Made by a program: the position numbers and the translations under genes. 64,000 nt of DNA. It comes from Agelas oroides. Its lineage: Eukaryota > Porifera > Demospongiae > Agelasida > Agelasidae. Every line of letters begins with the position of its first letter. The stretch's first letter is position 1. The stretch covers positions 15,536,405 through 15,600,404 of the forward strand of contig OX422184.1 in NCBI GenBank assembly GCA_949130485.1, written 5' to 3'. The notes beneath the pieces are model-generated. The model did no database searches, had not been told where the DNA came from, and saw only the letters and a list, made by a program, of their open reading frames with translations. Shown here piece after piece: positions 1 through 64,000 of this stretch.

Positions 1-78
1 TAGTTAAAAACCACAGTCACATACCAAGATGGGGGGGAAAATGTGGTGTGAAGTGCTGCATGCCAGGATGTGATGCTC

Positions 79-1220
79 CCTCATTTACGCAATCCAAACC
101 ATCTTTGTGGCTACCGGCTGCGATTACATTTAGTTTTTTAGCGGAATTGGTAAAGCCACCTTCCTGAGATATTTCTATCAGCATGCTGAGTTTATTTCCA
201 GTGGCAAATACAATCTACCAGGCACACTAGCTGATGTTGATATAGAAGCCAATTCTGGGTTCTTAGCATTCTTACGACTTGTCTACTCCAAAACTTTTCC
301 ACTACTCTGGAGTAGTAGAAAAGCCTGAAGAATGTTTTTTGGAGTAGACAGTTCAATAAATTCACTGATCCCAATCCATTACAACAGCATTGTAGTTGGC
401 TTGATGAAATCATTTGGGATAGGATACAATTTGAGAGTGAGATGATTCCTTGCACTGAGGCACTACATCGTCACTGGAGACGAATATGTTGGGTGCTAGA
501 CATGTGGAGGACGGCCAATAACAAACCACAATCATGGTTCTCCACCCCCTTGCTAACTTTGGATGGAAAGTTACCGATGAGTCCCTCACCTCTGTGAAAG
601 CAATATGGAAGCAGTCAGGCAACGCGTCATCCAGCTGCTGAAAGGCTGCAAGTGTAAAACTGTTACACAACTTCACGATGTGGCTGCAGGAAGAAGAATC
701 AAGTGTTCAGAAGGATGTGAGTGTACAAATTGTTCCAACACACTGTCAAACACACAATAGTGAAGATACTTTAATGGAGCTGAGTCTTGAAGAGAACTTT
801 ACGGAAAATAGGGAGCAATTTCTGGATGATGAGGTTGACGAAATTATGGACTATGTCTTTGGGGTGTGGTCCTGGTTCGTCTACTGATATTTCGTCTACT
901 GCTGTTTCGTCTACTTTAGGTTCGTCTACTCCTGTTTCATCTACCATTAAGTTTTTTGATTCTATGCAAAAATACAAAAATAATACATTTACTTGCCTAC
1001 CCAAAAACTAAGAGCTGTTAGATAGTCTATGATGGATGACTAATCTAACCTTAAAATCCAAAATTATATTTATTAGTAGACGAAACAGGTTTAGACAAAC
1101 CTCAAGTAGACGAAACAGCAGTAGACTAACCAGGCCCAAATCGTCTTTGGTGAGTACCCATTCTGTGAAGAACATGATGATAGCAGTGAAGTAGAAGATA
1201 ACAGTGAATATTTTGACTAA
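79..1220 (+). pseudogene. decayed mobile-element-associated gene with CXC-like cysteine-rich tail
   Basis: Plus-strand frames carry segments typical of an uncharacterised family common in sponges, cnidarians and fish: FVATGCDYI then FFSGIGKATFLRYFY near 110-170, EALHRHWRRICWVLDMWR near 455-510, and a tail near 640-750 reading KGCKCK...CSEGCECTNCSN. That tail resembles the Tesmin/TSO1 CXC cysteine motif. The coding line is broken by an in-frame TAG inside the first motif (near 151), a stop after LLWSSRKA and several frameshifts, so no intact product is possible. The acidic C-terminus resumes after the inserted element at 863-1142 and stops at 1218-1220. I recall this family as mobile-element cargo rather than a named host gene; that attribution is inference. 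Confidence 0.6.
863..1142. mobile_element. hAT-like MITE (280 bp)
   Basis: The ends are imperfect terminal inverted repeats (left GGTGTGGTCCTGGTTCG; right, reversed, GATTTGGGCCTGGTTAG). The 8-bp sequence GTCTTTGG is present on both sides (855-862 and 1143-1150) as a target-site duplication, which fits hAT. The interior is built of TTCGTCTACT-type short repeats in both orientations, so the element folds back on itself. It carries no coding sequence. It interrupts the 3' coding end of the pseudogene, whose frame resumes on the far side as VFGEYPFC. Confidence 0.8.
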
Positions 1221-1689
1221 AGTACAAATTGAAGAACTGAGTAATCTATGAATAAGTTAACACATCATGCAGAAACTGAAGCGGAAATTTTTTCTGCACA
1301 TGATCTTCAAACGAAACTCACACTATACTTACTTCAATAAATAATGGATAACATATACCAATATCCACTTGTTCTCACCTTGTTTGTCTGAGTTACAGTC
1401 GCAAACATTTGTCAGGTAACCGCCGTCGTCATCGTAGTTGCCGCAAAAAAACTCGAAAGACACTAAGGCAGTTGACTTATTTCCATCCTAGGGATAGCGA
1501 TGTCAGAGTCTCCAGAAGTATGCCAGTTTTCGTCTACAGAGGCCATATCTACACATTGCTACAACGCATCTGCATCAAATTGAGTACAGAGGTTTCTTAG
1601 ATGCTTAGGTACATTTGCACTTACTAATTTTTAAAATGGCTGCCTTAGTCAAGAATGCATGCACTTTTTTCGTCATATTTCATCCCTTC
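1221..1689. other. intergenic, no gene recognised
   Basis: Unique-looking DNA. A short open frame at 1409-1600 has an arginine-rich start but no family resemblance, no clear promoter and no splice signals. Confidence 0.4.
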
Positions 1690-2010
1690 ACAGAAAAAAA
1701 CTGGTGTGCTATTTTGGTAAAACTGGTGTGCCAAATAAGCACAGAGTGTGCTATTGTATATCTTTAACACACTAAACGGTCAAATCCAGCACTGGAGTGT
1801 GCTAAAATGGCATGTTCTGCTGTGCTACATAACATATTAGCACATGCAAGCACTAATTTCCCTATTAGCACCCTGTCATAACAGCGGTTTGACACACCAC
1901 ATGTGCTAGTTCCTCATCACCAAAACTGTATGACACACTACATGTGCTAGTTCATCGTCACCAAAACTGTATGACACACCACGTGTGCTACTTTCTCATC
2001 ATGATCAGCA
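1690..2010. repeat. GTGTGCTA-motif repeat with a 41-bp minisatellite
   Basis: The octamer GTGTGCTA or its complement TAGCACAC, and variants such as GTGTGCCA and GACACAC, recur at short spacing. From about 1890 a 41-bp unit (GACACACCACATGTGCTAG plus spacer) repeats nearly three times. A related cluster lies at 7533-7770. Confidence 0.7.
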
Positions 2011-2112
2011 CACTAACACAACAACTGCATGGGACACACTTGTCATAGTTTGTGTATATGAACATACTCTGATGCTTGTCATGCAATGGAAATATTGGTA
2101 TAATATGTGACT

Positions 2113-5009
2113 GATTATGATTGTACACACCAAATGGAACTGTTTGATACCCATTTTGTATAGTTTGGTCAAGTATTAGCTGTTTCGGACCTGAAATTGT
2201 TAGTTACAAGTAACCGATATGTGCAAGTAGTAAAATCACAACCGTACCTAGACTCTTTTTGAACCACTCATACCAAAATGAAAACAAACATCAGATTATG
2301 AATGTACACACCAAATGGAACTGTTTGATACCCATTTGGTATAGTTTGGCTGTTTCGGGCCTGAAATTGTTAGTTACAAGTAACCGATATGTACAAAAGT
2401 AGTAAAATCACAACCGTACCTAGACTCTTTTTGAACCACTCATACCAAAATGTAAACAAACAACAGATTATGAATGTACACACCAAATGGAACTGTTTGA
2501 TACCCATTTTGTATAGTTTGGTCAAGTATTAGCTGCTTCAGGGATGATATTGTTAGTTACAACTAACCGATACGTTGGTAAAACCACAACTGTACCCAGA
2601 CTATTTTCAGAACACTTACTCCAAAATGAAAACAAACATCAGATTATGAATGTACACACCAAATGGAACTGTTTGATACCCATTTGGTATAGTTTGGTCA
2701 AGTATTAGCTGTTTCGGGCCTGAAATTGTTAGTTACAAGTAACCGATATGTACAAGTGGTAAAATCACAACAGTACCTAGACTCTTTTTGAACCACTCAT
2801 ACCAAAATGAAAACAAACATCAGATTATGAATGTACACACCAAATGGAACTGTTTGATACCCATTTGGTATAGTTTGGTCAAGTATTAGCTGTTTCAGGG
2901 ATGATATTGTTAGTTACAACTAACCGATACGTTGGTAAAACCACAACCATACCCAGACTATTTTCAGAACACTTACTCCAAAATGAAAACAAACATCAGA
3001 TTATGAATGTACACATCAAATGGAACTGTTTGACACCCATTTTGTATAGTTTGGTCAAGTATTAGCTGTTTCAGGGATGATATTGTTAGCTACAACTAAC
3101 CGATACGTTGGTAAAACCACAACCGTACCCAGACTATAGAGCGTTCTCAGCACGTGATCACAATTCCGTATACTAGAAATGAACCGCCATTTTGGTGCAC
3201 AACTTGTACAGTATGTTATTAGCAGTATATGCGATATCGATTAAAACACCCACAGGTAAGCGTTTATATAGCTGTTTTAACTTATGTAGCAATGGTATTT
3301 TGTCCGATTCAACACATATTAGAAGCATTATAAGTATATCACTCATTTCGTGAAGATCGCCATAGAAGCTCCTATCTCGTTGTGCACCAAAATGGCGGCT
3401 GTTTTCTGATTTCCTTCGTAATCTCGAACGTAATGACGTCACGTGCAATCGCTCTATTTTCAGAACACTTACTCCAAAATGAAAACAAACAGCAGATTAT
3501 GAATGTACACACCAAATGGAACTGTTTGATACCCATTTGGTATAGTTTGGTCAAGTATTAGCTGTTTCAGGGATGATATTGTTAGTTACAAGTAACCGAT
3601 ATGTACAAGTGGTAAAACCACAACCGTACCCAGACTATTTTTGAACCACTCATACCAAAATGAAAACAAACATCAGATTATGAATGTATACATCAAATGG
3701 AACTGCTTGATACCCATTTGGTATAGTTTGGTCAAGTATTAGCTGTTTCAGGGATGATTATTGTTAGTTACAAGTAACCGATATGTACAAGTGGTAAAAT
3801 CACAACCGTACCCAGACTCTTTTTGAACCACTCATACCAAAATGAAAACAAACATCAGATTATGAATGTACACACCAAATGGAACTGTTTGATACCCATT
3901 TTGTATAGTTTGGTCAAGTATTAGCTGCTTCAGGGATGATATTGTTAGTTACGACTAACCGATACGTTGGTAAAACCACAACCGTACCCAGACTATTTTC
4001 AGAACACTTACTCCAAAATGAAAACAAACATCAGATTATGAATGTACACACCAAATGGAACTGTTTGATACCCATTTGGAATAGTTTGGTCAAGTATTAG
4101 CTGTTTCGGGTCTGAAATTGTTAGTTACAAGTAACCGATATGTACAAGTGGTAAAATCACAACCGTACCTAGACTCTTTTTGAACCACTCATACCAAAAT
4201 GAAAACAAACATCACATTATGAATGTACACACCAAATGGAACTGTTTGATACCCATTTGGTATAGTTTGGTCAAGTATTAGCTGTTTCAGGGATGATATT
4301 GTTAGTTACAACTAACCGATACGTTGGTAAAACCACAACCGTACCCAGACTATTTTCAGAACACTTACTCCAAAATGAAAACAAACATCAGATTATGAAT
4401 GTACACACCAAATGGAACTGTTTGATACCCATTTGGTATAGTTTGGTCAAGTATTAGCTGTTTCACGGATGATATTGTTAGTTACAACTAACCGATACGT
4501 TGGTAAAACCACAACCATACCCAGACTATTTTCAGAACACTTACTCCAAAACTAAAACAAACAGCAGATTATGAATGTACACATCAAATGGAACTGTTTA
4601 ATACCCATTTTGTATAGTTTGGTCAAGTATTGGCTGTTCCAGGCCTGAAATTGTTAGTTACAAGTAACCGATATGTACAAGTGGTAAAATCACAACCGCA
4701 CCTAGACTATTTTCAGAACACTTACTCCAAAATGAAAACAAACATCAGATTATGAATGTACACACCAAATGGAACTGTTTGATACCCATTTGGTATAGTT
4801 TGGTCAAGTATTAGCTGTTTCGGGCCTGAAATTGTTAGTTAGAAGTAACCGATATTATGTACAAGTGGTAAAATCACAACTGTACCTAGACTCTTTTTGA
4901 ACCACTCATACCAAAATGAAAACAAACATCAGATTATGAAGGTACACATCAAATGGAACTGTTTGATACCCATTTTGTATAGGTTTGTCAAGTTTCAGGC
5001 CTGATTCAT
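2113..5009. repeat. tandem satellite, ~175-182 bp unit, 15 copies
   Basis: Each unit starts near GATTATGAATGTACACACC. Starts are at 2113, 2293, 2466, 2642, 2822, 2999, 3494, 3676, 3858, 4033, 4214, 4391, 4567, 4748 and 4932 (last copy truncated). Two subtypes occur. A (about 180 bp) has GGCCTGAAATTGTTAG and GACTCTTTTTGAACC. B (about 176 bp) has GGGATGATATTG and GACTATTTTCAGAAC. A few copies are A/B hybrids. No ORF spans the units. Copy 6 is interrupted by the element at 3138-3455. Confidence 0.95.
3138..3455. mobile_element. short inverted-repeat element AGAGCG...CGCTCT (318 bp) inside the satellite
   Basis: The element interrupts satellite copy 6 at GACTAT/ATTTTC, so its limits can be read against the other copies. 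Its ends are inverted (AGAGCG...CGCTCT) and its subterminal blocks both contain a GCCGCCATTTTGG-like sequence (left CCGCCATTTTGGTGCACAAC; the right block is the reverse of the same). The target duplication is only 2-3 bp (AT, TA or TAT; ambiguous). A longer relative sits at 34786-35427. No transposase is encoded. Confidence 0.75.
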
Positions 5010-5283
5010 ATTACATATATGAACATACATGATCATGCAATAACTTTTCCAACTCCTGTAGCTTTAGTCTGGAGATAGCAACCATCATGACAGGTAGTAG
5101 CGTGTATGTAGAGTCTGTTTTGTTACAGAAACTTATACTTAGAAGTACAGGAGCCAGCCTCGCAAACAGGGTGGGGCTAATAATGACAGGGGCGTGGCTC
5201 AGTCCTTGTACGCGTGCGCAACATGGCACGCGCCATTTCGCATTTTCTCACTTCGATCGTACACTTCAGGTTCGTCTTCTTTG
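5010..5283. other. intergenic, GC-richer, no firm gene
   Basis: Contains an ATG at 5224 followed by 14 codons and a possible donor, which could be a first exon of the tentative gene at 5716-6337. The reading frames do not join convincingly. Confidence 0.2.
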
Positions 5284-5642
5284 GGCCATACCAAATTAAT
5301 TTTATGTTTCACGGATTGCTTAGGTCAGAAACATGACCCGGTAGGCAGGCAAAAAAATAAAAATAAAAATGACCAAACTTCTCATAAATTTAATTAGGTA
5401 CCACTCAGCCACACAAAACTGCTCGCCATCCTCCATTCTTGCCACGTGGTGAGTACTTAGCTTCGTTTCCAGGCCTTCGCGCGTTCGTCGCTTGCAGTAC
5501 GAAGAACGCGCGAAGGCCCGGAACAAGGCTGGTGAGTACTGGATTACGTGTACATATTAATTGCATTTTTACATTTTTTTTTCAATTTTCAAGAAAAAGA
5601 CCCGGCCGGATCCGTGAAACATCAAATCAATTTGGTATGGCC
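5284..5642. mobile_element. Harbinger-like MITE, copy 1
   Basis: Ends are inverted repeats of about 30 bp beginning GGCCATACCAAATTRATTTT and ending in its complement GGTATGGCC. A 3-bp direct repeat TTG flanks the copy (5281-5283 and 5643-5645). Three-base target duplications point to the PIF/Harbinger superfamily. It is closely similar to the copy at 10501-10720 and carries a 73-bp foldback insert at 5458-5530. No ORF. Confidence 0.8.
5458..5530. mobile_element. 73-bp palindromic foldback element
   Basis: A near-perfect hairpin starting TAGCTTCGTTTCCAGGCC and ending GGAACAAGGCT. It is flanked on both sides by the 10-bp direct repeat GGTGAGTACT (5448-5457 and 5531-5540). It belongs to the recurring TAGCCTCGTTCCCAGGC family of this window and shares the central GTCGCTTGCAGTA with the larger member at 22376-22767. 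Confidence 0.8.
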
Positions 5643-5715
5643 TTGATATGATCCGTTCGTGAAAATTCCGCCAGCAACAAAATGGTACCTGAGCTTAGTG
5701 GAGGAGAGGGCTTAC

Positions 5716-6337
5716 ATGTTCGATGTCCCACGGGAGCGAATGTCTTTCGGTGACAAGGAGTGCGGAGCGGTTACATCGCTGAGACTTCACACCACCGTGG
5801 TAAGAAGTGGCTGAAAGTCAATGAATTTATAAATGTACTTTTTTTTTTTACTACATATATAATAGCTAAAGTAGCTATTTCCGCGTAAGGAAACATATAG
5901 CTAGCTATAGAGTTGTACTGCAGTAGTAAAGTCGCTAAAGAAATATTGTTGAATGTGTCATTTCTTTCTTTCTACCTTATACCTCCCTGCTTGTTCCTTT
6001 CTCATCCTTCCACCAACTACCAGACTAGCTAGACCAGTTAGTCTTCCTCTATACTGATCTTGTCTGAGAGATCGTGGTGGTGATAGGTACACAGAGTGAG
6101 TCTGCGGCCTTCCCAAAGACATGTTCTGAAGGGAGGTTCTGGAGGCTGTATATGCACAGAGAGGAAAGGTACGAGATAGGGAGAACAAAAGCTTTTATTT
6201 AAAAGCCCCAGATGATTAATTCACATCACTTGTATATCCATACACAGGACCTTTGTCTCCAGGCTATTAATGCCTCATTGTTCAGAAGTACCCAGGCCAC
6301 AAGGTTCAATCTCCACGCTGCCCTGCAAGTGGTTTAA
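5716..6337 (+). CDS. tentative small two-exon gene, product unknown
   Basis: Exon A (5716-5799) is open in the frame starting MFDVPRERMSFGDKECG and ends at a good donor, GTG|GTAAGAAG. Exon B begins after TACACAG at 6248, stays in phase, and stops at 6335-6337, giving 57 residues. The untranslated part of exon B ends at a strong donor (GCTG|GTAAGTAAG, 6345), followed by a further candidate exon at 6636-6705 (TTCCAG before, GTGAGTGG after). Exon A stays open upstream to the edge of the Harbinger-like element, so the true start may be earlier. I recognise no family. It could equally be a spliced non-coding transcript. Confidence 0.3.
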
Positions 6338-7532
6338 ACTGCTGGTAAGTAAGCTTGTACTATATACTTATTACAACTGCAGTTGTCTGAATTTACATTT
6401 AGGTCTTCCTCCTTAATTTGTTCTGCACTGCATGGATTGGGGGTGGGGGGAGCCATAGTACATTTCTTAATGAGGTGCGGAGAACATAAGTTGTACACAA
6501 GGCCTTGTATTTTCTGAAATGTACCTGCTGAGTGGATGACTCTTCTGGTTGGGAATTTTCCAGTGCTTGTGTTTTTGTACTCTTAAATTTGCAAACCTAG
6601 TTTGTATCATGACCATCTTCCACTATACCTTCCAGGCCTGTTTACTTCTCCTCACTACACCAACTGACTACGGAGGCCCCTGCTGCTTGAAGAGGCTCAT
6701 AGCCAAGTGAGTGGTTACAATGTTTAATACATCTAGCCTTATCCCTGGTGATTATGTTCAGGGATTTCCATGTATGCATGAATAACAACAAACAGATGAG
6801 CCTTTCTGAGATGCTGACTGTGTGATTTTTTCACATACCCCGGTAGAGGAATTGCATTTGAAATGATAGCTGCCACACTTTCGAAATATTTTCAGTACAC
6901 ATGCTGCCATGTTGGAAGGCAATTGAAGGAAAGCAATTATACAAAAATTACATTTCTACAGACCTGTTTCGGGCGTTTAACTTCAACTTTAGACTATGCA
7001 AAGGGTTAGTGAAGACATTTAACACACCTCTGTGAGAAATGAATGCTATATACTGGTAGGAGCATTGCTAGGGCGGGAAGTTCAATGCGCTAGTATGATA
7101 ATCACTACTGTTTTGTCCTCCAAGATGCCCCACATGACTTGTATAATGGAATAATAGAATGATTGCAGTTCCTCTATTGCATGACCTGACTAGTATATGA
7201 ATAATTATTGCATGTGCTATTCTTTCACAGATGGATGTTAACAATTGAACACAACTAACTGATTGATAGGTACATAAAATGTATATTATATGCATAGTTG
7301 AATGCCAATTTTGTATGTATAGAGTATATTGACACATTTTTGTACAATGTAGTACTTCAATCACATACGTATTTGTATAAAATGCTGTAACGTAAGTTAT
7401 AGCATAACTATTGTTTGCTTGTTTTAGTACATTCATGTTTTCAACTCAGTGTATGTCACAATTATATTTTGCTTACAGTCAAGAGTGTTTCATTGGAAAT
7501 TCCATGTAAAAGCTCCACCCACTAAGTGAGGG
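6338..7532. other. intergenic; possible downstream exon only
   Basis: Apart from the splice-bounded segment 6636-6705 nothing gene-like is visible. The open minus frame at 7068-7436 has no motif or promoter and is AT-rich by composition. Confidence 0.35.
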
Positions 7533-7770
7533 GTCAGCTGCATGTCAGTTGACACACTGCTAATTTTGCACACCAAATTTGACACATTGGTAGAATAACA
7601 CACTTGTTATTTAGCACACTTGCTGAATAGCACACTACTAATTTGGCACACTGTCCAGTTAGCACATGTGTAGTTTTGACACACCTAACAATTTGACATG
7701 CGTGTAGGTGTGTCAAAACTGGAGACATCACTTTTGACACACTTTTGTGTCAGATTAGCACACTTTTTTT
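7533..7770. repeat. cluster of TAGCACAC/GACACAC motifs, second copy
   Basis: About a dozen octamers of the type TAGCACAC or TGACACAC occur at roughly 15-25 bp intervals, in one predominant orientation. They resemble the cluster at 1690-2010. No TSD or terminal repeat could be fixed, so whether this is a transposon interior or a diverged tandem array is open. Confidence 0.6.
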
Positions 7771-8854
7771 TCTCTGTGTTTTCTGTGCATTTTTGAGGTA
7801 ATAACAGACTTTGCACTCCTGCTCACAATGACTTTCAAATTCAACGATGAACAACTATATTTGTATACCGGACTGGTTGCCCAAGGGGACAGTGCAGGTT
7901 TTTGATTGCAACTTTGATCCAACTCCTGCGGAAATGCTACTATTTACAACCGAAAAACGCCGTTTTTTAAGCGTTTATCAAGCCTAGTGCAGGCATTACA
8001 CTAGGTATTCAAAATGAACAACCTTCACTGGACTGAATAGGTACTGACTAACCTTCACAGCGAGTTTCATCTCAATTGGACTAGCAGTCGCTTGCGGAAC
8101 GTGTACCGGACGCATAATCACGCAAAAACAACGTATAAATTTTCTGCAAATCACTTGAATTTCTAAGCTCATACAACCTGCTATATGGACTCAAAGTTAA
8201 TGATATTGGTACCGTTAGAATCGCCGTTTCATGCTCTTTTCAAAAATCATAGCTGTTAATGTGATAAATTAATTTCAATGTTTACTCCGATATCGCTACT
8301 AGGGAGTCCTGTTCGACAATACAACACCTGTTTTCAGTATTGTTCCACTTAAGTTCTCAGCAAGGCTCATGGCTGGCCGTGTAGCGCCCTCACTTCTCAC
8401 CCGGCTGTGTATCAAGAAACGGCTGACGAAGATGGCCTGCAATGACGTAATCGTGCAAATAAATTCACGTGACTATTCCGTTGGCGAAATGACTGTACTA
8501 CTACAGTGGAACTGCGCGGAAAACATCCCAAACTTGGAGAGGTGTATGGAAGCCCGGAACGAGCGGAAACAGCGTGCATTGACGTCATCGCATCATAGCA
8601 ACCGTTGCTACGCTGCCATCTTTGATAGGCAACATTGGTACTTAAGTACTAGCGCGTCGAGCTCCCCGGGCTAGCAACGATCCTACAAGTAGCTTTCCTT
8701 TCTTGCACAGGTATGTTAACTGTCATGACTAGCTCTCTGCATACTATAAAGTTGAAGCTAATGCATGATCCGTACCTCGAAGCGAGCTCATAGAATAGGC
8801 CTCACAGCGAGGGTCCGTCACGAAAGAAATCTCGTACACCGTCGGCAGAAATCC
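7771..8854. other. intergenic, CpG-richer from 8350
   Basis: No gene supported. The plus ORF at 8369-8674 has an ATG but no recognisable domain. A short self-complementary stretch CTAGCGCGTC...CCGGGCTAG lies near 8648-8675. Confidence 0.3.
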
Positions 8855-8985
8855 AAACTGAAATCCAGAAATCCATACTGAAAATCCAGAAATCCACTGT
8901 GAAATCCAGAAATCCACTGTGAAATCCAGAAATCCACTCTGAAATCCAGAAATCCAGAAATCCGGAAATCCAATTCAGGATTCTA
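8855..8985. repeat. AAATCCAGAAATCC minisatellite, array 1
   Basis: A short unit GAAATCCAGAAATCCACTGT and variants repeats about six times. A second array of the same unit is at 9828-9925, and both abut a sequence like AATCTCGTACRCCG, so the two may be ends of one older element. Confidence 0.8.
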
Positions 8986-9078
8986 TTAAAATACTCCGCA
9001 AATATCCGTATACTTTACACTACAAGGACGTGCACGTGCACCGATTTTTTCTATGACGTAATAGAACGTCACTACAAT

Positions 9079-9129
9079 GAATGACCTTTGTACCCGGCCG
9101 ATCTTCGCGGTCGGGTACAAAGGTCATTC
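9079..9129. repeat. 22-bp-arm hairpin
   Basis: GAATGACCTTTGTACCCGG... pairs with its complement ...GGGTACAAAGGTCATTC around a 7-base loop, with one mismatched pair. No adjacent gene. Confidence 0.8.
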
Positions 9130-9159
9130 TTCCAAGGTGATGTAATTGCAATTGTGAGA

Positions 9160-9290
9160 TGTTGACGAACATGCAGTACGGTATGAATATGTATGTAACG
9201 AACACGCAGTATGCGTATGAATATGTATAGCAATCAACGAACACGCAGTATGCGTATGTATATGCATGACAATCAACGAACACGCTGCCT
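9160..9290. repeat. minisatellite, ~42-bp unit, about 3 copies
   Basis: The unit contains CGAACACGCAGTATGCGTAT followed by a tract like GAATATGTATAGCAATCAA. Confidence 0.7.
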
Positions 9291-9321
9291 ATGCGCTATG
9301 TAGCGGTGAACTGCCTGTGAC

Positions 9322-9736
9322 CAGTGGCGTAGCCAGGCTGGGGCACACTGGGGCACATGCCCTAGCAACTAGAGGCTGTGCCCCAGCAGTGCAGGTATGC
9401 ATCCGAATTATTGGCGCTGATAGTATCGTTGTCGATCGCGAATCGGGCGCTAAATGGTCTCAAATCGAACAGAGCAGTATTGCTATGTTCATCCACAGAA
9501 TTACGAGTCTCGTACACTCACCGTACGCGCGCGAGTTTGCCATAATATATTAAAGTGACATACACTGCACCTCAGAACCGACCTGGGAGGCTGTAAACTT
9601 GATTCCGAAAATTTTCTGGGAGAGCATGCCCCAGACCCCCCTGAATACTTTGACACTTAATTCATGCAGAATTTTGCCCAAACGTAGTGTGCCCATGCTG
9701 TGCCCTAGCATCGGCGATGTCCTGGCTACGCCACTG
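9322..9736. mobile_element. hAT-like MITE (415 bp)
   Basis: Terminal inverted repeats CAGTGGCGTAGCCAGG and CCTGGCTACGCCACTG are perfect. The 8-bp direct repeat CCTGTGAC flanks both ends (9314-9321 and 9737-9744). Both features are classic for hAT. Open frames inside lack transposase motifs, so it is non-autonomous. Confidence 0.92.
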
Positions 9737-9827
9737 CCTGTGACATTGTATTCTGTCAGCATATAGGCGGAGAGGAATGTGGTTCATGATTGTCCATGAG
9801 TATATTTTAGCTGTATCTTCAGAAATA

Positions 9828-9925
9828 GCGAAATCCAGAAATCCGCTTTGAAATCCAGAAATCCGCTTGAAATCCAGAAATCCATTCTGAAATCCGAAAT
9901 CCACGTGAAATCCAGTGGATTTCGA
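9828..9925. repeat. AAATCCAGAAATCC minisatellite, array 2
   Basis: Same unit as 8855-8985, four to five copies, ending GTGGATTTCGAAATCTCGTA. Confidence 0.75.
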
Positions 9926-10127
9926 AATCTCGTACGCCGAGGCGCGCCGTGGCGGACCCCTCGCCTCACAGTACATTTTAAAATGGCGGCGCATATACGG
10001 AAGTATGCGGAAATATGCAGAAATTGCCTACCGGGTGACGTCACATGCACGCCCTCTGATCTGGAGCTTGAAGCGATGTTGGATGCGCGCGCCTCGAAGA
10101 CTGGCACGCACGTGCGCGTATACGTAC

Positions 10128-10844
10128 TAGGGTTGGGCGGATTATGCTGGCATAATTTTGGGAATAATAGGTACCAGAAAGCATTGAGCATTATGCGGGA
10201 ATAATAGGTACATTTTGAGCATAATGTGTCTGTGGTAGACTGGTTGTCTTGTCCTCAGACCGTGTCCTAGTCCCAGACCGTGAAGTATCTCCCTGTTGGT
10301 AAGCGGCGAAGTGAGGGAGCAATGATCAGCAATCGCAGAGTCTGGTCATCTACAATGAACTTTCCATGATGTTAGCGTGGCCACACCCACTCTTGCGGAA
10401 CGGGGTGTGGCCACGCGAGACGACAATGGTCGATGAACTGCCATCCTGTTTCAATTTACGTTTTCTGTACAGTGTACAAGTTTGCTCCTACCAGAAATAA
10501 GGCCATACCAAATTGATTTTATGTTTCACGGATTGCTTAGGTCAGAAACATGACCCGGTAGGCAGGCAAAAAGATAAAAATAAAAATGACGAAACATCTC
10601 ATGAATTTAATTAGATACGCTCAGCCACACAAAACTGCTTGCCATCCTCCATCCTTGCCACATTGTGAGTACTTAGCCTCGGACCGGATCCGTGAAACAT
10701 AAAATCAATTTGGTATGGCCTAATGGGCATAGTTTGAGCATAATAGGCAAACTTTGGGCATAATTCTAGGCATAATTGGTGCAATTTTGAGCATATTGGA
10801 ATAGCATAATGGGTAAAAAATGGAGCATAATCCGCCCAACCCTA
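10128..10844. mobile_element. hAT-like MITE hosting a nested Harbinger-like MITE
   Basis: Perfect terminal inverted repeats (TAGGGTTGGGCGGATTATGC and its complement) are flanked by an exact 8-bp TSD, ATACGTAC (10120-10127 and 10845-10852). Subterminal DNA is made of GCATAATNGG-like short repeats. A complete Harbinger-like MITE with its own TSD lies inside at 10501-10720. A perfect 14-bp-arm hairpin (GCGTGGCCACACCC...) lies at 10375-10416. No transposase. Confidence 0.93.
10501..10720. mobile_element. Harbinger-like MITE, copy 2
   Basis: Inverted ends GGCCATACCAAATTGATTTT and its complement, with 3-bp TSD TAA at 10498-10500 and 10721-10723. It matches 5284-5642 but lacks most of the foldback insert. 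It retains its first bases (TAGCCTCG), which suggests a deletion running from inside the insert to the right end. Confidence 0.9.
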
Positions 10845-10852
10845 ATACGTAC

Positions 10853-11137
10853 CCAGGCTGAAAAATAGACGAAGCAGTCCAACACTATCCTACAAAAGAC
10901 CTTCAAGTGATGGTTAAAGGGATTGTCGAGGGTCAGAGGGTTATTACTAATATAAATAAATTTCACCGCAACAAATGTACGGCGTACCTTTGCTGCGGTG
11001 AAATTGTGTTGGAGGTTGACCAGGCTGCCGATCGTTTCGTACTTAGTACGGGAGCGTTCACAATTTTTTTCCATGCATTGCGTCATCGTGAAGCTAGGGG
11101 GGGTGGGGGCCGAGCGCGAAGCGCGAGGCGTCGACCG
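10853..11137. other. intergenic with GC-rich GAGCGCGAAGCGCGAGGCG motif
   Basis: No gene supported. The GC-rich tract near 11090-11135 is related, in reverse orientation, to 56740-56850. Confidence 0.4.
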
Positions 11138-11393
11138 GCTTCATGCCCGATGACGTCATACGACCTGTGATATCGACAATGCAGGCCAGGAGAGCACAAT
11201 CTGAAACACATTTAAAGGAAAGAAAAAAAGAGGAAAGGATTCCATTCCCTGGCCCTAGCCCTAACCGTAACCCTAATACTGCACCGCCTAATGTGTACCG
11301 CGCTAATGCACCTACTAATATAATCACTCCCTATGCTACAGCTATCGTATAGGGCAGACGACAGACGTCATATGACGTCATCGGGCATGAAGC
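11138..11393. mobile_element. inverted-repeat element with telomere-like core (256 bp)
   Basis: Terminal inverted repeats GCTTCATGCCCGATGACGTC and its complement end the element. The core has an A/G-rich tract followed by CCCTGGCCCTAGCCCTAACC and further CCCTAA-like units. No unambiguous TSD. One of three elements with this core. Confidence 0.75.
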
Positions 11394-11432
11394 ATGGTGA
11401 AAAAAGTAAGTACCGTCGCCGAGCGTAGAACG

Positions 11433-11863
11433 TATGGCACGCCATACGTAACAAAATTATGAAGTCGACTTCAACTTACCAAGTCGCTATATTGCGACTC
11501 CCAAGTCGTTATATTGCGACTTGCCAAGTACATCATCTTTACGTCATGGTATTTTAACACAGGAAAAGAAGGCAAGAACCACAGAAGAAAAAAAAAGAAG
11601 AAGGGAAGAACCACATTCCCTGGCCCTAGCCCTAACCCTAACCCTAACTGTAATACTAGGCCCTAATCATCCAGCTACAAGCCACTGCTGACGACTGCGG
11701 TGCACTAAACTGTCTTTACGCACCAACATTACTACATGACTTTAACGCACCAACATTAATGCATTACAACATTACATGACGTAAAGATGACTTGAAAGTC
11801 GCAATATAACGACTTGGTAAGTTGAAGTCGACTTCATAATTTTGTTATGTGTGGCGTGCCATA
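11433..11863. mobile_element. long-TIR element with telomere-like core (431 bp)
   Basis: Terminal inverted repeats of about 90 bp begin TATGGCACGCC. A 6-bp direct repeat AGAACG flanks the element (11427-11432 and 11864-11869). Removing the element and one AGAACG gives a 30-bp sequence that is present uninterrupted, in reverse, near 56745-56775, so the limits are confirmed inside this window. The core holds an A/G-rich tract then CCCTAGCCCTAACCCTAACC. Confidence 0.88.
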
Positions 11864-11935
11864 AGAACGCGAGGCGGAGAGGAAAATTGTATGGCAAACA
11901 CTAATTGTAAGGCAATCGCATGATAAAGGTATTAC

Positions 11936-12431
11936 AGGGGGGGCATGGGGGGCCCATGCCCCCCCCCCCCCCCCCCCCCCTTCGGGACTGAGCAAGCGCT
12001 AAATGCGGAGGTTTACCGCGCGCTTAGCGCACATCTCTATACGAATCACTGCTTCATGTCCAGCAAAAATAAACCACTCAAATCTGCAGCTCCCAAGAGA
12101 CAGTTCTATGGCAGTTCCTCATATACAAAGGCTGATTCCGAAGGGAAGGGGCTCCGAGAAACGACCATACGATGAATCACCTGAGTTACAGTCCAGTTGC
12201 CATAACTTTTGCGTGGTTATGGTTGTCTCTGACGGCCTCAGAAGCACTCTCATATGGTCTAAATTGTAAAAATTTCCTGGGGGAGCATGTCCCCAGACCC
12301 CCTATATACAATGCTGTGCATTATACGGCAAAAAAAAAAAAAAAAAAAAAAAAAACTGCGCCAGCCGCAAGCCCGCATCAACCCACTCTATGAGCCCCCC
12401 CTTCTTCAATCTCTGGATCCGCCCCTGCGAG
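11936..12431. mobile_element. probable degenerate inverted-repeat element with poly-C and poly-A tracts
   Basis: The left part has CAGGGGGGGCATGGGGGG followed by a long C run (near 11958-11980). The right part has an A run of about 28 (12331-12357) and ends CTGGATCCGCCCCTG. The tips resemble hAT-type CAGGGGCGGATCCAG ends, but no TSD was found and the left tip is obscured by the homopolymer. Confidence 0.4.
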
Positions 12432-12640
12432 TGTCACCGGAAGCTGCAACGTACGAATACAAAATCCGTATACCACTCAACTACCATCTCTGAGACTAGG
12501 GCGTGGAAAGTTACATGACTCAAGTACAAGACAGAACGCCGCGCCGCGACCGTATAGTACACTCCAGCGCATGATAATTGTTAGCAATGGAAGGTTAGTA
12601 TGTCTGTAGTCTCTGTGCGCGTTCGTATAGAAGCATTAGC

Positions 12641-12648
12641 TATATAAA
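12641..12648 (+). promoter_or_regulatory. TATA box of the receptor gene
   Basis: TATATAAA lies about 200 bp upstream of the ATG at 12846 and would place transcription start near 12670-12675. Confidence 0.55.
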
Positions 12649-12845
12649 GAAGGCATTATGAGGAAGACACTTAGCAACCATTGTAGCTAGATGGAAGTAA
12701 TGACTCGCCTAGTATGGGCAGGCAAAATTTAGTTCATCACAACACTGACTGTGTGTAGAACTAGCTGTACTGCACTTGTCCTAGCAGTCTACTGTGTCAA
12801 CCTTGCCAACTTCTGTTGCAAGCTGACTGCGCTTATATTATAACA

Positions 12846-14072
12846 ATGCAATATGCATGGCTACTGCACTTTACCACATTCATTTACTGTTATACAATGC
12901 ATACACAAGCAGGGGAAGCAGGACAGTTTCAGATAGTGCTGAACTGCACCAATTTCACCTTGCCACAACTGAAAACAATCAACCTCACTGAAAGTGCTTG
13001 TGGACTGGTCTGTCTGTTGATCTCGGTCATAATTCTTGGAGCTCTCCTGTACTACAAAGCCTATAAGACCACCCTGCAACGGTTGTTCCTGTGTCTGATG
13101 GTTACAACAATTCTACAGGAGGCAGGTTTGGCCACTACAGTTGAGCACCAATTTCAATACAGGGGGCAGGAAACTGTCTGTAAAGTGATTGGATTTTCAA
13201 ATCAGTATACTGGTACAATGATCTACTTGTTTACTGCACAGATTGCCATTTTCCTTCTCTATATGGTTTACAAGCAGTTAAATGGTGACCCATTTCCAGG
13301 GCTCTCACAATCGAAATGTAGCAGTACTGTACTGGAGTTTCTGTATGCTTTTTCAGGCATTGTTATATCCTTTGGTGAATCATGGTACCCATACTTTGAC
13401 GGCAAAGGTGACTATGGTCTAAGTTTGGCTGATTGCTGGATCAAAGCTTTTGATGAATATTGTAATCCCGTTGGCTACAAATACCAGGTCATATCATACT
13501 GTATTGATGAAGGACTAGGCATGATCAGTGTTATAGCAACTGTTGTACTGGTGGTTGTGTACTGTAAACGGTTTTATGTGTTTCGAGAGGTTGAATACCC
13601 CCAGATACGGTTGCTCCTGCGACAAACTTTACTCTTGATGGGATTTCTGATGTCATCCTTTGTCTACTTGTCAGTTGGAATAGTGAGGTTCTACGTCCAC
13701 AGTTATCCACTATTACTTGCCAATTCAACTGGCATCACAGTGTCTCCTCTTATCATTCCAGTTGGATATCTTGTGTATCTTTATGCTACTAGAAATCCAC
13801 ATGTCATGCAGAATGGATGTTGTAGATGCAGTGCAGGTTGTTGTCGGGCATCATCTCAAGGTCATGAACGCAATCCTGCATTGCCTGCTACTGAAGAATG
13901 TGGAACTCATCGAACATCACACACAGAAAACATTCCGAGCAACAGTTTCTTTACTGTTGAGTATACTGGTGCTTTCACTCACATTACAGAAGACGAGGGT
14001 AATTCACATGTAGGAGAGCATGAACCCCTTGTTGCCAAGGAAACCCAATATGGAAGTATTACTACAAAGTAG
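12846..14072 (+). CDS. orphan seven-transmembrane receptor (putative GPCR)
   Basis: Intronless ORF of 408 residues. An in-frame upstream extension to 12816 starts with TTG, so I use the ATG at 12846 (context AACAATGC). Residues 1-20 are hydrophobic and could be a signal peptide. The short extracellular N-terminus has sequons at N33, N36 and N46. Hydrophobic segments sit at about 51-73, 78-97, 118-142, 160-178, 218-242, 257-281 and 290-315. C112 before helix 3 and C197 (ADCWI) before helix 5 are positioned for the usual extracellular disulfide. A CCRCSAGCC cluster at 325-333 just after helix 7 looks like a palmitoylation site. The tail is hydrophilic and ends YGSITTK. The CWI motif and overall plan suggest the cAMP-receptor-like or secretin/adhesion-like side of the superfamily. 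Ligand and G protein are unknown. Confidence 0.85.
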   Translation: MQYAWLLHFTTFIYCYTMHTQAGEAGQFQIVLNCTNFTLPQLKTINLTESACGLVCLLISVIILGALLYYKAYKTTLQRLFLCLMVTTILQEAGLATTVEHQFQYRGQETVCKVIGFSNQYTGTMIYLFTAQIAIFLLYMVYKQLNGDPFPGLSQSKCSSTVLEFLYAFSGIVISFGESWYPYFDGKGDYGLSLADCWIKAFDEYCNPVGYKYQVISYCIDEGLGMISVIATVVLVVVYCKRFYVFREVEYPQIRLLLRQTLLLMGFLMSSFVYLSVGIVRFYVHSYPLLLANSTGITVSPLIIPVGYLVYLYATRNPHVMQNGCCRCSAGCCRASSQGHERNPALPATEECGTHRTSHTENIPSNSFFTVEYTGAFTHITEDEGNSHVGEHEPLVAKETQYGSITTK

Positions 14073-14870
14073 TCATATCCTAGAGTTGGAGTGTATTAAT
14101 GCATTGCATTTTTACTTCAGATTGTATTACTATCATTTTACTCATGTTTTCAAAAAGGAAGTCATCATGTTTATGGTTTTGTGTATTCTATTGACAATTT
14201 GACATCATACTACTTTCAGTTCTGATACTTTGCATGAATGTCTTTATGACTGGTAGTGTTCATGTGAGCTCAGATAACTATCATGGCGTACGGTAGTACG
14301 CCATATGTAGGGATGACCCCGAAAAAAAATGGCGGCCACATTCAAAGTGCACAAATGACACGCTCGAAATGTCCGCGTTAGATAAGTCAACGGCCTCCAT
14401 GAGCCATATCAGACATTATCGAGTGCTTCCATGGGCAACAGGATCGTTAAATTTGCTGGAAAGCATCGCTAAGTATACCTGACATCAAGTCGCTAAAAAA
14501 GGCAAATCGTCTATCTTCTGACTTCTTTTTCTCACCACGATAGCACGACAACGGCTGGAGCTTTTACAACGATTCAAACGCAAAACAACAGGACAAATCA
14601 CTAGGTATTGTACCTGCCACTTATCGGTCTAAAAGAAAGAACTCAAACTTGTCGGCCATTCTCAGGTAATCTCACACTTACGCTAGCTGCTACACGCCAT
14701 TTTGCTCGAATTAAATATTACTCATAATTACGTCACCAGGGTTCAACTGAGCACGTGGTTCAGTACTTCGTAGTACAGAGGTGAGAATTGAGTGTTGGAG
14801 TTTGCAAATCTGATTTCGTGGATCAGTTGACGTGGTTGTGCTGCACTTTACATCGAACGCAATATGCATA
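14073..14870. other. intergenic; 3' flank of receptor and 5' flank of the repeat-protein gene
   Basis: No gene supported. A small hairpin ATGGCGTAC...GTACGCCAT lies at 14284-14305. Several CGC/CGA-rich stretches precede the next gene, but no TATA is seen. Confidence 0.35.
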
Positions 14871-15440
14871 ATGTCCGCAAGAAACGAGCGCAGGACAAGC
14901 AGAACTACCTGCGAAACAAAGGGGAAAAAAAGGCAAGCGTCCTCCTATGCCTGTTATTGGAAGGACCCTGAGACGAAAAGGGCGTCCTCCCATGCCTGTT
15001 ATTGGAAGGACCCTGAGACGAAAAGGGCGTCCTCCCATGCCTGTTATTGGAAGGACCCTGAGACGAAAAGGGCGTCCTCCCATGCCTGTTATTGGAAGGA
15101 CCCTGAGACGAAAAGGGCGTCCTCCCATGCCTGTTATTGGAAGGACCCTGAGACGAAAAGGGCGTCCTCCCATGCCTGTTATTGGAAGGACCCTGAGACG
15201 AAAAGGGCGTCCTCCCATACCCGTTATTGGGAGGACCCTGAGAAAGGAAGGGCAGCTTCCCGCATATCCTCCCATACCCGCTATTGGGAGGACCCTGAGA
15301 AAGGAAGGGCAGCTTCCCGCATATCCTCCCATAGTAGTTATTGGAGGAGCCCTGACAAAAAAAGGGCAGCAGCTCGTATGACTAATTTGAAGGCTGCAAA
15401 AGCCAAGCTCAAGTGGTATAGACGGTACTATGCCAGCTAG
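14871..15440 (+). CDS. protein of tandem 15-residue YW(K/E)DPE repeats
   Basis: The ORF (189 residues from the ATG at 14871, MSARNERRTSR) is short and strongly basic at the N-terminus. Six 45-bp units at 14940-15209 encode SSHACYWKDPETKRA; the first has Y for H and the others are identical by eye. Two 57-bp units (15210-15323) encode SSHTRYWEDPEKGRAASRI. A degenerate ninth unit follows, then a lysine/arginine-rich C-terminus. I recall similar Y-x-x-D/N-P-E/D-x-K-R-A repeats at the N-terminus of Helitron-associated and other mobile-element proteins of marine invertebrates. No catalytic domain follows here, so this may be a detached or truncated copy. Antisense and +1 frames across the repeats are also open, a by-product of the 45-bp period. 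Confidence 0.5.
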   Translation: MSARNERRTSRTTCETKGKKRQASSYACYWKDPETKRASSHACYWKDPETKRASSHACYWKDPETKRASSHACYWKDPETKRASSHACYWKDPETKRASSHACYWKDPETKRASSHTRYWEDPEKGRAASRISSHTRYWEDPEKGRAASRISSHSSYWRSPDKKRAAARMTNLKAAKAKLKWYRRYYAS

Positions 15441-16218
15441 TGTTTTAACCATCAAGTACTTCATATGACTTAGAACACTAGCCACTGATATTCAATTTCA
15501 AGTTTTATTGTCAACTTTCACATTTCAAATTTGCTTGTTATAGTCATTTACATGCATATAGTACACATACAATGTTTACTGCGAGTTGATGGTAGCACTT
15601 TGGCTGGTGTCTTCTTAACATCCTCCTTTTGTGTTGTCCCTGAGTCTTCATATTCCTCCAACGAAGCAAGTGGCAGCCTATTGGTAGCTTGGTATACTCA
15701 AACTCTAGTAGCACCGAGTCAACAGTGCATGGCTTCATTCCAAACTTCTGCACTAGAGGTGGCCACAGAACTGGCGGTTGTTCAGCTCCACAGACCCCTA
15801 TGCGTTCGTTTCAAACCCATTTAGACTATAGCCACTCACCATGCATCAAACAGTTCTGTAATGGGGTCTTACGACTCAATACTCTGGTGACAGTCTATGG
15901 AGGGTTTTTCGGTGAACCCATTAGTAGTCCACGTGAAATGAGCACAGGATTTATAAGCTTGCATGCAAAGCCTTATTAAACTCATCTGCTTTTCACTTGG
16001 TTTTTATGAGACTTTGCTTGGACTGTACTTCTAAACCCCCCGAAGTTTGATGTTTGGATTGACGATTTCACTTCAAAGCGTTTGAATTTATGACAATTCT
16101 TAGCTCTTTCTACTATCATACTGTACACACCATGCATCTTCCCCTCGGCCTACCCTCCCATGTCACTTCTCTCTTACCATTCCTAAAAAGCAATACAAAA
16201 AAAAAAAAAAGAGCAGGA
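15441..16218. other. intergenic, fragments only
   Basis: Open frames at 15531-15979 have no recognisable motif. A segment near 16055-16115 matches, in reverse, the core of the element at 29246-29440, so it is a transposon fragment. A poly-A run lies at 16197-16210. Confidence 0.35.
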
Positions 16219-16354
16219 ACAAGTCACAAAAAAGTTTTCTGAATGAAAACAAGTGCATGTAGGGATGGAACCCTCAAAAACCAACCAAACTAGATGGGAA
16301 TGACACCACAACAATTTCACACCATCCCTACATCTTGTGCCATTTTGCCAACTA
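16219..16354. repeat. left copy of perfect 136-bp inverted repeat
   Basis: By direct comparison this segment is identical, base for base, to the reverse complement of 29608-29743. It begins ACAAGTCACAAAAAAG and ends TTTTGCCAACTA. A diverged third copy of the outer 68 bp is at 46073-46140 and also stops at GTGACTT. Immediately inside comes CACTACAAAAAT and an AT-rich tract to about 16740, as on the right side. Confidence 0.95.
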
Positions 16355-16978
16355 CACTACAAAAATTGTCTCTTAAAAATAATTATTGTGTGTTATATTG
16401 GCTGAATTTAAGTGCTACATTTTTACTAGAGTAAATATGTTTTAACTTCATATAGTTAAAGTAATTTATTTATTCATTACAATCAGTAATGGTAATATTA
16501 TCATCTTCGGAAGATAATTTTAAACAATACAGATTAATTAATTTAACCTTAAATACTTAAAACATGTAGCAAGGTAAATTCAACTAAATTTAATAGAAAC
16601 AGCTAGTTATTAATGTTGATTATAACCAAAGTAATTTCGCTGGAACAAATGAATATTTAACGGCTAATTTATTACCAAAATTAATACAGAATGACTATAG
16701 TTAAAAATTACAAGAAATGTATTTCTCTCCTTTGCAGTTGATGTCAGTGGTGGTTGTCATGCAGATCTGGAAATATTCACATCAATATACTAGCATGCAT
16801 GTGCATATATATATCGATGCATTCAGCATTGTTTTTTGTCAGTGCCATTTAGGAGAGTTTGTATGCCTCTGCATAGTCTCGTTGTCATATATATAGTCAC
16901 AGAGACAGGTATAGTGCATCAATGTGCACTTTAATACAAGACATGCAAACATTTCACTTAATCTTGCACATTATTATA
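16355..16978. other. AT-rich subterminal tract, 3' flank of the transposase-like gene
   Basis: Very AT-rich with many TTAA/ATTAAT words from 16380 to 16720, then ordinary DNA up to the stop codon of the minus-strand gene. Mirrors 28500-29055, which also begins, on the inverted strand, CACTACAAAAAT. Confidence 0.6.
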
Positions 16979-19900
16979 TTAGTACACATATGGCAAAGAT
17001 ATAAAAACAGATTTATCAGATGATACAAAATTCTTTCTTGCTCTAAGAGGGCGGTGATCACTGAGCATATCAACACATACTGCAAAAACACCACCATGAG
17101 GGATGATTTCAAATGAATTGTAGTGACTGTTAAAAATGTGTCCATAGTATTTCTGCATGCACAATACAACTGTATGTTCGACACACACTATATCATGTAT
17201 TTTGCCAAAAGTTGGCTTTATAAGATTGTGTTCTAGTAAAACATACACTCCTTTGCATAAGTGTGAGTTCTGCACATCAGTCCAACTAGGATGATGTACA
17301 AGTGAACCCATGGGTAAGTTAGGAATGAGACGTAAAAGTTCACGTTGAACATATTCGTCCTCCTCACTCAAGCTACATGTCAGGACTTTTTTACTCATCT
17401 CAAATTTTGGCATAAGTAGATGTGGATTGGACTGAATCTGATGACACAGCCAGAACTGATGCTTTTTGGCGACAGTTTTGCACACATTCTTATAGTTACT
17501 ACGTCTAGATACTCTTTTGACAAAACTTAGTTTTGATTCCTGTCTCATGTTCCAGGACTGGATCAGTGGGCCAAGTCTCTGAATTTGAGAGGGATAATGT
17601 ACCATGTAATGTTGCTTTGGAATCATAGTTTCTTCAGGGTACAGTCGTTGAAAATCATAAAGCTTTTCCTCAATCAGTACACGCAGATATGCAATAGTAT
17701 CATAGGTGCATACAGGCGAGAGTGATATGCTGCAAATTTTTAGAAGAACAAGAAATGAATGCCAGTGTTCATCTTCATGTGGAATTGTGTCAGCGACTAA
17801 AACCGGGAACTCTTGACTAAGCACCATCATCTGAGACGCTGACTGCCTAATCTTGACGTTGGGATTGTTAGCCACTCTGGGATCAATCAAATTAGGTCTG
17901 TTGTTACCAAAGTCATATGCCTCAATTCTCTGGTTAAGTTGCCCAATCGTGAAGTACTTTGCTTGAACACAGTGACGGATGAGGAGCTTTAGCTCGTAAG
18001 GGACTACACCCTCAAACAAATCATGCATTATGTCATGAGGGAGGCCATTCACAACTGAAAAGCCAGGGATTTCCTCCAGTAATGACAGCCTGTTAATTCC
18101 AAATGTTGTAGAATAATGATCATGGAGAGGACCTGTCAACAATGTACATTGTTGTAGGTAAGTTTCTGGAGTCCTTAAAGTGCAGCTACTCTCCACAAAA
18201 ACATTTTGCATCTGTTGTGTGGTGGTCATGCACGATCGGCACACCCGTAATGCAAATGACATACTCTCCTTGAAGCCACCAAGACAATGAGCGGCTAGGG
18301 TGTCAGCTAGAAATGCTAGTACTGCTCCATAAAATGTGTGCTCCTCTCCATTGACTGACACAGTTATCCCATCACAATAAAGGACTTTGAGGTCTTCAAC
18401 AAAGGGTGATAAAAACGTGTCAATGCCATACGTATTTATATCTTCGCTTCGTGCTACAGCAACAAGGTGGATTGCCTTAAAAGTAGATCGATACTGAGGC
18501 CTAACGTTACCAAGGAAGAAGAACAGGCATCCTAGCTTGTGCCTTTTCACATATGACCCAATTGGGTTCACAACTTCCAATTCATCATAATAGGGGATGA
18601 TCTGTAAGGCATACGGATCCGAACTGAATATTGGATGTGTTTGAAACAAAGAGCCATCACAGAAGTCGCCCAATACATCATTTGAACTGTGCATGTGGGG
18701 GTTCAATATCTCAGCCTGAAAGTCCTCTAGTTCTAGGAGGCCTCTTAGGCTATCCAGCAGAGATACATAGTAGAATTTATCGGAGGAAATGACCTTTCTG
18801 CGCTTGGGACCACTGAAACGATTCACATAATATGCCTCTCCAAAATCAATTTCTGTTGGTTCCTATATGAGTATAGATATACGATACAACAGGTGTTAGC
18901 ATGCATAAGCTGAACAGCTCCAACTACCGTAGTCTCGGGAAAGAGCGCCCACCCCCTACTTTTCGCCCAACTTCCTGTATAGGGTTAAAGTTTACTCGAA
19001 TGAGCGTCCACCCTGGAGCGAGCTTTGTGTGACTAATGATAGCCTTGTACCCAGGCTCCTCCCCATGCAGAAAAACGGGGAGAGAGCCTTGAAGATTTGA
19101 TCACGTGCCCCGTGACGTACTGTGCATGGTTTTGTGCGTGGTTTTGATAATCGAATTATTGCTCACGCACTCTGACTCGAAATATTGCCCAGCATTGTGA
19201 AATGCTAGTATAGACCATCGTTGTTGTTGTTGGAGTTGTGGATGTTGCTGGGACTTACGGATCGGCTGTTTTACAGTTCACGAGCTAGCTTGTAGGCTAC
19301 AATAAGTGCAGCTTCTACCGAGGCTTTTACATAGCTGCAGGTCGTTCGGTTCAACAGGCGCTCGAGACTTGTTGATGGTCACAGCACTGGTTGCTGCTCA
19401 CTGTGACAGCAAGGGGTCCTTCGAAGGCCACTATGAACAACTGTAAGTTCTAAAAACAAGTTCAATAAAACTATAAGCTGTGTAGCTTCTACAAAGCTCG
19501 TTCCCCAGCCAGCTTGTTGCATGTTAGTTATATGACCAAGCCTGGGAACTACTTTTCAGAACTCACAGTTACTCATAGCGGAATTTGAAGGACTCGTTGT
19601 TGTCATAGTGAGTGGCAACCAGTGATGTGAGCATCAACAAGGCGACTTGACTTCGAAGCCGCTGGCAGCTCCGTTGTACGCTCTTTCGTGGCAGACTTGT
19701 AAAGTGCTCCGCCCATGGGCACTCTTTGTGAGACTACGGTACTAGCTAATGCACCAAAAAGAACATTCAAATGCTAGATGCAGACTCTTGACACCATAAA
19801 GCAGGGTTATTCCAACAGTATTGAAATGCTGGGTTAATTCAGACACTGGAGGACAGACAAGTGTAATGAGGTGCAAAACTGAGAACTGCTGTGCATGTAG

Positions 19901-20739
19901 CAGGCCATTTTGACTGCATACATATAACTCCACAATGTTGTGAAAACATTAGGTTGGTTGCCAGATTTATATCCAACCATTGGAATATCCCCTACAAGCC
20001 CAACAAAACAACACAGACAACAGGGTGTACATGTATGTGTGTGTGTGTGTATTTATCTGTGGACATGACTCACCAGGCATCCAAGATTCTCAATGCAGAA
20101 CTTCTCAAAGCGATAGTTCGTGTCAACGCACACAAACGGATCTGGATCATAGTTTAGTACATCTGTTAAACCTGGAATGGTTTCAGGGTTAATTCCGGCA
20201 TTTGTCAGTGTTCTTTCAATATCCCGCTTCAATTTATCAACTGAATGCTTGCAGAAAGTCTTGCATCCAGTTTTAACATCGGCAATAGCAACTTGAGATA
20301 CTTGGCGCTCTTCCCTAAGTTTAAGCAGAAATTTAGCAGATGTAACTGCCTGCAAGTACTGACTCGACTCTGTCTCAGGCCTTTCGACCACAGGGGAGTT
20401 ACAACCAATGCCAGCATGTTCATTGTCTCTTTCACCTGCATGGGTGTGTTGCTCTGTTTCAGATAAAAACTCTTCTATCACCAAGGGAGACACTGGCCTT
20501 TGCTCAGTGGCTGTGGCAACAGAATCAGTTTCAAATGCATTTCGATGATGGCGATAAACGTGACTGTTGAAGGCCGAAAATGCTTTGAACACCTCTCTGC
20601 AAGCATCCACTCCACACATAATGTTGAAGGATGGGTCTTTTGCATGTACTAATCGAAGGTGGCTCACATAAAGCCTGAAGTTAAGAGATGGAGATCCACA
20701 CAAAGGACAAATCCATAACCTTGGTACCCCAGGTTTCAT
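16979..20739 (-). CDS. C2H2 zinc-finger / DDE-transposase-like protein, two exons
   Basis: Exon 1 is 20739-20074 (222 codons, ATG at 20739) and ends at TGCCTG|GTGAGT. Exon 2 starts after TCATATAG at 18862 and runs in phase to the stop at 16979, giving 849 residues with no disruption. Two C2H2 fingers lie at residues 11-32 (C11, C14, H27, H32) and 42-65 (C42, C47, H60, H64/65). A serine/glutamate-rich linker follows. From about 223 comes a large conserved region with DFCDGSLFQTHPIFSSDP, PYYDELEVVNPIGS, KHKLGCLFFFLGN-type and LPHDIMHDLFEGV motifs. The D-x-MH-D-x-x-EG motif recalls CMC/CACTA-Plavaka-like transposases and a large unnamed family expanded in fish and invertebrates. The catalytic triad cannot be assigned by eye. 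The gene is divergent from the SAM gene; its leader carries a 12-residue uORF (20784-20746) ending 6 nt before the ATG. Its intron (18863-20073) hosts a TA-flanked element. Confidence 0.8.
18927..19739. mobile_element. TA-flanked inverted-repeat element in the transposase-like gene's intron (813 bp)
   Basis: The ends are CCGTAGTCTC and its complement, each followed outward by TA (18925-18926 and 19740-19741), as in Tc1/mariner-type elements. Internal arms around 19370-19460 and 19550-19660 are also inverted copies of each other. No ORF with transposase motifs. Confidence 0.7.
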
Positions 20740-21168
20740 TTTGGATCAGTCTTTGCGAAATTGACCGTCTTCCCCATTTGTCATTCTGACCGCGTCAAAT
20801 ACGACACCAGCTGATAGACGTCTGCGCCGATACTTTATAAAGGGGATACAGGAAGTAGAGTTTGAATGGAGTACGCTAACTCCATGAACTCGCAAGTCTT
20901 GACTTCTCGCGTTGTAAAATGAGCATGAGCGGAACGTCATCTCGTGATCGACACGTGATCCTGAAAACGTGTTAGAACACGCACGACGGTCTCAGAGGTG
21001 CCGCAATCCTTAGCAGCTTGCAACTTGGCGTACTCCTCTCAAACTCTACTGTACCCCCCTTGTGAAGTATCGGCGCAGACGTCTATCACAGCTAGTGTCG
21101 TATTTGACGCGGTCAGAATGGCAAGTGGGGAAGATAGTGTCATCTTGAATTTCGCAAAGAAGGATCCC
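20740..21168. promoter_or_regulatory. bidirectional promoter formed by an inverted duplication of a first exon
   Basis: About 140 bp at 20740-20881 (read on minus) matches 21028-21168 (plus), separated by about 147 bp. Both copies contain AAGTATCGGCGCAGACGTC and TGTCGTATTTGACGCGGTCA followed by ATG. The plus copy opens the SAM gene (ATG 21118). The minus copy has a stopped version of the same exon, which is now the uORF of the transposase-like gene. The minus copy carries a good TATA (TTTATAAA, 20834-20841). The corresponding plus site is CTTGTGAAG, without TATA. Confidence 0.85.
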
Positions 21169-24100
21169 GTAGATGTAGCGCTCTATCTGAAGAGCGAAGG
21201 CGTATCTGAAGACATTTGCAGTGAATTTGAAGGTGTGGTGCTACTTTTTGTATGCAATAATACGGAAAATAGACTGCACACGTGATAGATTGTTCGTGCA
21301 AATTATATCGAGAGAGCACTGACATTGAAAGATGGATTTGTGAGCGAATTTGGTTATACTTTTTTGTGTATAGGAAATTGTCTGTAAATGTATAAATTTT
21401 CATCTGTCCTGCAGATAATGAGATTGACGGTGAAGCTTTCTTGGACTTGTCTGAGAGTGATATTAAGTCCATGGTGTCAAAGCTAGGAGTTGTGAAGAAA
21501 CTTCTGCGACTTCAGAAGGTATGCTAGCATACTTCCGGCATGGCCTCATTCCTGGGCCTCCCCTGGTTTATTACTCTTCGTTTACGTTGACAATATCAAG
21601 CCAAACAAACTAGTTTCTTGTAGCCATTGCATAGATATTACATCATGGTTTGTTAGTCTCATGCCCAGACCCAGCCCTCTCACAAGGAAAGTGTCTAGTA
21701 GTCTATTCCCCAGCCCGCATGCGCCTCCCAGTGAGAAGCAGTCTAGTGAACGAAGTCAATTTCCTTGGGCTTATTCCCAAAAAGTGGTAGAAACCAATGA
21801 GATTGCGGAATCGGTAATTATTATGTAGCACTTCCCTTACAACAGTAATGTTAATCTCTGTTTAAGTATCCGTACTATTTTTTAGGTTTGGCATAAAAAA
21901 GTTTTGAAAGTTGATAGGTGACACTGTCACAGAAGTGTGCGCAAGCCCAAGAAATTAGACTTGGTTCACCATACCGTTTCTCCTCTGAGGAGGTTAGAAG
22001 CTAGTAGTTAGTGACACGAGCGGGGTATCAATTAGTGCTACGTGAATGATGTAATCATACGGACTGCCGTATAGCCCCATAGTGAAAGGTAAAATCGAAA
22101 CAGCTTTCATTTGTTTGGGACAAAATTTACTCAGTTGATACTGCCAGGTGAGCACTAGATTGACCATTATGATGCCCAAGAAACACTCAAATGCTTCGCA
22201 TGTAAGAGCAATAGTGGTCGATCTAGAGCTCACCTAGCAGTATCAACTGAGTGAGTTTCATCCCAAACAAACAAAAGCTGTTTGTGTAACTCGATTTCAC
22301 CTTTCACTATAAGCTTCCATGGCAGTCTGTATGTTATGTCATTCACATACACGTAGCACTAATTGCTACCTCCCCTAGCCTGGTTCCCAGGCCCCACCCA
22401 GCTTTCTGTCGCTTGCAGTATGGAAAAGCGGGAAAGGGCCTGGTATCTTTTCTCATGTGAGTGACGTCAGGATAGAAAGGATGGTAGAAAGGGTTTAATT
22501 GTGCGTGGGCGCACTAGGCCCAGAACCGCAAAAAGAGCCAAGGTACCAGGTAACTTACCACTTGTATCTAGCTAGCGGGAGGCGACTGTCGAACACACCA
22601 AGCATTGAGTGTATAGTCAGTTGAACAATACGCGAAATGCAGCTGTTCTGTAAATGTTTGGCCATTTTCCGATTATATCTTGCTCACGTGAGAAAAGATA
22701 CCAGGCTCTCCCTGCTTTTCCATACTGCAAGCGACGGAAAGCTGGGCAGGGCCTGGGAACGAGGCTATACCTCCCCCGTATCACTAATTACTCGCTTCCA
22801 ACCTCCTCTGGTTTCTCCTCTGAGAGGGTGGCATCTGGGGACCAGAGGAGGTCGGACACAGTTGAACTTTACTAATTAAAAAGGCCGGGTCATCACTAAT
22901 TGATGTTGGATATTGCAAGGTAGAAAGTTTTTTTAGCTTTTTCTATGACTGTACCCAGCTATAACTGGGGTCCCTCTCCATAAAAGTCCTGAGAGCTAGT
23001 CTGTTGAGATACGAAAGATCAGTTAGTGATGACCTGGCCTTTTTAATTAGTAAAGTTCAACTGTGTCTGACCTCCTCTGTCTGGGGACAAGACTGGCAAG
23101 CCTAAATCCTGGGAAGTGTCCCAGCTGTGTAATTGTTAGTGTAGGATTACAAATTGGTCAGTGTTGAATAATGAATCTCATAACATCACTTGAGCAGTGT
23201 TCACACTTCTGCTTATTCCAATAAATGCCACTCTGCTATTTGCTCTACACTTCTGGAGCTAGCCCAAGGAGTTGGACTTGTGACACCAGACCCCTTCACC
23301 TCCCATGAGCTGGGTGGGATCTTCCGCAAGTGAACTCTTTGGGGATTTACTTGTACAACTCCTCTCATGTATTTTGCTTATACACTGAACTAACCAAGCT
23401 TTATACTATCTGGTTTATGAAATGCCTGCTGCAATAGGTCATTCTTTCTTTATCTTGTACTTCACAGAAAGTGTATGAAGCACCTGCAAGTAAAGCACCA
23501 GCAAGTCCCGTTTTTGCCCAGAGCACAGCTAGCTCTCTGCGCAGTTCCAGTGAGCGGGAAATTGTCTCCCCATTTTCGCCACACTCACCTATGTTCTCCC
23601 CTCCAAGTTTCAGTGACTATGATGACGCATCATCTGTGGCGTCATCATCGTCAACAGTAAGTAAGCAAAAGTTCTCTATCCCCGACTCTTGGCCCCCATC
23701 TATCATGGCCTGCATACAACAGCCTACTGAGGAGGAAAGAAGGCGGGCTCTGACCCCACTTATTCGAAATGAAATTGTTCGAGTGGTTACAACACAAATG
23801 TTTTGTTATGACCCCAAACCGCGGAAGGACTTCTGCACTTTGGTAGCCAAGAAGCTAGTAGCGAAGTATCCCTTTATGAAGGACACAGGGGAGAGAGTCT
23901 CTGGCTATGTAAGTTAGTTACAATTGTGTGTATGTGTGTATCTTGTGATGAAATGTCTAATGTCTCATATAATGTACCTAAAGCATCAAAACTGTTGGCA
24001 TGAGGTTGCAACTTCTTCATAACTTTATAGGGATCATGGGAGAAAAAGATTATCGAGAAAGTGCACAACCTAAAAGCTCGGACAAAGAGACCTTCTGATG

Positions 24101-27100
24101 GGGAAGGTACCCCAAAAGCAAAGCGTGGAAGGCCCAAGGTGTCGCTGGTGCTAACACGTTATCCTCCCATGAGAGATTTTGGAGATGACGATATAGCTGT
24201 GGAAAGAAATGTCCAGCAACTGAAGAAGGAACTTGATAAGGATAAGCCACGTAAAGAAATAGTTTTATCGTTGACTCGCCAAACATACTCTGCCCGTCGC
24301 ACTACAATCTTGTCGGAGAGTGATGTCAGTGTCCATTGCCTTCTCCAACAATTTAACGAGCTAAAAAAGCCATATGTGGTGAGTGCAGCTACATGTTTGT
24401 ACGAATGCTGAGTTTGGCAACACCAATATTTTTTAGTACTAATCTCAACTGGCTTGTTAGTCAGCCTTGAAACCGGGTGGGGAATGGGTCTATATCCAGA
24501 TATTTGTAGGTGTGCATGGAAACATGTACTCTTGAAGCAACTTACTGTTACAATAAGCATAGTTAATGGGTTATAACCCTAGTACTTTTCATTACCTCTA
24601 GCTTCAACAGGAAATTGACCAAGTCCTGGAAAGAAAAGGCGTTTTAAAAACAGCCATGCAGGACTGGGCAACCAAATGGGTTCCAGCTATTCTGGAGTAT
24701 TCCAGATCATCCGCTGGAAAACTTGCTGCAGTTGTCCTGCAGGCTGAGAAGGATTATGAAGGTAATTTAATGAGCTGATATAGGCAATGAAATGTGTTAG
24801 CCAAAGATTGTCCAACCTCATAATTTGGTGAAACAGCCAAGATTTATACTGCGATGAATGTGCTTGTGGATCTTATTGCCTGCAGGTGATGACTTGAAGG
24901 ACGAAAAGGTGGCTTTGATTGTATTGTGCAAGGCTCTTTCGAGGAAAGGGAATGATAATGCCATCCTATACATCTACCAGGAGTGCAAGGTGAAGTATCT
25001 TTCACAGTATTTGAGATGTTGCCTTATAACCTCGATCCCAGGCCTCCCCCATTTTGTCCAGTATGACACACGAAAAATGGGGAAGGCCTGGGAACACTTA
25101 TCACTTGATGTTATACATGAGTGGACATGGGGTGGACGTAGGGGCGGCAGTGCCTAACTACAAATTCATGTGCAATAAACCGTAGAGCGAGTTTCTTACT
25201 GTTTAAGGTTACGGGTACAAGTTCATGAATAAAATTAGTATGTCAAAAACTTGCCTGTACAACTTTTCCTACAAAAAAGCTACTGGATATTTACAACAAC
25301 CAGTCACTACAGAGGGCATTCGGCTATAGTTCAGCATAACACTAACTTTGCTACAGTACACTGTCAAGTGACAGTAGGCGGGTGCTCAGTGGAGTACGAG
25401 TACAAACTTCTACGTCAGTTCGCTCGCGTTGTTGCACACAGAATGCCGGATACCAGCGTTTTATCTATTGTAGACATCGTTGCAGGGCCACACGAAGCGT
25501 TTTTGAAAGAAAAATTTTCCAGTTCGCAGTAGTTTGTTTTCAAAGTTTGTGGGTACCCGTTTTTCGAGCATCCAGCAGCCTTTCAGCCACTGCCTCTCTG
25601 TTCTGTTACGAGATATGAGCAAAAACACTTCGTGTGGCCCTGCAGTGAGTTGCTCTGGCTCTGTTTAAGTCATAAATAGCACCTAGTTCCTCCTACCATC
25701 GTAGTAAACTGACGTAGAAGTTTGTACTCGTACTACACCGAGCAGCCGCCTACTGTCACTTGACTGTGTACTGTAGCAAAGTTAGTGCTATGCTAAACTA
25801 TAGCCGAATGCCCTCTGTAGCGACTGGCTGTTGTAAAAATCCGGTAGCTTTTTGGTAGGAAATGTTATACAGGCAAGTTTGTGACATACTAATTTTATTC
25901 ATGAGCATGTACCCGTAACCTTAAGTCAAGTACTCTCGATCTCGCAAACATCTGGGGTCCTACCTATCGATGGAGTGTTCACGGATGAAGACTAGTACGT
26001 TATTTGAATGTGGACCCCTCCCCTCTATGTCCACCTGACATCATTCATGTGATAAGTGTTCCCAGGCCTTCCCCGTCTATCACCGCTCTTCCGCTTCTGT
26101 GTATTATACTAAGCACAAACCGAAGATCAGTCTCGTCTACCGTGGTGAAATTGCAATTATCGAAATACGGAAACACAATTACCATTCTTGTGGCATGGTA
26201 GTTTTTCTCCATCACTGGTCTTTCAGGATGTGTTTATAGATGTGGAAACCTTTCAAGCCCTTACTGTACATTGAAGCAACAAACCTTCTTACAAACTTCA
26301 TCGGTATTTTGTCATGTGCACAGACATATCACAGCCACAAAATCGCAAAATAAAATTTGCATAATGATATTGAAAGGCCATTTTGCATGGTGTTGCATAC
26401 ATTTCCGAACCTACAGTGTGCTGTGCTTCCTCTCCACTTAAAATGTTACTGTAAATGGTTTGATTATGCTCACTGATATTAATATTCATGTGCATGCATG
26501 TGGCAACCTAGTGTCTAATTTCATTGAACTCTGGCATGGAAGATTGATAAAATAGGGCCAACTCACAGACCTTACAGTGGAGTCTACATAATTTCCTTGT
26601 CTAGGTTTACCATGAAAAGTATGTACCGTAAGCTCCCGAAAATACTCCCCCCATTTTTGCACATACTTTGAGGCAAAAGTGGGGAGGGGGCGTTTGCTCG
26701 AATATTCATTTAGTCTCATGCATATGCCCCCCACCCCACCCAGTTCCTCGCAATGTTACGAGCAAGGTCAACATTACGAGGACTGCTGCGGCTTTCTCGA
26801 AGAACAGCAGCTTCGCTGAACTTGTACTGCGGGTAATCAGTGGCAGTTGTGTTGATACTAAGCCGAGAGGCAACTTGCATCGTCAGTAGTGACAGGGGAC
26901 GACCCCGCGTTAGTTTGTACTGCGAGCATTTAAAACCTAAGTGGTGGCCAGCAAACGAGACTGTAGTGATTTCGTGTGTACACACTCGACGACGGAGCTA
27001 AACCAAAAGCTCACTAAAAGCATGCCCAGATCTAGAGGATGCTCGCTAGGGGGCGTTTACACGAGGAAAATACCTGTGCAGGGAGGAGGGCGTTTGCTCG

Positions 27101-28127
27101 AAGGGAGTGTATTTTCGGGAGCTTACGGTACTATAAAACTACTGATGTTAGTGGCTACTTAGCATTTTTGGTTCATTGACATATTGGTGGAGTTTATACA
27201 CTATTTTTGTGCACACTCAATATAGACAGGTAAGCTTTCTTAGTATTTCTTACTGTCCTCTCACTAACATTACAGTACAGGTCACAGGTAAGGTAACACA
27301 CAAGCGTGTGACCCGCGAGTTAGTAGTCGCGCACACGCGAGTGCTTGCTCCACCCGCGTGAGTCTCTACCCCCGCACTCGGCCCGCGTGAGTTAACATTT
27401 GCCGACGGCAGTCAGCACGTTAACTCGCTAGACTGGCTAGCAAAGACAAATGTAGAAATTACTTCAATTCGGTAATCGGAATGAATAAAATCGCGATATA
27501 ACCATCACACCGGTTAACCGATTATACGCGAGATTAAATGGAATGCAATTAACCTCAAACGCGGAAATAGGGCCGTGATAACGCTTAGCCGTATCCGTGA
27601 CGCCAATTGGCGTCTATCGCATTTCGTGACTTATGTGCGTATGACGCCAGTTGGCGTCTACCGCGTATAATCAGTTAATTGCCCATTCCTAGACTACGGT
27701 ATTAGATCAAAGGCCTAGATGGAAAGAGCATGCATGGTTGTATTTGTTACTGTTGTTATTGTTGTTGTTGCCATTGTACTTGTTATTCTATTCTCCTCAG
27801 ATGACAGATGACCCCATTGAGGTGGCGCTAAGTGATCCAAAGCGGTCTGCTCCAAGGGTAGCCTGTTTCCCTGGAGAACAGTGCCAATACTTCCTATATG
27901 TTGAAAGCGAGGTTTTATGTGAAGTTACCTCTTTTGCACATGCTTTAATGCTGTGGTTTGTATCACACTATGTGTTCAATCTTGAGTACTGTACCAAAGC
28001 TAAGGAAGTTGCTCTCTTTTTCCAAGAGTTTATCTTCAAGCTGCCTGCCACCAGTGGCATGAAGAGGCACAAGACAGCTACATATCTGACAGTGACAACT
28101 GACATTCAGAACTGCTTGGTAGATTAA
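21118..28127 (+). CDS. SAM-domain protein, SAMD3-like, seven exons
   Basis: Exons: 21118-21232, 21415-21518, 23468-23908, 24031-24378, 24602-24761, 24886-24989 and 27801-28127. All introns are GT-AG, all phases agree, and the total is 532 residues. Residues 1-73 form a SAM domain (DPVDVALYLKSEGVSEDIC... then DNEIDGEAFLDLSESDI). A Ser/Pro-rich linker follows. A conserved region begins near residue 140 (IPDSWPPSIMACIQQPTEEE, then FCYDPKPRKDFCTLVAKKL). An AT-hook-like KRGRPK lies around 251-256. The last exon (residues 425-532) carries the signature SAPRVACFPGEQCQYFLYVE and ALMLWFVSHYVFNLEYC. This arrangement matches my recollection of SAMD3-like proteins, which are multicopy in fish and invertebrates with no clear biochemical role. 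The AT hook suggests DNA contact (inference). Introns 2 and 6 are loaded with foldback elements that leave splice sites intact. Confidence 0.85.
22022..22370. mobile_element. foldback element in SAM intron 2
   Basis: Arms of about 140 bp at 22022-22165 and 22225-22370 are inverted copies (tips GGTATCAATTAGTGCTACG and its near-complement). The right arm abuts the TSD of the next element. Confidence 0.65.
22376..22767. mobile_element. TAGCCTCG-family element with 80-bp TIRs and 9-bp TSD
   Basis: Inverted repeats of about 80 bp begin TAGCCTGGTTCCCAGGCC. A perfect 9-bp TSD TACCTCCCC flanks it (22367-22375 and 22768-22776). Long TIRs and a 9-bp TSD suggest a Mutator-like (MULE) non-autonomous element. 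Each TIR contains TCGCTTGCAGTATGG, also found at the centre of the tiny hairpin 5458-5530. Confidence 0.85.
22847..23085. repeat. inverted repeat pair in SAM intron 2
   Basis: A block of about 60 bp around GTTGAACTTTACTAATTAAA at 22847-22905 recurs inverted at 23010-23080. Limits and TSD not resolved because neighbouring repeats overlap. Confidence 0.6.
25207..25920. mobile_element. TTAA-flanked foldback element in SAM intron 6 (714 bp)
   Basis: The ends GGTTACGGGTAC and GTACCCGTAACC are perfect inverted repeats, each followed outward by TTAA (25203-25206 and 25921-25924). This target site is typical of piggyBac/Kolobok-type insertion. Arms of more than 200 bp are inverted copies. Just inside them GGGCCACACGAAG-like sequences form a second inverted pair. 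A short plus ORF (25251-25532) lies within an arm and shows no motif. Confidence 0.85.
26626..27128. mobile_element. TA-flanked inverted-repeat element in SAM intron 6 (503 bp)
   Basis: Terminal repeats CCGTAAGCTCCCGAAAATAC and its complement are flanked by TA on both sides (26624-26625, 27129-27130). The CCGTA tip is shared with the element at 18927-19739, suggesting one TA-targeting family. No transposase. Confidence 0.8.
27599..27658. repeat. two 16-bp palindromes, 44 bp apart
   Basis: GACGCCAATTGGCGTC (27599-27614) is a perfect palindrome. GACGCCAGTTGGCGTC (27643-27658) is the same with one change. They lie in an unusually CpG-rich part of SAM intron 6 (27290-27680). Confidence 0.75.
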
Positions 28128-29245
28128 ACATCAGTCAGCCGTTGTTGTGTTTTGAGACAAATATGCATAATCACATCTTTTTTTTCACTGGCATAATTAT
28201 GTATTATAACATTTGGTGGATTAAAATCACCAGTGTTATTTTGTGTTTTGGGAGAGCCATGCAAACCTTTTTCCATTAATTGCATGTTCACCTAGATCAA
28301 TTACTGCAGAGCAATTTGCCACTGTACATCATGCAGTCACAGGGATAACAAATGCACCTTAATAGTATAGTATAGTGTTTGCTTGCTTGCCAGGTTTTTT
28401 GGAGGAAAATTTGCTCTTTTCACTGGAATAACCTGGGTGTTTTAGTCTTGCCTTTCAATGGTTGAGCTGCATGCATGTTGTAACCAGACCCATTTTCAAA
28501 CTGTCAGGGACCTTTTACAGACAATATAAGTTCTTTTATTTATTACAAATATTTTCCCTTTCAATGACATAAATAATGGTGTTTCAACTGAATTTAATGT
28601 TTATTAGGAAATATAATATAGTAAAAGTACATTATGTTTGTATTATTTTCAACAATAACAAAAGTAATATGCTTTTACCATGCTGAGTGTTCTTATTATA
28701 AATATATAAATTTAGTTTAAACATTCTCAATAATTTTATCTTACTATAATATTTAGTTGAAACATTGTATATATTAATATTATTTTAAACTATAAAATAG
28801 TTTCCTTTCACTGTAATACCTTGTTTAAACTTTTGTCATTGATGTTATTTTTAGCTATATATAACATGTACTTTTACTATACTACATTTAGTTATTATAA
28901 ATGTAAAAAATTTTGGTTGAAACACCTTCATTTATTAATGTTCTTTTTTCTACAATTTAAAGTGGTATTACTAACCATTATTATGGTCGCCTCAGTTTCA
29001 ATTGATTCAACCTTAAAATATATATTATTCTAACCTCTTCATTTTTGTAGTGTATGCACACCAGTAAACTCTCTAGCCTATTCACACCCACTAAATGAAT
29101 ACTAGCTGTAGTTAGCGCTGCTCATTCCACAGCCTTTTACATAAAGACAATCCATATCTGCCATGTTCAGCAGCAATAAAATTTCACAACATAACTTACT
29201 CCAACAGACCCAGCTCATGCACTCGACAGTTTCTGCATTCAAGAC
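28128..29245. other. 3' flank of SAM gene and AT-rich subterminal tract
   Basis: 28500-29040 is strongly AT-rich with recurring words such as TTTAGTTGAAACATT in both orientations. On the inverted strand the tract begins CACTACAAAAAT, as on the left side at 16355. No ORF beyond chance AT-rich frames. Confidence 0.6.
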
Positions 29246-29440
29246 TAGTCTCACAAGCCAGACCCTTTCCGTTCCACAGTGCAGATCGCTTTCAGTATCG
29301 GCACGCAGAGGAAGGCACTAAGAATCGTCATAAATGCTTTGAAGTGAAATTGTAAATCCAAACATCAAACTTCTTCCCTCTGTGTGCCGCATACTGAAAG
29401 CGATCGGTGCTGCGCAGAAAGGGTCTGGCTTGCAAGACTA
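29246..29440. mobile_element. TAGTCT-family element with 9-bp TSD (195 bp)
   Basis: Inverted ends TAGTCTCACAAGCCAGACCC and its near-complement. Perfect 9-bp TSD ATTCAAGAC at 29237-29245 and 29441-29449. The core matches a fragment near 16055-16115. Same superfamily as the TAGCCTCG elements by tip and TSD length (inference). Confidence 0.88.
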
Positions 29441-29607
29441 ATTCAAGACAGACCATATACCTGCCATTCTCAGCATAGCAACTACATCACAGCCACCCAC
29501 AACATAACTCACCCCCCATGCACATCAACATGCACTCCATACCCAGCACTACCCATCCCACTGCCTTCCACAACCCTCCTATGAACACAACTAACAAACA
29601 CAAAGCA

Positions 29608-29743
29608 TAGTTGGCAAAATGGCACAAGATGTAGGGATGGTGTGAAATTGTTGTGGTGTCATTCCCATCTAGTTTGGTTGGTTTTTGAGGGTTCCATCCC
29701 TACATGCACTTGTTTTCATTCAGAAAACTTTTTTGTGACTTGT
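29608..29743. repeat. right copy of perfect 136-bp inverted repeat
   Basis: Identical in reverse complement to 16219-16354. The outer limit GTGACTT(GT) is the same point at which the fragment at 46073-46140 stops, which argues that it is the true end of a mobile sequence. Flanking bases on the two sides do not form an obvious TSD. Confidence 0.95.
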
Positions 29744-31562
29744 AGTATCTATGACTGATTCCATTAGTGGGTGTAGCAAAGGCTACCATTACACTAATCA
29801 CTACAAAGTAACACCACTGTGATGTAATAAAGAAGACTAAACTTGAACTTTAGTTTCCATTTTGCGAAGTAGTGACAAAAGCAAACTGCAAAATTGTCCA
29901 AGTAGTTCATGAAAGGTCTTGAAAGCATACTTGATAAATGCACTCAGTTGGTTTGCCATTCTTAGCTTGCATCCGATAATGATCGAAATGATATTGTACA
30001 TTCTTGAGTTATACTACTTCTGCCAAATTTAGTGATTGGGATGGGATTATCATCGACTCCAGCATCATGTAATCAGTTGATTTACAGCCCTGTATAGTAG
30101 TTAATGTGAGGTGAAACAGATTGCTTTAACTATTTCCCAATTTTACTGCTTACAAACAGTCCTAGTTTCAGGCTTAGGTGGTTTTTCACTACTAGACTCA
30201 CTGTAGTTGCACACTGCTCCCCTAGATTGCTGGACCACAGTGCATGATGAGGAGGCAGGGAGAGAGAAGCAACCTTTGACCTCCAATGATGTGTATCCTT
30301 AGTAGTGCATGGCTATAAATAGTATAGTGTTTGTTATGGTACTCATGCAATATGATGTAAGTTGCCTCTTAAGAAAATCATTTGGCAACTTAATTAAGTT
30401 ACAGTTATGGCACAGTGCCAGGGATTTATGGCAGTAAACAGACTGAGTCCAAGGGCGTAGCCTGAAGACAAGGTTTGTTTACTACACCCACCTGTGGCCA
30501 GGCTTCTGACACTTCTGTAACTCTAAATGTCTAGAAATGACTCTAGTAATAATACTGTACAAAATATGTACTAATACCAAAGTAATGTTTCTAAATTGAA
30601 AAAAGGATTTCTGACTGCATGTCTTATATGGATGTCATTGTATGTACATACACTGATTCAGCATAACTGATGAGACAGGATTACCACTAAGTAGACAGTG
30701 TGGCAGCTAATCGTCCATGACTGAGGTCAACCAAGATCACAGTGCTGTGTGTAGGCAGGATACTTGTAGTTTAAGAAGTACTTGTTGACATATACCAGTG
30801 TTGCATGCATCATTTGTATTATCCCCATCCAAATTCAGTGCAAAATAAATGGGTATGGATGGAAACAGATTATGGGCAGCCATAACCATAGGGCAGATCC
30901 TTCAACATATGCACAAAAGACTTTTGCAAGTTCAGTGGTGAATTATATGCCTAGGGAGTGAAGAATAGGCATGCATACCACTTCAGCGTAGTTATCCAGC
31001 TAAGATTGGATTCTCAGATGAATGGTGCTCCATCCATTTTTTACCCCCTGACAAACACTGGAATTAATACATACATCTCGTTAAAAGGTGTAGGTTATGG
31101 TGGAAAAGTGAAACACAGCCAAAATTAATGTTTGTTTTAAACTGAGAGGCTGCAGGATTTCTGAACATCTTTCTAACACTTGTACTTCCCTTGATATATG
31201 TAGTTCAGCATAGGGAGCTTCATTCAGAGTAGATAAAGTCATGTGGTAGATTCCACACTTGTCTGACCCTCTACTTAGCTGGTTTTGTTTCGAGGCATTT
31301 CATCAGTCCTTTCGCTTGACTGCTGGCAGTATGACTCCACCACCGTGTTTAAGGATGCAGACAAGTGACAGTTAACTGAGTTAATCAAAGTGAGTCAAAA
31401 TCTTTCATCTTTTTTGACCGTATAATTTATTACAAGATTTTGTGCACGATTATATAGCTATGTGAGTTTTGGTCAGCAACCAGTACTCTAGCTACTACAG
31501 TGTGTATACCTATGTCATGCAATGTGAATGCCTACTTTCATCATGGTGACAGTTCAACTTCT
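29744..31562. other. intergenic, nothing gene-like seen
   Basis: Unique-looking DNA without long ORFs, repeats or RNA-gene signals. TTTATT at 31426-31431 is a plausible reversed AATAAA for the minus-strand small gene. Confidence 0.4.
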
Positions 31563-31766
31563 TCATTTTCCACCTTTTGGCTGAAACCGCTCATTGTTGG
31601 GGTTCAACTGATTAGCGTGGTTATCCAAGTCAACCTTAGATCCAGTACCAGAGTATCCACTTGTGTAACCCTGGTACTCACTGTGGTTGGGGTTGCACTG
31701 ATTAGCATGGTTGTCCAAGTCAGCCTTGGTCCCAGTGCCAGTGTACTTTCCACCCGTGTCAGACAT
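31563..31766 (-). CDS. 67-aa protein with two GTG(T/S)K-DLDNHANQ-NPN repeats
   Basis: From the ATG at 31766 the product starts MSDTGGKYTGTGTK and contains two copies of a ~29-residue unit: GTGTKADLDNHANQCNPN and GTGSKVDLDNHANQLNPN. It ends in a basic PKGGK. Repeat conservation at the protein level, a strong acceptor (CTGATTTCCACAG) one base before the ATG, a donor at the end of a likely 5' UTR exon (CACAAA|GTGAGTAAG, near 31925) and a TATA box at 32012-32019 together support a real gene. A reversed AATAAA lies about 130 bp past the stop. I have seen similar NPN-containing repeats in small animal proteins but cannot name the family or function. Divergent from the plus-strand gene starting at 32212. 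Confidence 0.6.
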   Translation of the reverse strand: MSDTGGKYTGTGTKADLDNHANQCNPNHSEYQGYTSGYSGTGSKVDLDNHANQLNPNNERFQPKGGK

Positions 31767-31984
31767 GCTGTGGAAATCAGAAGCACTCCGTACAGAGGTG
31801 TACATGCAGACCCTAGCTTTGGACCAAATTGGAGCCCACCCAAAACTGCAACAATAATGTCATTCTAGATTAGCTTTCTAGTTAATATATGAATTATCAC
31901 TGACAACACAAAGGGCTTACTCACTTTGTGTAGCTGAAAGTGCTGCTCAACTTGAACTGTCTTGACTCAAATAAAGATAGGTAC

Positions 31985-32165
31985 GTAAATTCAGTGTATA
32001 CGATATGCTAGTTATATACTAGCTATTGTCTTATCCGGAAGCTGCATGTAAGAGGAATTACCGGTAATAACCTCATATGGGAAATGTTATGATTACAGTG
32101 TCACGAGTTGATTGGCTGTTGCTATGCTATGAACCCACCCTTGTACGTTAGCGACTTATAAGGCA
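31985..32165. promoter_or_regulatory. divergent promoter region between two small genes
   Basis: For the minus gene, GTATATAA (32012-32019 read in reverse) is the TATA candidate. For the plus gene, an inverted CCAAT box (ATTGG, near 32111) and TTATAAGG (near 32157) are well spaced for a start at about 32185. The two predicted start sites are about 200 bp apart. Confidence 0.5.
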
Positions 32166-32211
32166 AAACCTGACCTCACCTGTTCTGCAAGCAGAATTGC
32201 ACCATATTTGC

Positions 32212-32667
32212 ATGGCCTTCCTCTACTCCTTCTCTAATGTGGTATGTGAGTGTACACTGTCTATATCAATAAAAGGCTATTGGAGCTATTGTTCATTGTA
32301 CGTACAGTTCCAGTAGTTAGTGCCATGTCAGAGTAGTGGTTGGGTACAGAGAGATTCTGGTTAACTCAATATCCTCTGTGGTAGAATTAGTTAGGTTTTT
32401 GGAAAACCATGGTGTGTTGTTGAACTGGCAGCATCTGCCACCATCCTCACAAACCTTATCATCCCAGAGCAGAGTATTTAGGACTAACAAATCAGTTCAT
32501 GATTAACTAGTTTCTCTCAGTTAGCGTACACAGCTACACGCACAAAATTGTCATTGTCCACAAAGGGAGATGGTGCCATTATAACATGGACATCAAAAAT
32601 GTTTGTGGATTTGTATACTGCTTCCAGTGGAGGGACCACTGTCATATATCCAGATGTGCTGCCATAA
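32212..32667 (+). CDS. tentative 58-aa two-exon small protein
   Basis: Exon 1 (32212-32241) encodes MAFLYSFSNV and ends at GTG|GTATGTGAG. Exon 2 starts after TTTCTCTCAG at 32521, in phase, and stops at 32665-32667 (…TVIYPDVLP). A TATA/CCAAT promoter precedes it and AATAAA follows at 32779-32784, so the transcript model is complete although short. No family recognised. The first residues are hydrophobic. The opposite strand is also open for about 54 codons over exon 2 (MALLVYG...), but it has an in-frame stop just upstream and no matching splice or promoter signals. Confidence 0.42.
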
Positions 32668-32894
32668 ACCAGGAGTGCCATGATCGAGTCAGATACAAAT
32701 TATCCTCATACAAATCATCGATACCTGGCCCTGGTGCTGTAAGCTTGTACCCTGCTATATTGAGAGCCACCAACACTGAATAAAGCACTTGCCCTACTAG
32801 AGAGTGTTTGTCCACATGCATGTTCTCCTTGCATCCATCCTAGACCTCCATGTTGCCAAGGTGTAGCAGGAATAGGAGCAGGAGTAGGAGCAAT

Positions 32895-33215
32895 GGTAGC
32901 AGCGTGGTGAGAGTGGTGGTACAAGCTGTGGTGAGAGTGGTGGTGCAAGTTGTGGTGAGAGTGGTGATGCAAGCTGTGGTGAGAGTGGTCGTGCAAGCTG
33001 TGGTGAGAGTGGTCGTGCAAGCTGTGGTGAGAGTGGTGGTGCAGGCTGTGGTGAGAGTGGTGGTGCAAGCTGTGGTGAGAGTGGTGGTGCAAGCTGTGGT
33101 GAGAGTGGTCGTGCAAGCTGTGGTGAGAGTGGTCGTGCAAGCTGTGGTGAGAGTGGTGGTGCAAGCTGTGGTGAGAGTGGTGGTGCAAGCTGTGGTGAGA
33201 GTGGTCGTGCAAGCT
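32895..33215. repeat. 24-bp tandem repeat, about 13 units
   Basis: Unit GTGGTGAGAGTGGTGGTGCA plus AGCT, with GGT/CGT variation at one codon-like position. All six frames are open because 24 is a multiple of 3: the antisense frames read histidine-rich (SLHDHSHH) or proline-rich, and the plus frame reads VVRVVVQA. No ATG, promoter or conserved flank selects one of them. Confidence 0.85.
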
Positions 33216-33338
33216 GTGGTGGGAGTAGTGGAGCAAGCTGTAGTGGGAGTGGCGGTGAAAGTGAGGGTGGTTTACAGCAACTGCACATGCTCAAAGTAAA
33301 GCATGATGTGGACAAGCGTATATGCTGCAAAAACAAGT

Positions 33339-34066
33339 GGGCGTCTCTAATCGCTGGACTGGAATATGGACTGGAACGGTGGAATGGAAAATGGAATGGA
33401 ACAGTGAATGTACACAATTATAGTTAACTCATGTAGCTGGCACTGTTCTTCAAGGTTGAGCTAGCTACTATGTGCTCTTATCTTACTGCAGAGGCTGTAT
33501 GAGCAAGTCCAGTGTTGCTAGCATTCTTCCTTGTCTGGTATCATGATGTCACGGTCAGAACACGGGTCCCTGGAGACTAGCTACAGTACCATGCATAGGA
33601 GCCATGCTTATTACTGTTAAGGAAGGCTGCTACTAAGATTGTAGACTTAGAATGACCGAGGATCAAGTTGCACAGATGAAGACCGAAGCGAAAAAATTGA
33701 GGATCAAGCACTAGTTTCTGCCATCATATTTTTTGTCCACGAAGACAATTCCATAACTATAGTCTTGTGAAGCCAGACTTGTACTCACGTGAGAGTCTGA
33801 CTTAATTTGCAAGACTACAATAACACCTGATGGATGAGCTAGTGACAGTACCATGCTTGGATATAGAAGCATGACAGTGGGCAATGCAGTATATACTTGC
33901 TCATAAAGCGGTGAGATAACAGCCCTAGAAATACATTAGATAGTTCAACCTGGATTGAGCAGTGCCAGTTACATGACTTAGCTGCAACTTTTTACATTCA
34001 CTGTTCCATTCCATTTTCCATTCCATCGTTCCATTCCATATTCCAGTCCAGCAATTAGAGACACCC
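33339..34066. mobile_element. Mutator-like element copy 1 (728 bp), TIR ~70 bp, 10-bp TSD
   Basis: TIRs begin GGGYGTCTCTAATCGCTGG and carry TGGAATGGAACGATGG-type repeats. The 10-bp TSD AAAAACAAGT is exact (33329-33338 and 34067-34076). The other arm of the surrounding inverted repeat has the uninterrupted site at 35837-35846. The interior resembles 53896-54915. On the minus strand, decayed coding remnants can be read, but no intact frame. Confidence 0.9.
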
Positions 34067-34404
34067 AAAAACAAGTCGGTTGTTTTAACCACAGAGTGGT
34101 TACCATGTTTGCAGACAAGCTGAAGAGACAGTGATTATGAGAGGTTTGCTTTTGGTATTTGAGACTAATTGCATATAAGGCAACCCAATTGGCAGCTGCC
34201 CAGTTCATCTTTACAACCACAATACACTGACAACCCTCAGAACATCTGTGAAGGAGTCATTACAAATGCACTTCAAAATGGCAGTAAGGAACTTTGCTCT
34301 TAATGTAGCCAGGTGAGTATGGAGCATTATTAGTGCCAAAATTGCTCGATACGGTATAGACAATACGAAGGCGATGTCTCACACGCAACGCGAACGGTCA
34401 ATGT

Positions 34405-34535
34405 CATTCGCAAGGCGGTCTCCACCATTCGGAAGGCGGTTTATATCGTTCGGAAGGCGGTTTATATCGTTCGGAAGGCGGTCTATGTCATTTGGAAGGC
34501 GGTCTATATCGCGTTGTTCGGAAGGCGATATCGTT
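34405..34535. repeat. 21-bp minisatellite TTCGGAAGGCGGTTTATATCG
   Basis: About six units here. The reverse copy in the other arm (35500-35625) has about five, so the arms have diverged in copy number. The open frames with SFGRR repeats come from this array and are not supported as genes. Confidence 0.8.
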
Positions 34536-34622
34536 CAAGGTTCATATGGTGATCTACGCAATTGCCATATCTATATCTACTGGTTCTGTCACTCATGTCC
34601 GGAGACGCCAACAGCAATCCCA

Positions 34623-34785
34623 TTCTCGCAAGCCACACCCTTCGCAGAGAGAGGAAGGGTCTGGTCACGCTGCAACCATCGAGTTGTCGCCACGACAGAA
34701 ACTTGATGTGACCAATCAGATCCGCGCTCTTCGAAGATCGCACCAGACTCTTCCTCTCTCTGCGAAGGGTGTGGCTTGCAAGACT
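34623..34785. mobile_element. truncated TAGTCT-family hairpin
   Basis: TCTCGCAAGCCACACCCTTC at the left pairs with GAAGGGTGTGGCTTGCAAGA at the right. Tips resemble the element at 29246-29440 but the left tip is cut short and no TSD is visible. Confidence 0.6.
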
Positions 34786-35427
34786 AGAGCGTTTGCATGT
34801 GACGTCATTACCTTCGAGATTACGAAGGAAAACAGAAATCAGCCGCCATTTTGGTGTACAACGAGATAGGAGTAGCCTCGTCCCCAGGCTCTCTCCTCAA
34901 AAACGGGGGGAGGAGAGAGCCTGGTAACATCCGTGGGAAAGGCTGTCGACTTCCGGCGCGTCATCATTCATGTGATCATAGCAGGACGCTCCCACTTTAG
35001 TAGTAATTGTCATGTGATTTAATAAACTACCTTGCAATATCGGTACTGTATCTGGTAGCAGCGCAAGCTATTTACAATTTCGCTCTTCGTCCTCGGGCCA
35101 TCCGCAGCTCTGTTGAGTTCCGTAACGCTGTAAACTCGGAGCTGCGAAGTATAGTGAGCGAGCCGGTCCCGCAAACCAACTACAGTGAACTTCGATCTTA
35201 GACTCTCTGGACTTGCGTCCCTTCCGCACATCCAAAAACTGTTTTTCACCAACTTTTGAGGTGTAGTCGGCGCTTACCAGTTCATTTCGAATTGACAATT
35301 TTTGCTGAGTGGACAAAATGTCACGTGTACACGCATATACTGCCAATAACATACTGTACAAGTTGTACACCAAGATGGCGGTTTATTTCTAGTATACGGA
35401 ACTATGATCACGCGATGAAGACGCTCG
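34786..35427. mobile_element. AGAGCG element, long copy (642 bp)
   Basis: Ends match the satellite-inserted element at 3138-3455 in the opposite orientation (AGAGCGTTTGCATGTGACGT at left; TAGTATACGGAAC then GACGCTC at right). It contains about 320 bp more, including a TAGCCTCG-family hairpin at 34874-34925. No ORF of note. Confidence 0.65.
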
Positions 35428-35929
35428 GGAATGCTGTTGGCGTCTCTGGACATGAGTGACAGAACTAGTAGATGTAGATATGGCGATTGCGTAGATCGCC
35501 ATATGATCCTTGAACGATATCGCCTTCCGAACGACGCGATATAGACCGCCTTCCAAACGATATAGACCGCCTTCCGAACGATATAAACCGCCTTCCGAAT
35601 GGTGGAGACCGCCTTCCGAATGGCATTGACCGTTCGCGTTGCGTGTGAGACATCGCCTTCGTATTGTCTATACCATATCGAGCAATTTTGGCACTAATAA
35701 TGCTCCATAGTTAAGATGAACTGGGCAGCTGCCAATTGGGTTGCCTTATATGCAATTAGTCTCTAATACCCCTCATAACCACTGTCTCTTCAGCTTGTCT
35801 GCAACCATGGTAACCACTCTGTGGTTAAAACAACCAACTTGTTTTTGCAGTATATTATACTATATTCATTGCAAAAACTACCATGAGGCTTCCACAAAGT
35901 CATCATGATCAGCTCTTTCCGTATGCACT

Positions 35930-36360
35930 GTACAGATGTTTGCAGCTCTGAAAAGCATTGTGAAGGCATTTAAATTTACACAGGTTCATGATGTTTATGT
36001 CTGTAAGTGTCTGGAGTATCCTATATATAGCTGTGTTTCTGCTCCAAGTGCTCGATGGTCATTACATCACTCCTTACAAGGGCAACATTTGGCTTCATAT
36101 TTGGGACTCCACTGTCAGTGTTTTCTCTCTTTGCCTTTACGTACACTACTCTGTGTTACATACACATGATATAATTCATGGAAATTGTAGGGGTAATTTA
36201 CATTTCACCATGGACGAAGGTTGATCAGAAACGGATCATTTGACTCTAGAATTACAAGACCCTACACCACACTGAATATGGAAGTATTGAAGAACAGAAA
36301 ACCACTGCTTGCTAATGATGAAGACAACTGCCTTCAAGATATTTCAAAACCAAGACCTTC
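35930..36360 (+). other. possible exon of a membrane protein, unresolved
   Basis: The frame at about 35988-36224 reads two hydrophobic stretches (SVWSILYIAVFLLQVLDG and DSTVSVFSLCLYVHYSVL) separated by HYITPYKGN. A second open piece at 36280-36363 reads NRKPLLANDEDNC, like an acidic dileucine tail. No consistent splice model or family emerged. Confidence 0.2.
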
Positions 36361-36430
36361 CTAGCCTCATTCCCAGGCCGCTCCCAGCACGATAAAATCT
36401 AGGAGTAGCCTAGGAACAAGGCTAGACCTA
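36361..36430. mobile_element. TAGCCTCG-family hairpin, imperfect
   Basis: TAGCCTCATTCCCAGGCC at left and GGAACAAGGCTA at right. Flanks GACCTTCC and GACCTATCC look like a TSD with one base inserted. Confidence 0.6.
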
Positions 36431-36649
36431 TCCTCCATGTGGGAATAGTCAACAATGTAGGGCTTTAGCACATGACAGTGATCATGTGTTCATATAGCTA
36501 TGATTATATGATAACATTCTACTGTTTACTGACAACAGTTTATAGTTACCGTTGACCATGTAAGGAGATGTATAAGGCTGTGTTTCTAGGCAGTATGCAA
36601 CACTACAGGCAAGTGAGGGCATAAATTTAAAGTGATTTTAGTGGCAAAA

Positions 36650-36815
36650 AGGTCAGTCCAGTAGCCCAGTCCAGTTGTCCAGTCCTGTAGTCCAGTCCAG
36701 TGATTAGAGACACCCCTAAAATTGATTTCCAGCTCTGTCCTAACCAGGCACCCCATCAAGGTACGCAGCTACTCTTCTGTACATAGTCCAGTCCAGTGAA
36801 TAGAGACACCCCAAG
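36650..36815. repeat. two orphan Mutator-like TIR ends
   Basis: GTCCAGTCCAGTGATTAGAG followed by ACACCCC occurs at 36695-36720 and again, slightly changed, near 36787-36813, preceded by reiterated CAGTCC words. Matches the right TIR tip of 33339-34066. Confidence 0.6.
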
Positions 36816-38626
36816 TTTAGTGTAAGACAACTGGAACAACTGGAACAACTACTTCAAACTTGGGACGCTGTAAAACGTGGAATACATGCAGAATAACGGA
36901 ATAACTTTGATTGATTGAATGAAAATTGCCGACATTGCACGTGGAACTGCCATCCAGCTAGGGCTCTGCTACTGCTCTTTGTATCTGAAGTTGCAGAGGA
37001 GCTACAAACACTGGGTAAGCCTTGTGGGAGACCTCGATGGTTGCAAAGCCTTGTATGAGTTAAGGTGACGGTGAAGTCTTTCGGCGTAAGTTAACGAAAA
37101 CATAAACATGGGTTACAGTCAGGACCAGGGTTACTCCTAGTTTCAGGGTTAGGGTTTGCTTTAGGGCAATCTTGCTTTGCCTAATTTTAAAAAGGGTTTT
37201 AGCGGCTCATTAATATATTCATGAACCCAAAATTGCCACTCGATGGACGCATCTACACACTCACTGTAGGTAGCGTCCTAACCACCAATGTATCTCAAAT
37301 CAATCTATGCCAGCTTTTGTTCAGAGCTACTCTCAAAGTCAGGCTATAGACTCATGTTTGTCACTACTCTTGGAATGGACAACTTTGACTGCACCAAAAT
37401 GAATGCACATTTCCAAAAATTCACAGCTTGTCTATGGGAGGGGCTCATTCACAAGTGGAAGCAAGCATTACTAGCCCCACCTCTCCCCTTATGTCGCTAA
37501 ACAACTCACGGCTCTGTTCCACACACAACAACCATTCAGCTCCCTTGGGTACCAGAGCGTAGCACCAACGATAAATTGCGTATTCTAGTTAAAGCCCAGC
37601 CCAGCACTCGAAGCACCTGGCCACGGTCACCAACTAGGCTAGGCATACGGCCGCGAGACCTGGGCCTACTCAACAAATACAGTCTTGGCTACTGTGGCCT
37701 TTCTGCTGCTTCTAGACACAAGCTTGCTTTCACAAGCAGGCATTACACACTACTCATAGCTACTGACACTACAGCACTACTAAACTCCTCTCTTTTTTAA
37801 AATTTTTTTTTTTTTTAAGTCGATCTAAGCTTATCTTCAAAGTTCCGACCAGTTTCCGCCAGGCCACATCTTAACTAACTTAATTATAAACTGATTATTG
37901 GCTGGCAGGAAATGGGGAAAATCCCCAATTATACGGACAGTGAACGGATGAAGACGCCCAAAACCGACTATTCGCTACAATTTTAACAAGACAAAGAAGT
38001 CTATCAGCTTGGATTCCAGGTTTGTTGACCTTGAAAATGCAGGATTCCCTGCCACCTTAAAAAGGACTGTAGGCAGGCTACAATAAAAAGATTGTGCATT
38101 GTAGTTTGACTTACAAAGCGGGGTCCGTTCCCAAGGCTTGAAACTGCCTCCGTTAGCCTGACTTTACGAATGGAAGTCATTTTGTCACTCTCAATATTCG
38201 TGCACCTAGCATGCATGGGCTGCAAGTGAGTGGATGGCGATCTGAGCACGGGATACACGCAGCGGTTTCTCAGGCTGCGCGTTTACTGGCTTTAGCCGTT
38301 TTGCAATCCGATTGTCCTTCACATCAGTGCCTAGTTTTCGTATCAACAACTATGATCCACTTCCGCTCGTCCTCTTCTCACTGGATAGCACGGCGCTAAT
38401 TTTAGCGGCAGGCCTAGCTTTAGGGCAACAGTCGAGGTCTTCAACAAAGTTTTTAGCATTTGTAGTCCATCTACTACTCACAGTAGTGTTCAACACGTGC
38501 GATGTCGGTAATTACAAAGCAATTCATTTCCGGTCAATCAAAGTTATTCCGCTATTCCGTTATTCAGTATTCCGCGTTTTACAGCGCCCCTTCAAACTTG
38601 CTAATTGCTTGCAACATGGCCAGAAC
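36816..38626. other. intergenic; short unassigned ORFs
   Basis: An ATG-started frame at 37288-37500 (MYLKSIYASFCSEL...) and an open frame at 37576-37800 sit next to each other upstream of a T-rich tract and could be debris of a mobile element; no motif recognised. A TTAGGG-like stretch (GGGTTAGGGTTTGC) lies near 37148. The frame at 38312-38629 lacks an ATG and any family likeness. Confidence 0.3.
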
Positions 38627-38953
38627 TAGTCTCGTGACCAGCCGGAAACAACCTACGGAAAATCCGTCTGGTAACATTGGGCGCCTTTCTTGGGCTTTTG
38701 CACACGTCAGCAGGGTTTGAACACGGCCGGCGCTGACCATATATGGACGTTCTCACCTCTACATGGCTTCAATTATCACCAATTAGCATCCGCACAAGCG
38801 CTAGGGCGCTAGTGGGCCGCCCGAGTAATTGGAAATGCTACAATTTGATTGGCACGTTCAAATAACTCCGTCGTAAGTAGAAAAGCCCCAGAATCGAGCC
38901 CAACGTTAGCAGACGGATTTTCCATAGGTTGTTTCCGGCTGGTCACGAGACTA
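38627..38953. mobile_element. TAGTCTCG-family element, 9-bp TSD (327 bp)
   Basis: Inverted ends TAGTCTCGTGACCAGCCGGA and its complement continue for about 45 bp. Exact 9-bp TSD GGCCAGAAC at 38618-38626 and 38954-38962. No ORF. Mutator-like by TSD length. Confidence 0.9.
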
Positions 38954-38962
38954 GGCCAGAAC

Positions 38963-41267
38963 AGTAGTACATCGAAAAATGCGCATGCGTGGAAACCTTG
39001 AACTTTGAACTTTGAGCTTTGCCAGCTAGACGTACCGAGTGTGGCGGTGGGACAGGAGACTACTTTCACCAGTATCTTGCGATCTCAGAGTGGTTATCCG
39101 CCCCAGTAAGCGACAGGAGGCCAAGGAAAGGGGCGGCATTTGAAAGGTAAAGCATGAATCATCTGTTTATATATAGTCAAGCCAGCTGTTCCCTTTGAAG
39201 CCAAACTATGGGCTATTTCTAAATGAGGTATCGACTAGTTAATTTGTCCCAAGGAAAGTTGCAGCTGATTTCAGTCTCAGGGTGGCTTCTGCGCATTGCG
39301 AACACCTGTCCTAGTAATAACAAGGACCACTCAGATGAGACATGCACTGCTGCAGCATGGTTAACCATGGTACTTCAATAACCAACCCTCATCCTAGATC
39401 CTTGGGCTGTGACCTCGCATTCAGAAAGTTATAGACCTTTTTCCTAAATATATTGGTACGCACACTAAGGTGATGCAGATTGTATGTGACAGAACACTCC
39501 ACCAAAAAATCTGAACTGTAAAGAAAGTCTAGAGTCATTCTCTGGTGTTTATCACTCATATAATATGAGATTTTGTTGTTGTGACCAAAAATTTGTTATT
39601 TTAGTTGCATCAGTGAACAGTTGAAATGTGCAGAGATACTTTTGTGAGTTGGGAGAATTCTTGTATTCCCTAGAGCACTGTAGCTAGAGGCTGTAAATGA
39701 ATATTTGTAGTGCATGCTGTGTGGATTTTGCATTCCCTAAAACATCCGTGCCTTGGGAGTTTGGAAGATGTTACTAAGCAACATTTGTCACTAACTCACA
39801 GTAGCTAGCATCTTATTCACTTGCACAACTGAAATGGCATCCTTTGGGTGATTTACTGCAAACAGACCTGAACTCAATTTGAAGTAGTTTTAGTTTGACA
39901 ATGTGAACAGAACGAAGAAAAGCTGATTCAGACTCTCCATCAACCAATTTGAAATTACAAAGTAAGAAAAAGCATGAATTGAAAGCACTTTCAAAGCCCA
40001 CTCTAAGAAGAAATTATGTTAATTTAACATAAAAAGCTAGCCCATTCACTACTTGTCCCAGGGGGTGTAAGTCCACAGGCTGTCTGTCCCAGGTTAGGGT
40101 CTGCTTTGGTTGGACTGAGCCATCTGTAGCTGGGTAGTAAAGCAGTGAATGCCACAGAAAATTCACTGTTGTCTGTCCCAGGCGTTAAATAGAAAGATGT
40201 CATCAACAGGGGGTGTACTCCTATTTAATAAAAAGCCCAAACTATAGACATTGATCCATGTATTTGCAGTTGGGAGAATTGCTATAGCCAAGGACAGCAG
40301 CATGCAGCCATATGCTTTTTACTCATAGGGTGAACCCTAGTGTCACGTAGCTAGACTTTCCGGCAAAAGTCTGGCTACATGAGTTGTAACAGCGAGGGTA
40401 GCTGGTGCCATAATTTGAGATCCCATATATTCCAATTGATCCGCCTCCCCCTGTTCCAGTATGTCACAATTAGAGGTTTCTTAAGCATGATTGACGAATT
40501 GATGTTACTGTGCCGTTTTAGCATTGTTAGCAACTTGATGACTAACCAAGGTACACAGTATCAAAGCTTGCTATATAGCAAATTGTTTCTAAGTAAGGAA
40601 CGCAACAACATCAAATGTACTACAACTCCCAGACAGGTCTCATCAAAAGGGCTTGTCTGTACTTGAGGTATTTCATTCCCTCTTTTGACTGATACAGCGG
40701 CCAATTATCGATGACACAACTCTTACTTATACACATGTATCTTTTGGATTTTCAGAACCCCACTAAAACATTCACTAGAAAAATTCATGAAGATACAAAA
40801 CCCAAGCCTCCCCCATTTTACGTTCTTCTGTTTGTGTCCAGTATAATACATTGGAGCAGAAAAGCGCCAAAAAATTGGGGAAGGGCTGGGAACACTTATC
40901 ACATGAATGACATCAGGTGAACGCGAGGTAGACGTAGAGGGGGAGGGGTCCACATTCAAATAGCATACTAGACATCATTGAGCACTCCATCAATAGGCAG
41001 GACACCAGACATTCAAGAGATCGACAGTACTCAGCTTGATGCTCTCTCTCAAATATAAACTTGTAGTTGAGCATCTCCCCCCCTACGTCCACCTCCTGTC
41101 ACGTCATGTGATAAGTGTTCCGAGGCCTACTGCCTCTCATGACTCATTTAACCTGATACTTTAATCCATTCCTGGCTGACAAGTTGGTTTGGGTTCTAAG
41201 CAGATGTATGTTGGCCAGGAATGCTGACTACTGCAAGTTTGTTAATCAGTTGGGATAGTTAGGGTCT
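38963..41267. other. intergenic with a dispersed repeat at 40780-41130
   Basis: 39050-39150 is GC-richer and ends AAAG|GTAAAG, which could be a non-coding first exon. 40877-41030 matches the reverse of 25938-26060 (around GGGAACACTTATCACATGAA), so an unnamed repeat family occurs twice. Otherwise nothing recognised. Confidence 0.35.
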
Positions 41268-41510
41268 AGTCTTGTGCCCAGACCAATCCCTCTCACGAGG
41301 AAAGGGTCTGATGACACAAGACTGAATCCTTGGGCTTGCACAAGCGTTGAAGCCTTGTAATAATTACAAGGCTTCAATGCTCAATGCTTCTGCAAGCCCA
41401 AGGATTCACTTCTGGAGCTAGCCAAAGGATTTGGACTTGTAACACCAGACCCTTCTCGTTGTGTGAGCTGGGTTGGGTGTGAGCTGGGTTGGGTCTGGGC
41501 ATGAGACTAG
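41268..41510. mobile_element. TAGTCTTG-family element with strong central palindrome
   Basis: Tips TAGTCTTGTGCCCAGACC and GGTCTGGGCATGAGACTA are inverted. The centre (41325-41408) folds back from GAATCCTTGGGCTTGCA to its complement. No clear TSD at these limits. Confidence 0.6.
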
Positions 41511-42659
41511 GAATCTGTTCATTGTGGCTGTGAGTGCACTTGAGTGGGAGACTAAAAACACTGGATCCGAGATGCAAGGACTGGTGACCCAAGGAACAGA
41601 GGACCAGGGACTCAAGGATCCAGAGTCTTGAGGACCATGTTGCGCTGCAGCAGCCAGCTATAGCAAGGATACAACCACACAATCTCTGCCAATGCTACAA
41701 GCCCAAACTCATGGCTACATTTTGTACATCGTCATTATGTGCACTGAAGGCATTGCTTATAACAAACAATGCTATTTCAAACTATCCTCTGACTCTTTGA
41801 TCTCAGAGATAGTCTACTGTTAGTCCTGCAAAGGTAGCGGAGTTGAACACACAAAGTGAGAGATACTCTGACCTGTCTAGATGATTATGCATGTGACCTT
41901 TGACCCTGGGACCTCTGCACTTATAAGCAAGTCATGCTAATAGCCAAAATAGCGCAATCTGCTGTGAAGAGCATCTCTTGCGTGTATAGCAACTATACAG
42001 TATACAACTAGGGTAGATGCTGGTATTATGAGTCAACAGCAATTATGGGTTAATGACTTTATCAAAATTGATAGATGTTGATACCTTGGCTAAACATATT
42101 GTCCTTTCTCACAGTCTAACATGAATGGTTGTACTATCTATTGTATTCACATTTTATTGTGGCTTAAATTTTGAGGCATTTTTCCGACACATTTTGATTA
42201 GCATGAAAAAATTGTACCACTGAAGAATCCAGGATATGATAGGCGAGGAAAACAGTTTCAGCACAACCTTCTACGTACGTTCAAAGTATGTGAATGGATT
42301 GTAAAATGCTGTTCAAAATGCAAACTACAAAATTTTAGCAGGTGTCTCATAATAGCCAGTACCATGTCTCATAATAGCTAGATTAAGGTGTATAACAATA
42401 GCAATAGCTAACTCTATAAAGCAGAATAGAACATCTCTTTTTACCACTGAATAGCATAGGCACATGACTTTAAATTCAGGCACTAAAAATTGAATGCCGC
42501 TATGCTTGTAGTTTTTATAACAGCTAAGACTCCTCGGGTCCTCGGGTCCTGGGTCCGGTGTTTGTAGTGTCCCACTTGAGGTGTGTTGTATATACTAAAA
42601 GCAGATGTTGGTTGCCAACCAAGTATAGTATTCATGGCTGAATGAATACATCACTGATG
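41511..42659. other. intergenic, nothing supported
   Basis: No ORF, RNA or repeat stands out beyond short low-complexity runs. Confidence 0.4.
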
Positions 42660-42805
42660 TCAAACTAAACCCACAAGGATATTTGGATGTTATGAGGCGA
42701 AAATAGAGGAAAGTGAAAAGGCCGGCAGCCACCGGGGAGTCGAACCCAGCAAAACCTCTGGCTTGAGCCGCCAGTGCTCTGCCACTGAGCTACGGCAACC
42801 GGACA
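42660..42805 (-). mobile_element. tRNA-derived SINE fragment
   Basis: On the minus strand a tRNA-like head carries an A box (TAGCTCAGTGG) and a B box (GGTTCGACTCC), followed by TTTTCACTTTCCTCTATTTT. The acceptor stem no longer pairs properly and the presumptive anticodon loop lacks U33, so a working tRNA gene is unlikely. The same head and body occur at 46570-46790. Confidence 0.65.
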
Positions 42806-42954
42806 AACACCAACCCTCACAATCCTCTGTATGTATACTGCACAGGTGGTACTGAATGCCTCAGTTGCGCACCTGGCAGTCACTCAGTATGTGCCGTCAG
42901 AACTCTGTTAGGGGTTAACCGGAAAATTCTCTCCATCAGGAAAGAACCCATGCT

Positions 42955-43190
42955 GAGTGATTTTCTCACTCTAAATGCTCAGAGCATCTTGCCTGACGAT
43001 GGAAGCATGAGGCAAGATTCCTTTATTTCCAGCATGAGGCAAGATGCTCTGAGCATAAACCCACAAGTGTTTGCCATTGTATATTAGGGCAGCTGCTGAG
43101 AGAAGCTTAGGCTCTCAGTCAATCTTCATTAGAACTGGAAAATTTTTGGAAGACCTAGGTACTGCTAGGTCTACATATCTACAATGAGTA
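42955..43190. repeat. dispersed repeat with GAGGCAAGATGCTCTGAGCA and ACCCACAAGTGTTT
   Basis: The first motif occurs in direct and inverted form at 42980-43060. The ACCCACAAGTGTTT block is followed by AAATTTTTGGAAG. The latter pair recurs at 46255-46370 and 47545-47680, so three copies of one family are present. Confidence 0.6.
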
Positions 43191-43944
43191 TAGTCTTGTA
43201 CCTAGCACAATGTAACTGCTGAAAATCTGTGGTTATAATATTACAAATATTTTCTTGCTGGCTACGAGACAAACGTGATGGACATATTTTTGTTCTCACT
43301 TTTACTGTTAAACTTTTCCATTACACTACTGTCAAACTTGAGTAGGTACAAAGCTAACTTCAAGTTAAAAGTTATCAGTAGATGTGGTAAGAATGTCCAT
43401 TTGTACAAAGCATACCAACATAGGGTTTTGCCTCTCCCTTTCTGAGAAATGTGTACTGAAATTCATCCAAGAACATGAAAACAAACATTGTTAATGTGGC
43501 ATGAAAGTTCAATACGTCTACTTTGCTCTTTAGCTTAAGCATACATTTAGACTCCAAAATGGCATTAGAATCATCTCTCAGAGATTGTAAAAATCAACAT
43601 TCCTGGAGGGACATGCCTCCGGAACCACCTAGTGATTTCTGCTTCACCATGTACCAGTCACTGTTTTACCCCCCCCCCCAATGTAAAATCCTATGTGAAA
43701 CCCTGCACATCAGTATGATATATGATGCCTGTCATTTTTGGCTCCTCCCTGTCCTTTTCATAAAAAGGTAAAATCTAAGGTGCATTTTTAGTTGGTATCA
43801 AAATACTTTCAAGCAATGCTCTTTGTCCTCACTTGCATTTCTTACTTGTAGCTCTATTGTGGTTTACATGAACTAAGTATTGTATCATAATCGCGAGGAA
43901 CCAATTGAGAATGGATGCTGTATCAGTATGATGAAGTGCGGAAA
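43191..43944. other. intergenic, nothing supported
   Basis: A C run lies at 43671-43679. No gene recognised. Confidence 0.4.
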
Positions 43945-44016
43945 TAGCCACATACCCAGGCTGCGTGGAAGGAGAAAGACGTCTTTCTCCTTCCACGCGG
44001 CCTGGGTATGAGGCTA
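43945..44016. mobile_element. 72-bp perfect-palindrome foldback element
   Basis: TAGCCACATACCCAGGC runs into an uninterrupted palindrome centred on AGACGTCT, with no loop, and ends GCCTGGGTATGAGGCTA. TSD GTGCGGAAA/GTGCAGAAA (43936-43944 and 44017-44025, one mismatch). Tip as in 5458-5530, but the arm sequence is entirely different. Confidence 0.8.
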
Positions 44017-44025
44017 GTGCAGAAA

Positions 44026-46072
44026 CTGAAGTACGGAAACCAAAGTAAGAAGAAAAGTGTCTAGTGCCTTACTGACTCACGACTATTTCTGGTAATGAAT
44101 ATTATCGTAATTTATTACCATCTCCACTTACCCACTTAAGGTTGCCAGATATAGTTTATTCATGACGTTCAACTGCGCATGCACACACACGACTCTCTAT
44201 GGACTTTGAACTGTCGTGATTAGTGCTGTCAAGTATCTTTTTTTGTGGAACGAAAAATAGTGTTCAGTATCAATGGATTCAAAGAGACCTAGTTCCTAAC
44301 GTACTGTACAGTGGACAAATGCAGGGCCTGACGGTGCCATTTTTATAATGTAGTTGGCTGTTGTAATTTTTCAGAGGCGAAAATTAAGCCATGAGGTGTC
44401 TACAGTTTTACTAGACAAGGGGCTGTTTCTCAAAAGCGAACGACTCTTGCAACAAAGCACTCAACCTGGCCCTCGAATACGCTAAAAACTGTCAATCATG
44501 AGTAACGTTCGTCGCTCTTGGTTCCTTGGATGGTCGGATTTTGGTTTGAAAGTTTACAAAGTTTTTACCGCATATGCATAACCACTTGTACAAGGTAACC
44601 TATCAGTTATCGCTGTGAAGACACGAGTGTCTCCCTTTTCATGTTTCGTGTTTGCAGGTGTAGTCTAGTGCCGTGAAACTGCTTTGTGGTTAGTACGTAA
44701 GTCTGAACCATCGACCGCGCCCCATTATGCATCCCGTAACCTTAACATTATGATGTGCTGTGACTCAATCACACAGCCGTATGTGTCACAACATACATAA
44801 ATGCATCCTGCACAGTGAGTGACTTTGCATAACATATCTTTCCCCCTTTTTTTTTTTTTACGGGAGATGTAGCTCATTGATTGTTAATGTATACATTAGT
44901 ATGGTACGATATTGACACTAGCAGAACTAACATTGAACTGTTCTAGTCTATGGCAAGAGCAAGCTGTCTGGCTGGCCTGGTTTTGGCCACACCTACTTTT
45001 TGGCAGAATGTATGATGGGTGTGGTTCATGTTGAATACATGTGTAATTTTTCTATTTGTATAGCAGTAACTGTTCCAGATCACGACACACAGATTGCACA
45101 TTTAGTAGCAAAAGAGTTTGGCATTGTGTGATCAACCCTGGCCTCATTCCTAGCCTCTACCCATGCACAAAAACCTGAGAATGAGGCTATCATCAACAAG
45201 ACAAAACACAGAAAAAACACGAGGAAATCATCACTGTTGCCTTCAGAGTTAAATGTTAATCCTAGAAGCATAGTGTAGTATCTACACTGGAACAATGGCT
45301 ACATGTCACAGTGGTCACATAGTCTACTTACCTGTTAATTGCCACAAAGAATAATTGCCTTGTCTACCCCAAGGAAAAATGGTATGGCAAACCAAGGTGA
45401 ATTATTGGGGCTAGTGGGCATTTTTGCAACTAGTATAACCGCTCAAAAATGTTAGAATCCCAAAGTAGCTGATAGATGCAAAAATATACTGCTGGGGAAC
45501 TTGCTACGTAATAATTATGTAATAGGCTCTAGAAATTGGACTTGGTTCACCAGACTGTTTCTTGCCGGGAGGTGTGCATGGGCTGGCCTTCTTGAAATTT
45601 TCAGTAGGCAACAGCCAGCAAAAGCCAGAAACACTGTCCTTTCTGATGAACTACATCCAATTCTATAAGTTGGCATCAGTGCAACAGCAGAGATACATAT
45701 GTACAAGCAGGTCCACTCTATAACGTCCTGCTCATGCATTCTTCAATAGTTCTACAGTTTACAGTATATGCATACATAGACCCAGCAAACACCTGGCCTT
45801 ACAAACATTTTGTCAAGGTTGAAGGGGCACCAGTTGCAGAAAACCACACCTCTGATCGTTCAGGGATTCCACTGGCAACTGTCTTTGTATATCCTGGTTT
45901 GTTGCTGACACACTGAGTTACGAACACTGTCAGCTAGAGTAGCCACGTAACTCTATCCTGTGATATAGCTAGACACTTTTTGCTCACACTCATCCCCTGT
46001 ATAATTGCCTAAATCCCTCTAGGAGCTCTTGAGCTTGACTAGTCTCATTCCAAGACCCTCAGTGCTGAAAGC
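44026..46072. other. intergenic, fragments only
   Basis: A degenerate hairpin of the TAGCCTCG family lies near 45140-45190. Minus ORFs at 45080-45295 and 45515-45739 cross repeat sequence shared with 21955-22000 and have no motif. Confidence 0.35.
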
Positions 46073-46140
46073 TGGTTGGTTTTTGAGGGTTTCATCCCAA
46101 CATGCGCTTGTTTTCATTCAGAAAACCTTTTTTGTGACTT
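46073..46140. repeat. fragment of the 136-bp inverted-repeat sequence
   Basis: About 68 bp matches the outer half of 29608-29743 with a few differences and stops at the same terminal GTGACTT. Confidence 0.85.
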
Positions 46141-46179
46141 TTGGTCTTATTCTTATAGCCTGTGTGAGACTTGAGCTAA

Positions 46180-46420
46180 TTAGCGTGCAAGTATTCCAAT
46201 ATTCATGACACAATGACTAGTATTCATTGCTCAATGAATATGAGCATACACCGACACAAAACCCACAAGTGTTTCGAACAAGCCACGCTATTTAAGTACA
46301 GCTGCTCATCACATCTGGGTGGTCTTACCAATTCCAGGGGCTCCTAAGTCCAAAAAATTTTTGGAAGGCCTTGTTATTTACCAGGCCTATTGTATGTCTT
46401 ACGCATATAAGAAGGTGTGT
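46180..46420. repeat. dispersed repeat, ACCCACAAGTGTTTCGAAC copy
   Basis: Second copy of the family described at 42955-43190 and 47500-47720. Confidence 0.6.
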
Positions 46421-46569
46421 TTTACCATACCCAAGGGCTATGCATTGTGTCACAACATCTGATATAGGTGTTGTAGTGGTATGGTTTATGTCAAAAGCCT
46501 TTGCATGAAGCCCATAATTGTGCAGGCACAGGTATGTCCATCTATAACAGGTTTACATCACCACCATGT

Positions 46570-46790
46570 GTGAAAAAGCCGGCAGTCGCCGGGAGTCGAA
46601 CCCGGGACACCTCTGCCAGTGCTCTGCCACTGAGCCACAATAGCCGGACAAGCGGCGGCTCAAACCAGAGGTGTCCTTGGTTCGACTCCTGGCAACTGCC
46701 GGCTTTTTCACTTTCCTCTATTTTCGCCTAATAACATCCATTCATTTATTTCCAGCGTGAGACAAGATGCTCTGAGCAAGCCAGTTAACT
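46570..46790. mobile_element. head-to-head tRNA-derived SINE pair
   Basis: A minus-strand tRNA-like head (46579-46648, A box TGGCTCAGTGG, B box GGTTCGACTCC) is joined to a plus-strand 3' half (46651-46703) continuing into TTTTTCACTTTCCTCTATTTT and the AAGATGCTCTGAGCA body. The plus copy lacks its A box. Confidence 0.6.
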
Positions 46791-47299
46791 TATTGTATGG
46801 CTTGGGGACCAAGGATGGAGAATGTGATCACATGCTAGCAACAAACAATAATTAACTGACACACCAAGATCAGGAAGTGTGGATACAAGCTAACGAACGG
46901 TTCTATAGTGAAGTTGCAATGGGCATCATGGGTGTGCAAGGTTTTTAGCCAAGCTGAAGATGTCTGCCAGTTAAAATGGCCTTGCCTGACTTACCTACTG
47001 TTGAACCAGCAATTTTAGTCCACAAGGTGAGTCATAGTAACCAATTTTGGTGAGCCAGCTTAGTCATAAACCATATTCACCCATTGTGACTCAGTCCAAA
47101 GAGCGATCCTTGTGACATCATGTTCTGCCTCCTCAGGCTTGGGGATGGCTAGCCAGGTTTCTTCGCTGGGAATCTGGCTAGGAGACAGCATGTAAGATGA
47201 CAGAAGACTTCTACACTAGCAGCAGAGTGACAGAGTTTTTGTGTGTAATCATGCATGTCGCTTGGGTGAATGTGTGTGCAAACAAGGTCTAGACCACAC

Positions 47300-47404
47300 A
47301 CACCTGCAGCACACACGCACACAGACATGCCCACACACAAGCACACAGACACACAGGTACACACACACACACACACAGAGATACACACACACACACACAC
47401 AGAG

Positions 47405-47479
<75 letters not shown>

Positions 47480-47480
47480 T
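47300..47480. repeat. CA microsatellite
   Basis: (CA)n with interspersed AGATA. All open frames here are products of the dinucleotide repeat. Confidence 0.95.
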
Positions 47481-47499
47481 TCACACAGGCTTAATTACT

Positions 47500-47720
47500 C
47501 TTGCTAACATGATTCATAGCCCAATGAATGTGCTATGTACACCGGACATGGAACCCACAAGTGTTAGAAACAAGCCAGAGTATTTAAGTTCAGCTGTAGG
47601 TTGTAGCTTTGAACGATCAGAGATGTCTTCCCTGAACCTGGACGATCCTCCATAAGGATCTTAAAATTTTTGGAAGGCCTGGTTTCTTGCTGGGTCTATG
47701 TACACATACAGTTGGTTTAA
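47500..47720. repeat. dispersed repeat, ACCCACAAGTGTTAGAAAC copy
   Basis: Third copy of the family at 42955 and 46180, here about 250 bp upstream of the kinase gene. Confidence 0.6.
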
Positions 47721-47963
47721 TTTGCTGTACAAGTTGGACAATGGGATAGGGGCTCACTCCTTTTATAGTTGCAACTGCACCCCGTGTATCACCGAATGGC
47801 CTGCTAGACAAATTACAATGTCATATTATAGTGGTATTTGGAAACAGTGCTTTGCTGCTAGAACTGTTTACTACAGTGAAGACATATTTTTGTCGTGCAA
47901 TATTTATAAAATTATACTCATAAATTTTTTAATGTGTCCATTTATGGTGTGCAGGTGTCAACA

Positions 47964-50141
47964 ATGGCGCAGCAAGTGCAGGGCCAGTTTGGATATCAAA
48001 AAGTCAAATTCATCAAAACTAAACCCCTGGGCATTGGCTCCTATGGGGCCGTCTACAAGGTCATGTGTGATGACCTTCCTTGTGCTGGAAAAATCCTTCA
48101 CCCCACCCTGTTTCAGTTCAATGATCCTGGAGCAATGACTCTCATGAGACGATTTGAGCAAGAGTGCAGCTATCTGAGTGCAATAAGGCACCCCAATATT
48201 GTACAGTACTTGGGTTTGCACCAAGACCCAGAAACCCAGCTTCCAGTTCTCCTAATGGAGTTAATGGATGACAATTTGACCCAATTTTTGGAACAAAAGC
48301 AAGATTCACTCCCCTATCACACCCAAGTATACCTTTGCCATGACATAGCTCTGGCCCTCGTCTACCTCCACTCAAATGGCATCATACATCGTGACCTCTC
48401 CAGTAACAACGTATTGCTGATTGGTGCAGGGAACAGAGCCAAGGTCTCAGATTTTGGAATGGCAAAGCTTTTTGACACAACCTGCACTACCTTGACCTCC
48501 TTGACTATGTGTCCAGGGACACTGGCATACATGCCCCCTGAGGCATTAGATGATCCACCAGTTTACACTGATAAGTTGGACTCCTTTTCATTTGGTGTAC
48601 TGGACATTCAGATTATAACTCGGCAATTTCCAAACCCTGGCTGCCGTACCAAGAAAATCAAAGATCCACGTTCACCAACTGGAATGATTGAAATGCCCAT
48701 TCTTGAGACTGAACGACGCAAGTCACATATCAAGTTGATCAATCCTACCCACTCCCTCCTTACCATTGCCACTGACTGTCTGAGCTACAGTATGAAGGAC
48801 AGGCCGTCAGCTCAGGAGCTCTGCTATTGCCTAGCTACACTGAAAGAAGCCCCCCAGTATTGTGAAAGTGTGCAGCAAACTCAAGAGAGAACCAGACTTT
48901 TCCAAAGTACCACAGCTGACAGAGAGAACAGAGACAGGCAATTAAGAGAACTGGATCAAGAGATAAAGGAACAGCAGCAACACAGAGAAGAGTGTGATGA
49001 ACAAACAGTATGCGCCGCGAAGCATCAAGAAGCAACTGACTGTGTTTCAGAAGTCAGGGAAAGGCAACTACAAGGGCTAAGCCAACAACTTGTAGCTAGT
49101 GAGCAAGTTACTGCACAGTTCCAGCAAGACTGTCTGCAAAGAGTGAAGAGGAATCAAAAGGTGCACAAACATGATGTATACTTACGACAGGAGTTACAGG
49201 AGAAAGACAAAGTTTTGCAACAGTCAACGGTGACACAGAAAGCAAAACTAACCCTGAGTTGGAAGACATGTCACGCATCACCAAACAAGATGTACAGAGG
49301 TTCAGCCACTGTGTGTGGTAGCATGGCGTACTTCAGACCAGCAGCTAGTAGGCAAGTATTGTTGTACAATTCAAAAAATGAGGAGTGGTCTACCCTCCCT
49401 GGGTGCCCTACATACAATTTCACCCTTGCAGTTGTCAATAGCCTTGTAACTGCTGTTGGTGGTGAACACTCCGATAACTACACCAACACACTCCTTAGCC
49501 TTATGGAAGAAAGTGGAAGGAGAAAGTGGGTGGAGCGCTTTCCACCCATGCCAACTCAACGTGAACTCACTGCTGTTGTATGCAACGAAAAAGCCCTTGT
49601 GGTGGCGGGGGGTGAGAATGATTGGGACAGTGAAATAACTGCAGTAGAAGTGATGGACATAGACACTCTGACATGGTCAACAGCAAGCAGCTTACCTCAT
49701 CCTCTCTCTTATGCTTCAGCCACAGTCTGTGAAGGCAATGTCTACCTGGTTGGGGGATGGGACCAACGTGGTGACACAAAGTCAGTCCTCACCTGCTCTC
49801 TGAGTGCTCTTCTCCAGTCGCAAACTACAATGGCAAAGATGAAATCTCCTGAGAACTATTCAGCATGGCACATGATTGCTGACCTACCAGTTACACGTTC
49901 CACCTGCATCACGCTAAATGGACAGCTGATGGCACTCGGTGGATACAAGTTCGATGGGAAAAACACCAACGATATCTATATGTACAACACAGAGACCATC
50001 TCTTGGGAAGTCATCAGCCACATGTCCACTCCTAGGTGCCGATGTCTTGTGACAGTCCTTCCTGGCTGCAAAATTATGGTAGTGGGCGGACAGGCTAATA
50101 CCGGAGAAACTGACACAGTGGAAATTGCCACGCTTCAGTAA
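47964..50141 (+). CDS. protein kinase with C-terminal Kelch repeats
   Basis: Uninterrupted ORF of 725 residues from the ATG at 47964 (MAQQVQGQFG). An upstream in-frame ATG at 47934 exists, but a 3' splice site (TGGTGTGCAG) lies between the two, so I prefer the second. Kinase domain at about 15-295: glycine loop GIGSYGAVY (23-31), CAGK lysine K43, helix-C E67, HRDLSSNN (142-149), DFG (163-165), PPE (191-193), D206 and R280. All catalytic residues are present, so it should be active; the loop type is tyrosine-kinase-like. A Q/E-rich coiled coil follows at about 305-425. Kelch repeats run from about 440 to the end, with GG pairs (VGGEHSD, VAGGEND, VGGWDQ, LGGYKF, VVGGQAN) consistent with a propeller. 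Kinase-Kelch fusions of this kind are expanded in sponges. Substrate unknown. No signal peptide or membrane segment, so probably cytosolic. Confidence 0.88.
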   Translation: MAQQVQGQFGYQKVKFIKTKPLGIGSYGAVYKVMCDDLPCAGKILHPTLFQFNDPGAMTLMRRFEQECSYLSAIRHPNIVQYLGLHQDPETQLPVLLMELMDDNLTQFLEQKQDSLPYHTQVYLCHDIALALVYLHSNGIIHRDLSSNNVLLIGAGNRAKVSDFGMAKLFDTTCTTLTSLTMCPGTLAYMPPEALDDPPVYTDKLDSFSFGVLDIQIITRQFPNPGCRTKKIKDPRSPTGMIEMPILETERRKSHIKLINPTHSLLTIATDCLSYSMKDRPSAQELCYCLATLKEAPQYCESVQQTQERTRLFQSTTADRENRDRQLRELDQEIKEQQQHREECDEQTVCAAKHQEATDCVSEVRERQLQGLSQQLVASEQVTAQFQQDCLQRVKRNQKVHKHDVYLRQELQEKDKVLQQSTVTQKAKLTLSWKTCHASPNKMYRGSATVCGSMAYFRPAASRQVLLYNSKNEEWSTLPGCPTYNFTLAVVNSLVTAVGGEHSDNYTNTLLSLMEESGRRKWVERFPPMPTQRELTAVVCNEKALVVAGGENDWDSEITAVEVMDIDTLTWSTASSLPHPLSYASATVCEGNVYLVGGWDQRGDTKSVLTCSLSALLQSQTTMAKMKSPENYSAWHMIADLPVTRSTCITLNGQLMALGGYKFDGKNTNDIYMYNTETISWEVISHMSTPRCRCLVTVLPGCKIMVVGGQANTGETDTVEIATLQ

Positions 50142-50381
50142 AGTTTTGATTTTGAGAGACATTATATGTGATTGTTATTGTTGTAAACTTCATTGGATGG
50201 GCCAAAAGACAATTTATCCATCAACAGTAATATTCCTCAGCCACGTCCCTTAAGAGTAACCCAAAAATTTTCTGGAAGAGGTGGGATGCAATCTCCATCC
50301 AAAACTGTGATAAGAGCTGCACCTTACCTAAATCAGTAATTGACAGCAAGGGTGACGAAAACAGACCAGTTTCAAGTATGT

Positions 50382-50658
50382 TGTCTGAAACCCATGGTAA
50401 CTGTGGAGGATGATCTAACTTGAGGAGATAGTGGACTACTACAGTAAAGTTGACAAAATTTTGTGCAACGTTTCAAATGGTCTTTGCTATTCTTCATCAG
50501 GCAACGCAGACTATGGGAAGTGCTAAGTGTTCTGTATATAGCACTTAGCACTTCCCATACTCTGCATTGCCTGATGAAGAATAGCAAAGACTATTTGAAA
50601 CGTTGCACAAAATTTTGTCAACTTTACTGTAGTAGTCCACTATCTCCTCAAGTCCATT
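50382..50658. mobile_element. foldback insert within the LINE
   Basis: A nearly perfect palindrome occupies 50418-50653 (arms about 108 bp, tips ACTTGAGGAGATAGTGG). The 12-bp sequence TTTCAAGTATGT precedes and follows the insert and may be its TSD. The arms contain CCTGATGAAGAATAGC...GAAACGTTG, a pattern often seen near Penelope-like element ends. Confidence 0.7.
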
Positions 50659-52689
50659 TCAAGTATGTAAATGCTGGCAGGAATACTTCAGCTCTACTGA
50701 TGATACCCTTGCAGGCCCCTCAAGCAGGTTTGAGTTTCTACCTTCCTTTGTCTCAGTGAATTCTGATATATTAAACAGTAACATTACACTAGAGGAGGTT
50801 AGGACAGCTATAAATCACCTGATCGATCCCCAGGACATGATAAAATTAGAGCCGAATATATCAAGAATGAGCAATGCATCCACTTCCTGCATGCATTTTT
50901 TAACACTTGCTTCAATCCTGGAAACATCCCTTTACAATGGACTAAGGGTATATATCATCAAGCCCATCCCCAAGTGTGGAGGATCATCTAAGAACCCATG
51001 CATATGATTACAGAGGCATATCCATTCAATCAATAGTACTCAAAACCTTTTTGTTCAGTACTAGGGAACCATCTTGCAGACTTTGTTGAGACACATGAAC
51101 TGCTGGTTGATGAACAGAATGGGTTTAGGAAAGATAGAAGCTGCTTAGATCACTCTACACAGTATTATTCAAGCCCGTCTTTCTGAAAATAGGGATGCTT
51201 TTGTTTGTTAGTTGATCTTAAGAAAGCATTCGATAATGTTAACAGAGATAATTTGTGGTACATGGGAAATTCCTTAAGGTTCTAAAGTGTATGTATGCAG
51301 AAGTCCTCAGCTGTATATAAGTAAATGAAAACATTACTGACTGGTTTTCAGTATAGTTAAAGGAGTTAAGCAAAAGGATGCATCCTGTCACCCTTGTTGT
51401 TTAGTATGTTTATTAATGATCTAGCTCAATACATCAACAGCCTAGGTACAGGAATAAAATGCGGAGATGTTTGGTTAGCCATACTTCTCTTTGCAGATGA
51501 CATAGCTGTTATTGCAGATCTGAAGTAGAACTCCAGAATCTTCTTGATGGCCTCAGTGCATGGTGCAATGGAATTGCCAGATTAACCCTGCTAAGACACA
51601 AGTTATGCATCTTCGCAAAAAACATAAGTGCCGTTTTGTTTACCATGCAGTTCACCTGTGGCTTACATAATTTACAGTACACAGGTAAATGCAAATACCT
51701 TGGGTTCTGGATATTTGAGCACTTAGATCTTAATAAATCCATAGAGTCTGTTCATGCTGCTGTTGGTGTTCTTATTGCAAAATCTAGAAGCAGTGGGGGG
51801 GTTCACTTTTGATCACCTTTTCCAGACCCTGGTGTTGCCCATAAGTAACTATACTGCAGCCATTTGGGGTCACCGGGAGTACTCTTGTATCCAGCAAATT
51901 TAAAACCAAGCAATGAGAGCATTTTTAGGGGTTGGAAGAGTAGCCCCAATCTGTGCATTGCAAGGTGATCTGGGATGGGCACCCATGGTTGTTTACACAA
52001 AGTGTGAAGTGGTTAATATAGACTCTACTCCCTACTCAGTTCAGTACACACATAACTAGTAAGATATTCAGATGGCTTGGTAACCTTAGCAGGAAAAACT
52101 GGGTACAATCCACTAGACTTTTAATGCAGAATGTTGAACTGCCCCTTCATGCAATTAACTGTACTAGCAGGAAAGCAATAGGAGACCAGGCCTGGGAAGC
52201 CTTTGCTAGCTACCATAGTTTGGAGTGGAATAATGAAGTTTGGGACCCCTAGGTGGTAGGTACAACCAGTGGTAGAAGATTATCTGTCTATTGAGTGCTT
52301 AAGCCCTCTCCAGGTACTGAACCTGGTCTACGAATGGGATGGCTACCTCTATAGGTAGAAACAGGAAGATACACCCAAACCCCATATGAGAGGAGAACAT
52401 GCAAGCTATGCTCAATGGGTGTGGAGGACCAAAAACACTTTCTCCTTTTTTGCCCAGCCCTGCACAAGAATGAAACCTGCTTTTCAAAGCAGACAGGACC
52501 ACATTAACTTTATGGCCATGGACCCTGATCAGAAGACATTGCACCTGCTGGCCCCCAAGGCTAATTAATCCTTTTGTTTACTGCAACCTTATATTAAAAA
52601 TGTACAAGAAACGCCGGTCCCTTCTACTTTGCTCCTAGACCCACCTCTTTGCCATTCACCTTTGTGCTCAGTGCTAGTGCAGTCATCCT

Positions 52690-53560
52690 TTTTGTAGTCT
52701 GTCTCATGGTTCCGTGATTGGGTGCCATGGGAAGGCTTGTCTATTTTTACGTAGCTTGTCTCTTATTAGTCTCACCGAAAGGAGTCCCAGAGGAGGGCTT
52801 TAGTGTCCCCATGTAGTCTGTCCCTTGGTACACTGAAAGGGGTGCTAGAGGAAGGCTTGTATGTGTTTGTTAGTCTGTCACCTGGTCTATTCTGAAAGGA
52901 GCCCCAGAGGAAGGCTAAGTTGTCTGTCGTTCTCTTGTGTAGTCTGTCTCCTGGTGTTCCGAGAGGGGCTCCAGGAGAAGACTTGTTTGCTTTTTCGTGT
53001 GTAGTTTGTCTCTTGGTACTTTCCTAAAGGGGTACCAGGGGAAAGCCTTGATCTATGTTCCCGGTGTAGTCTGTCCCTTGGTACTTCGAGAGGGGTACCA
53101 AGGAAGGCTTGTCTGTCTTTGGTGACCTGTCCTCTGGTGTACCCTGAGAAGCGGTCCAGAGGAAGGTTAGTCTGTTCAGTTGGTCTTCTTTATGCAGTCT
53201 ATCCTCTGGTGCTCTGAGAGAAGCTTCAGGGGAAGGCTGGTCTGCCTATTTGTAATCTGTCTCCTGGGGCTCTAAGAGGGGCTTCGGGGGAAAATTTGTC
53301 TGTTTTGGTGTAGTCTGTCCCCTGGTTTACTCTGTGAAGAGTGCCAGGGGAAGGGTTTATGTGTTGGTTCTGCTCATGGTATACTTTGAGATCGGTACCA
53401 TGGGAAGCTTGTCTATCGTGTATGCAGTCTGTTCCCTGGTACTCTGAGATGAGTGCCAGGGGAAGCTTGTCTGTGTTTATGTAGCCTGTCCCCAGGAGTC
53501 CAGGTTGGATTCCTTGGAGAAGGCTTGTTTCGTTTTGTCACTGTGTAGTTTGTCCTGCCG
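52690..53560. repeat. ~58-64-bp tandem repeat in the LINE 3' UTR, about 14 copies
   Basis: Each unit has GTAGTCTGTCCCYTGGT, then GAGRGGGGTRCCAG and GGAAGGCTTGTCTGT. Units differ by many substitutions, so the array is old. Confidence 0.85.
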
Positions 53561-53895
53561 TAAACAAGGTAAACTCACTGAAAGGTCAAAGCCGCCATTC
53601 TCCATCCTCCCCTCACCACTTCATCTTATGCAATTTTCAACTCCCCCCCTCATTTTACAAGTCATGGTATGATACTTTATTAAAACTCATTTATATCTCT
53701 TACCTCCACCCCCCCCCCCCCCCCCCCTCACCTCATACCAGAAGCATAGTCACCTTTCTGTATAGCTTAATCTCTAGACCTCATTGTATATTACCATACT
53801 TATTATTCTTCTCCTACTGTGTCTCATAAGCCTTTTCTGGCTGGTTGTGTATACAAGTGACACAAAAATAAACATTTGATTGGTTGATTGATTGT

Positions 53896-54915
53896 TTGTA
53901 ACTGGCACTGTTCAAGGTTGAGCTACCTACCATGTGTCTAGGGCTCTTATCTCACCGCAGAGGCTGTATGGGCAAGTCCAGCCGTGTTGCCAGCATTCTT
54001 TCTTGTCTGTTATTATGTCACAGTCAGAACTTGGGGTCCACGGGACTATAGCTACGTACAGTACCATGCGTGGGGGCCACGCTTACTACTGTTTAGGAAG
54101 GCTGCTACTAAGGTTGTGAGACCTAGGAGCTAGTGACAGAGGATTGAGGTGCACAGACGAAGACCAAAGCGAAAAGACTGAGGATCGAGCACTAGTTTCT
54201 GCCATCACATTTTTGTCAACGAGGACAATTCCATAACTTACTTATCATGTGGGAGTCTGGCTTTGCAAGACTACAATAACAAAGCATCTGATGGTGAGCT
54301 AATGAAGATGCTTGGATATAGAATCATGATGGTGAGCAATGTCGTACATACTTGTTCATAAAGCCTCTGCAGTTATATGTGCTCGTCTGTAAGCATGGCA
54401 CCATCTCTCTCCAGGACTCTCTTGTCTCCAACGTTAAATCCAATTCTTTCACCCAAAAATCATTTTCCTGTATAAAAAGCACAATATAATTATTACTACC
54501 ATAAATCACTTACAAGCTTGTGGTTAGATTTGTAAGTTACTTACATCCCCCTGTGCTGAGGCTATACTTATTATGACCAGGTGTACAGAAAAAGCCGTAT
54601 CATGGTAGAAGTAAGTTATACCCCTCAAATAATTGATTGATAGCACCTGTTATATTACAATACAGTAATTGTTGTAATATCTTACCCTTTGGAGTTGAGA
54701 ATGTGGCTTGGTGGAAGGAGCTTTCTCAGGCTGGGTGTCAGAGGGAGGGGGAGATTTCTCAGGCTGAGATAACAGCCCTAGAGATACACTATGTAGTTCA
54801 ACCTGGATTGAGAAGCGCCAGTTACACGAGTTGGATGCAACTTTGTATACGTTCACTGTTCCATTCCATTTTCATTCCATCGTTCCATTCTTTATCCCAG
54901 CGATTAGAGACGCCC
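53896..54915. mobile_element. Mutator-like element copy 2, left end missing
   Basis: Matches 33420-34066 from ACTGGCACTGTTC onward and ends with the same TIR (near 54858-54915). It starts exactly at the LINE tail. It holds about 400 bp (54361-54761) absent from copy 1. On the minus strand that part reads KELDLTLETRESWREM between plausible splice sites, then QPEKSPPPSDTQPEKAP before GG|GTAAGA. A shifted frame reads DGAMLTDEHI, recalling sequences next to Ulp1-type protease domains in mobile elements. No intact gene. Confidence 0.7.
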
Positions 54916-56600
54916 GAGGAGCAGCTGGCTCCAAACTAGAAATTACGTGAGTTGCTTGCTCTAGCTACACTTAGTTGGATTGGCCTGATCAATCCAGCAA
55001 CAAACTGCCAGCATACATTCACTACTTCTGTACGTTTGACAGCACCACTTGCGTCTCCAATAGTTGCTCAAGATCCCAAACAGAGGGTGGATGTACATAC
55101 AGTCCAAACCATCAAGCAAACATCAGAGTTGTGGAAGAACAAGATGCCAGAGAAATCTATACCAAGTCAGCCCTCAGTACTAGTGATCAGTAGACATTTC
55201 CAAGGAGAAAAGCTCTTCTTGGCTGACAGTCCTCTCATTGATTGATCATGCCTTCTAGAGAACTTTGAGATGCTCTCAGCCTGAGATGATGGATGGAGTC
55301 TCAGTTACGCACAAACAAGGCGGTGGATCTGGTTTCATCTAGGCTCCTCCCAACATGGTACGTACAGACTGATGGTTGTACTGTCCCTGCCCTGCTGGCG
55401 AAGAAAACGGTTGAAAAGAAGACTAGATAGTCACTTTGATCTGTCAAAAAAAACAGGCCTTGATCCTTGATTGTGAGGCTCCGAAGTCATCTTGATCCAT
55501 TGATCGTCTCTAAAAATGGCCTTGATCGCTTGATTTAATTTTGATCACGGTTGCAAACACATCAATGGGCAACATATAAGTGACTACCCCTTGCAACGTC
55601 AATAAGAAAAGGATGCCATCCCTCAGCTGATCTTTAACAAAGAACTTTAACCAATAGCTGTATGTGCTTTCAGTGAGCAAGGATGGAAAGCAGTGGCTAC
55701 AGTTCTGTTGTCTCCACTACAAAATCTGCCAGGGACAATGATGATGCAAAATTTAGACTTTTCTAGCTAGCACGGCGTTTCAGCAACCTGGAAACTCTCA
55801 GAGAAAATTGACCCAGCAGGAGTGAACCCAACCTACACAACATACTACCAAATGCAGTACAGTCAAGACCTGACAGCCATGCCGGGTAGCAGAATAAATC
55901 CAGAGTTCTTTTTTATTTGGTGGGGGGTTAAAGCAAGACATTAAGTGGTATGCATAGTGGATGAGGGCATAAAGTCCGGGGCATTAATTGGCTGTGATTT
56001 GAAGTAACAACAGAGATACCATGATTCAAATGATCTGGGCCTTGTGACTTCAACCCACTATGAAAATAGAAAACTTTTGTCACTACCAACAATATGGTGT
56101 TGAGATAGCACTGACACAGCTCCTCTAACTCACTGGAAATGTGTAAAAAAATAGTACCACCATAGTAGGATCAATAAAAACTCCCACATAAACAGCAAAT
56201 ATTAGATATTTATTCAGTGTGATATCACATGCAGTGTTTATAACAAAAATTTTTGATAATTATCCCATAACAGTGATTGTGCATATACACATAAAATTGC
56301 ATCACCCCTAAGCAGAAAACTAGATGTGAGTGGGCCAAGAAACGAAGACTGTAATTATGATGTCATTCCCGTTATGAATAATGTACAACACTGCCTTCAT
56401 CATTTATACACTTGGATGAGGGCATGAGGCAAAGTAAAAAAAAAAAAGCAACTTTACTTCTTGCGTTTCCTCCACTCTTCCCTTCCGGTACTCTTGTCCC
56501 ATCTTTCATGTATCATCTCTTTTCAGACAGCCATGGTATATAAAGACTCACCTCACAGTCACCAGTGATTTCCTGAAGCAGACTCATCCCGAAGTCGAAA
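54916..56600. other. intergenic; TTGATC-rich patch
   Basis: 55436-55550 contains seven or more TTGAT(C) words. Open frames at 54952-55245 have no motif. A run of A lies at 56437-56449. Otherwise nothing recognised. Confidence 0.35.
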
Positions 56601-56739
56601 TATTGAGATTAAGTTTATTTAGGCCACTCGGCTGTCTACTGTTAAAGCCCGCAGCAAAGATGGACACGCCAGCTACTTCGCGGAAGCGTCCTGCTTCCTC
56701 GCCCCTCAACGCTGAAGCTCGCCAGCCTATCGCTAACGT

Positions 56740-56816
56740 CGGGAGCATCTCTCCGCCTCGCGTTCTACGCTCGGCGACGCTTCGCGTTCTACGCTTGGCG
56801 ACGCTTCGCGCTCGCC

Positions 56817-56860
<44 letters not shown>
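56740..56860. repeat. GC-rich repeat CGTTCTACGCTCGGCGACG with long C run and CA tail
   Basis: Two units of CGTTCTACGC(T)TGGCGACGCTTCG, then about 29 C and a short CA run. In reverse it is the uninterrupted version of the DNA into which 11433-11863 is inserted. Confidence 0.8.
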
Positions 56861-58296
56861 ACGCAAACGAGCACCTATGTTGATAAAATCAATCATACAA
56901 TACACAAAACTGTAGCCTCGTTGCCAGGCCCCTGTTCAGCTTTCCATCACTTTCAGTACATACTATACAAGAAACAAAATGCAGTCTGAGAGCAGGGCTA
57001 CACCAACTCTTCATAAAATTCAAGGAAGCATAATCAACAGAACTATTCTGGTGTTCTATTGCTAAGTCACACAAATTAAGAATTCTGATCTTGAACTGTC
57101 AGACGTAGCCTGCAGACTCTCCATATGAAGCAGCTGCAGAAAGAATGAACACAAAACATTATCCTAACAGGGTGGTCCTCATTTTCAGTTCTTCTCCCAC
57201 ACATAAACTATACAGAATTAAAACAAAAGGAGTGGAAACAAATCAGCCATGCCTAAGGCCTTCTTCATAATTCTTTGGATTAGCTGTGCCAGTGGCTAGT
57301 GTTGAGGTCACTGTAGTTACGCAAGATTGTTCCTGGTTCTTCACACTCCACTGGGCTGTTTTTTTTTTTTTCTGCAGTCATGCGATTGATCAATGCTACA
57401 ATAGTTCAAAACCAAGTTTTTGTGGCATGTTGCATGGATAGATCTGGATCAAAGAACTATTTTACGTCACATTTGGCATACTAAGCTATAGTTACATCAG
57501 AGGTACTGCATGTGAGCTTGCATGCATACAGTGAAAACAATCTAAACTTCAGACCTGTATATAGGTGTTCTACAAAAACTTGACACTGTCAGAGAAGTTA
57601 TTTTGTTACAAGTGGTTTTGAACGTAATTTTATATAGTTACCACTTGGGCCAACTATACCTCAAAGATTTCAGATCAACTGTGGCATTGACCTTTGCTAC
57701 ATCATAATGGCCCATCTACCCACCAGCACACATGGGACCCACATGGGGACACACTCAATCACAAATCAACATCCAAAACACAAGAATATTCAACAGTGCA
57801 GACATCCAGTCTACATGTGGCACGTGGAGTGCATATTTAGTTTTCTTAACCATCACCCGGGGCTGCCCAGGGGTGGGGCAGGAATTATGAGACCCCATAG
57901 TTGTCCCCAGGAGGAGGAGGTGAGGCATATCATTGATAGGTGCATTACTTCAACAAAGTTGTAGGTGGAGTCATGGAAGTGAGGCTTTTAAATGCTTAAC
58001 AACCCTGAAGTGTCAAATGCAGATCCCACTTCTAAGGGTATTTCATATCTGGACCTAAGAAATTATACATGTCAGCATGGACCTTCATACAAGACTAGAA
58101 CAGCCACCATCCCACCACTTAGAAAAGCTAGATTCGGTTGTTTATTTTGTAGGTAGAGAAAGGAGACTCTGGAGCTGACTCTGGAATAAAATTTCACCTT
58201 AGACTGACCTCGTCCAGTGACTTGGCAGGTTATGCTCCAGCCTCGTCCCCAGCCCCCCCCCCCCCCCCGAGGAGAGGCCTGGTACAATTCATTAAT
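56861..58296. other. intergenic, fragments only
   Basis: Single TAGCCTCG-family ends near 56911 and 58226 (the latter with a C run). No gene recognised. A plus frame at 57707-57964 has no motif. Confidence 0.35.
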
Positions 58297-60130
58297 TCAT
58301 TCTGCAACTCGCCCAATACAGAGCAGACAGAAAACACAGCAAAAAGCAATACACACAGAACATAAACAGGAGTCCCCTTTGTGAAATGCTAGCGCTGTCA
58401 CATCAAGGATGTCGTCGATGTAAGGCTGGTTGAAGGGGCTCACTCTCGAGGAACCATCTCTCCAGGGAGTCCATGCATGAAGATGTTCGCGTAGGAGGGG
58501 GCCATCTTGGTGCCCATATTGTCGTTCCCTGTATTTGTTGGTAGATATGTGTGTGGAAATAGAAAACATTGCACTTGAGAACTATGTCAAAGAGTGTTCG
58601 CATAATATCTCGGGGCAATGGGAGAAGATCCCTGTCTTCCAAAGAGCGAAGGCACTCTGAAGTGCCTTCATCCTGTGGGATATTAGGAGGAGACGTCTAT
58701 GGTGGTAGCTAAGATGGAGTTCTGAGGGAAAGAGGTAGCTTCTAGGGTAGAGATGATATGGCCTGAGTCTCTAGTGTAAGAGGGCATTAGGGGTACTAGG
58801 GGCTTGAGGTAGTGGTCTAGGAAAGCAGAAATCTTCTCCGTAGGTCCACTACAGCCGCTTACTATAGGTCGGATGCTGGGGGGATTTTTTCTTCGCAAAA
58901 TACAGTCTTTGGTGTTTGGAGCTTTCAAAAATGAATAGGTGTGTTTGTCTATGTACTTCTGGGAATACAGGTTGTCTATGAAATGGCCTATATTCTCAGA
59001 CATATGCTCAGTAGGGTCTCCCAGTAGCCGCCTATATAGAGAAGTATCCTGTACGTGGGAAAGCCCATTGCCCATGTAGTTTGTGGTATCTTCTACGACG
59101 ATACAAGTCCCTTTGTCTGCCTTCTTGATAGTGAGGTCTGTGTTCTTGCTAAGGGAGTGGAGGCTCTTGAGTTCCTGTTTAGAGAGGTGGGGATATGTGG
59201 GTGGCATGGGGAGGATGGAAAGGGAAGTTTTAGTGAGATTTGATGTATTGCTCAAGTCTGGGATTGGAGGATAAGGGTGGGGTCCAATCCGATATGCCGT
59301 TGAACGGGTGTTTGGGAGGGAATGGCTTCATTTTTGAAAAAAAAAAGGTTGATTCTGAGCGACCTGCATGGAGAATCTCTCAAAATCAGACAATAGGCTT
59401 TTCATGCTGTGGCATTCTAGGGGTAGGTATGAAGCCAAGGCCTTTGGAGAGAACTCATCCAGAGGTAGGGTCTAGGGTGTGACTGCTTAAGTTAATTATG
59501 TATCTACTGTTAACCCTGTTGGATGTAGAACTTAGGATGTTGAAGTAGGTGCTGTTGGGGGTCCTCCGTTGGGTGGGGCGGAGCCTCCGGTTGTGGTCAT
59601 GAGCTGTTGGAGTGTCTGTGTTAGGTTGAGAAGGAGAGGGGCAAGAGTTGTTGGTTAGGGTGGTGGAGTTGATGGAAGATGATGTGGTGGGGCAGGAAGA
59701 TGGCGATGGGGTGGGTGTGGGACAGGGAGATGAGGATGGGGAGGGTGTGGTAGTGGAGCAGGGAGATGAGGGTGAATTGGGAGTGGTGGAGAGACAGGGT
59801 GTGGTGTGGTGGTGGGACTGGGAAAGGGCAAGGCAGATACACTGGTGTGGGGAGGATTCCTTGGATCTGAGCGGCCGTCTGGGGTCATCGGGGGTGTGTC
59901 CAGGATCCGTTCTGCTAGTGGTCCGATTCCTGGGGCCTGTCCTCTGAAAATCCCTCACAGCGTCAGCATAGGACCTGGGGTGGGGGTTGGAGGACGGAGA
60001 GAGGTGGTTAGTATCAGTAGCTGGGGCAGAATGGAGAGGAGTCGGGATACGGGAGTTCTGACTTCTTCCCTTCCTGTTCTTGTTTGGGTTTCTGGGTTTA
60101 GATTTAGGTTTAGTGGTAGTAGTGGGTTAT
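58297..60130 (-). pseudogene. broken Penelope-like element reverse transcriptase
   Basis: Reading on minus, a Pro/Ser/Thr-rich N-terminus (about 60130-59455) leads to LSKGLGFIPTPR, then KKADKGTCIVVED, RRKNPPSIRPIVSGCSGPTEK and AFLDHYLKPLVPLMPSYTRD. A catalytic-type YIDDI follows near 58400. These motifs and their order match Penelope-like elements. In-frame stops near 59455 and 59380 and shifts around 58680 and 58510 break it. The GIY-YIG endonuclease part was not found below 58297, and no terminal repeats were located. Confidence 0.78.
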
Positions 60131-61094
60131 GGAGCTAACTGCTTCAAAAGAAATTTCAATACGAACCTTGGTCTTTCTGCTACCAAGCATGGCTCTCAGG
60201 TCTCAACTGTACTGCATAGGATAGTTTGTTGTGTAGGTTGAGTTGACTTTTTCTGAGAGTTTCCAGGTGAATCGTGTTGTCTAGAACAGTGCACCATCAT
60301 TGGTCAGTTCACTGAAGGCACATACAGTTTTATCCCGTATTAGTTGAAGTTTTCTGTTGTTAAAGATCACCTGAGGAATGGCGACTTTTTCTTCTTGACA
60401 GCGTTGGTGAAGCTCTCACAACTGAGTTAGCAGAGGGCGTGGCACTGCGAATGCACGTTGACAGAGGAGGTAAATGTACTGTCCTATTTTAATGGTGATG
60501 CAGAGGCGCCGCCGGCATTTCAAAAGTGGCCAGGCCACTGCAATTAAAAGATCACTTGTGCATGTGCACGGGGGGGGGGGGGGGGTTAGACAGGGACTGG
60601 TGGGGAGTCTCCGCAATAGGCTTACGCGTCAGGGCTAGACTGAGAAGCAGAACTACTGCAAGCAGTGGAATGCGCCATACCGCTAGCAGCTGCACGTCGT
60701 ATACGCATGTGTATTTAGCAACACGTAGGTGCCGATGCAGTCCGGTCGGGCCGCGTCGGGCTCCTGATCCGCCGGCAAAAGAGCGGGAACGATTACGAGA
60801 ACCGCGTACACGCAGGGCAAAGGCGAGCTTGCGTGGGATACCTAGCCCAATCATCTCGTCCTCAGACTGCCTCTGCAGTCTGGGAAAGAGACCAACGACC
60901 CGCTGAAAAGTGGTCCGGCCAAGGTCGAACCAGCCGGACCGGCGACACCGCCTCTGTGATGTGTGGATGACGTTGTGTCACTCACCCGGCACCTTACGTG
61001 ACCCTGCTAGTCTCGTGCCCAGACCCCACCCAGCTCACGCTTCAGCAACAGGCGCGCGTTAGTAACCCAGCGCACACCGGGATAGACTAAGTTC
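60131..61094. other. intergenic, CpG-rich 60500-61000
   Basis: A G run lies at 60570-60586. A minus ORF at 60552-60854 starts with ATG and ends in a hydrophobic stretch but has no family likeness and overlaps an open plus frame. 60340-60460 is repeated, diverged, at 62510-62640. A hairpin GGTCCGGC...GCCGGACC lies near 60912-60940. Confidence 0.3.
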
Positions 61095-61405
61095 ACCCGG
61101 TTTGAAACCGTTTACGTCATCTTATGAAATATCCATAAGAGGCTACCGAAGCGAAGATGTTCATCACATTTTGTAAGACCACAGAAAAAAAAGAAGAAGA
61201 TATAGTGTATTCCCTGGCCCTAAACCTAACCCTAACCCTAACCCTTAACCATTTAGCCAACGAGCCGCTTCAGACGGCCACCATGCTGTATGGTCTAATG
61301 TATTTAACCTACGGCAGCGCGACGGATTATAATTATTTAATAAGGTGCGCGACGGATTATAAATAGTTATTACAGTGACGTAACCGGAAACTGTTTCAAA
61401 CAGGA
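61095..61405. mobile_element. inverted-repeat element with telomere-like core
   Basis: Imperfect TIRs around CCGGTTTGAAACCGTTTACG and its relative at 61377-61405. The core has an A/G-rich tract (GAAAAAAAAGAAGAAG) followed by CCCTGGCCCTAAACCTAACC and further CCCTAACCC units. Third element with this core. Confidence 0.65.
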
Positions 61406-63199
61406 CTATACCAGCGCACACCGCGTTATCGCGCATCGCAAGTCGCGAAATTAAATACCTGGGGAAAAATTCAACGTGTATGGTATATAATACACATACA
61501 CTAGCTCAGACTGAGTCATGATGTAGAAACGTGACGTACAAATAAGTTACGCAATCTCGCTGGCAACAGGGGGGGCTGTGCCCCCCCAGCACCCCCCCTT
61601 AAAATCGCTAGTGGTCAGCATCATGGTAAAATCTCAGGGAAAGGGGTTGTGAAGCAATCAGAACTTAACTCCACACAGAACTAGATTATACTGTTGACTG
61701 TGTGACAGCAAAAATGGCCCAAAAGTATGAGTCAGGACACGCAGACGCCCACAAGATCACAGTTTCGAGTGAGAACCATGACACCATATCACTTCAACCC
61801 TTGACAGATGAACTGTTATAAAAGACTACTGTATAGCAGCTACTAATCTTGGAGACACCACATAGCTAATGGAGAAACTAATCCACTTGAGGTGGTAGCA
61901 GACGTAAAACTAGCGATTTATTTACGCTCGCATTTACGCAGGCGTCCTTTCATTACAGCGGTGTAAACAGCTTACGCGCGCGTTCCGCGCTGGTCCTCCA
62001 TGAACAGACTCGCATAGCTACAACCAGACACGTTTGGACAGCAGTAATTCTCAAAAGTAGCGAGACTAGTGGAACACTTTCAAACGGTAGGACACTTAAA
62101 ATGTACAGTCAAAGCGGTGTATATAAAATCTTTTGTAAGTCAAAAGGAACCCCCCCCCCCCCTGCCTACGGGCCTGCATGCCTTATGTCATTTTCACTTT
62201 CATTTCAATATTCTGTTTCGCTCAGCCTGGCTACGGAGTTAACCACACATACAAATTCAATTTAGTCACATTCATCCTTGTAAACAATGAGCAATCCCTT
62301 GTTTGTTGAATCAACTCTGTTTTGTGAAATCAATTATCTGACTCAGTGTATCAGTGAGTGACTTACACCCGTAAGTAGCAATATTTTCAGATGGTCAAGA
62401 ACCTTTTTCTCTCTTGTGGAGACAACAGAGTGGTAGCAAATGATCTCCATTAGCTACTGATCTCTTGTTCACTTCAATGGCAGTGTTTTAAAAAATCATG
62501 CCTAGCCAGATTGGTTGAAGTTCTTTGTTGTTAAAAATCACCTGACGGATGGAGTGTCTTTCAATTCACAGTCTTGCTGGCATTGTTATGTTTCTGCTGC
62601 CATTATGGCCATTCATCTAAGGACACCGAGGGTGTGGCACACATTTAAATGATGCAATTATGAAGTAACCGTTTCAGGCCGTGTAAATTTATGTCAACCC
62701 AGGGGGGTAGAACAAGCTCAGAGTATCATATGACTGCTAGGTTGTTAATTGAGCCCATTAAGCACACTAAAACTGCTTTTATCCGTGTTGATTTTTACTT
62801 GGGAATCAACCTGGGTTCAATTTCTATTTATCAGGATAGCTCTATTTCCAAGTTCCATTGTTCAACTTTGGAATATGACATTTTGTGCACATGAGCTTGT
62901 CCTATATACCCCCCTGATGTCACAACTTTCAGTATCATGCACTGGGTATGCATACGGAAAGTAATCAAGAGTTGGTAGGTCTGGCTTGTGAAACTAGTGA
63001 ACATCATCAGAGCAGTCCAGCCGTAAGCAAGTGAGTGAATGCAAGTAAGTCAAGTTCTCTAACTCCCCCGCTCCTATTTGCTAGGTACGGCCTTGCCATT
63101 GGAAGCCATCGTTGTGTGTGGAGTAGAGCAATGTGGAGAGTAGGGCGTGCGGTTTATATGCTTCCATTCATGAAATGCTAAATGCACCTATTAATGTTA
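61406..63199. other. intergenic, dispersed repeat pieces
   Basis: A G/C-run hairpin-like tip (AGGGGGGGCTGTGCCCCCCC) near 61569 resembles the left end of 11936-12431. 62510-62640 duplicates 60340-60460. Plus frames at 62691-62964 are unsupported. Confidence 0.35.
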
Positions 63200-63476
63200 T
63201 GCCCCGCTACACCTGTACAGGCTATAGTGGGACAACGTGAGGATTTGACAAATTAACACATCAATTGCTCCAATACGCATTTGGGGCATGCCCTATAATC
63301 AAATCCCCTCAAAGAAGATGGCAGATTGCTGAGGATTTGACACACACAGTGTAACTATGCAGTATACGGAGAGCATTGCCGTATTTGAGACATTTTCAGA
63401 AGTCATCAAATTCTCGACTATAGGGGCAGCCTCTTTCAATCAAATTACCTATCCCTTATGGGGGGGTAGTGGGGCA
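63200..63476. mobile_element. TA-flanked inverted-repeat element (277 bp)
   Basis: Tips TGCCCCGCTAC and its near-complement, with TA on both sides (63198-63199 and 63477-63478). Internal GAGGATTTGACA words occur twice. No ORF. Confidence 0.65.
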
Positions 63477-63809
63477 TAATATTGATAGGGTACCATCTGG
63501 TGTCCTTGGCCTTGTGAAGTGAAGATGTACCATCTTTATTCATTTCTATGTAGCTACACAAAAATGCCTTGGCCAAAGGGCACAAGAGTACATTGCACTC
63601 CACATCAGTTCAAATTTAGTCCAATTAAATAACTGTCCTTAGTCCAGTTCATGAGTTAACATATCAGCAACAAATACAAAATATTATTATTAAACAGGAA
63701 AGGAAAAAACAATGAAGACATAATACCACTGTCACACAAAGTGACTTAGTTTACGCAACTTACAGTTTTAATACATAGTTAATACTGGACAATTCTCCCT
63801 CAACAGAGA

Positions 63810-64000
63810 TCAGGGTATTTCATCACCAGGGAAGGTGATTGACCTATAAAGCACAACTCGAGCAAGCCTTTGATCTGGTGGAAGGGGCTGAATTAACAAT
63901 GTGAGCAAACTGATACCACTTCCTAGGATACGATGAGATGCTACAGCTGGCTCCAAGGAAATGCCATCGGGTGTCCTGCTAGATGGGGCAGTAGGCTTCA
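63810..64000 (-). CDS. 3' end of a minus-strand gene, continues beyond window
   Basis: A single open frame runs from the window edge to the stop at 63810-63812. Its 62 visible residues include PDGISLEPAVASHRILGSG and QRLARVVLYRSITFPGDEIP. The amino-acid mix looks like ordinary coding sequence and the other frames are blocked. TTTATT at 63535-63540 could be the reversed poly-A signal. I do not recognise the family; start and upstream exons are outside the window. Confidence 0.4.
   Translation of the reverse strand, partial: KPTAPSSRTPDGISLEPAVASHRILGSGISLLTLLIQPLPPDQRLARVVLYRSITFPGDEIP

Follow-up and report, generated by a model that had tools for sequence, protein, structure and literature searches.

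Positions 16355-29052 of the 64-kb stretch of Agelas oroides DNA analysed here (the window) in all likelihood form a CACTA/EnSpm cut-and-paste transposon that lies within an unrelated repeat and encodes a transposase with a putative RAG1/Transib-like active site together with a SAM-domain protein, which would act as a TNPA-like partner. The element has defined ends, a 2-bp target duplication with its empty site, a second copy, two gene models and recognisable homology (Table 1). A two-gene mobile unit had been proposed in an earlier, sequence-only reading of the window and is supported, with boundaries other than those then assigned.

Table 1. Coordinates of the element, its genes and the surrounding repeat in the window.
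Feature	Position	Strand	Remarks
CACTA/EnSpm-type transposon, mobile unit	16355..29052	.	12,698 bp; same ends in C7 copy
Left terminal inverted repeat CACTACAAAAAT	16355..16366	+
Right terminal inverted repeat	29041..29052	-	reads ATTTTTGTAGTG on +
Target-site duplication TA	left copy 16353..16354, right copy 29053-29054	.	uninterrupted host-repeat copies compared with window
Left subterminal AT-rich region	16355..16978	.	72% AT
Right subterminal AT-rich region	28128..29052	.	72% AT
Transposase exon 2, RNase H-like catalytic core and C-terminal BAH-like domain	16979..18862	-
Transposase exon 1, N-terminal zinc-finger-like part	20074..20739	-	gene model; zf-C2H2_4 E 0.046, weak
Divergent intergenic region, 378 bp	20740..21117	.	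palindromic arms 20768-20851 and 21049-21134
SAM gene exon 1, SAM domain	21118..21232	+	SAM_1 E 2.4e-5, 25 bits, cut-off 23
SAM gene exon 2, SAM domain	21415..21518	+	gene model
SAM gene exon 3	23468..23908	+	gene model
SAM gene exon 4, AT-hook-like KRGRPK	24031..24378	+	gene model
SAM gene exon 5	24602..24761	+	gene model
SAM gene exon 6	24886..24989	+	gene model
SAM gene exon 7, conserved C-terminal domain	27801..28127	+	gene model
Host repeat, left part	14280..16354	+	copies share stretch, mostly stop at 14279/14280
Host repeat, right part	29055..29743	+	other scored copies match only from 29053 (one from 29055) on
Left 136-bp arm	16219-16354		within left part of host repeat
Right 136-bp arm	29608-29743		within right part of host repeat

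Ends of the element and the repeat around it

The 12-mer CACTACAAAAAT starts at 16355, its reverse complement ends at 29052, and these are its only two occurrences in the 64 kb. Uninterrupted copies of the host repeat, for example at locus L006, read CAACTA-TGCACACC and represent the empty site; the filled site in the window reads CAACTA, the element and then TATGCACACC. The sequence-only reading had seen no target duplication, which becomes visible as TA when the true CACTA ends are used as boundaries in place of the 136-bp arms. The terminal sequence and AT-rich DNA that it described inward of those arms are present; the additional "540 bp" on the right, between the CACTA end and the arm, are the remainder of the host repeat. 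Subterminal repeats of the kind that a TNPA-like protein would bind are weak, with 12-mers inside the shuffle range. As a genome-wide marker of the family, CACTACAAAAAW was rejected, since it matched 163 times and its reversed control 291 times, so that the 12-mer motif is meaningful only at the element ends found here.

A second full copy lies on another contig (C7:2681329-2701921), with both ends as in the window, the CACTA termini again forming an inverted repeat, both genes present, and 94.7-98.0% identity over four aligned segments. Its target duplication is likewise 2 bp long and reads CA. Two contigs, identical ends, differing target duplications and the position of one copy inside a high-copy repeat mean that the element moved in the past. 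The same observations, together with the identity of up to 99.8% reached by the best copies of that repeat, make it very improbable that both genes were domesticated at fixed host loci and that the CACTA ends are a mere relic, even though the introns are long and the search by element ends recovered just these two full copies of the family. Between the two copies, dN/dS is not clearly below 1 (0.0064/0.0084 for the SAM gene, 0.006/0.0108 for the transposase).

The perfect 136-bp inverted repeat reported earlier is present (arms 100% complementary, 13,253 nt apart), as is a third fragment said to stop at the same terminal base: it matches over 46073-46132 at 93% and ends ...GTGACTT at 46140, equivalent to position 29741, the commonest end of the host repeat. 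The claim that a novel two-gene transposon ends in this repeat could draw on the perfection of the repeat and on its bracketing of both genes; it is refuted, however, by the C7 unit, which carries no 136-bp repeat at its termini and whose similarity to the window unit stops at CACTA, and it retains next to no probability. In a genome search with the 136 bp, 40 of 1,704 first-look candidates were scored, and all 40 matches were full-length and identical, 38 of them in addition to the window's own two arms. Since every scored match is of this kind, the bracketing arms are not a product of chance. Furthermore, the host repeat runs unbroken over the insertion point in 27 fetched stretches from 24 distinct loci. 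On the right-hand side, the element end is missing from all 39 other scored copies, which match the window only from 29053 onward (one from 29055), and divergence from the window sets in at 29741-29748, in 16 of the 27 stretches at 29741. The identical further copies, the missing element end and the C7 unit largely amount to the outcome that the sequence-only reading had itself named as refuting its boundary. The 136 bp, rejected as a transposon end, is an arm of a high-copy repeat unrelated to the element, which has split that repeat into two halves and is thereby flanked by the inverted repeat. This host repeat of about 2.8 kb contains a 45-bp tandem array in its left part, and no outer inverted repeat was seen in it.

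The transposase and the divergent SAM gene

The two divergent genes described earlier were confirmed, with GT-AG introns and open frames throughout (transposase, 849 aa in 2 exons; SAM protein, 532 aa in 7 exons). The transposase is a member of an established superfamily, CACTA/EnSpm (CMC), and the element can thus be called undescribed only in part. Its Transposase_21 match (E 1.4e-5, 24.9 bits) lies under the Pfam cut-off of 28.6 and its DUF4218 match (19.7 bits) under that of 27; the database entry for the same protein (P0004) carries PF02992 as its precomputed domain, and 26 of 27 aligned proteins match Transposase_21 at E ≤ 0.01 (best 8.5e-8). The catalytic-core residues, all in exon 2, are D315, D409, C430xxC433, H640xxxH644 and E664 (849-aa numbering). 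All seven positions of the D-D-E pattern with C(2)C and H(3-4)H between the second D and the E occur in 27/27 aligned proteins, the definition being that of PMC12730594 and the choice of the three acids resting on the predicted fold. Scans with the transposase alignment yielded no confirmed case among 29 pattern matches in viral contigs or 70 in prokaryote contigs. For the SAM protein, SAM_1 was the sole Pfam match, though a distant relation to plant TNPA is conceivable; the predicted fold of its relative P0002 has a pLDDT of 54.

Recurrence of the gene pair and the proposed role of the SAM protein

The SAM protein, suspected earlier to be an accessory partner, is very likely the partner of the transposase, as both genes are present in both full copies and all nine nearby transposase-SAM pairs in the sponge's own genome are divergent, three of them (C22, C6 and C2:10.03 Mb) resting on weak SAM matches. 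In the proposed mechanism, the transposase would use an active site like that of RAG1/Transib (D315, D409, E664) to cut at the CACTA termini, and the SAM protein would oligomerise through its SAM domain, bind the AT-rich subterminal DNA with its AT hook and help to assemble the ends, a role in this lineage akin to that of TNPA in maize Spm.

Alternatively, the SAM gene could be a host gene or a captured passenger irrelevant to transposition beside a genuine CACTA transposase. SAM domains are frequent in host proteins, and 37 of 46 related transposase loci (and, conversely, 14 of 23 SAM loci) are unpaired. A passenger would be expected to vary or be lost, whereas the head-to-head arrangement repeats across families whose transposase identity falls from 59% to about 40%, 15 of 18 SAM matches in these families are free of stops, and contigs of identical size suggest the same arrangement in other assemblies; this renders a passenger rather unlikely. 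As to those contigs, 10 of the 11 measure 0.5-4.7 Mb, and identical size of two contigs is no proof of adjacency.

Transposase and SAM pair distances correlate only once doubtful rows leave the set: r is 0.24 for 12 pairs (P 0.12), 0.49 for 11 pairs without P0093/P0002 (P 0.015) and 0.82 for 10 pairs after further removal of P0113/P0138 (P 0.0001). P0093/P0002 was dropped because its 2,361-bp contig is too short for both frames side by side and the sources differ; in P0113/P0138 the transposase is a distant one and its contig measures 1.6 Mb. P0074/P0130 never entered the test, since P0130 covers another exon.

Relation to known elements

PIF/Harbinger elements also combine a transposase with a separate DNA-binding accessory gene, but their transposase is unrelated, their partner is Myb-like and their target is 3 bp long. 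In the RAG1-RAG2 system the partner is the RAG2 propeller; compared with this system and Transib, the sponge element has CACTA ends and a SAM protein as its partner, and its transposase sequence matched no PDB chain at E ≤ 10. Plant CACTA elements, which duplicate 3 bp of target, are represented by maize En/Spm with TNPD and TNPA and share the CACTA terminus, a Transposase_21-type transposase and large size. PMC12730594 likewise gives 3 bp for EnSpm, in contrast to the 2 bp found here. Movement of En/Spm needs a second protein, TNPA (PMC1636069), to which the SAM protein would be analogous, although the putative partner is encoded by a separate divergent gene with a SAM domain and an AT-hook-like motif and is not a splice product of a single unit.

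The 2-bp duplication is instead the size of animal TRC members of the CACTA superfamily, such as SmTRC1 of Schistosoma (PMC1636069) and Spongebob of Hydra (PMC4298943), both with CCC ends. SmTRC1 resembles the present element in its Transposase_21 and its location in repeats; it measures 4.5 kb and produces several proteins by alternative splicing (PMC1636069), as against CACTA ends, 12.7 kb and two divergent genes here. Fungal ESTA elements, as portrayed in PMC12730594, are EnSpm-like with a RAG1-like transposase, TA duplications throughout and an extra TET/JBP dioxygenase gene. The sponge element is similar in its EnSpm-like character, the RAG1-like fold predicted for its transposase, the TA at the window site and the possession of an extra gene, which here is the SAM gene; membership in ESTA was rejected, as the C7 copy has CA. 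No SAM-domain partner of CACTA elements was found by title or abstract among the literature matches listed, subscription journals and Repbase lying outside that scope.

Taken as a whole, the window holds a CACTA element of animal type whose CACTA ends are exact, whose empty site was observed directly and whose two genes have open frames. A SAM/AT-hook gene repeatedly accompanies the transposase and is a candidate for the animal equivalent of TNPA. The predicted RAG1-like fold of the transposase may bear on the relationship between CACTA elements, Transib and RAG1. More speculatively, and with the odds against it, this animal CACTA lineage could be an obligate two-component system in which a transposase of RAG1 fold, its BAH-like tail reading chromatin, shares a divergent promoter with an ancient SAM/AT-hook partner polymerising on AT-rich ends. 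Vertebrate SAMD3-like proteins, which may resemble the SAM partner, would in that case be domesticated transposon partners.

Ends of the element and the repeat that holds it

The 12,698-bp element at window 16355–29052 has precise ends, a target duplication, an empty site, a second copy, two recurrent genes and a catalytic signature. The element opens with CACTACAAAAAT at 16355 and closes with ATTTTTGTAGTG, whose last base is 29052; there is no further occurrence in the window. The element sits inside an unrelated host repeat, uninterrupted copies of which (e.g. L006, one of the fetched genomic stretches) read CAACTA-TGCACACC at the insertion point, whereas the window reads CAACTA, element, TATGCACACC; hence TA was duplicated.

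The sequence-only reading had proposed a two-gene mobile unit bounded by a 136-bp inverted repeat. The perfect repeat (16219–16354 against 29608–29743, 100% identity) is present as described, and its arms do enclose two divergent genes, but it does not form the end of the unit. When the genome was searched with 29041–29743, all 39 scored matches other than the window (best 40 of 1,573 candidates) began only at 29053 (one at 29055), and 29053 is the first base beyond the CACTA terminus. The 136-bp repeat itself gave 40 full-length, identical matches among the 40 scored (best 40 of 1,704 candidates), the window's two arms included; these contain four inverted pairs whose starts are separated by 687 bp and a fifth whose starts are separated by 658 bp.

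Alignment of 27 fetched stretches with their flanks (L001–L008, L010–L028; 24 distinct loci, three fetched twice), which represent the top-scoring copies of the host repeat, showed the insertion point crossed without interruption in all 27. Leftward, 26 of them extend well beyond the 136-bp arm, while L003 stops at 16204; identity is 97.6–99.8% in 26 stretches and 88.6% in L003. Since their right ends fall at 29741–29748 (at 29741 in 16 of 27) and a genome search with 13700–14890 places the left end at about 14279/14280, the host repeat is about 2.8 kb long. The 39 other full matches to this left probe comprise 12 at 98–100% identity and 27 at 91–92%. The host repeat (window 14280–16354 and 29055–29743) is high-copy, with 1,213–1,704 first-look candidates depending on the probe and best copies up to 99.8% identical. 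It contains a 45-bp tandem array that encodes a 15-aa repeat and appears to vary, and its right end bears a large inverted repeat. The third repeat fragment noticed earlier, at 46073–46140, is real and represents another host-repeat end fragment, stopping at the base equivalent to 29741.

The ends of the element are rare: its left 406 bp have two genome matches and its right 553 bp four, two of which cover just the last 100 bp. A second copy lies at C7:2681329–2701921 on another contig, where the whole element aligns in four segments at 94.7–98.0% identity, spanning 16354–29052 of the window (16354 being one chance A outside the end). It has CA on both sides, and the flanks given show no match to the window. 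Three insertions break it, one each in exon 2 of the transposase gene, exon 2 of the SAM gene and an intron of the latter, and its transposase frame has a stop. Two right-end relics (CACTGC) at C2:6887770–6887859 and C2:6912507–6912596 share the same flank 24.7 kb apart, which suggests tandem duplication of the host locus.

The two genes and their recurrence as a pair

Both gene models were predicted from DNA alone. The SAM protein has a single Pfam match (SAM_1, E 2.4e-5), and KRGRPK or KRGRPR, which we take to be AT-hook-like, occurs in all four inspected homologues covering that region (P0001–P0003, P0130). The intergenic stretch forms an imperfect palindrome that takes in the first SAM codons, which suggests that a degraded second copy of the SAM 5′ end lies on the transposase side.

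Features of the window
Feature	Position	Strand	Remarks
Transposase, 849 aa	exons 20739–20074 and 18862–16979	-	GT-AG splicing
SAM protein, 532 aa	seven exons between 21118 and 28127	+	GT-AG splicing
Intergenic palindrome	20740–21134		between the divergent genes and into the first SAM codons
Satellite-like tandem array	2072–5006		spacings mostly 172–182 bp
Telomere-like CCCTAACCCTAA stretches, short	11219–11276, 11590–11647, 61184–61241		each preceded by CCCTGGCCCTA, inside repeats
Protein kinase domain and kelch repeats	47910–50141		joined in one open frame

Across the sponge genome, scoring 70 of 222 transposase candidates gave 90 matches in 46 loci, and scoring 81 of 132 SAM candidates gave 53 matches in 23 loci. 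Nine SAM loci, the window and the C7 copy among them, have a transposase locus less than 30 kb away, head-to-head in every case, compared with a mean of 0.69 pairs and a maximum of 5 in 10,000 random placements that took real sizes for C2, C3, C4 and C7 and assumed 10 Mb for every other contig. Unpaired are 37 transposase and 14 SAM loci. Transposase matches covering more than 95% of the exon occur at seven loci, six of them paired, the exception being the broken C2:6858838–6860694; at the seven paired loci besides the window and C7, 15 of 18 SAM matches lack an internal stop. In two related pairs on C2, families A and B, transposase identity is 58% and 54%, and CACTACAA, found 0.8 kb and 1.1 kb beyond the transposase, respectively, we take for their left ends. 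Their candidate divergent start codons are 477 bp (A) and 487 bp (B) apart, compared with 378 bp in the window. C2 (10% of the genome) holds 19 of the 46 transposase and 12 of the 23 SAM loci (binomial P 3e-8 and 5e-7), with 16 of these transposase loci in the 6–16 Mb interval, perhaps a low-recombination region.

Among other assemblies, a wider SAM search returned 85 proteins, a figure that counts the first row of the query. With two extra SAM proteins added, it yields 49 distinct contig sizes above 5 kb, of which 11, one being an 8,529-bp contig, equal to the base one of the 71 distinct sizes among the 120 transposase matches listed; seven control offsets, ranging from 1 to 1000 bases, together produced a single coincidence. 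Because the size field gives the longest contig of a cluster and most matching contigs are long, these coincidences show shared contigs rather than adjacency. Transposase and SAM pair distances correlate weakly across all 12 pairs; the correlation becomes strong only once two doubtful rows are dropped.

Relation to known CACTA elements and a working model

The animal CACTA relative SmTRC1 resembles the window element in its Transposase_21 and 2-bp duplications and differs in its CCC ends and single alternatively spliced unit (PMC1636069). A Hydra CACTA element has CCC ends and 2-bp duplications (PMC4298943). Animal CACTA relatives being already known, the element is a member of the CACTA superfamily and not a new superfamily; of the earlier proposal that the unit is undescribed, what stands is the architecture, for which we found no description in the literature searched, Repbase lying outside that search.

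The element ends are 72% AT. Evidence for subterminal repeats is thin, with 33 repeated 10-mers compared with a maximum of 29 in 200 shuffles and 12-mers inside the shuffle range. In the working model that, as a whole, we consider most likely, the RAG1-fold transposase would perform cut-and-paste transposition, the SAM/AT-hook protein would bind the AT-rich ends and draw them together, and the divergent promoter common to both genes would balance the amounts of the two proteins.
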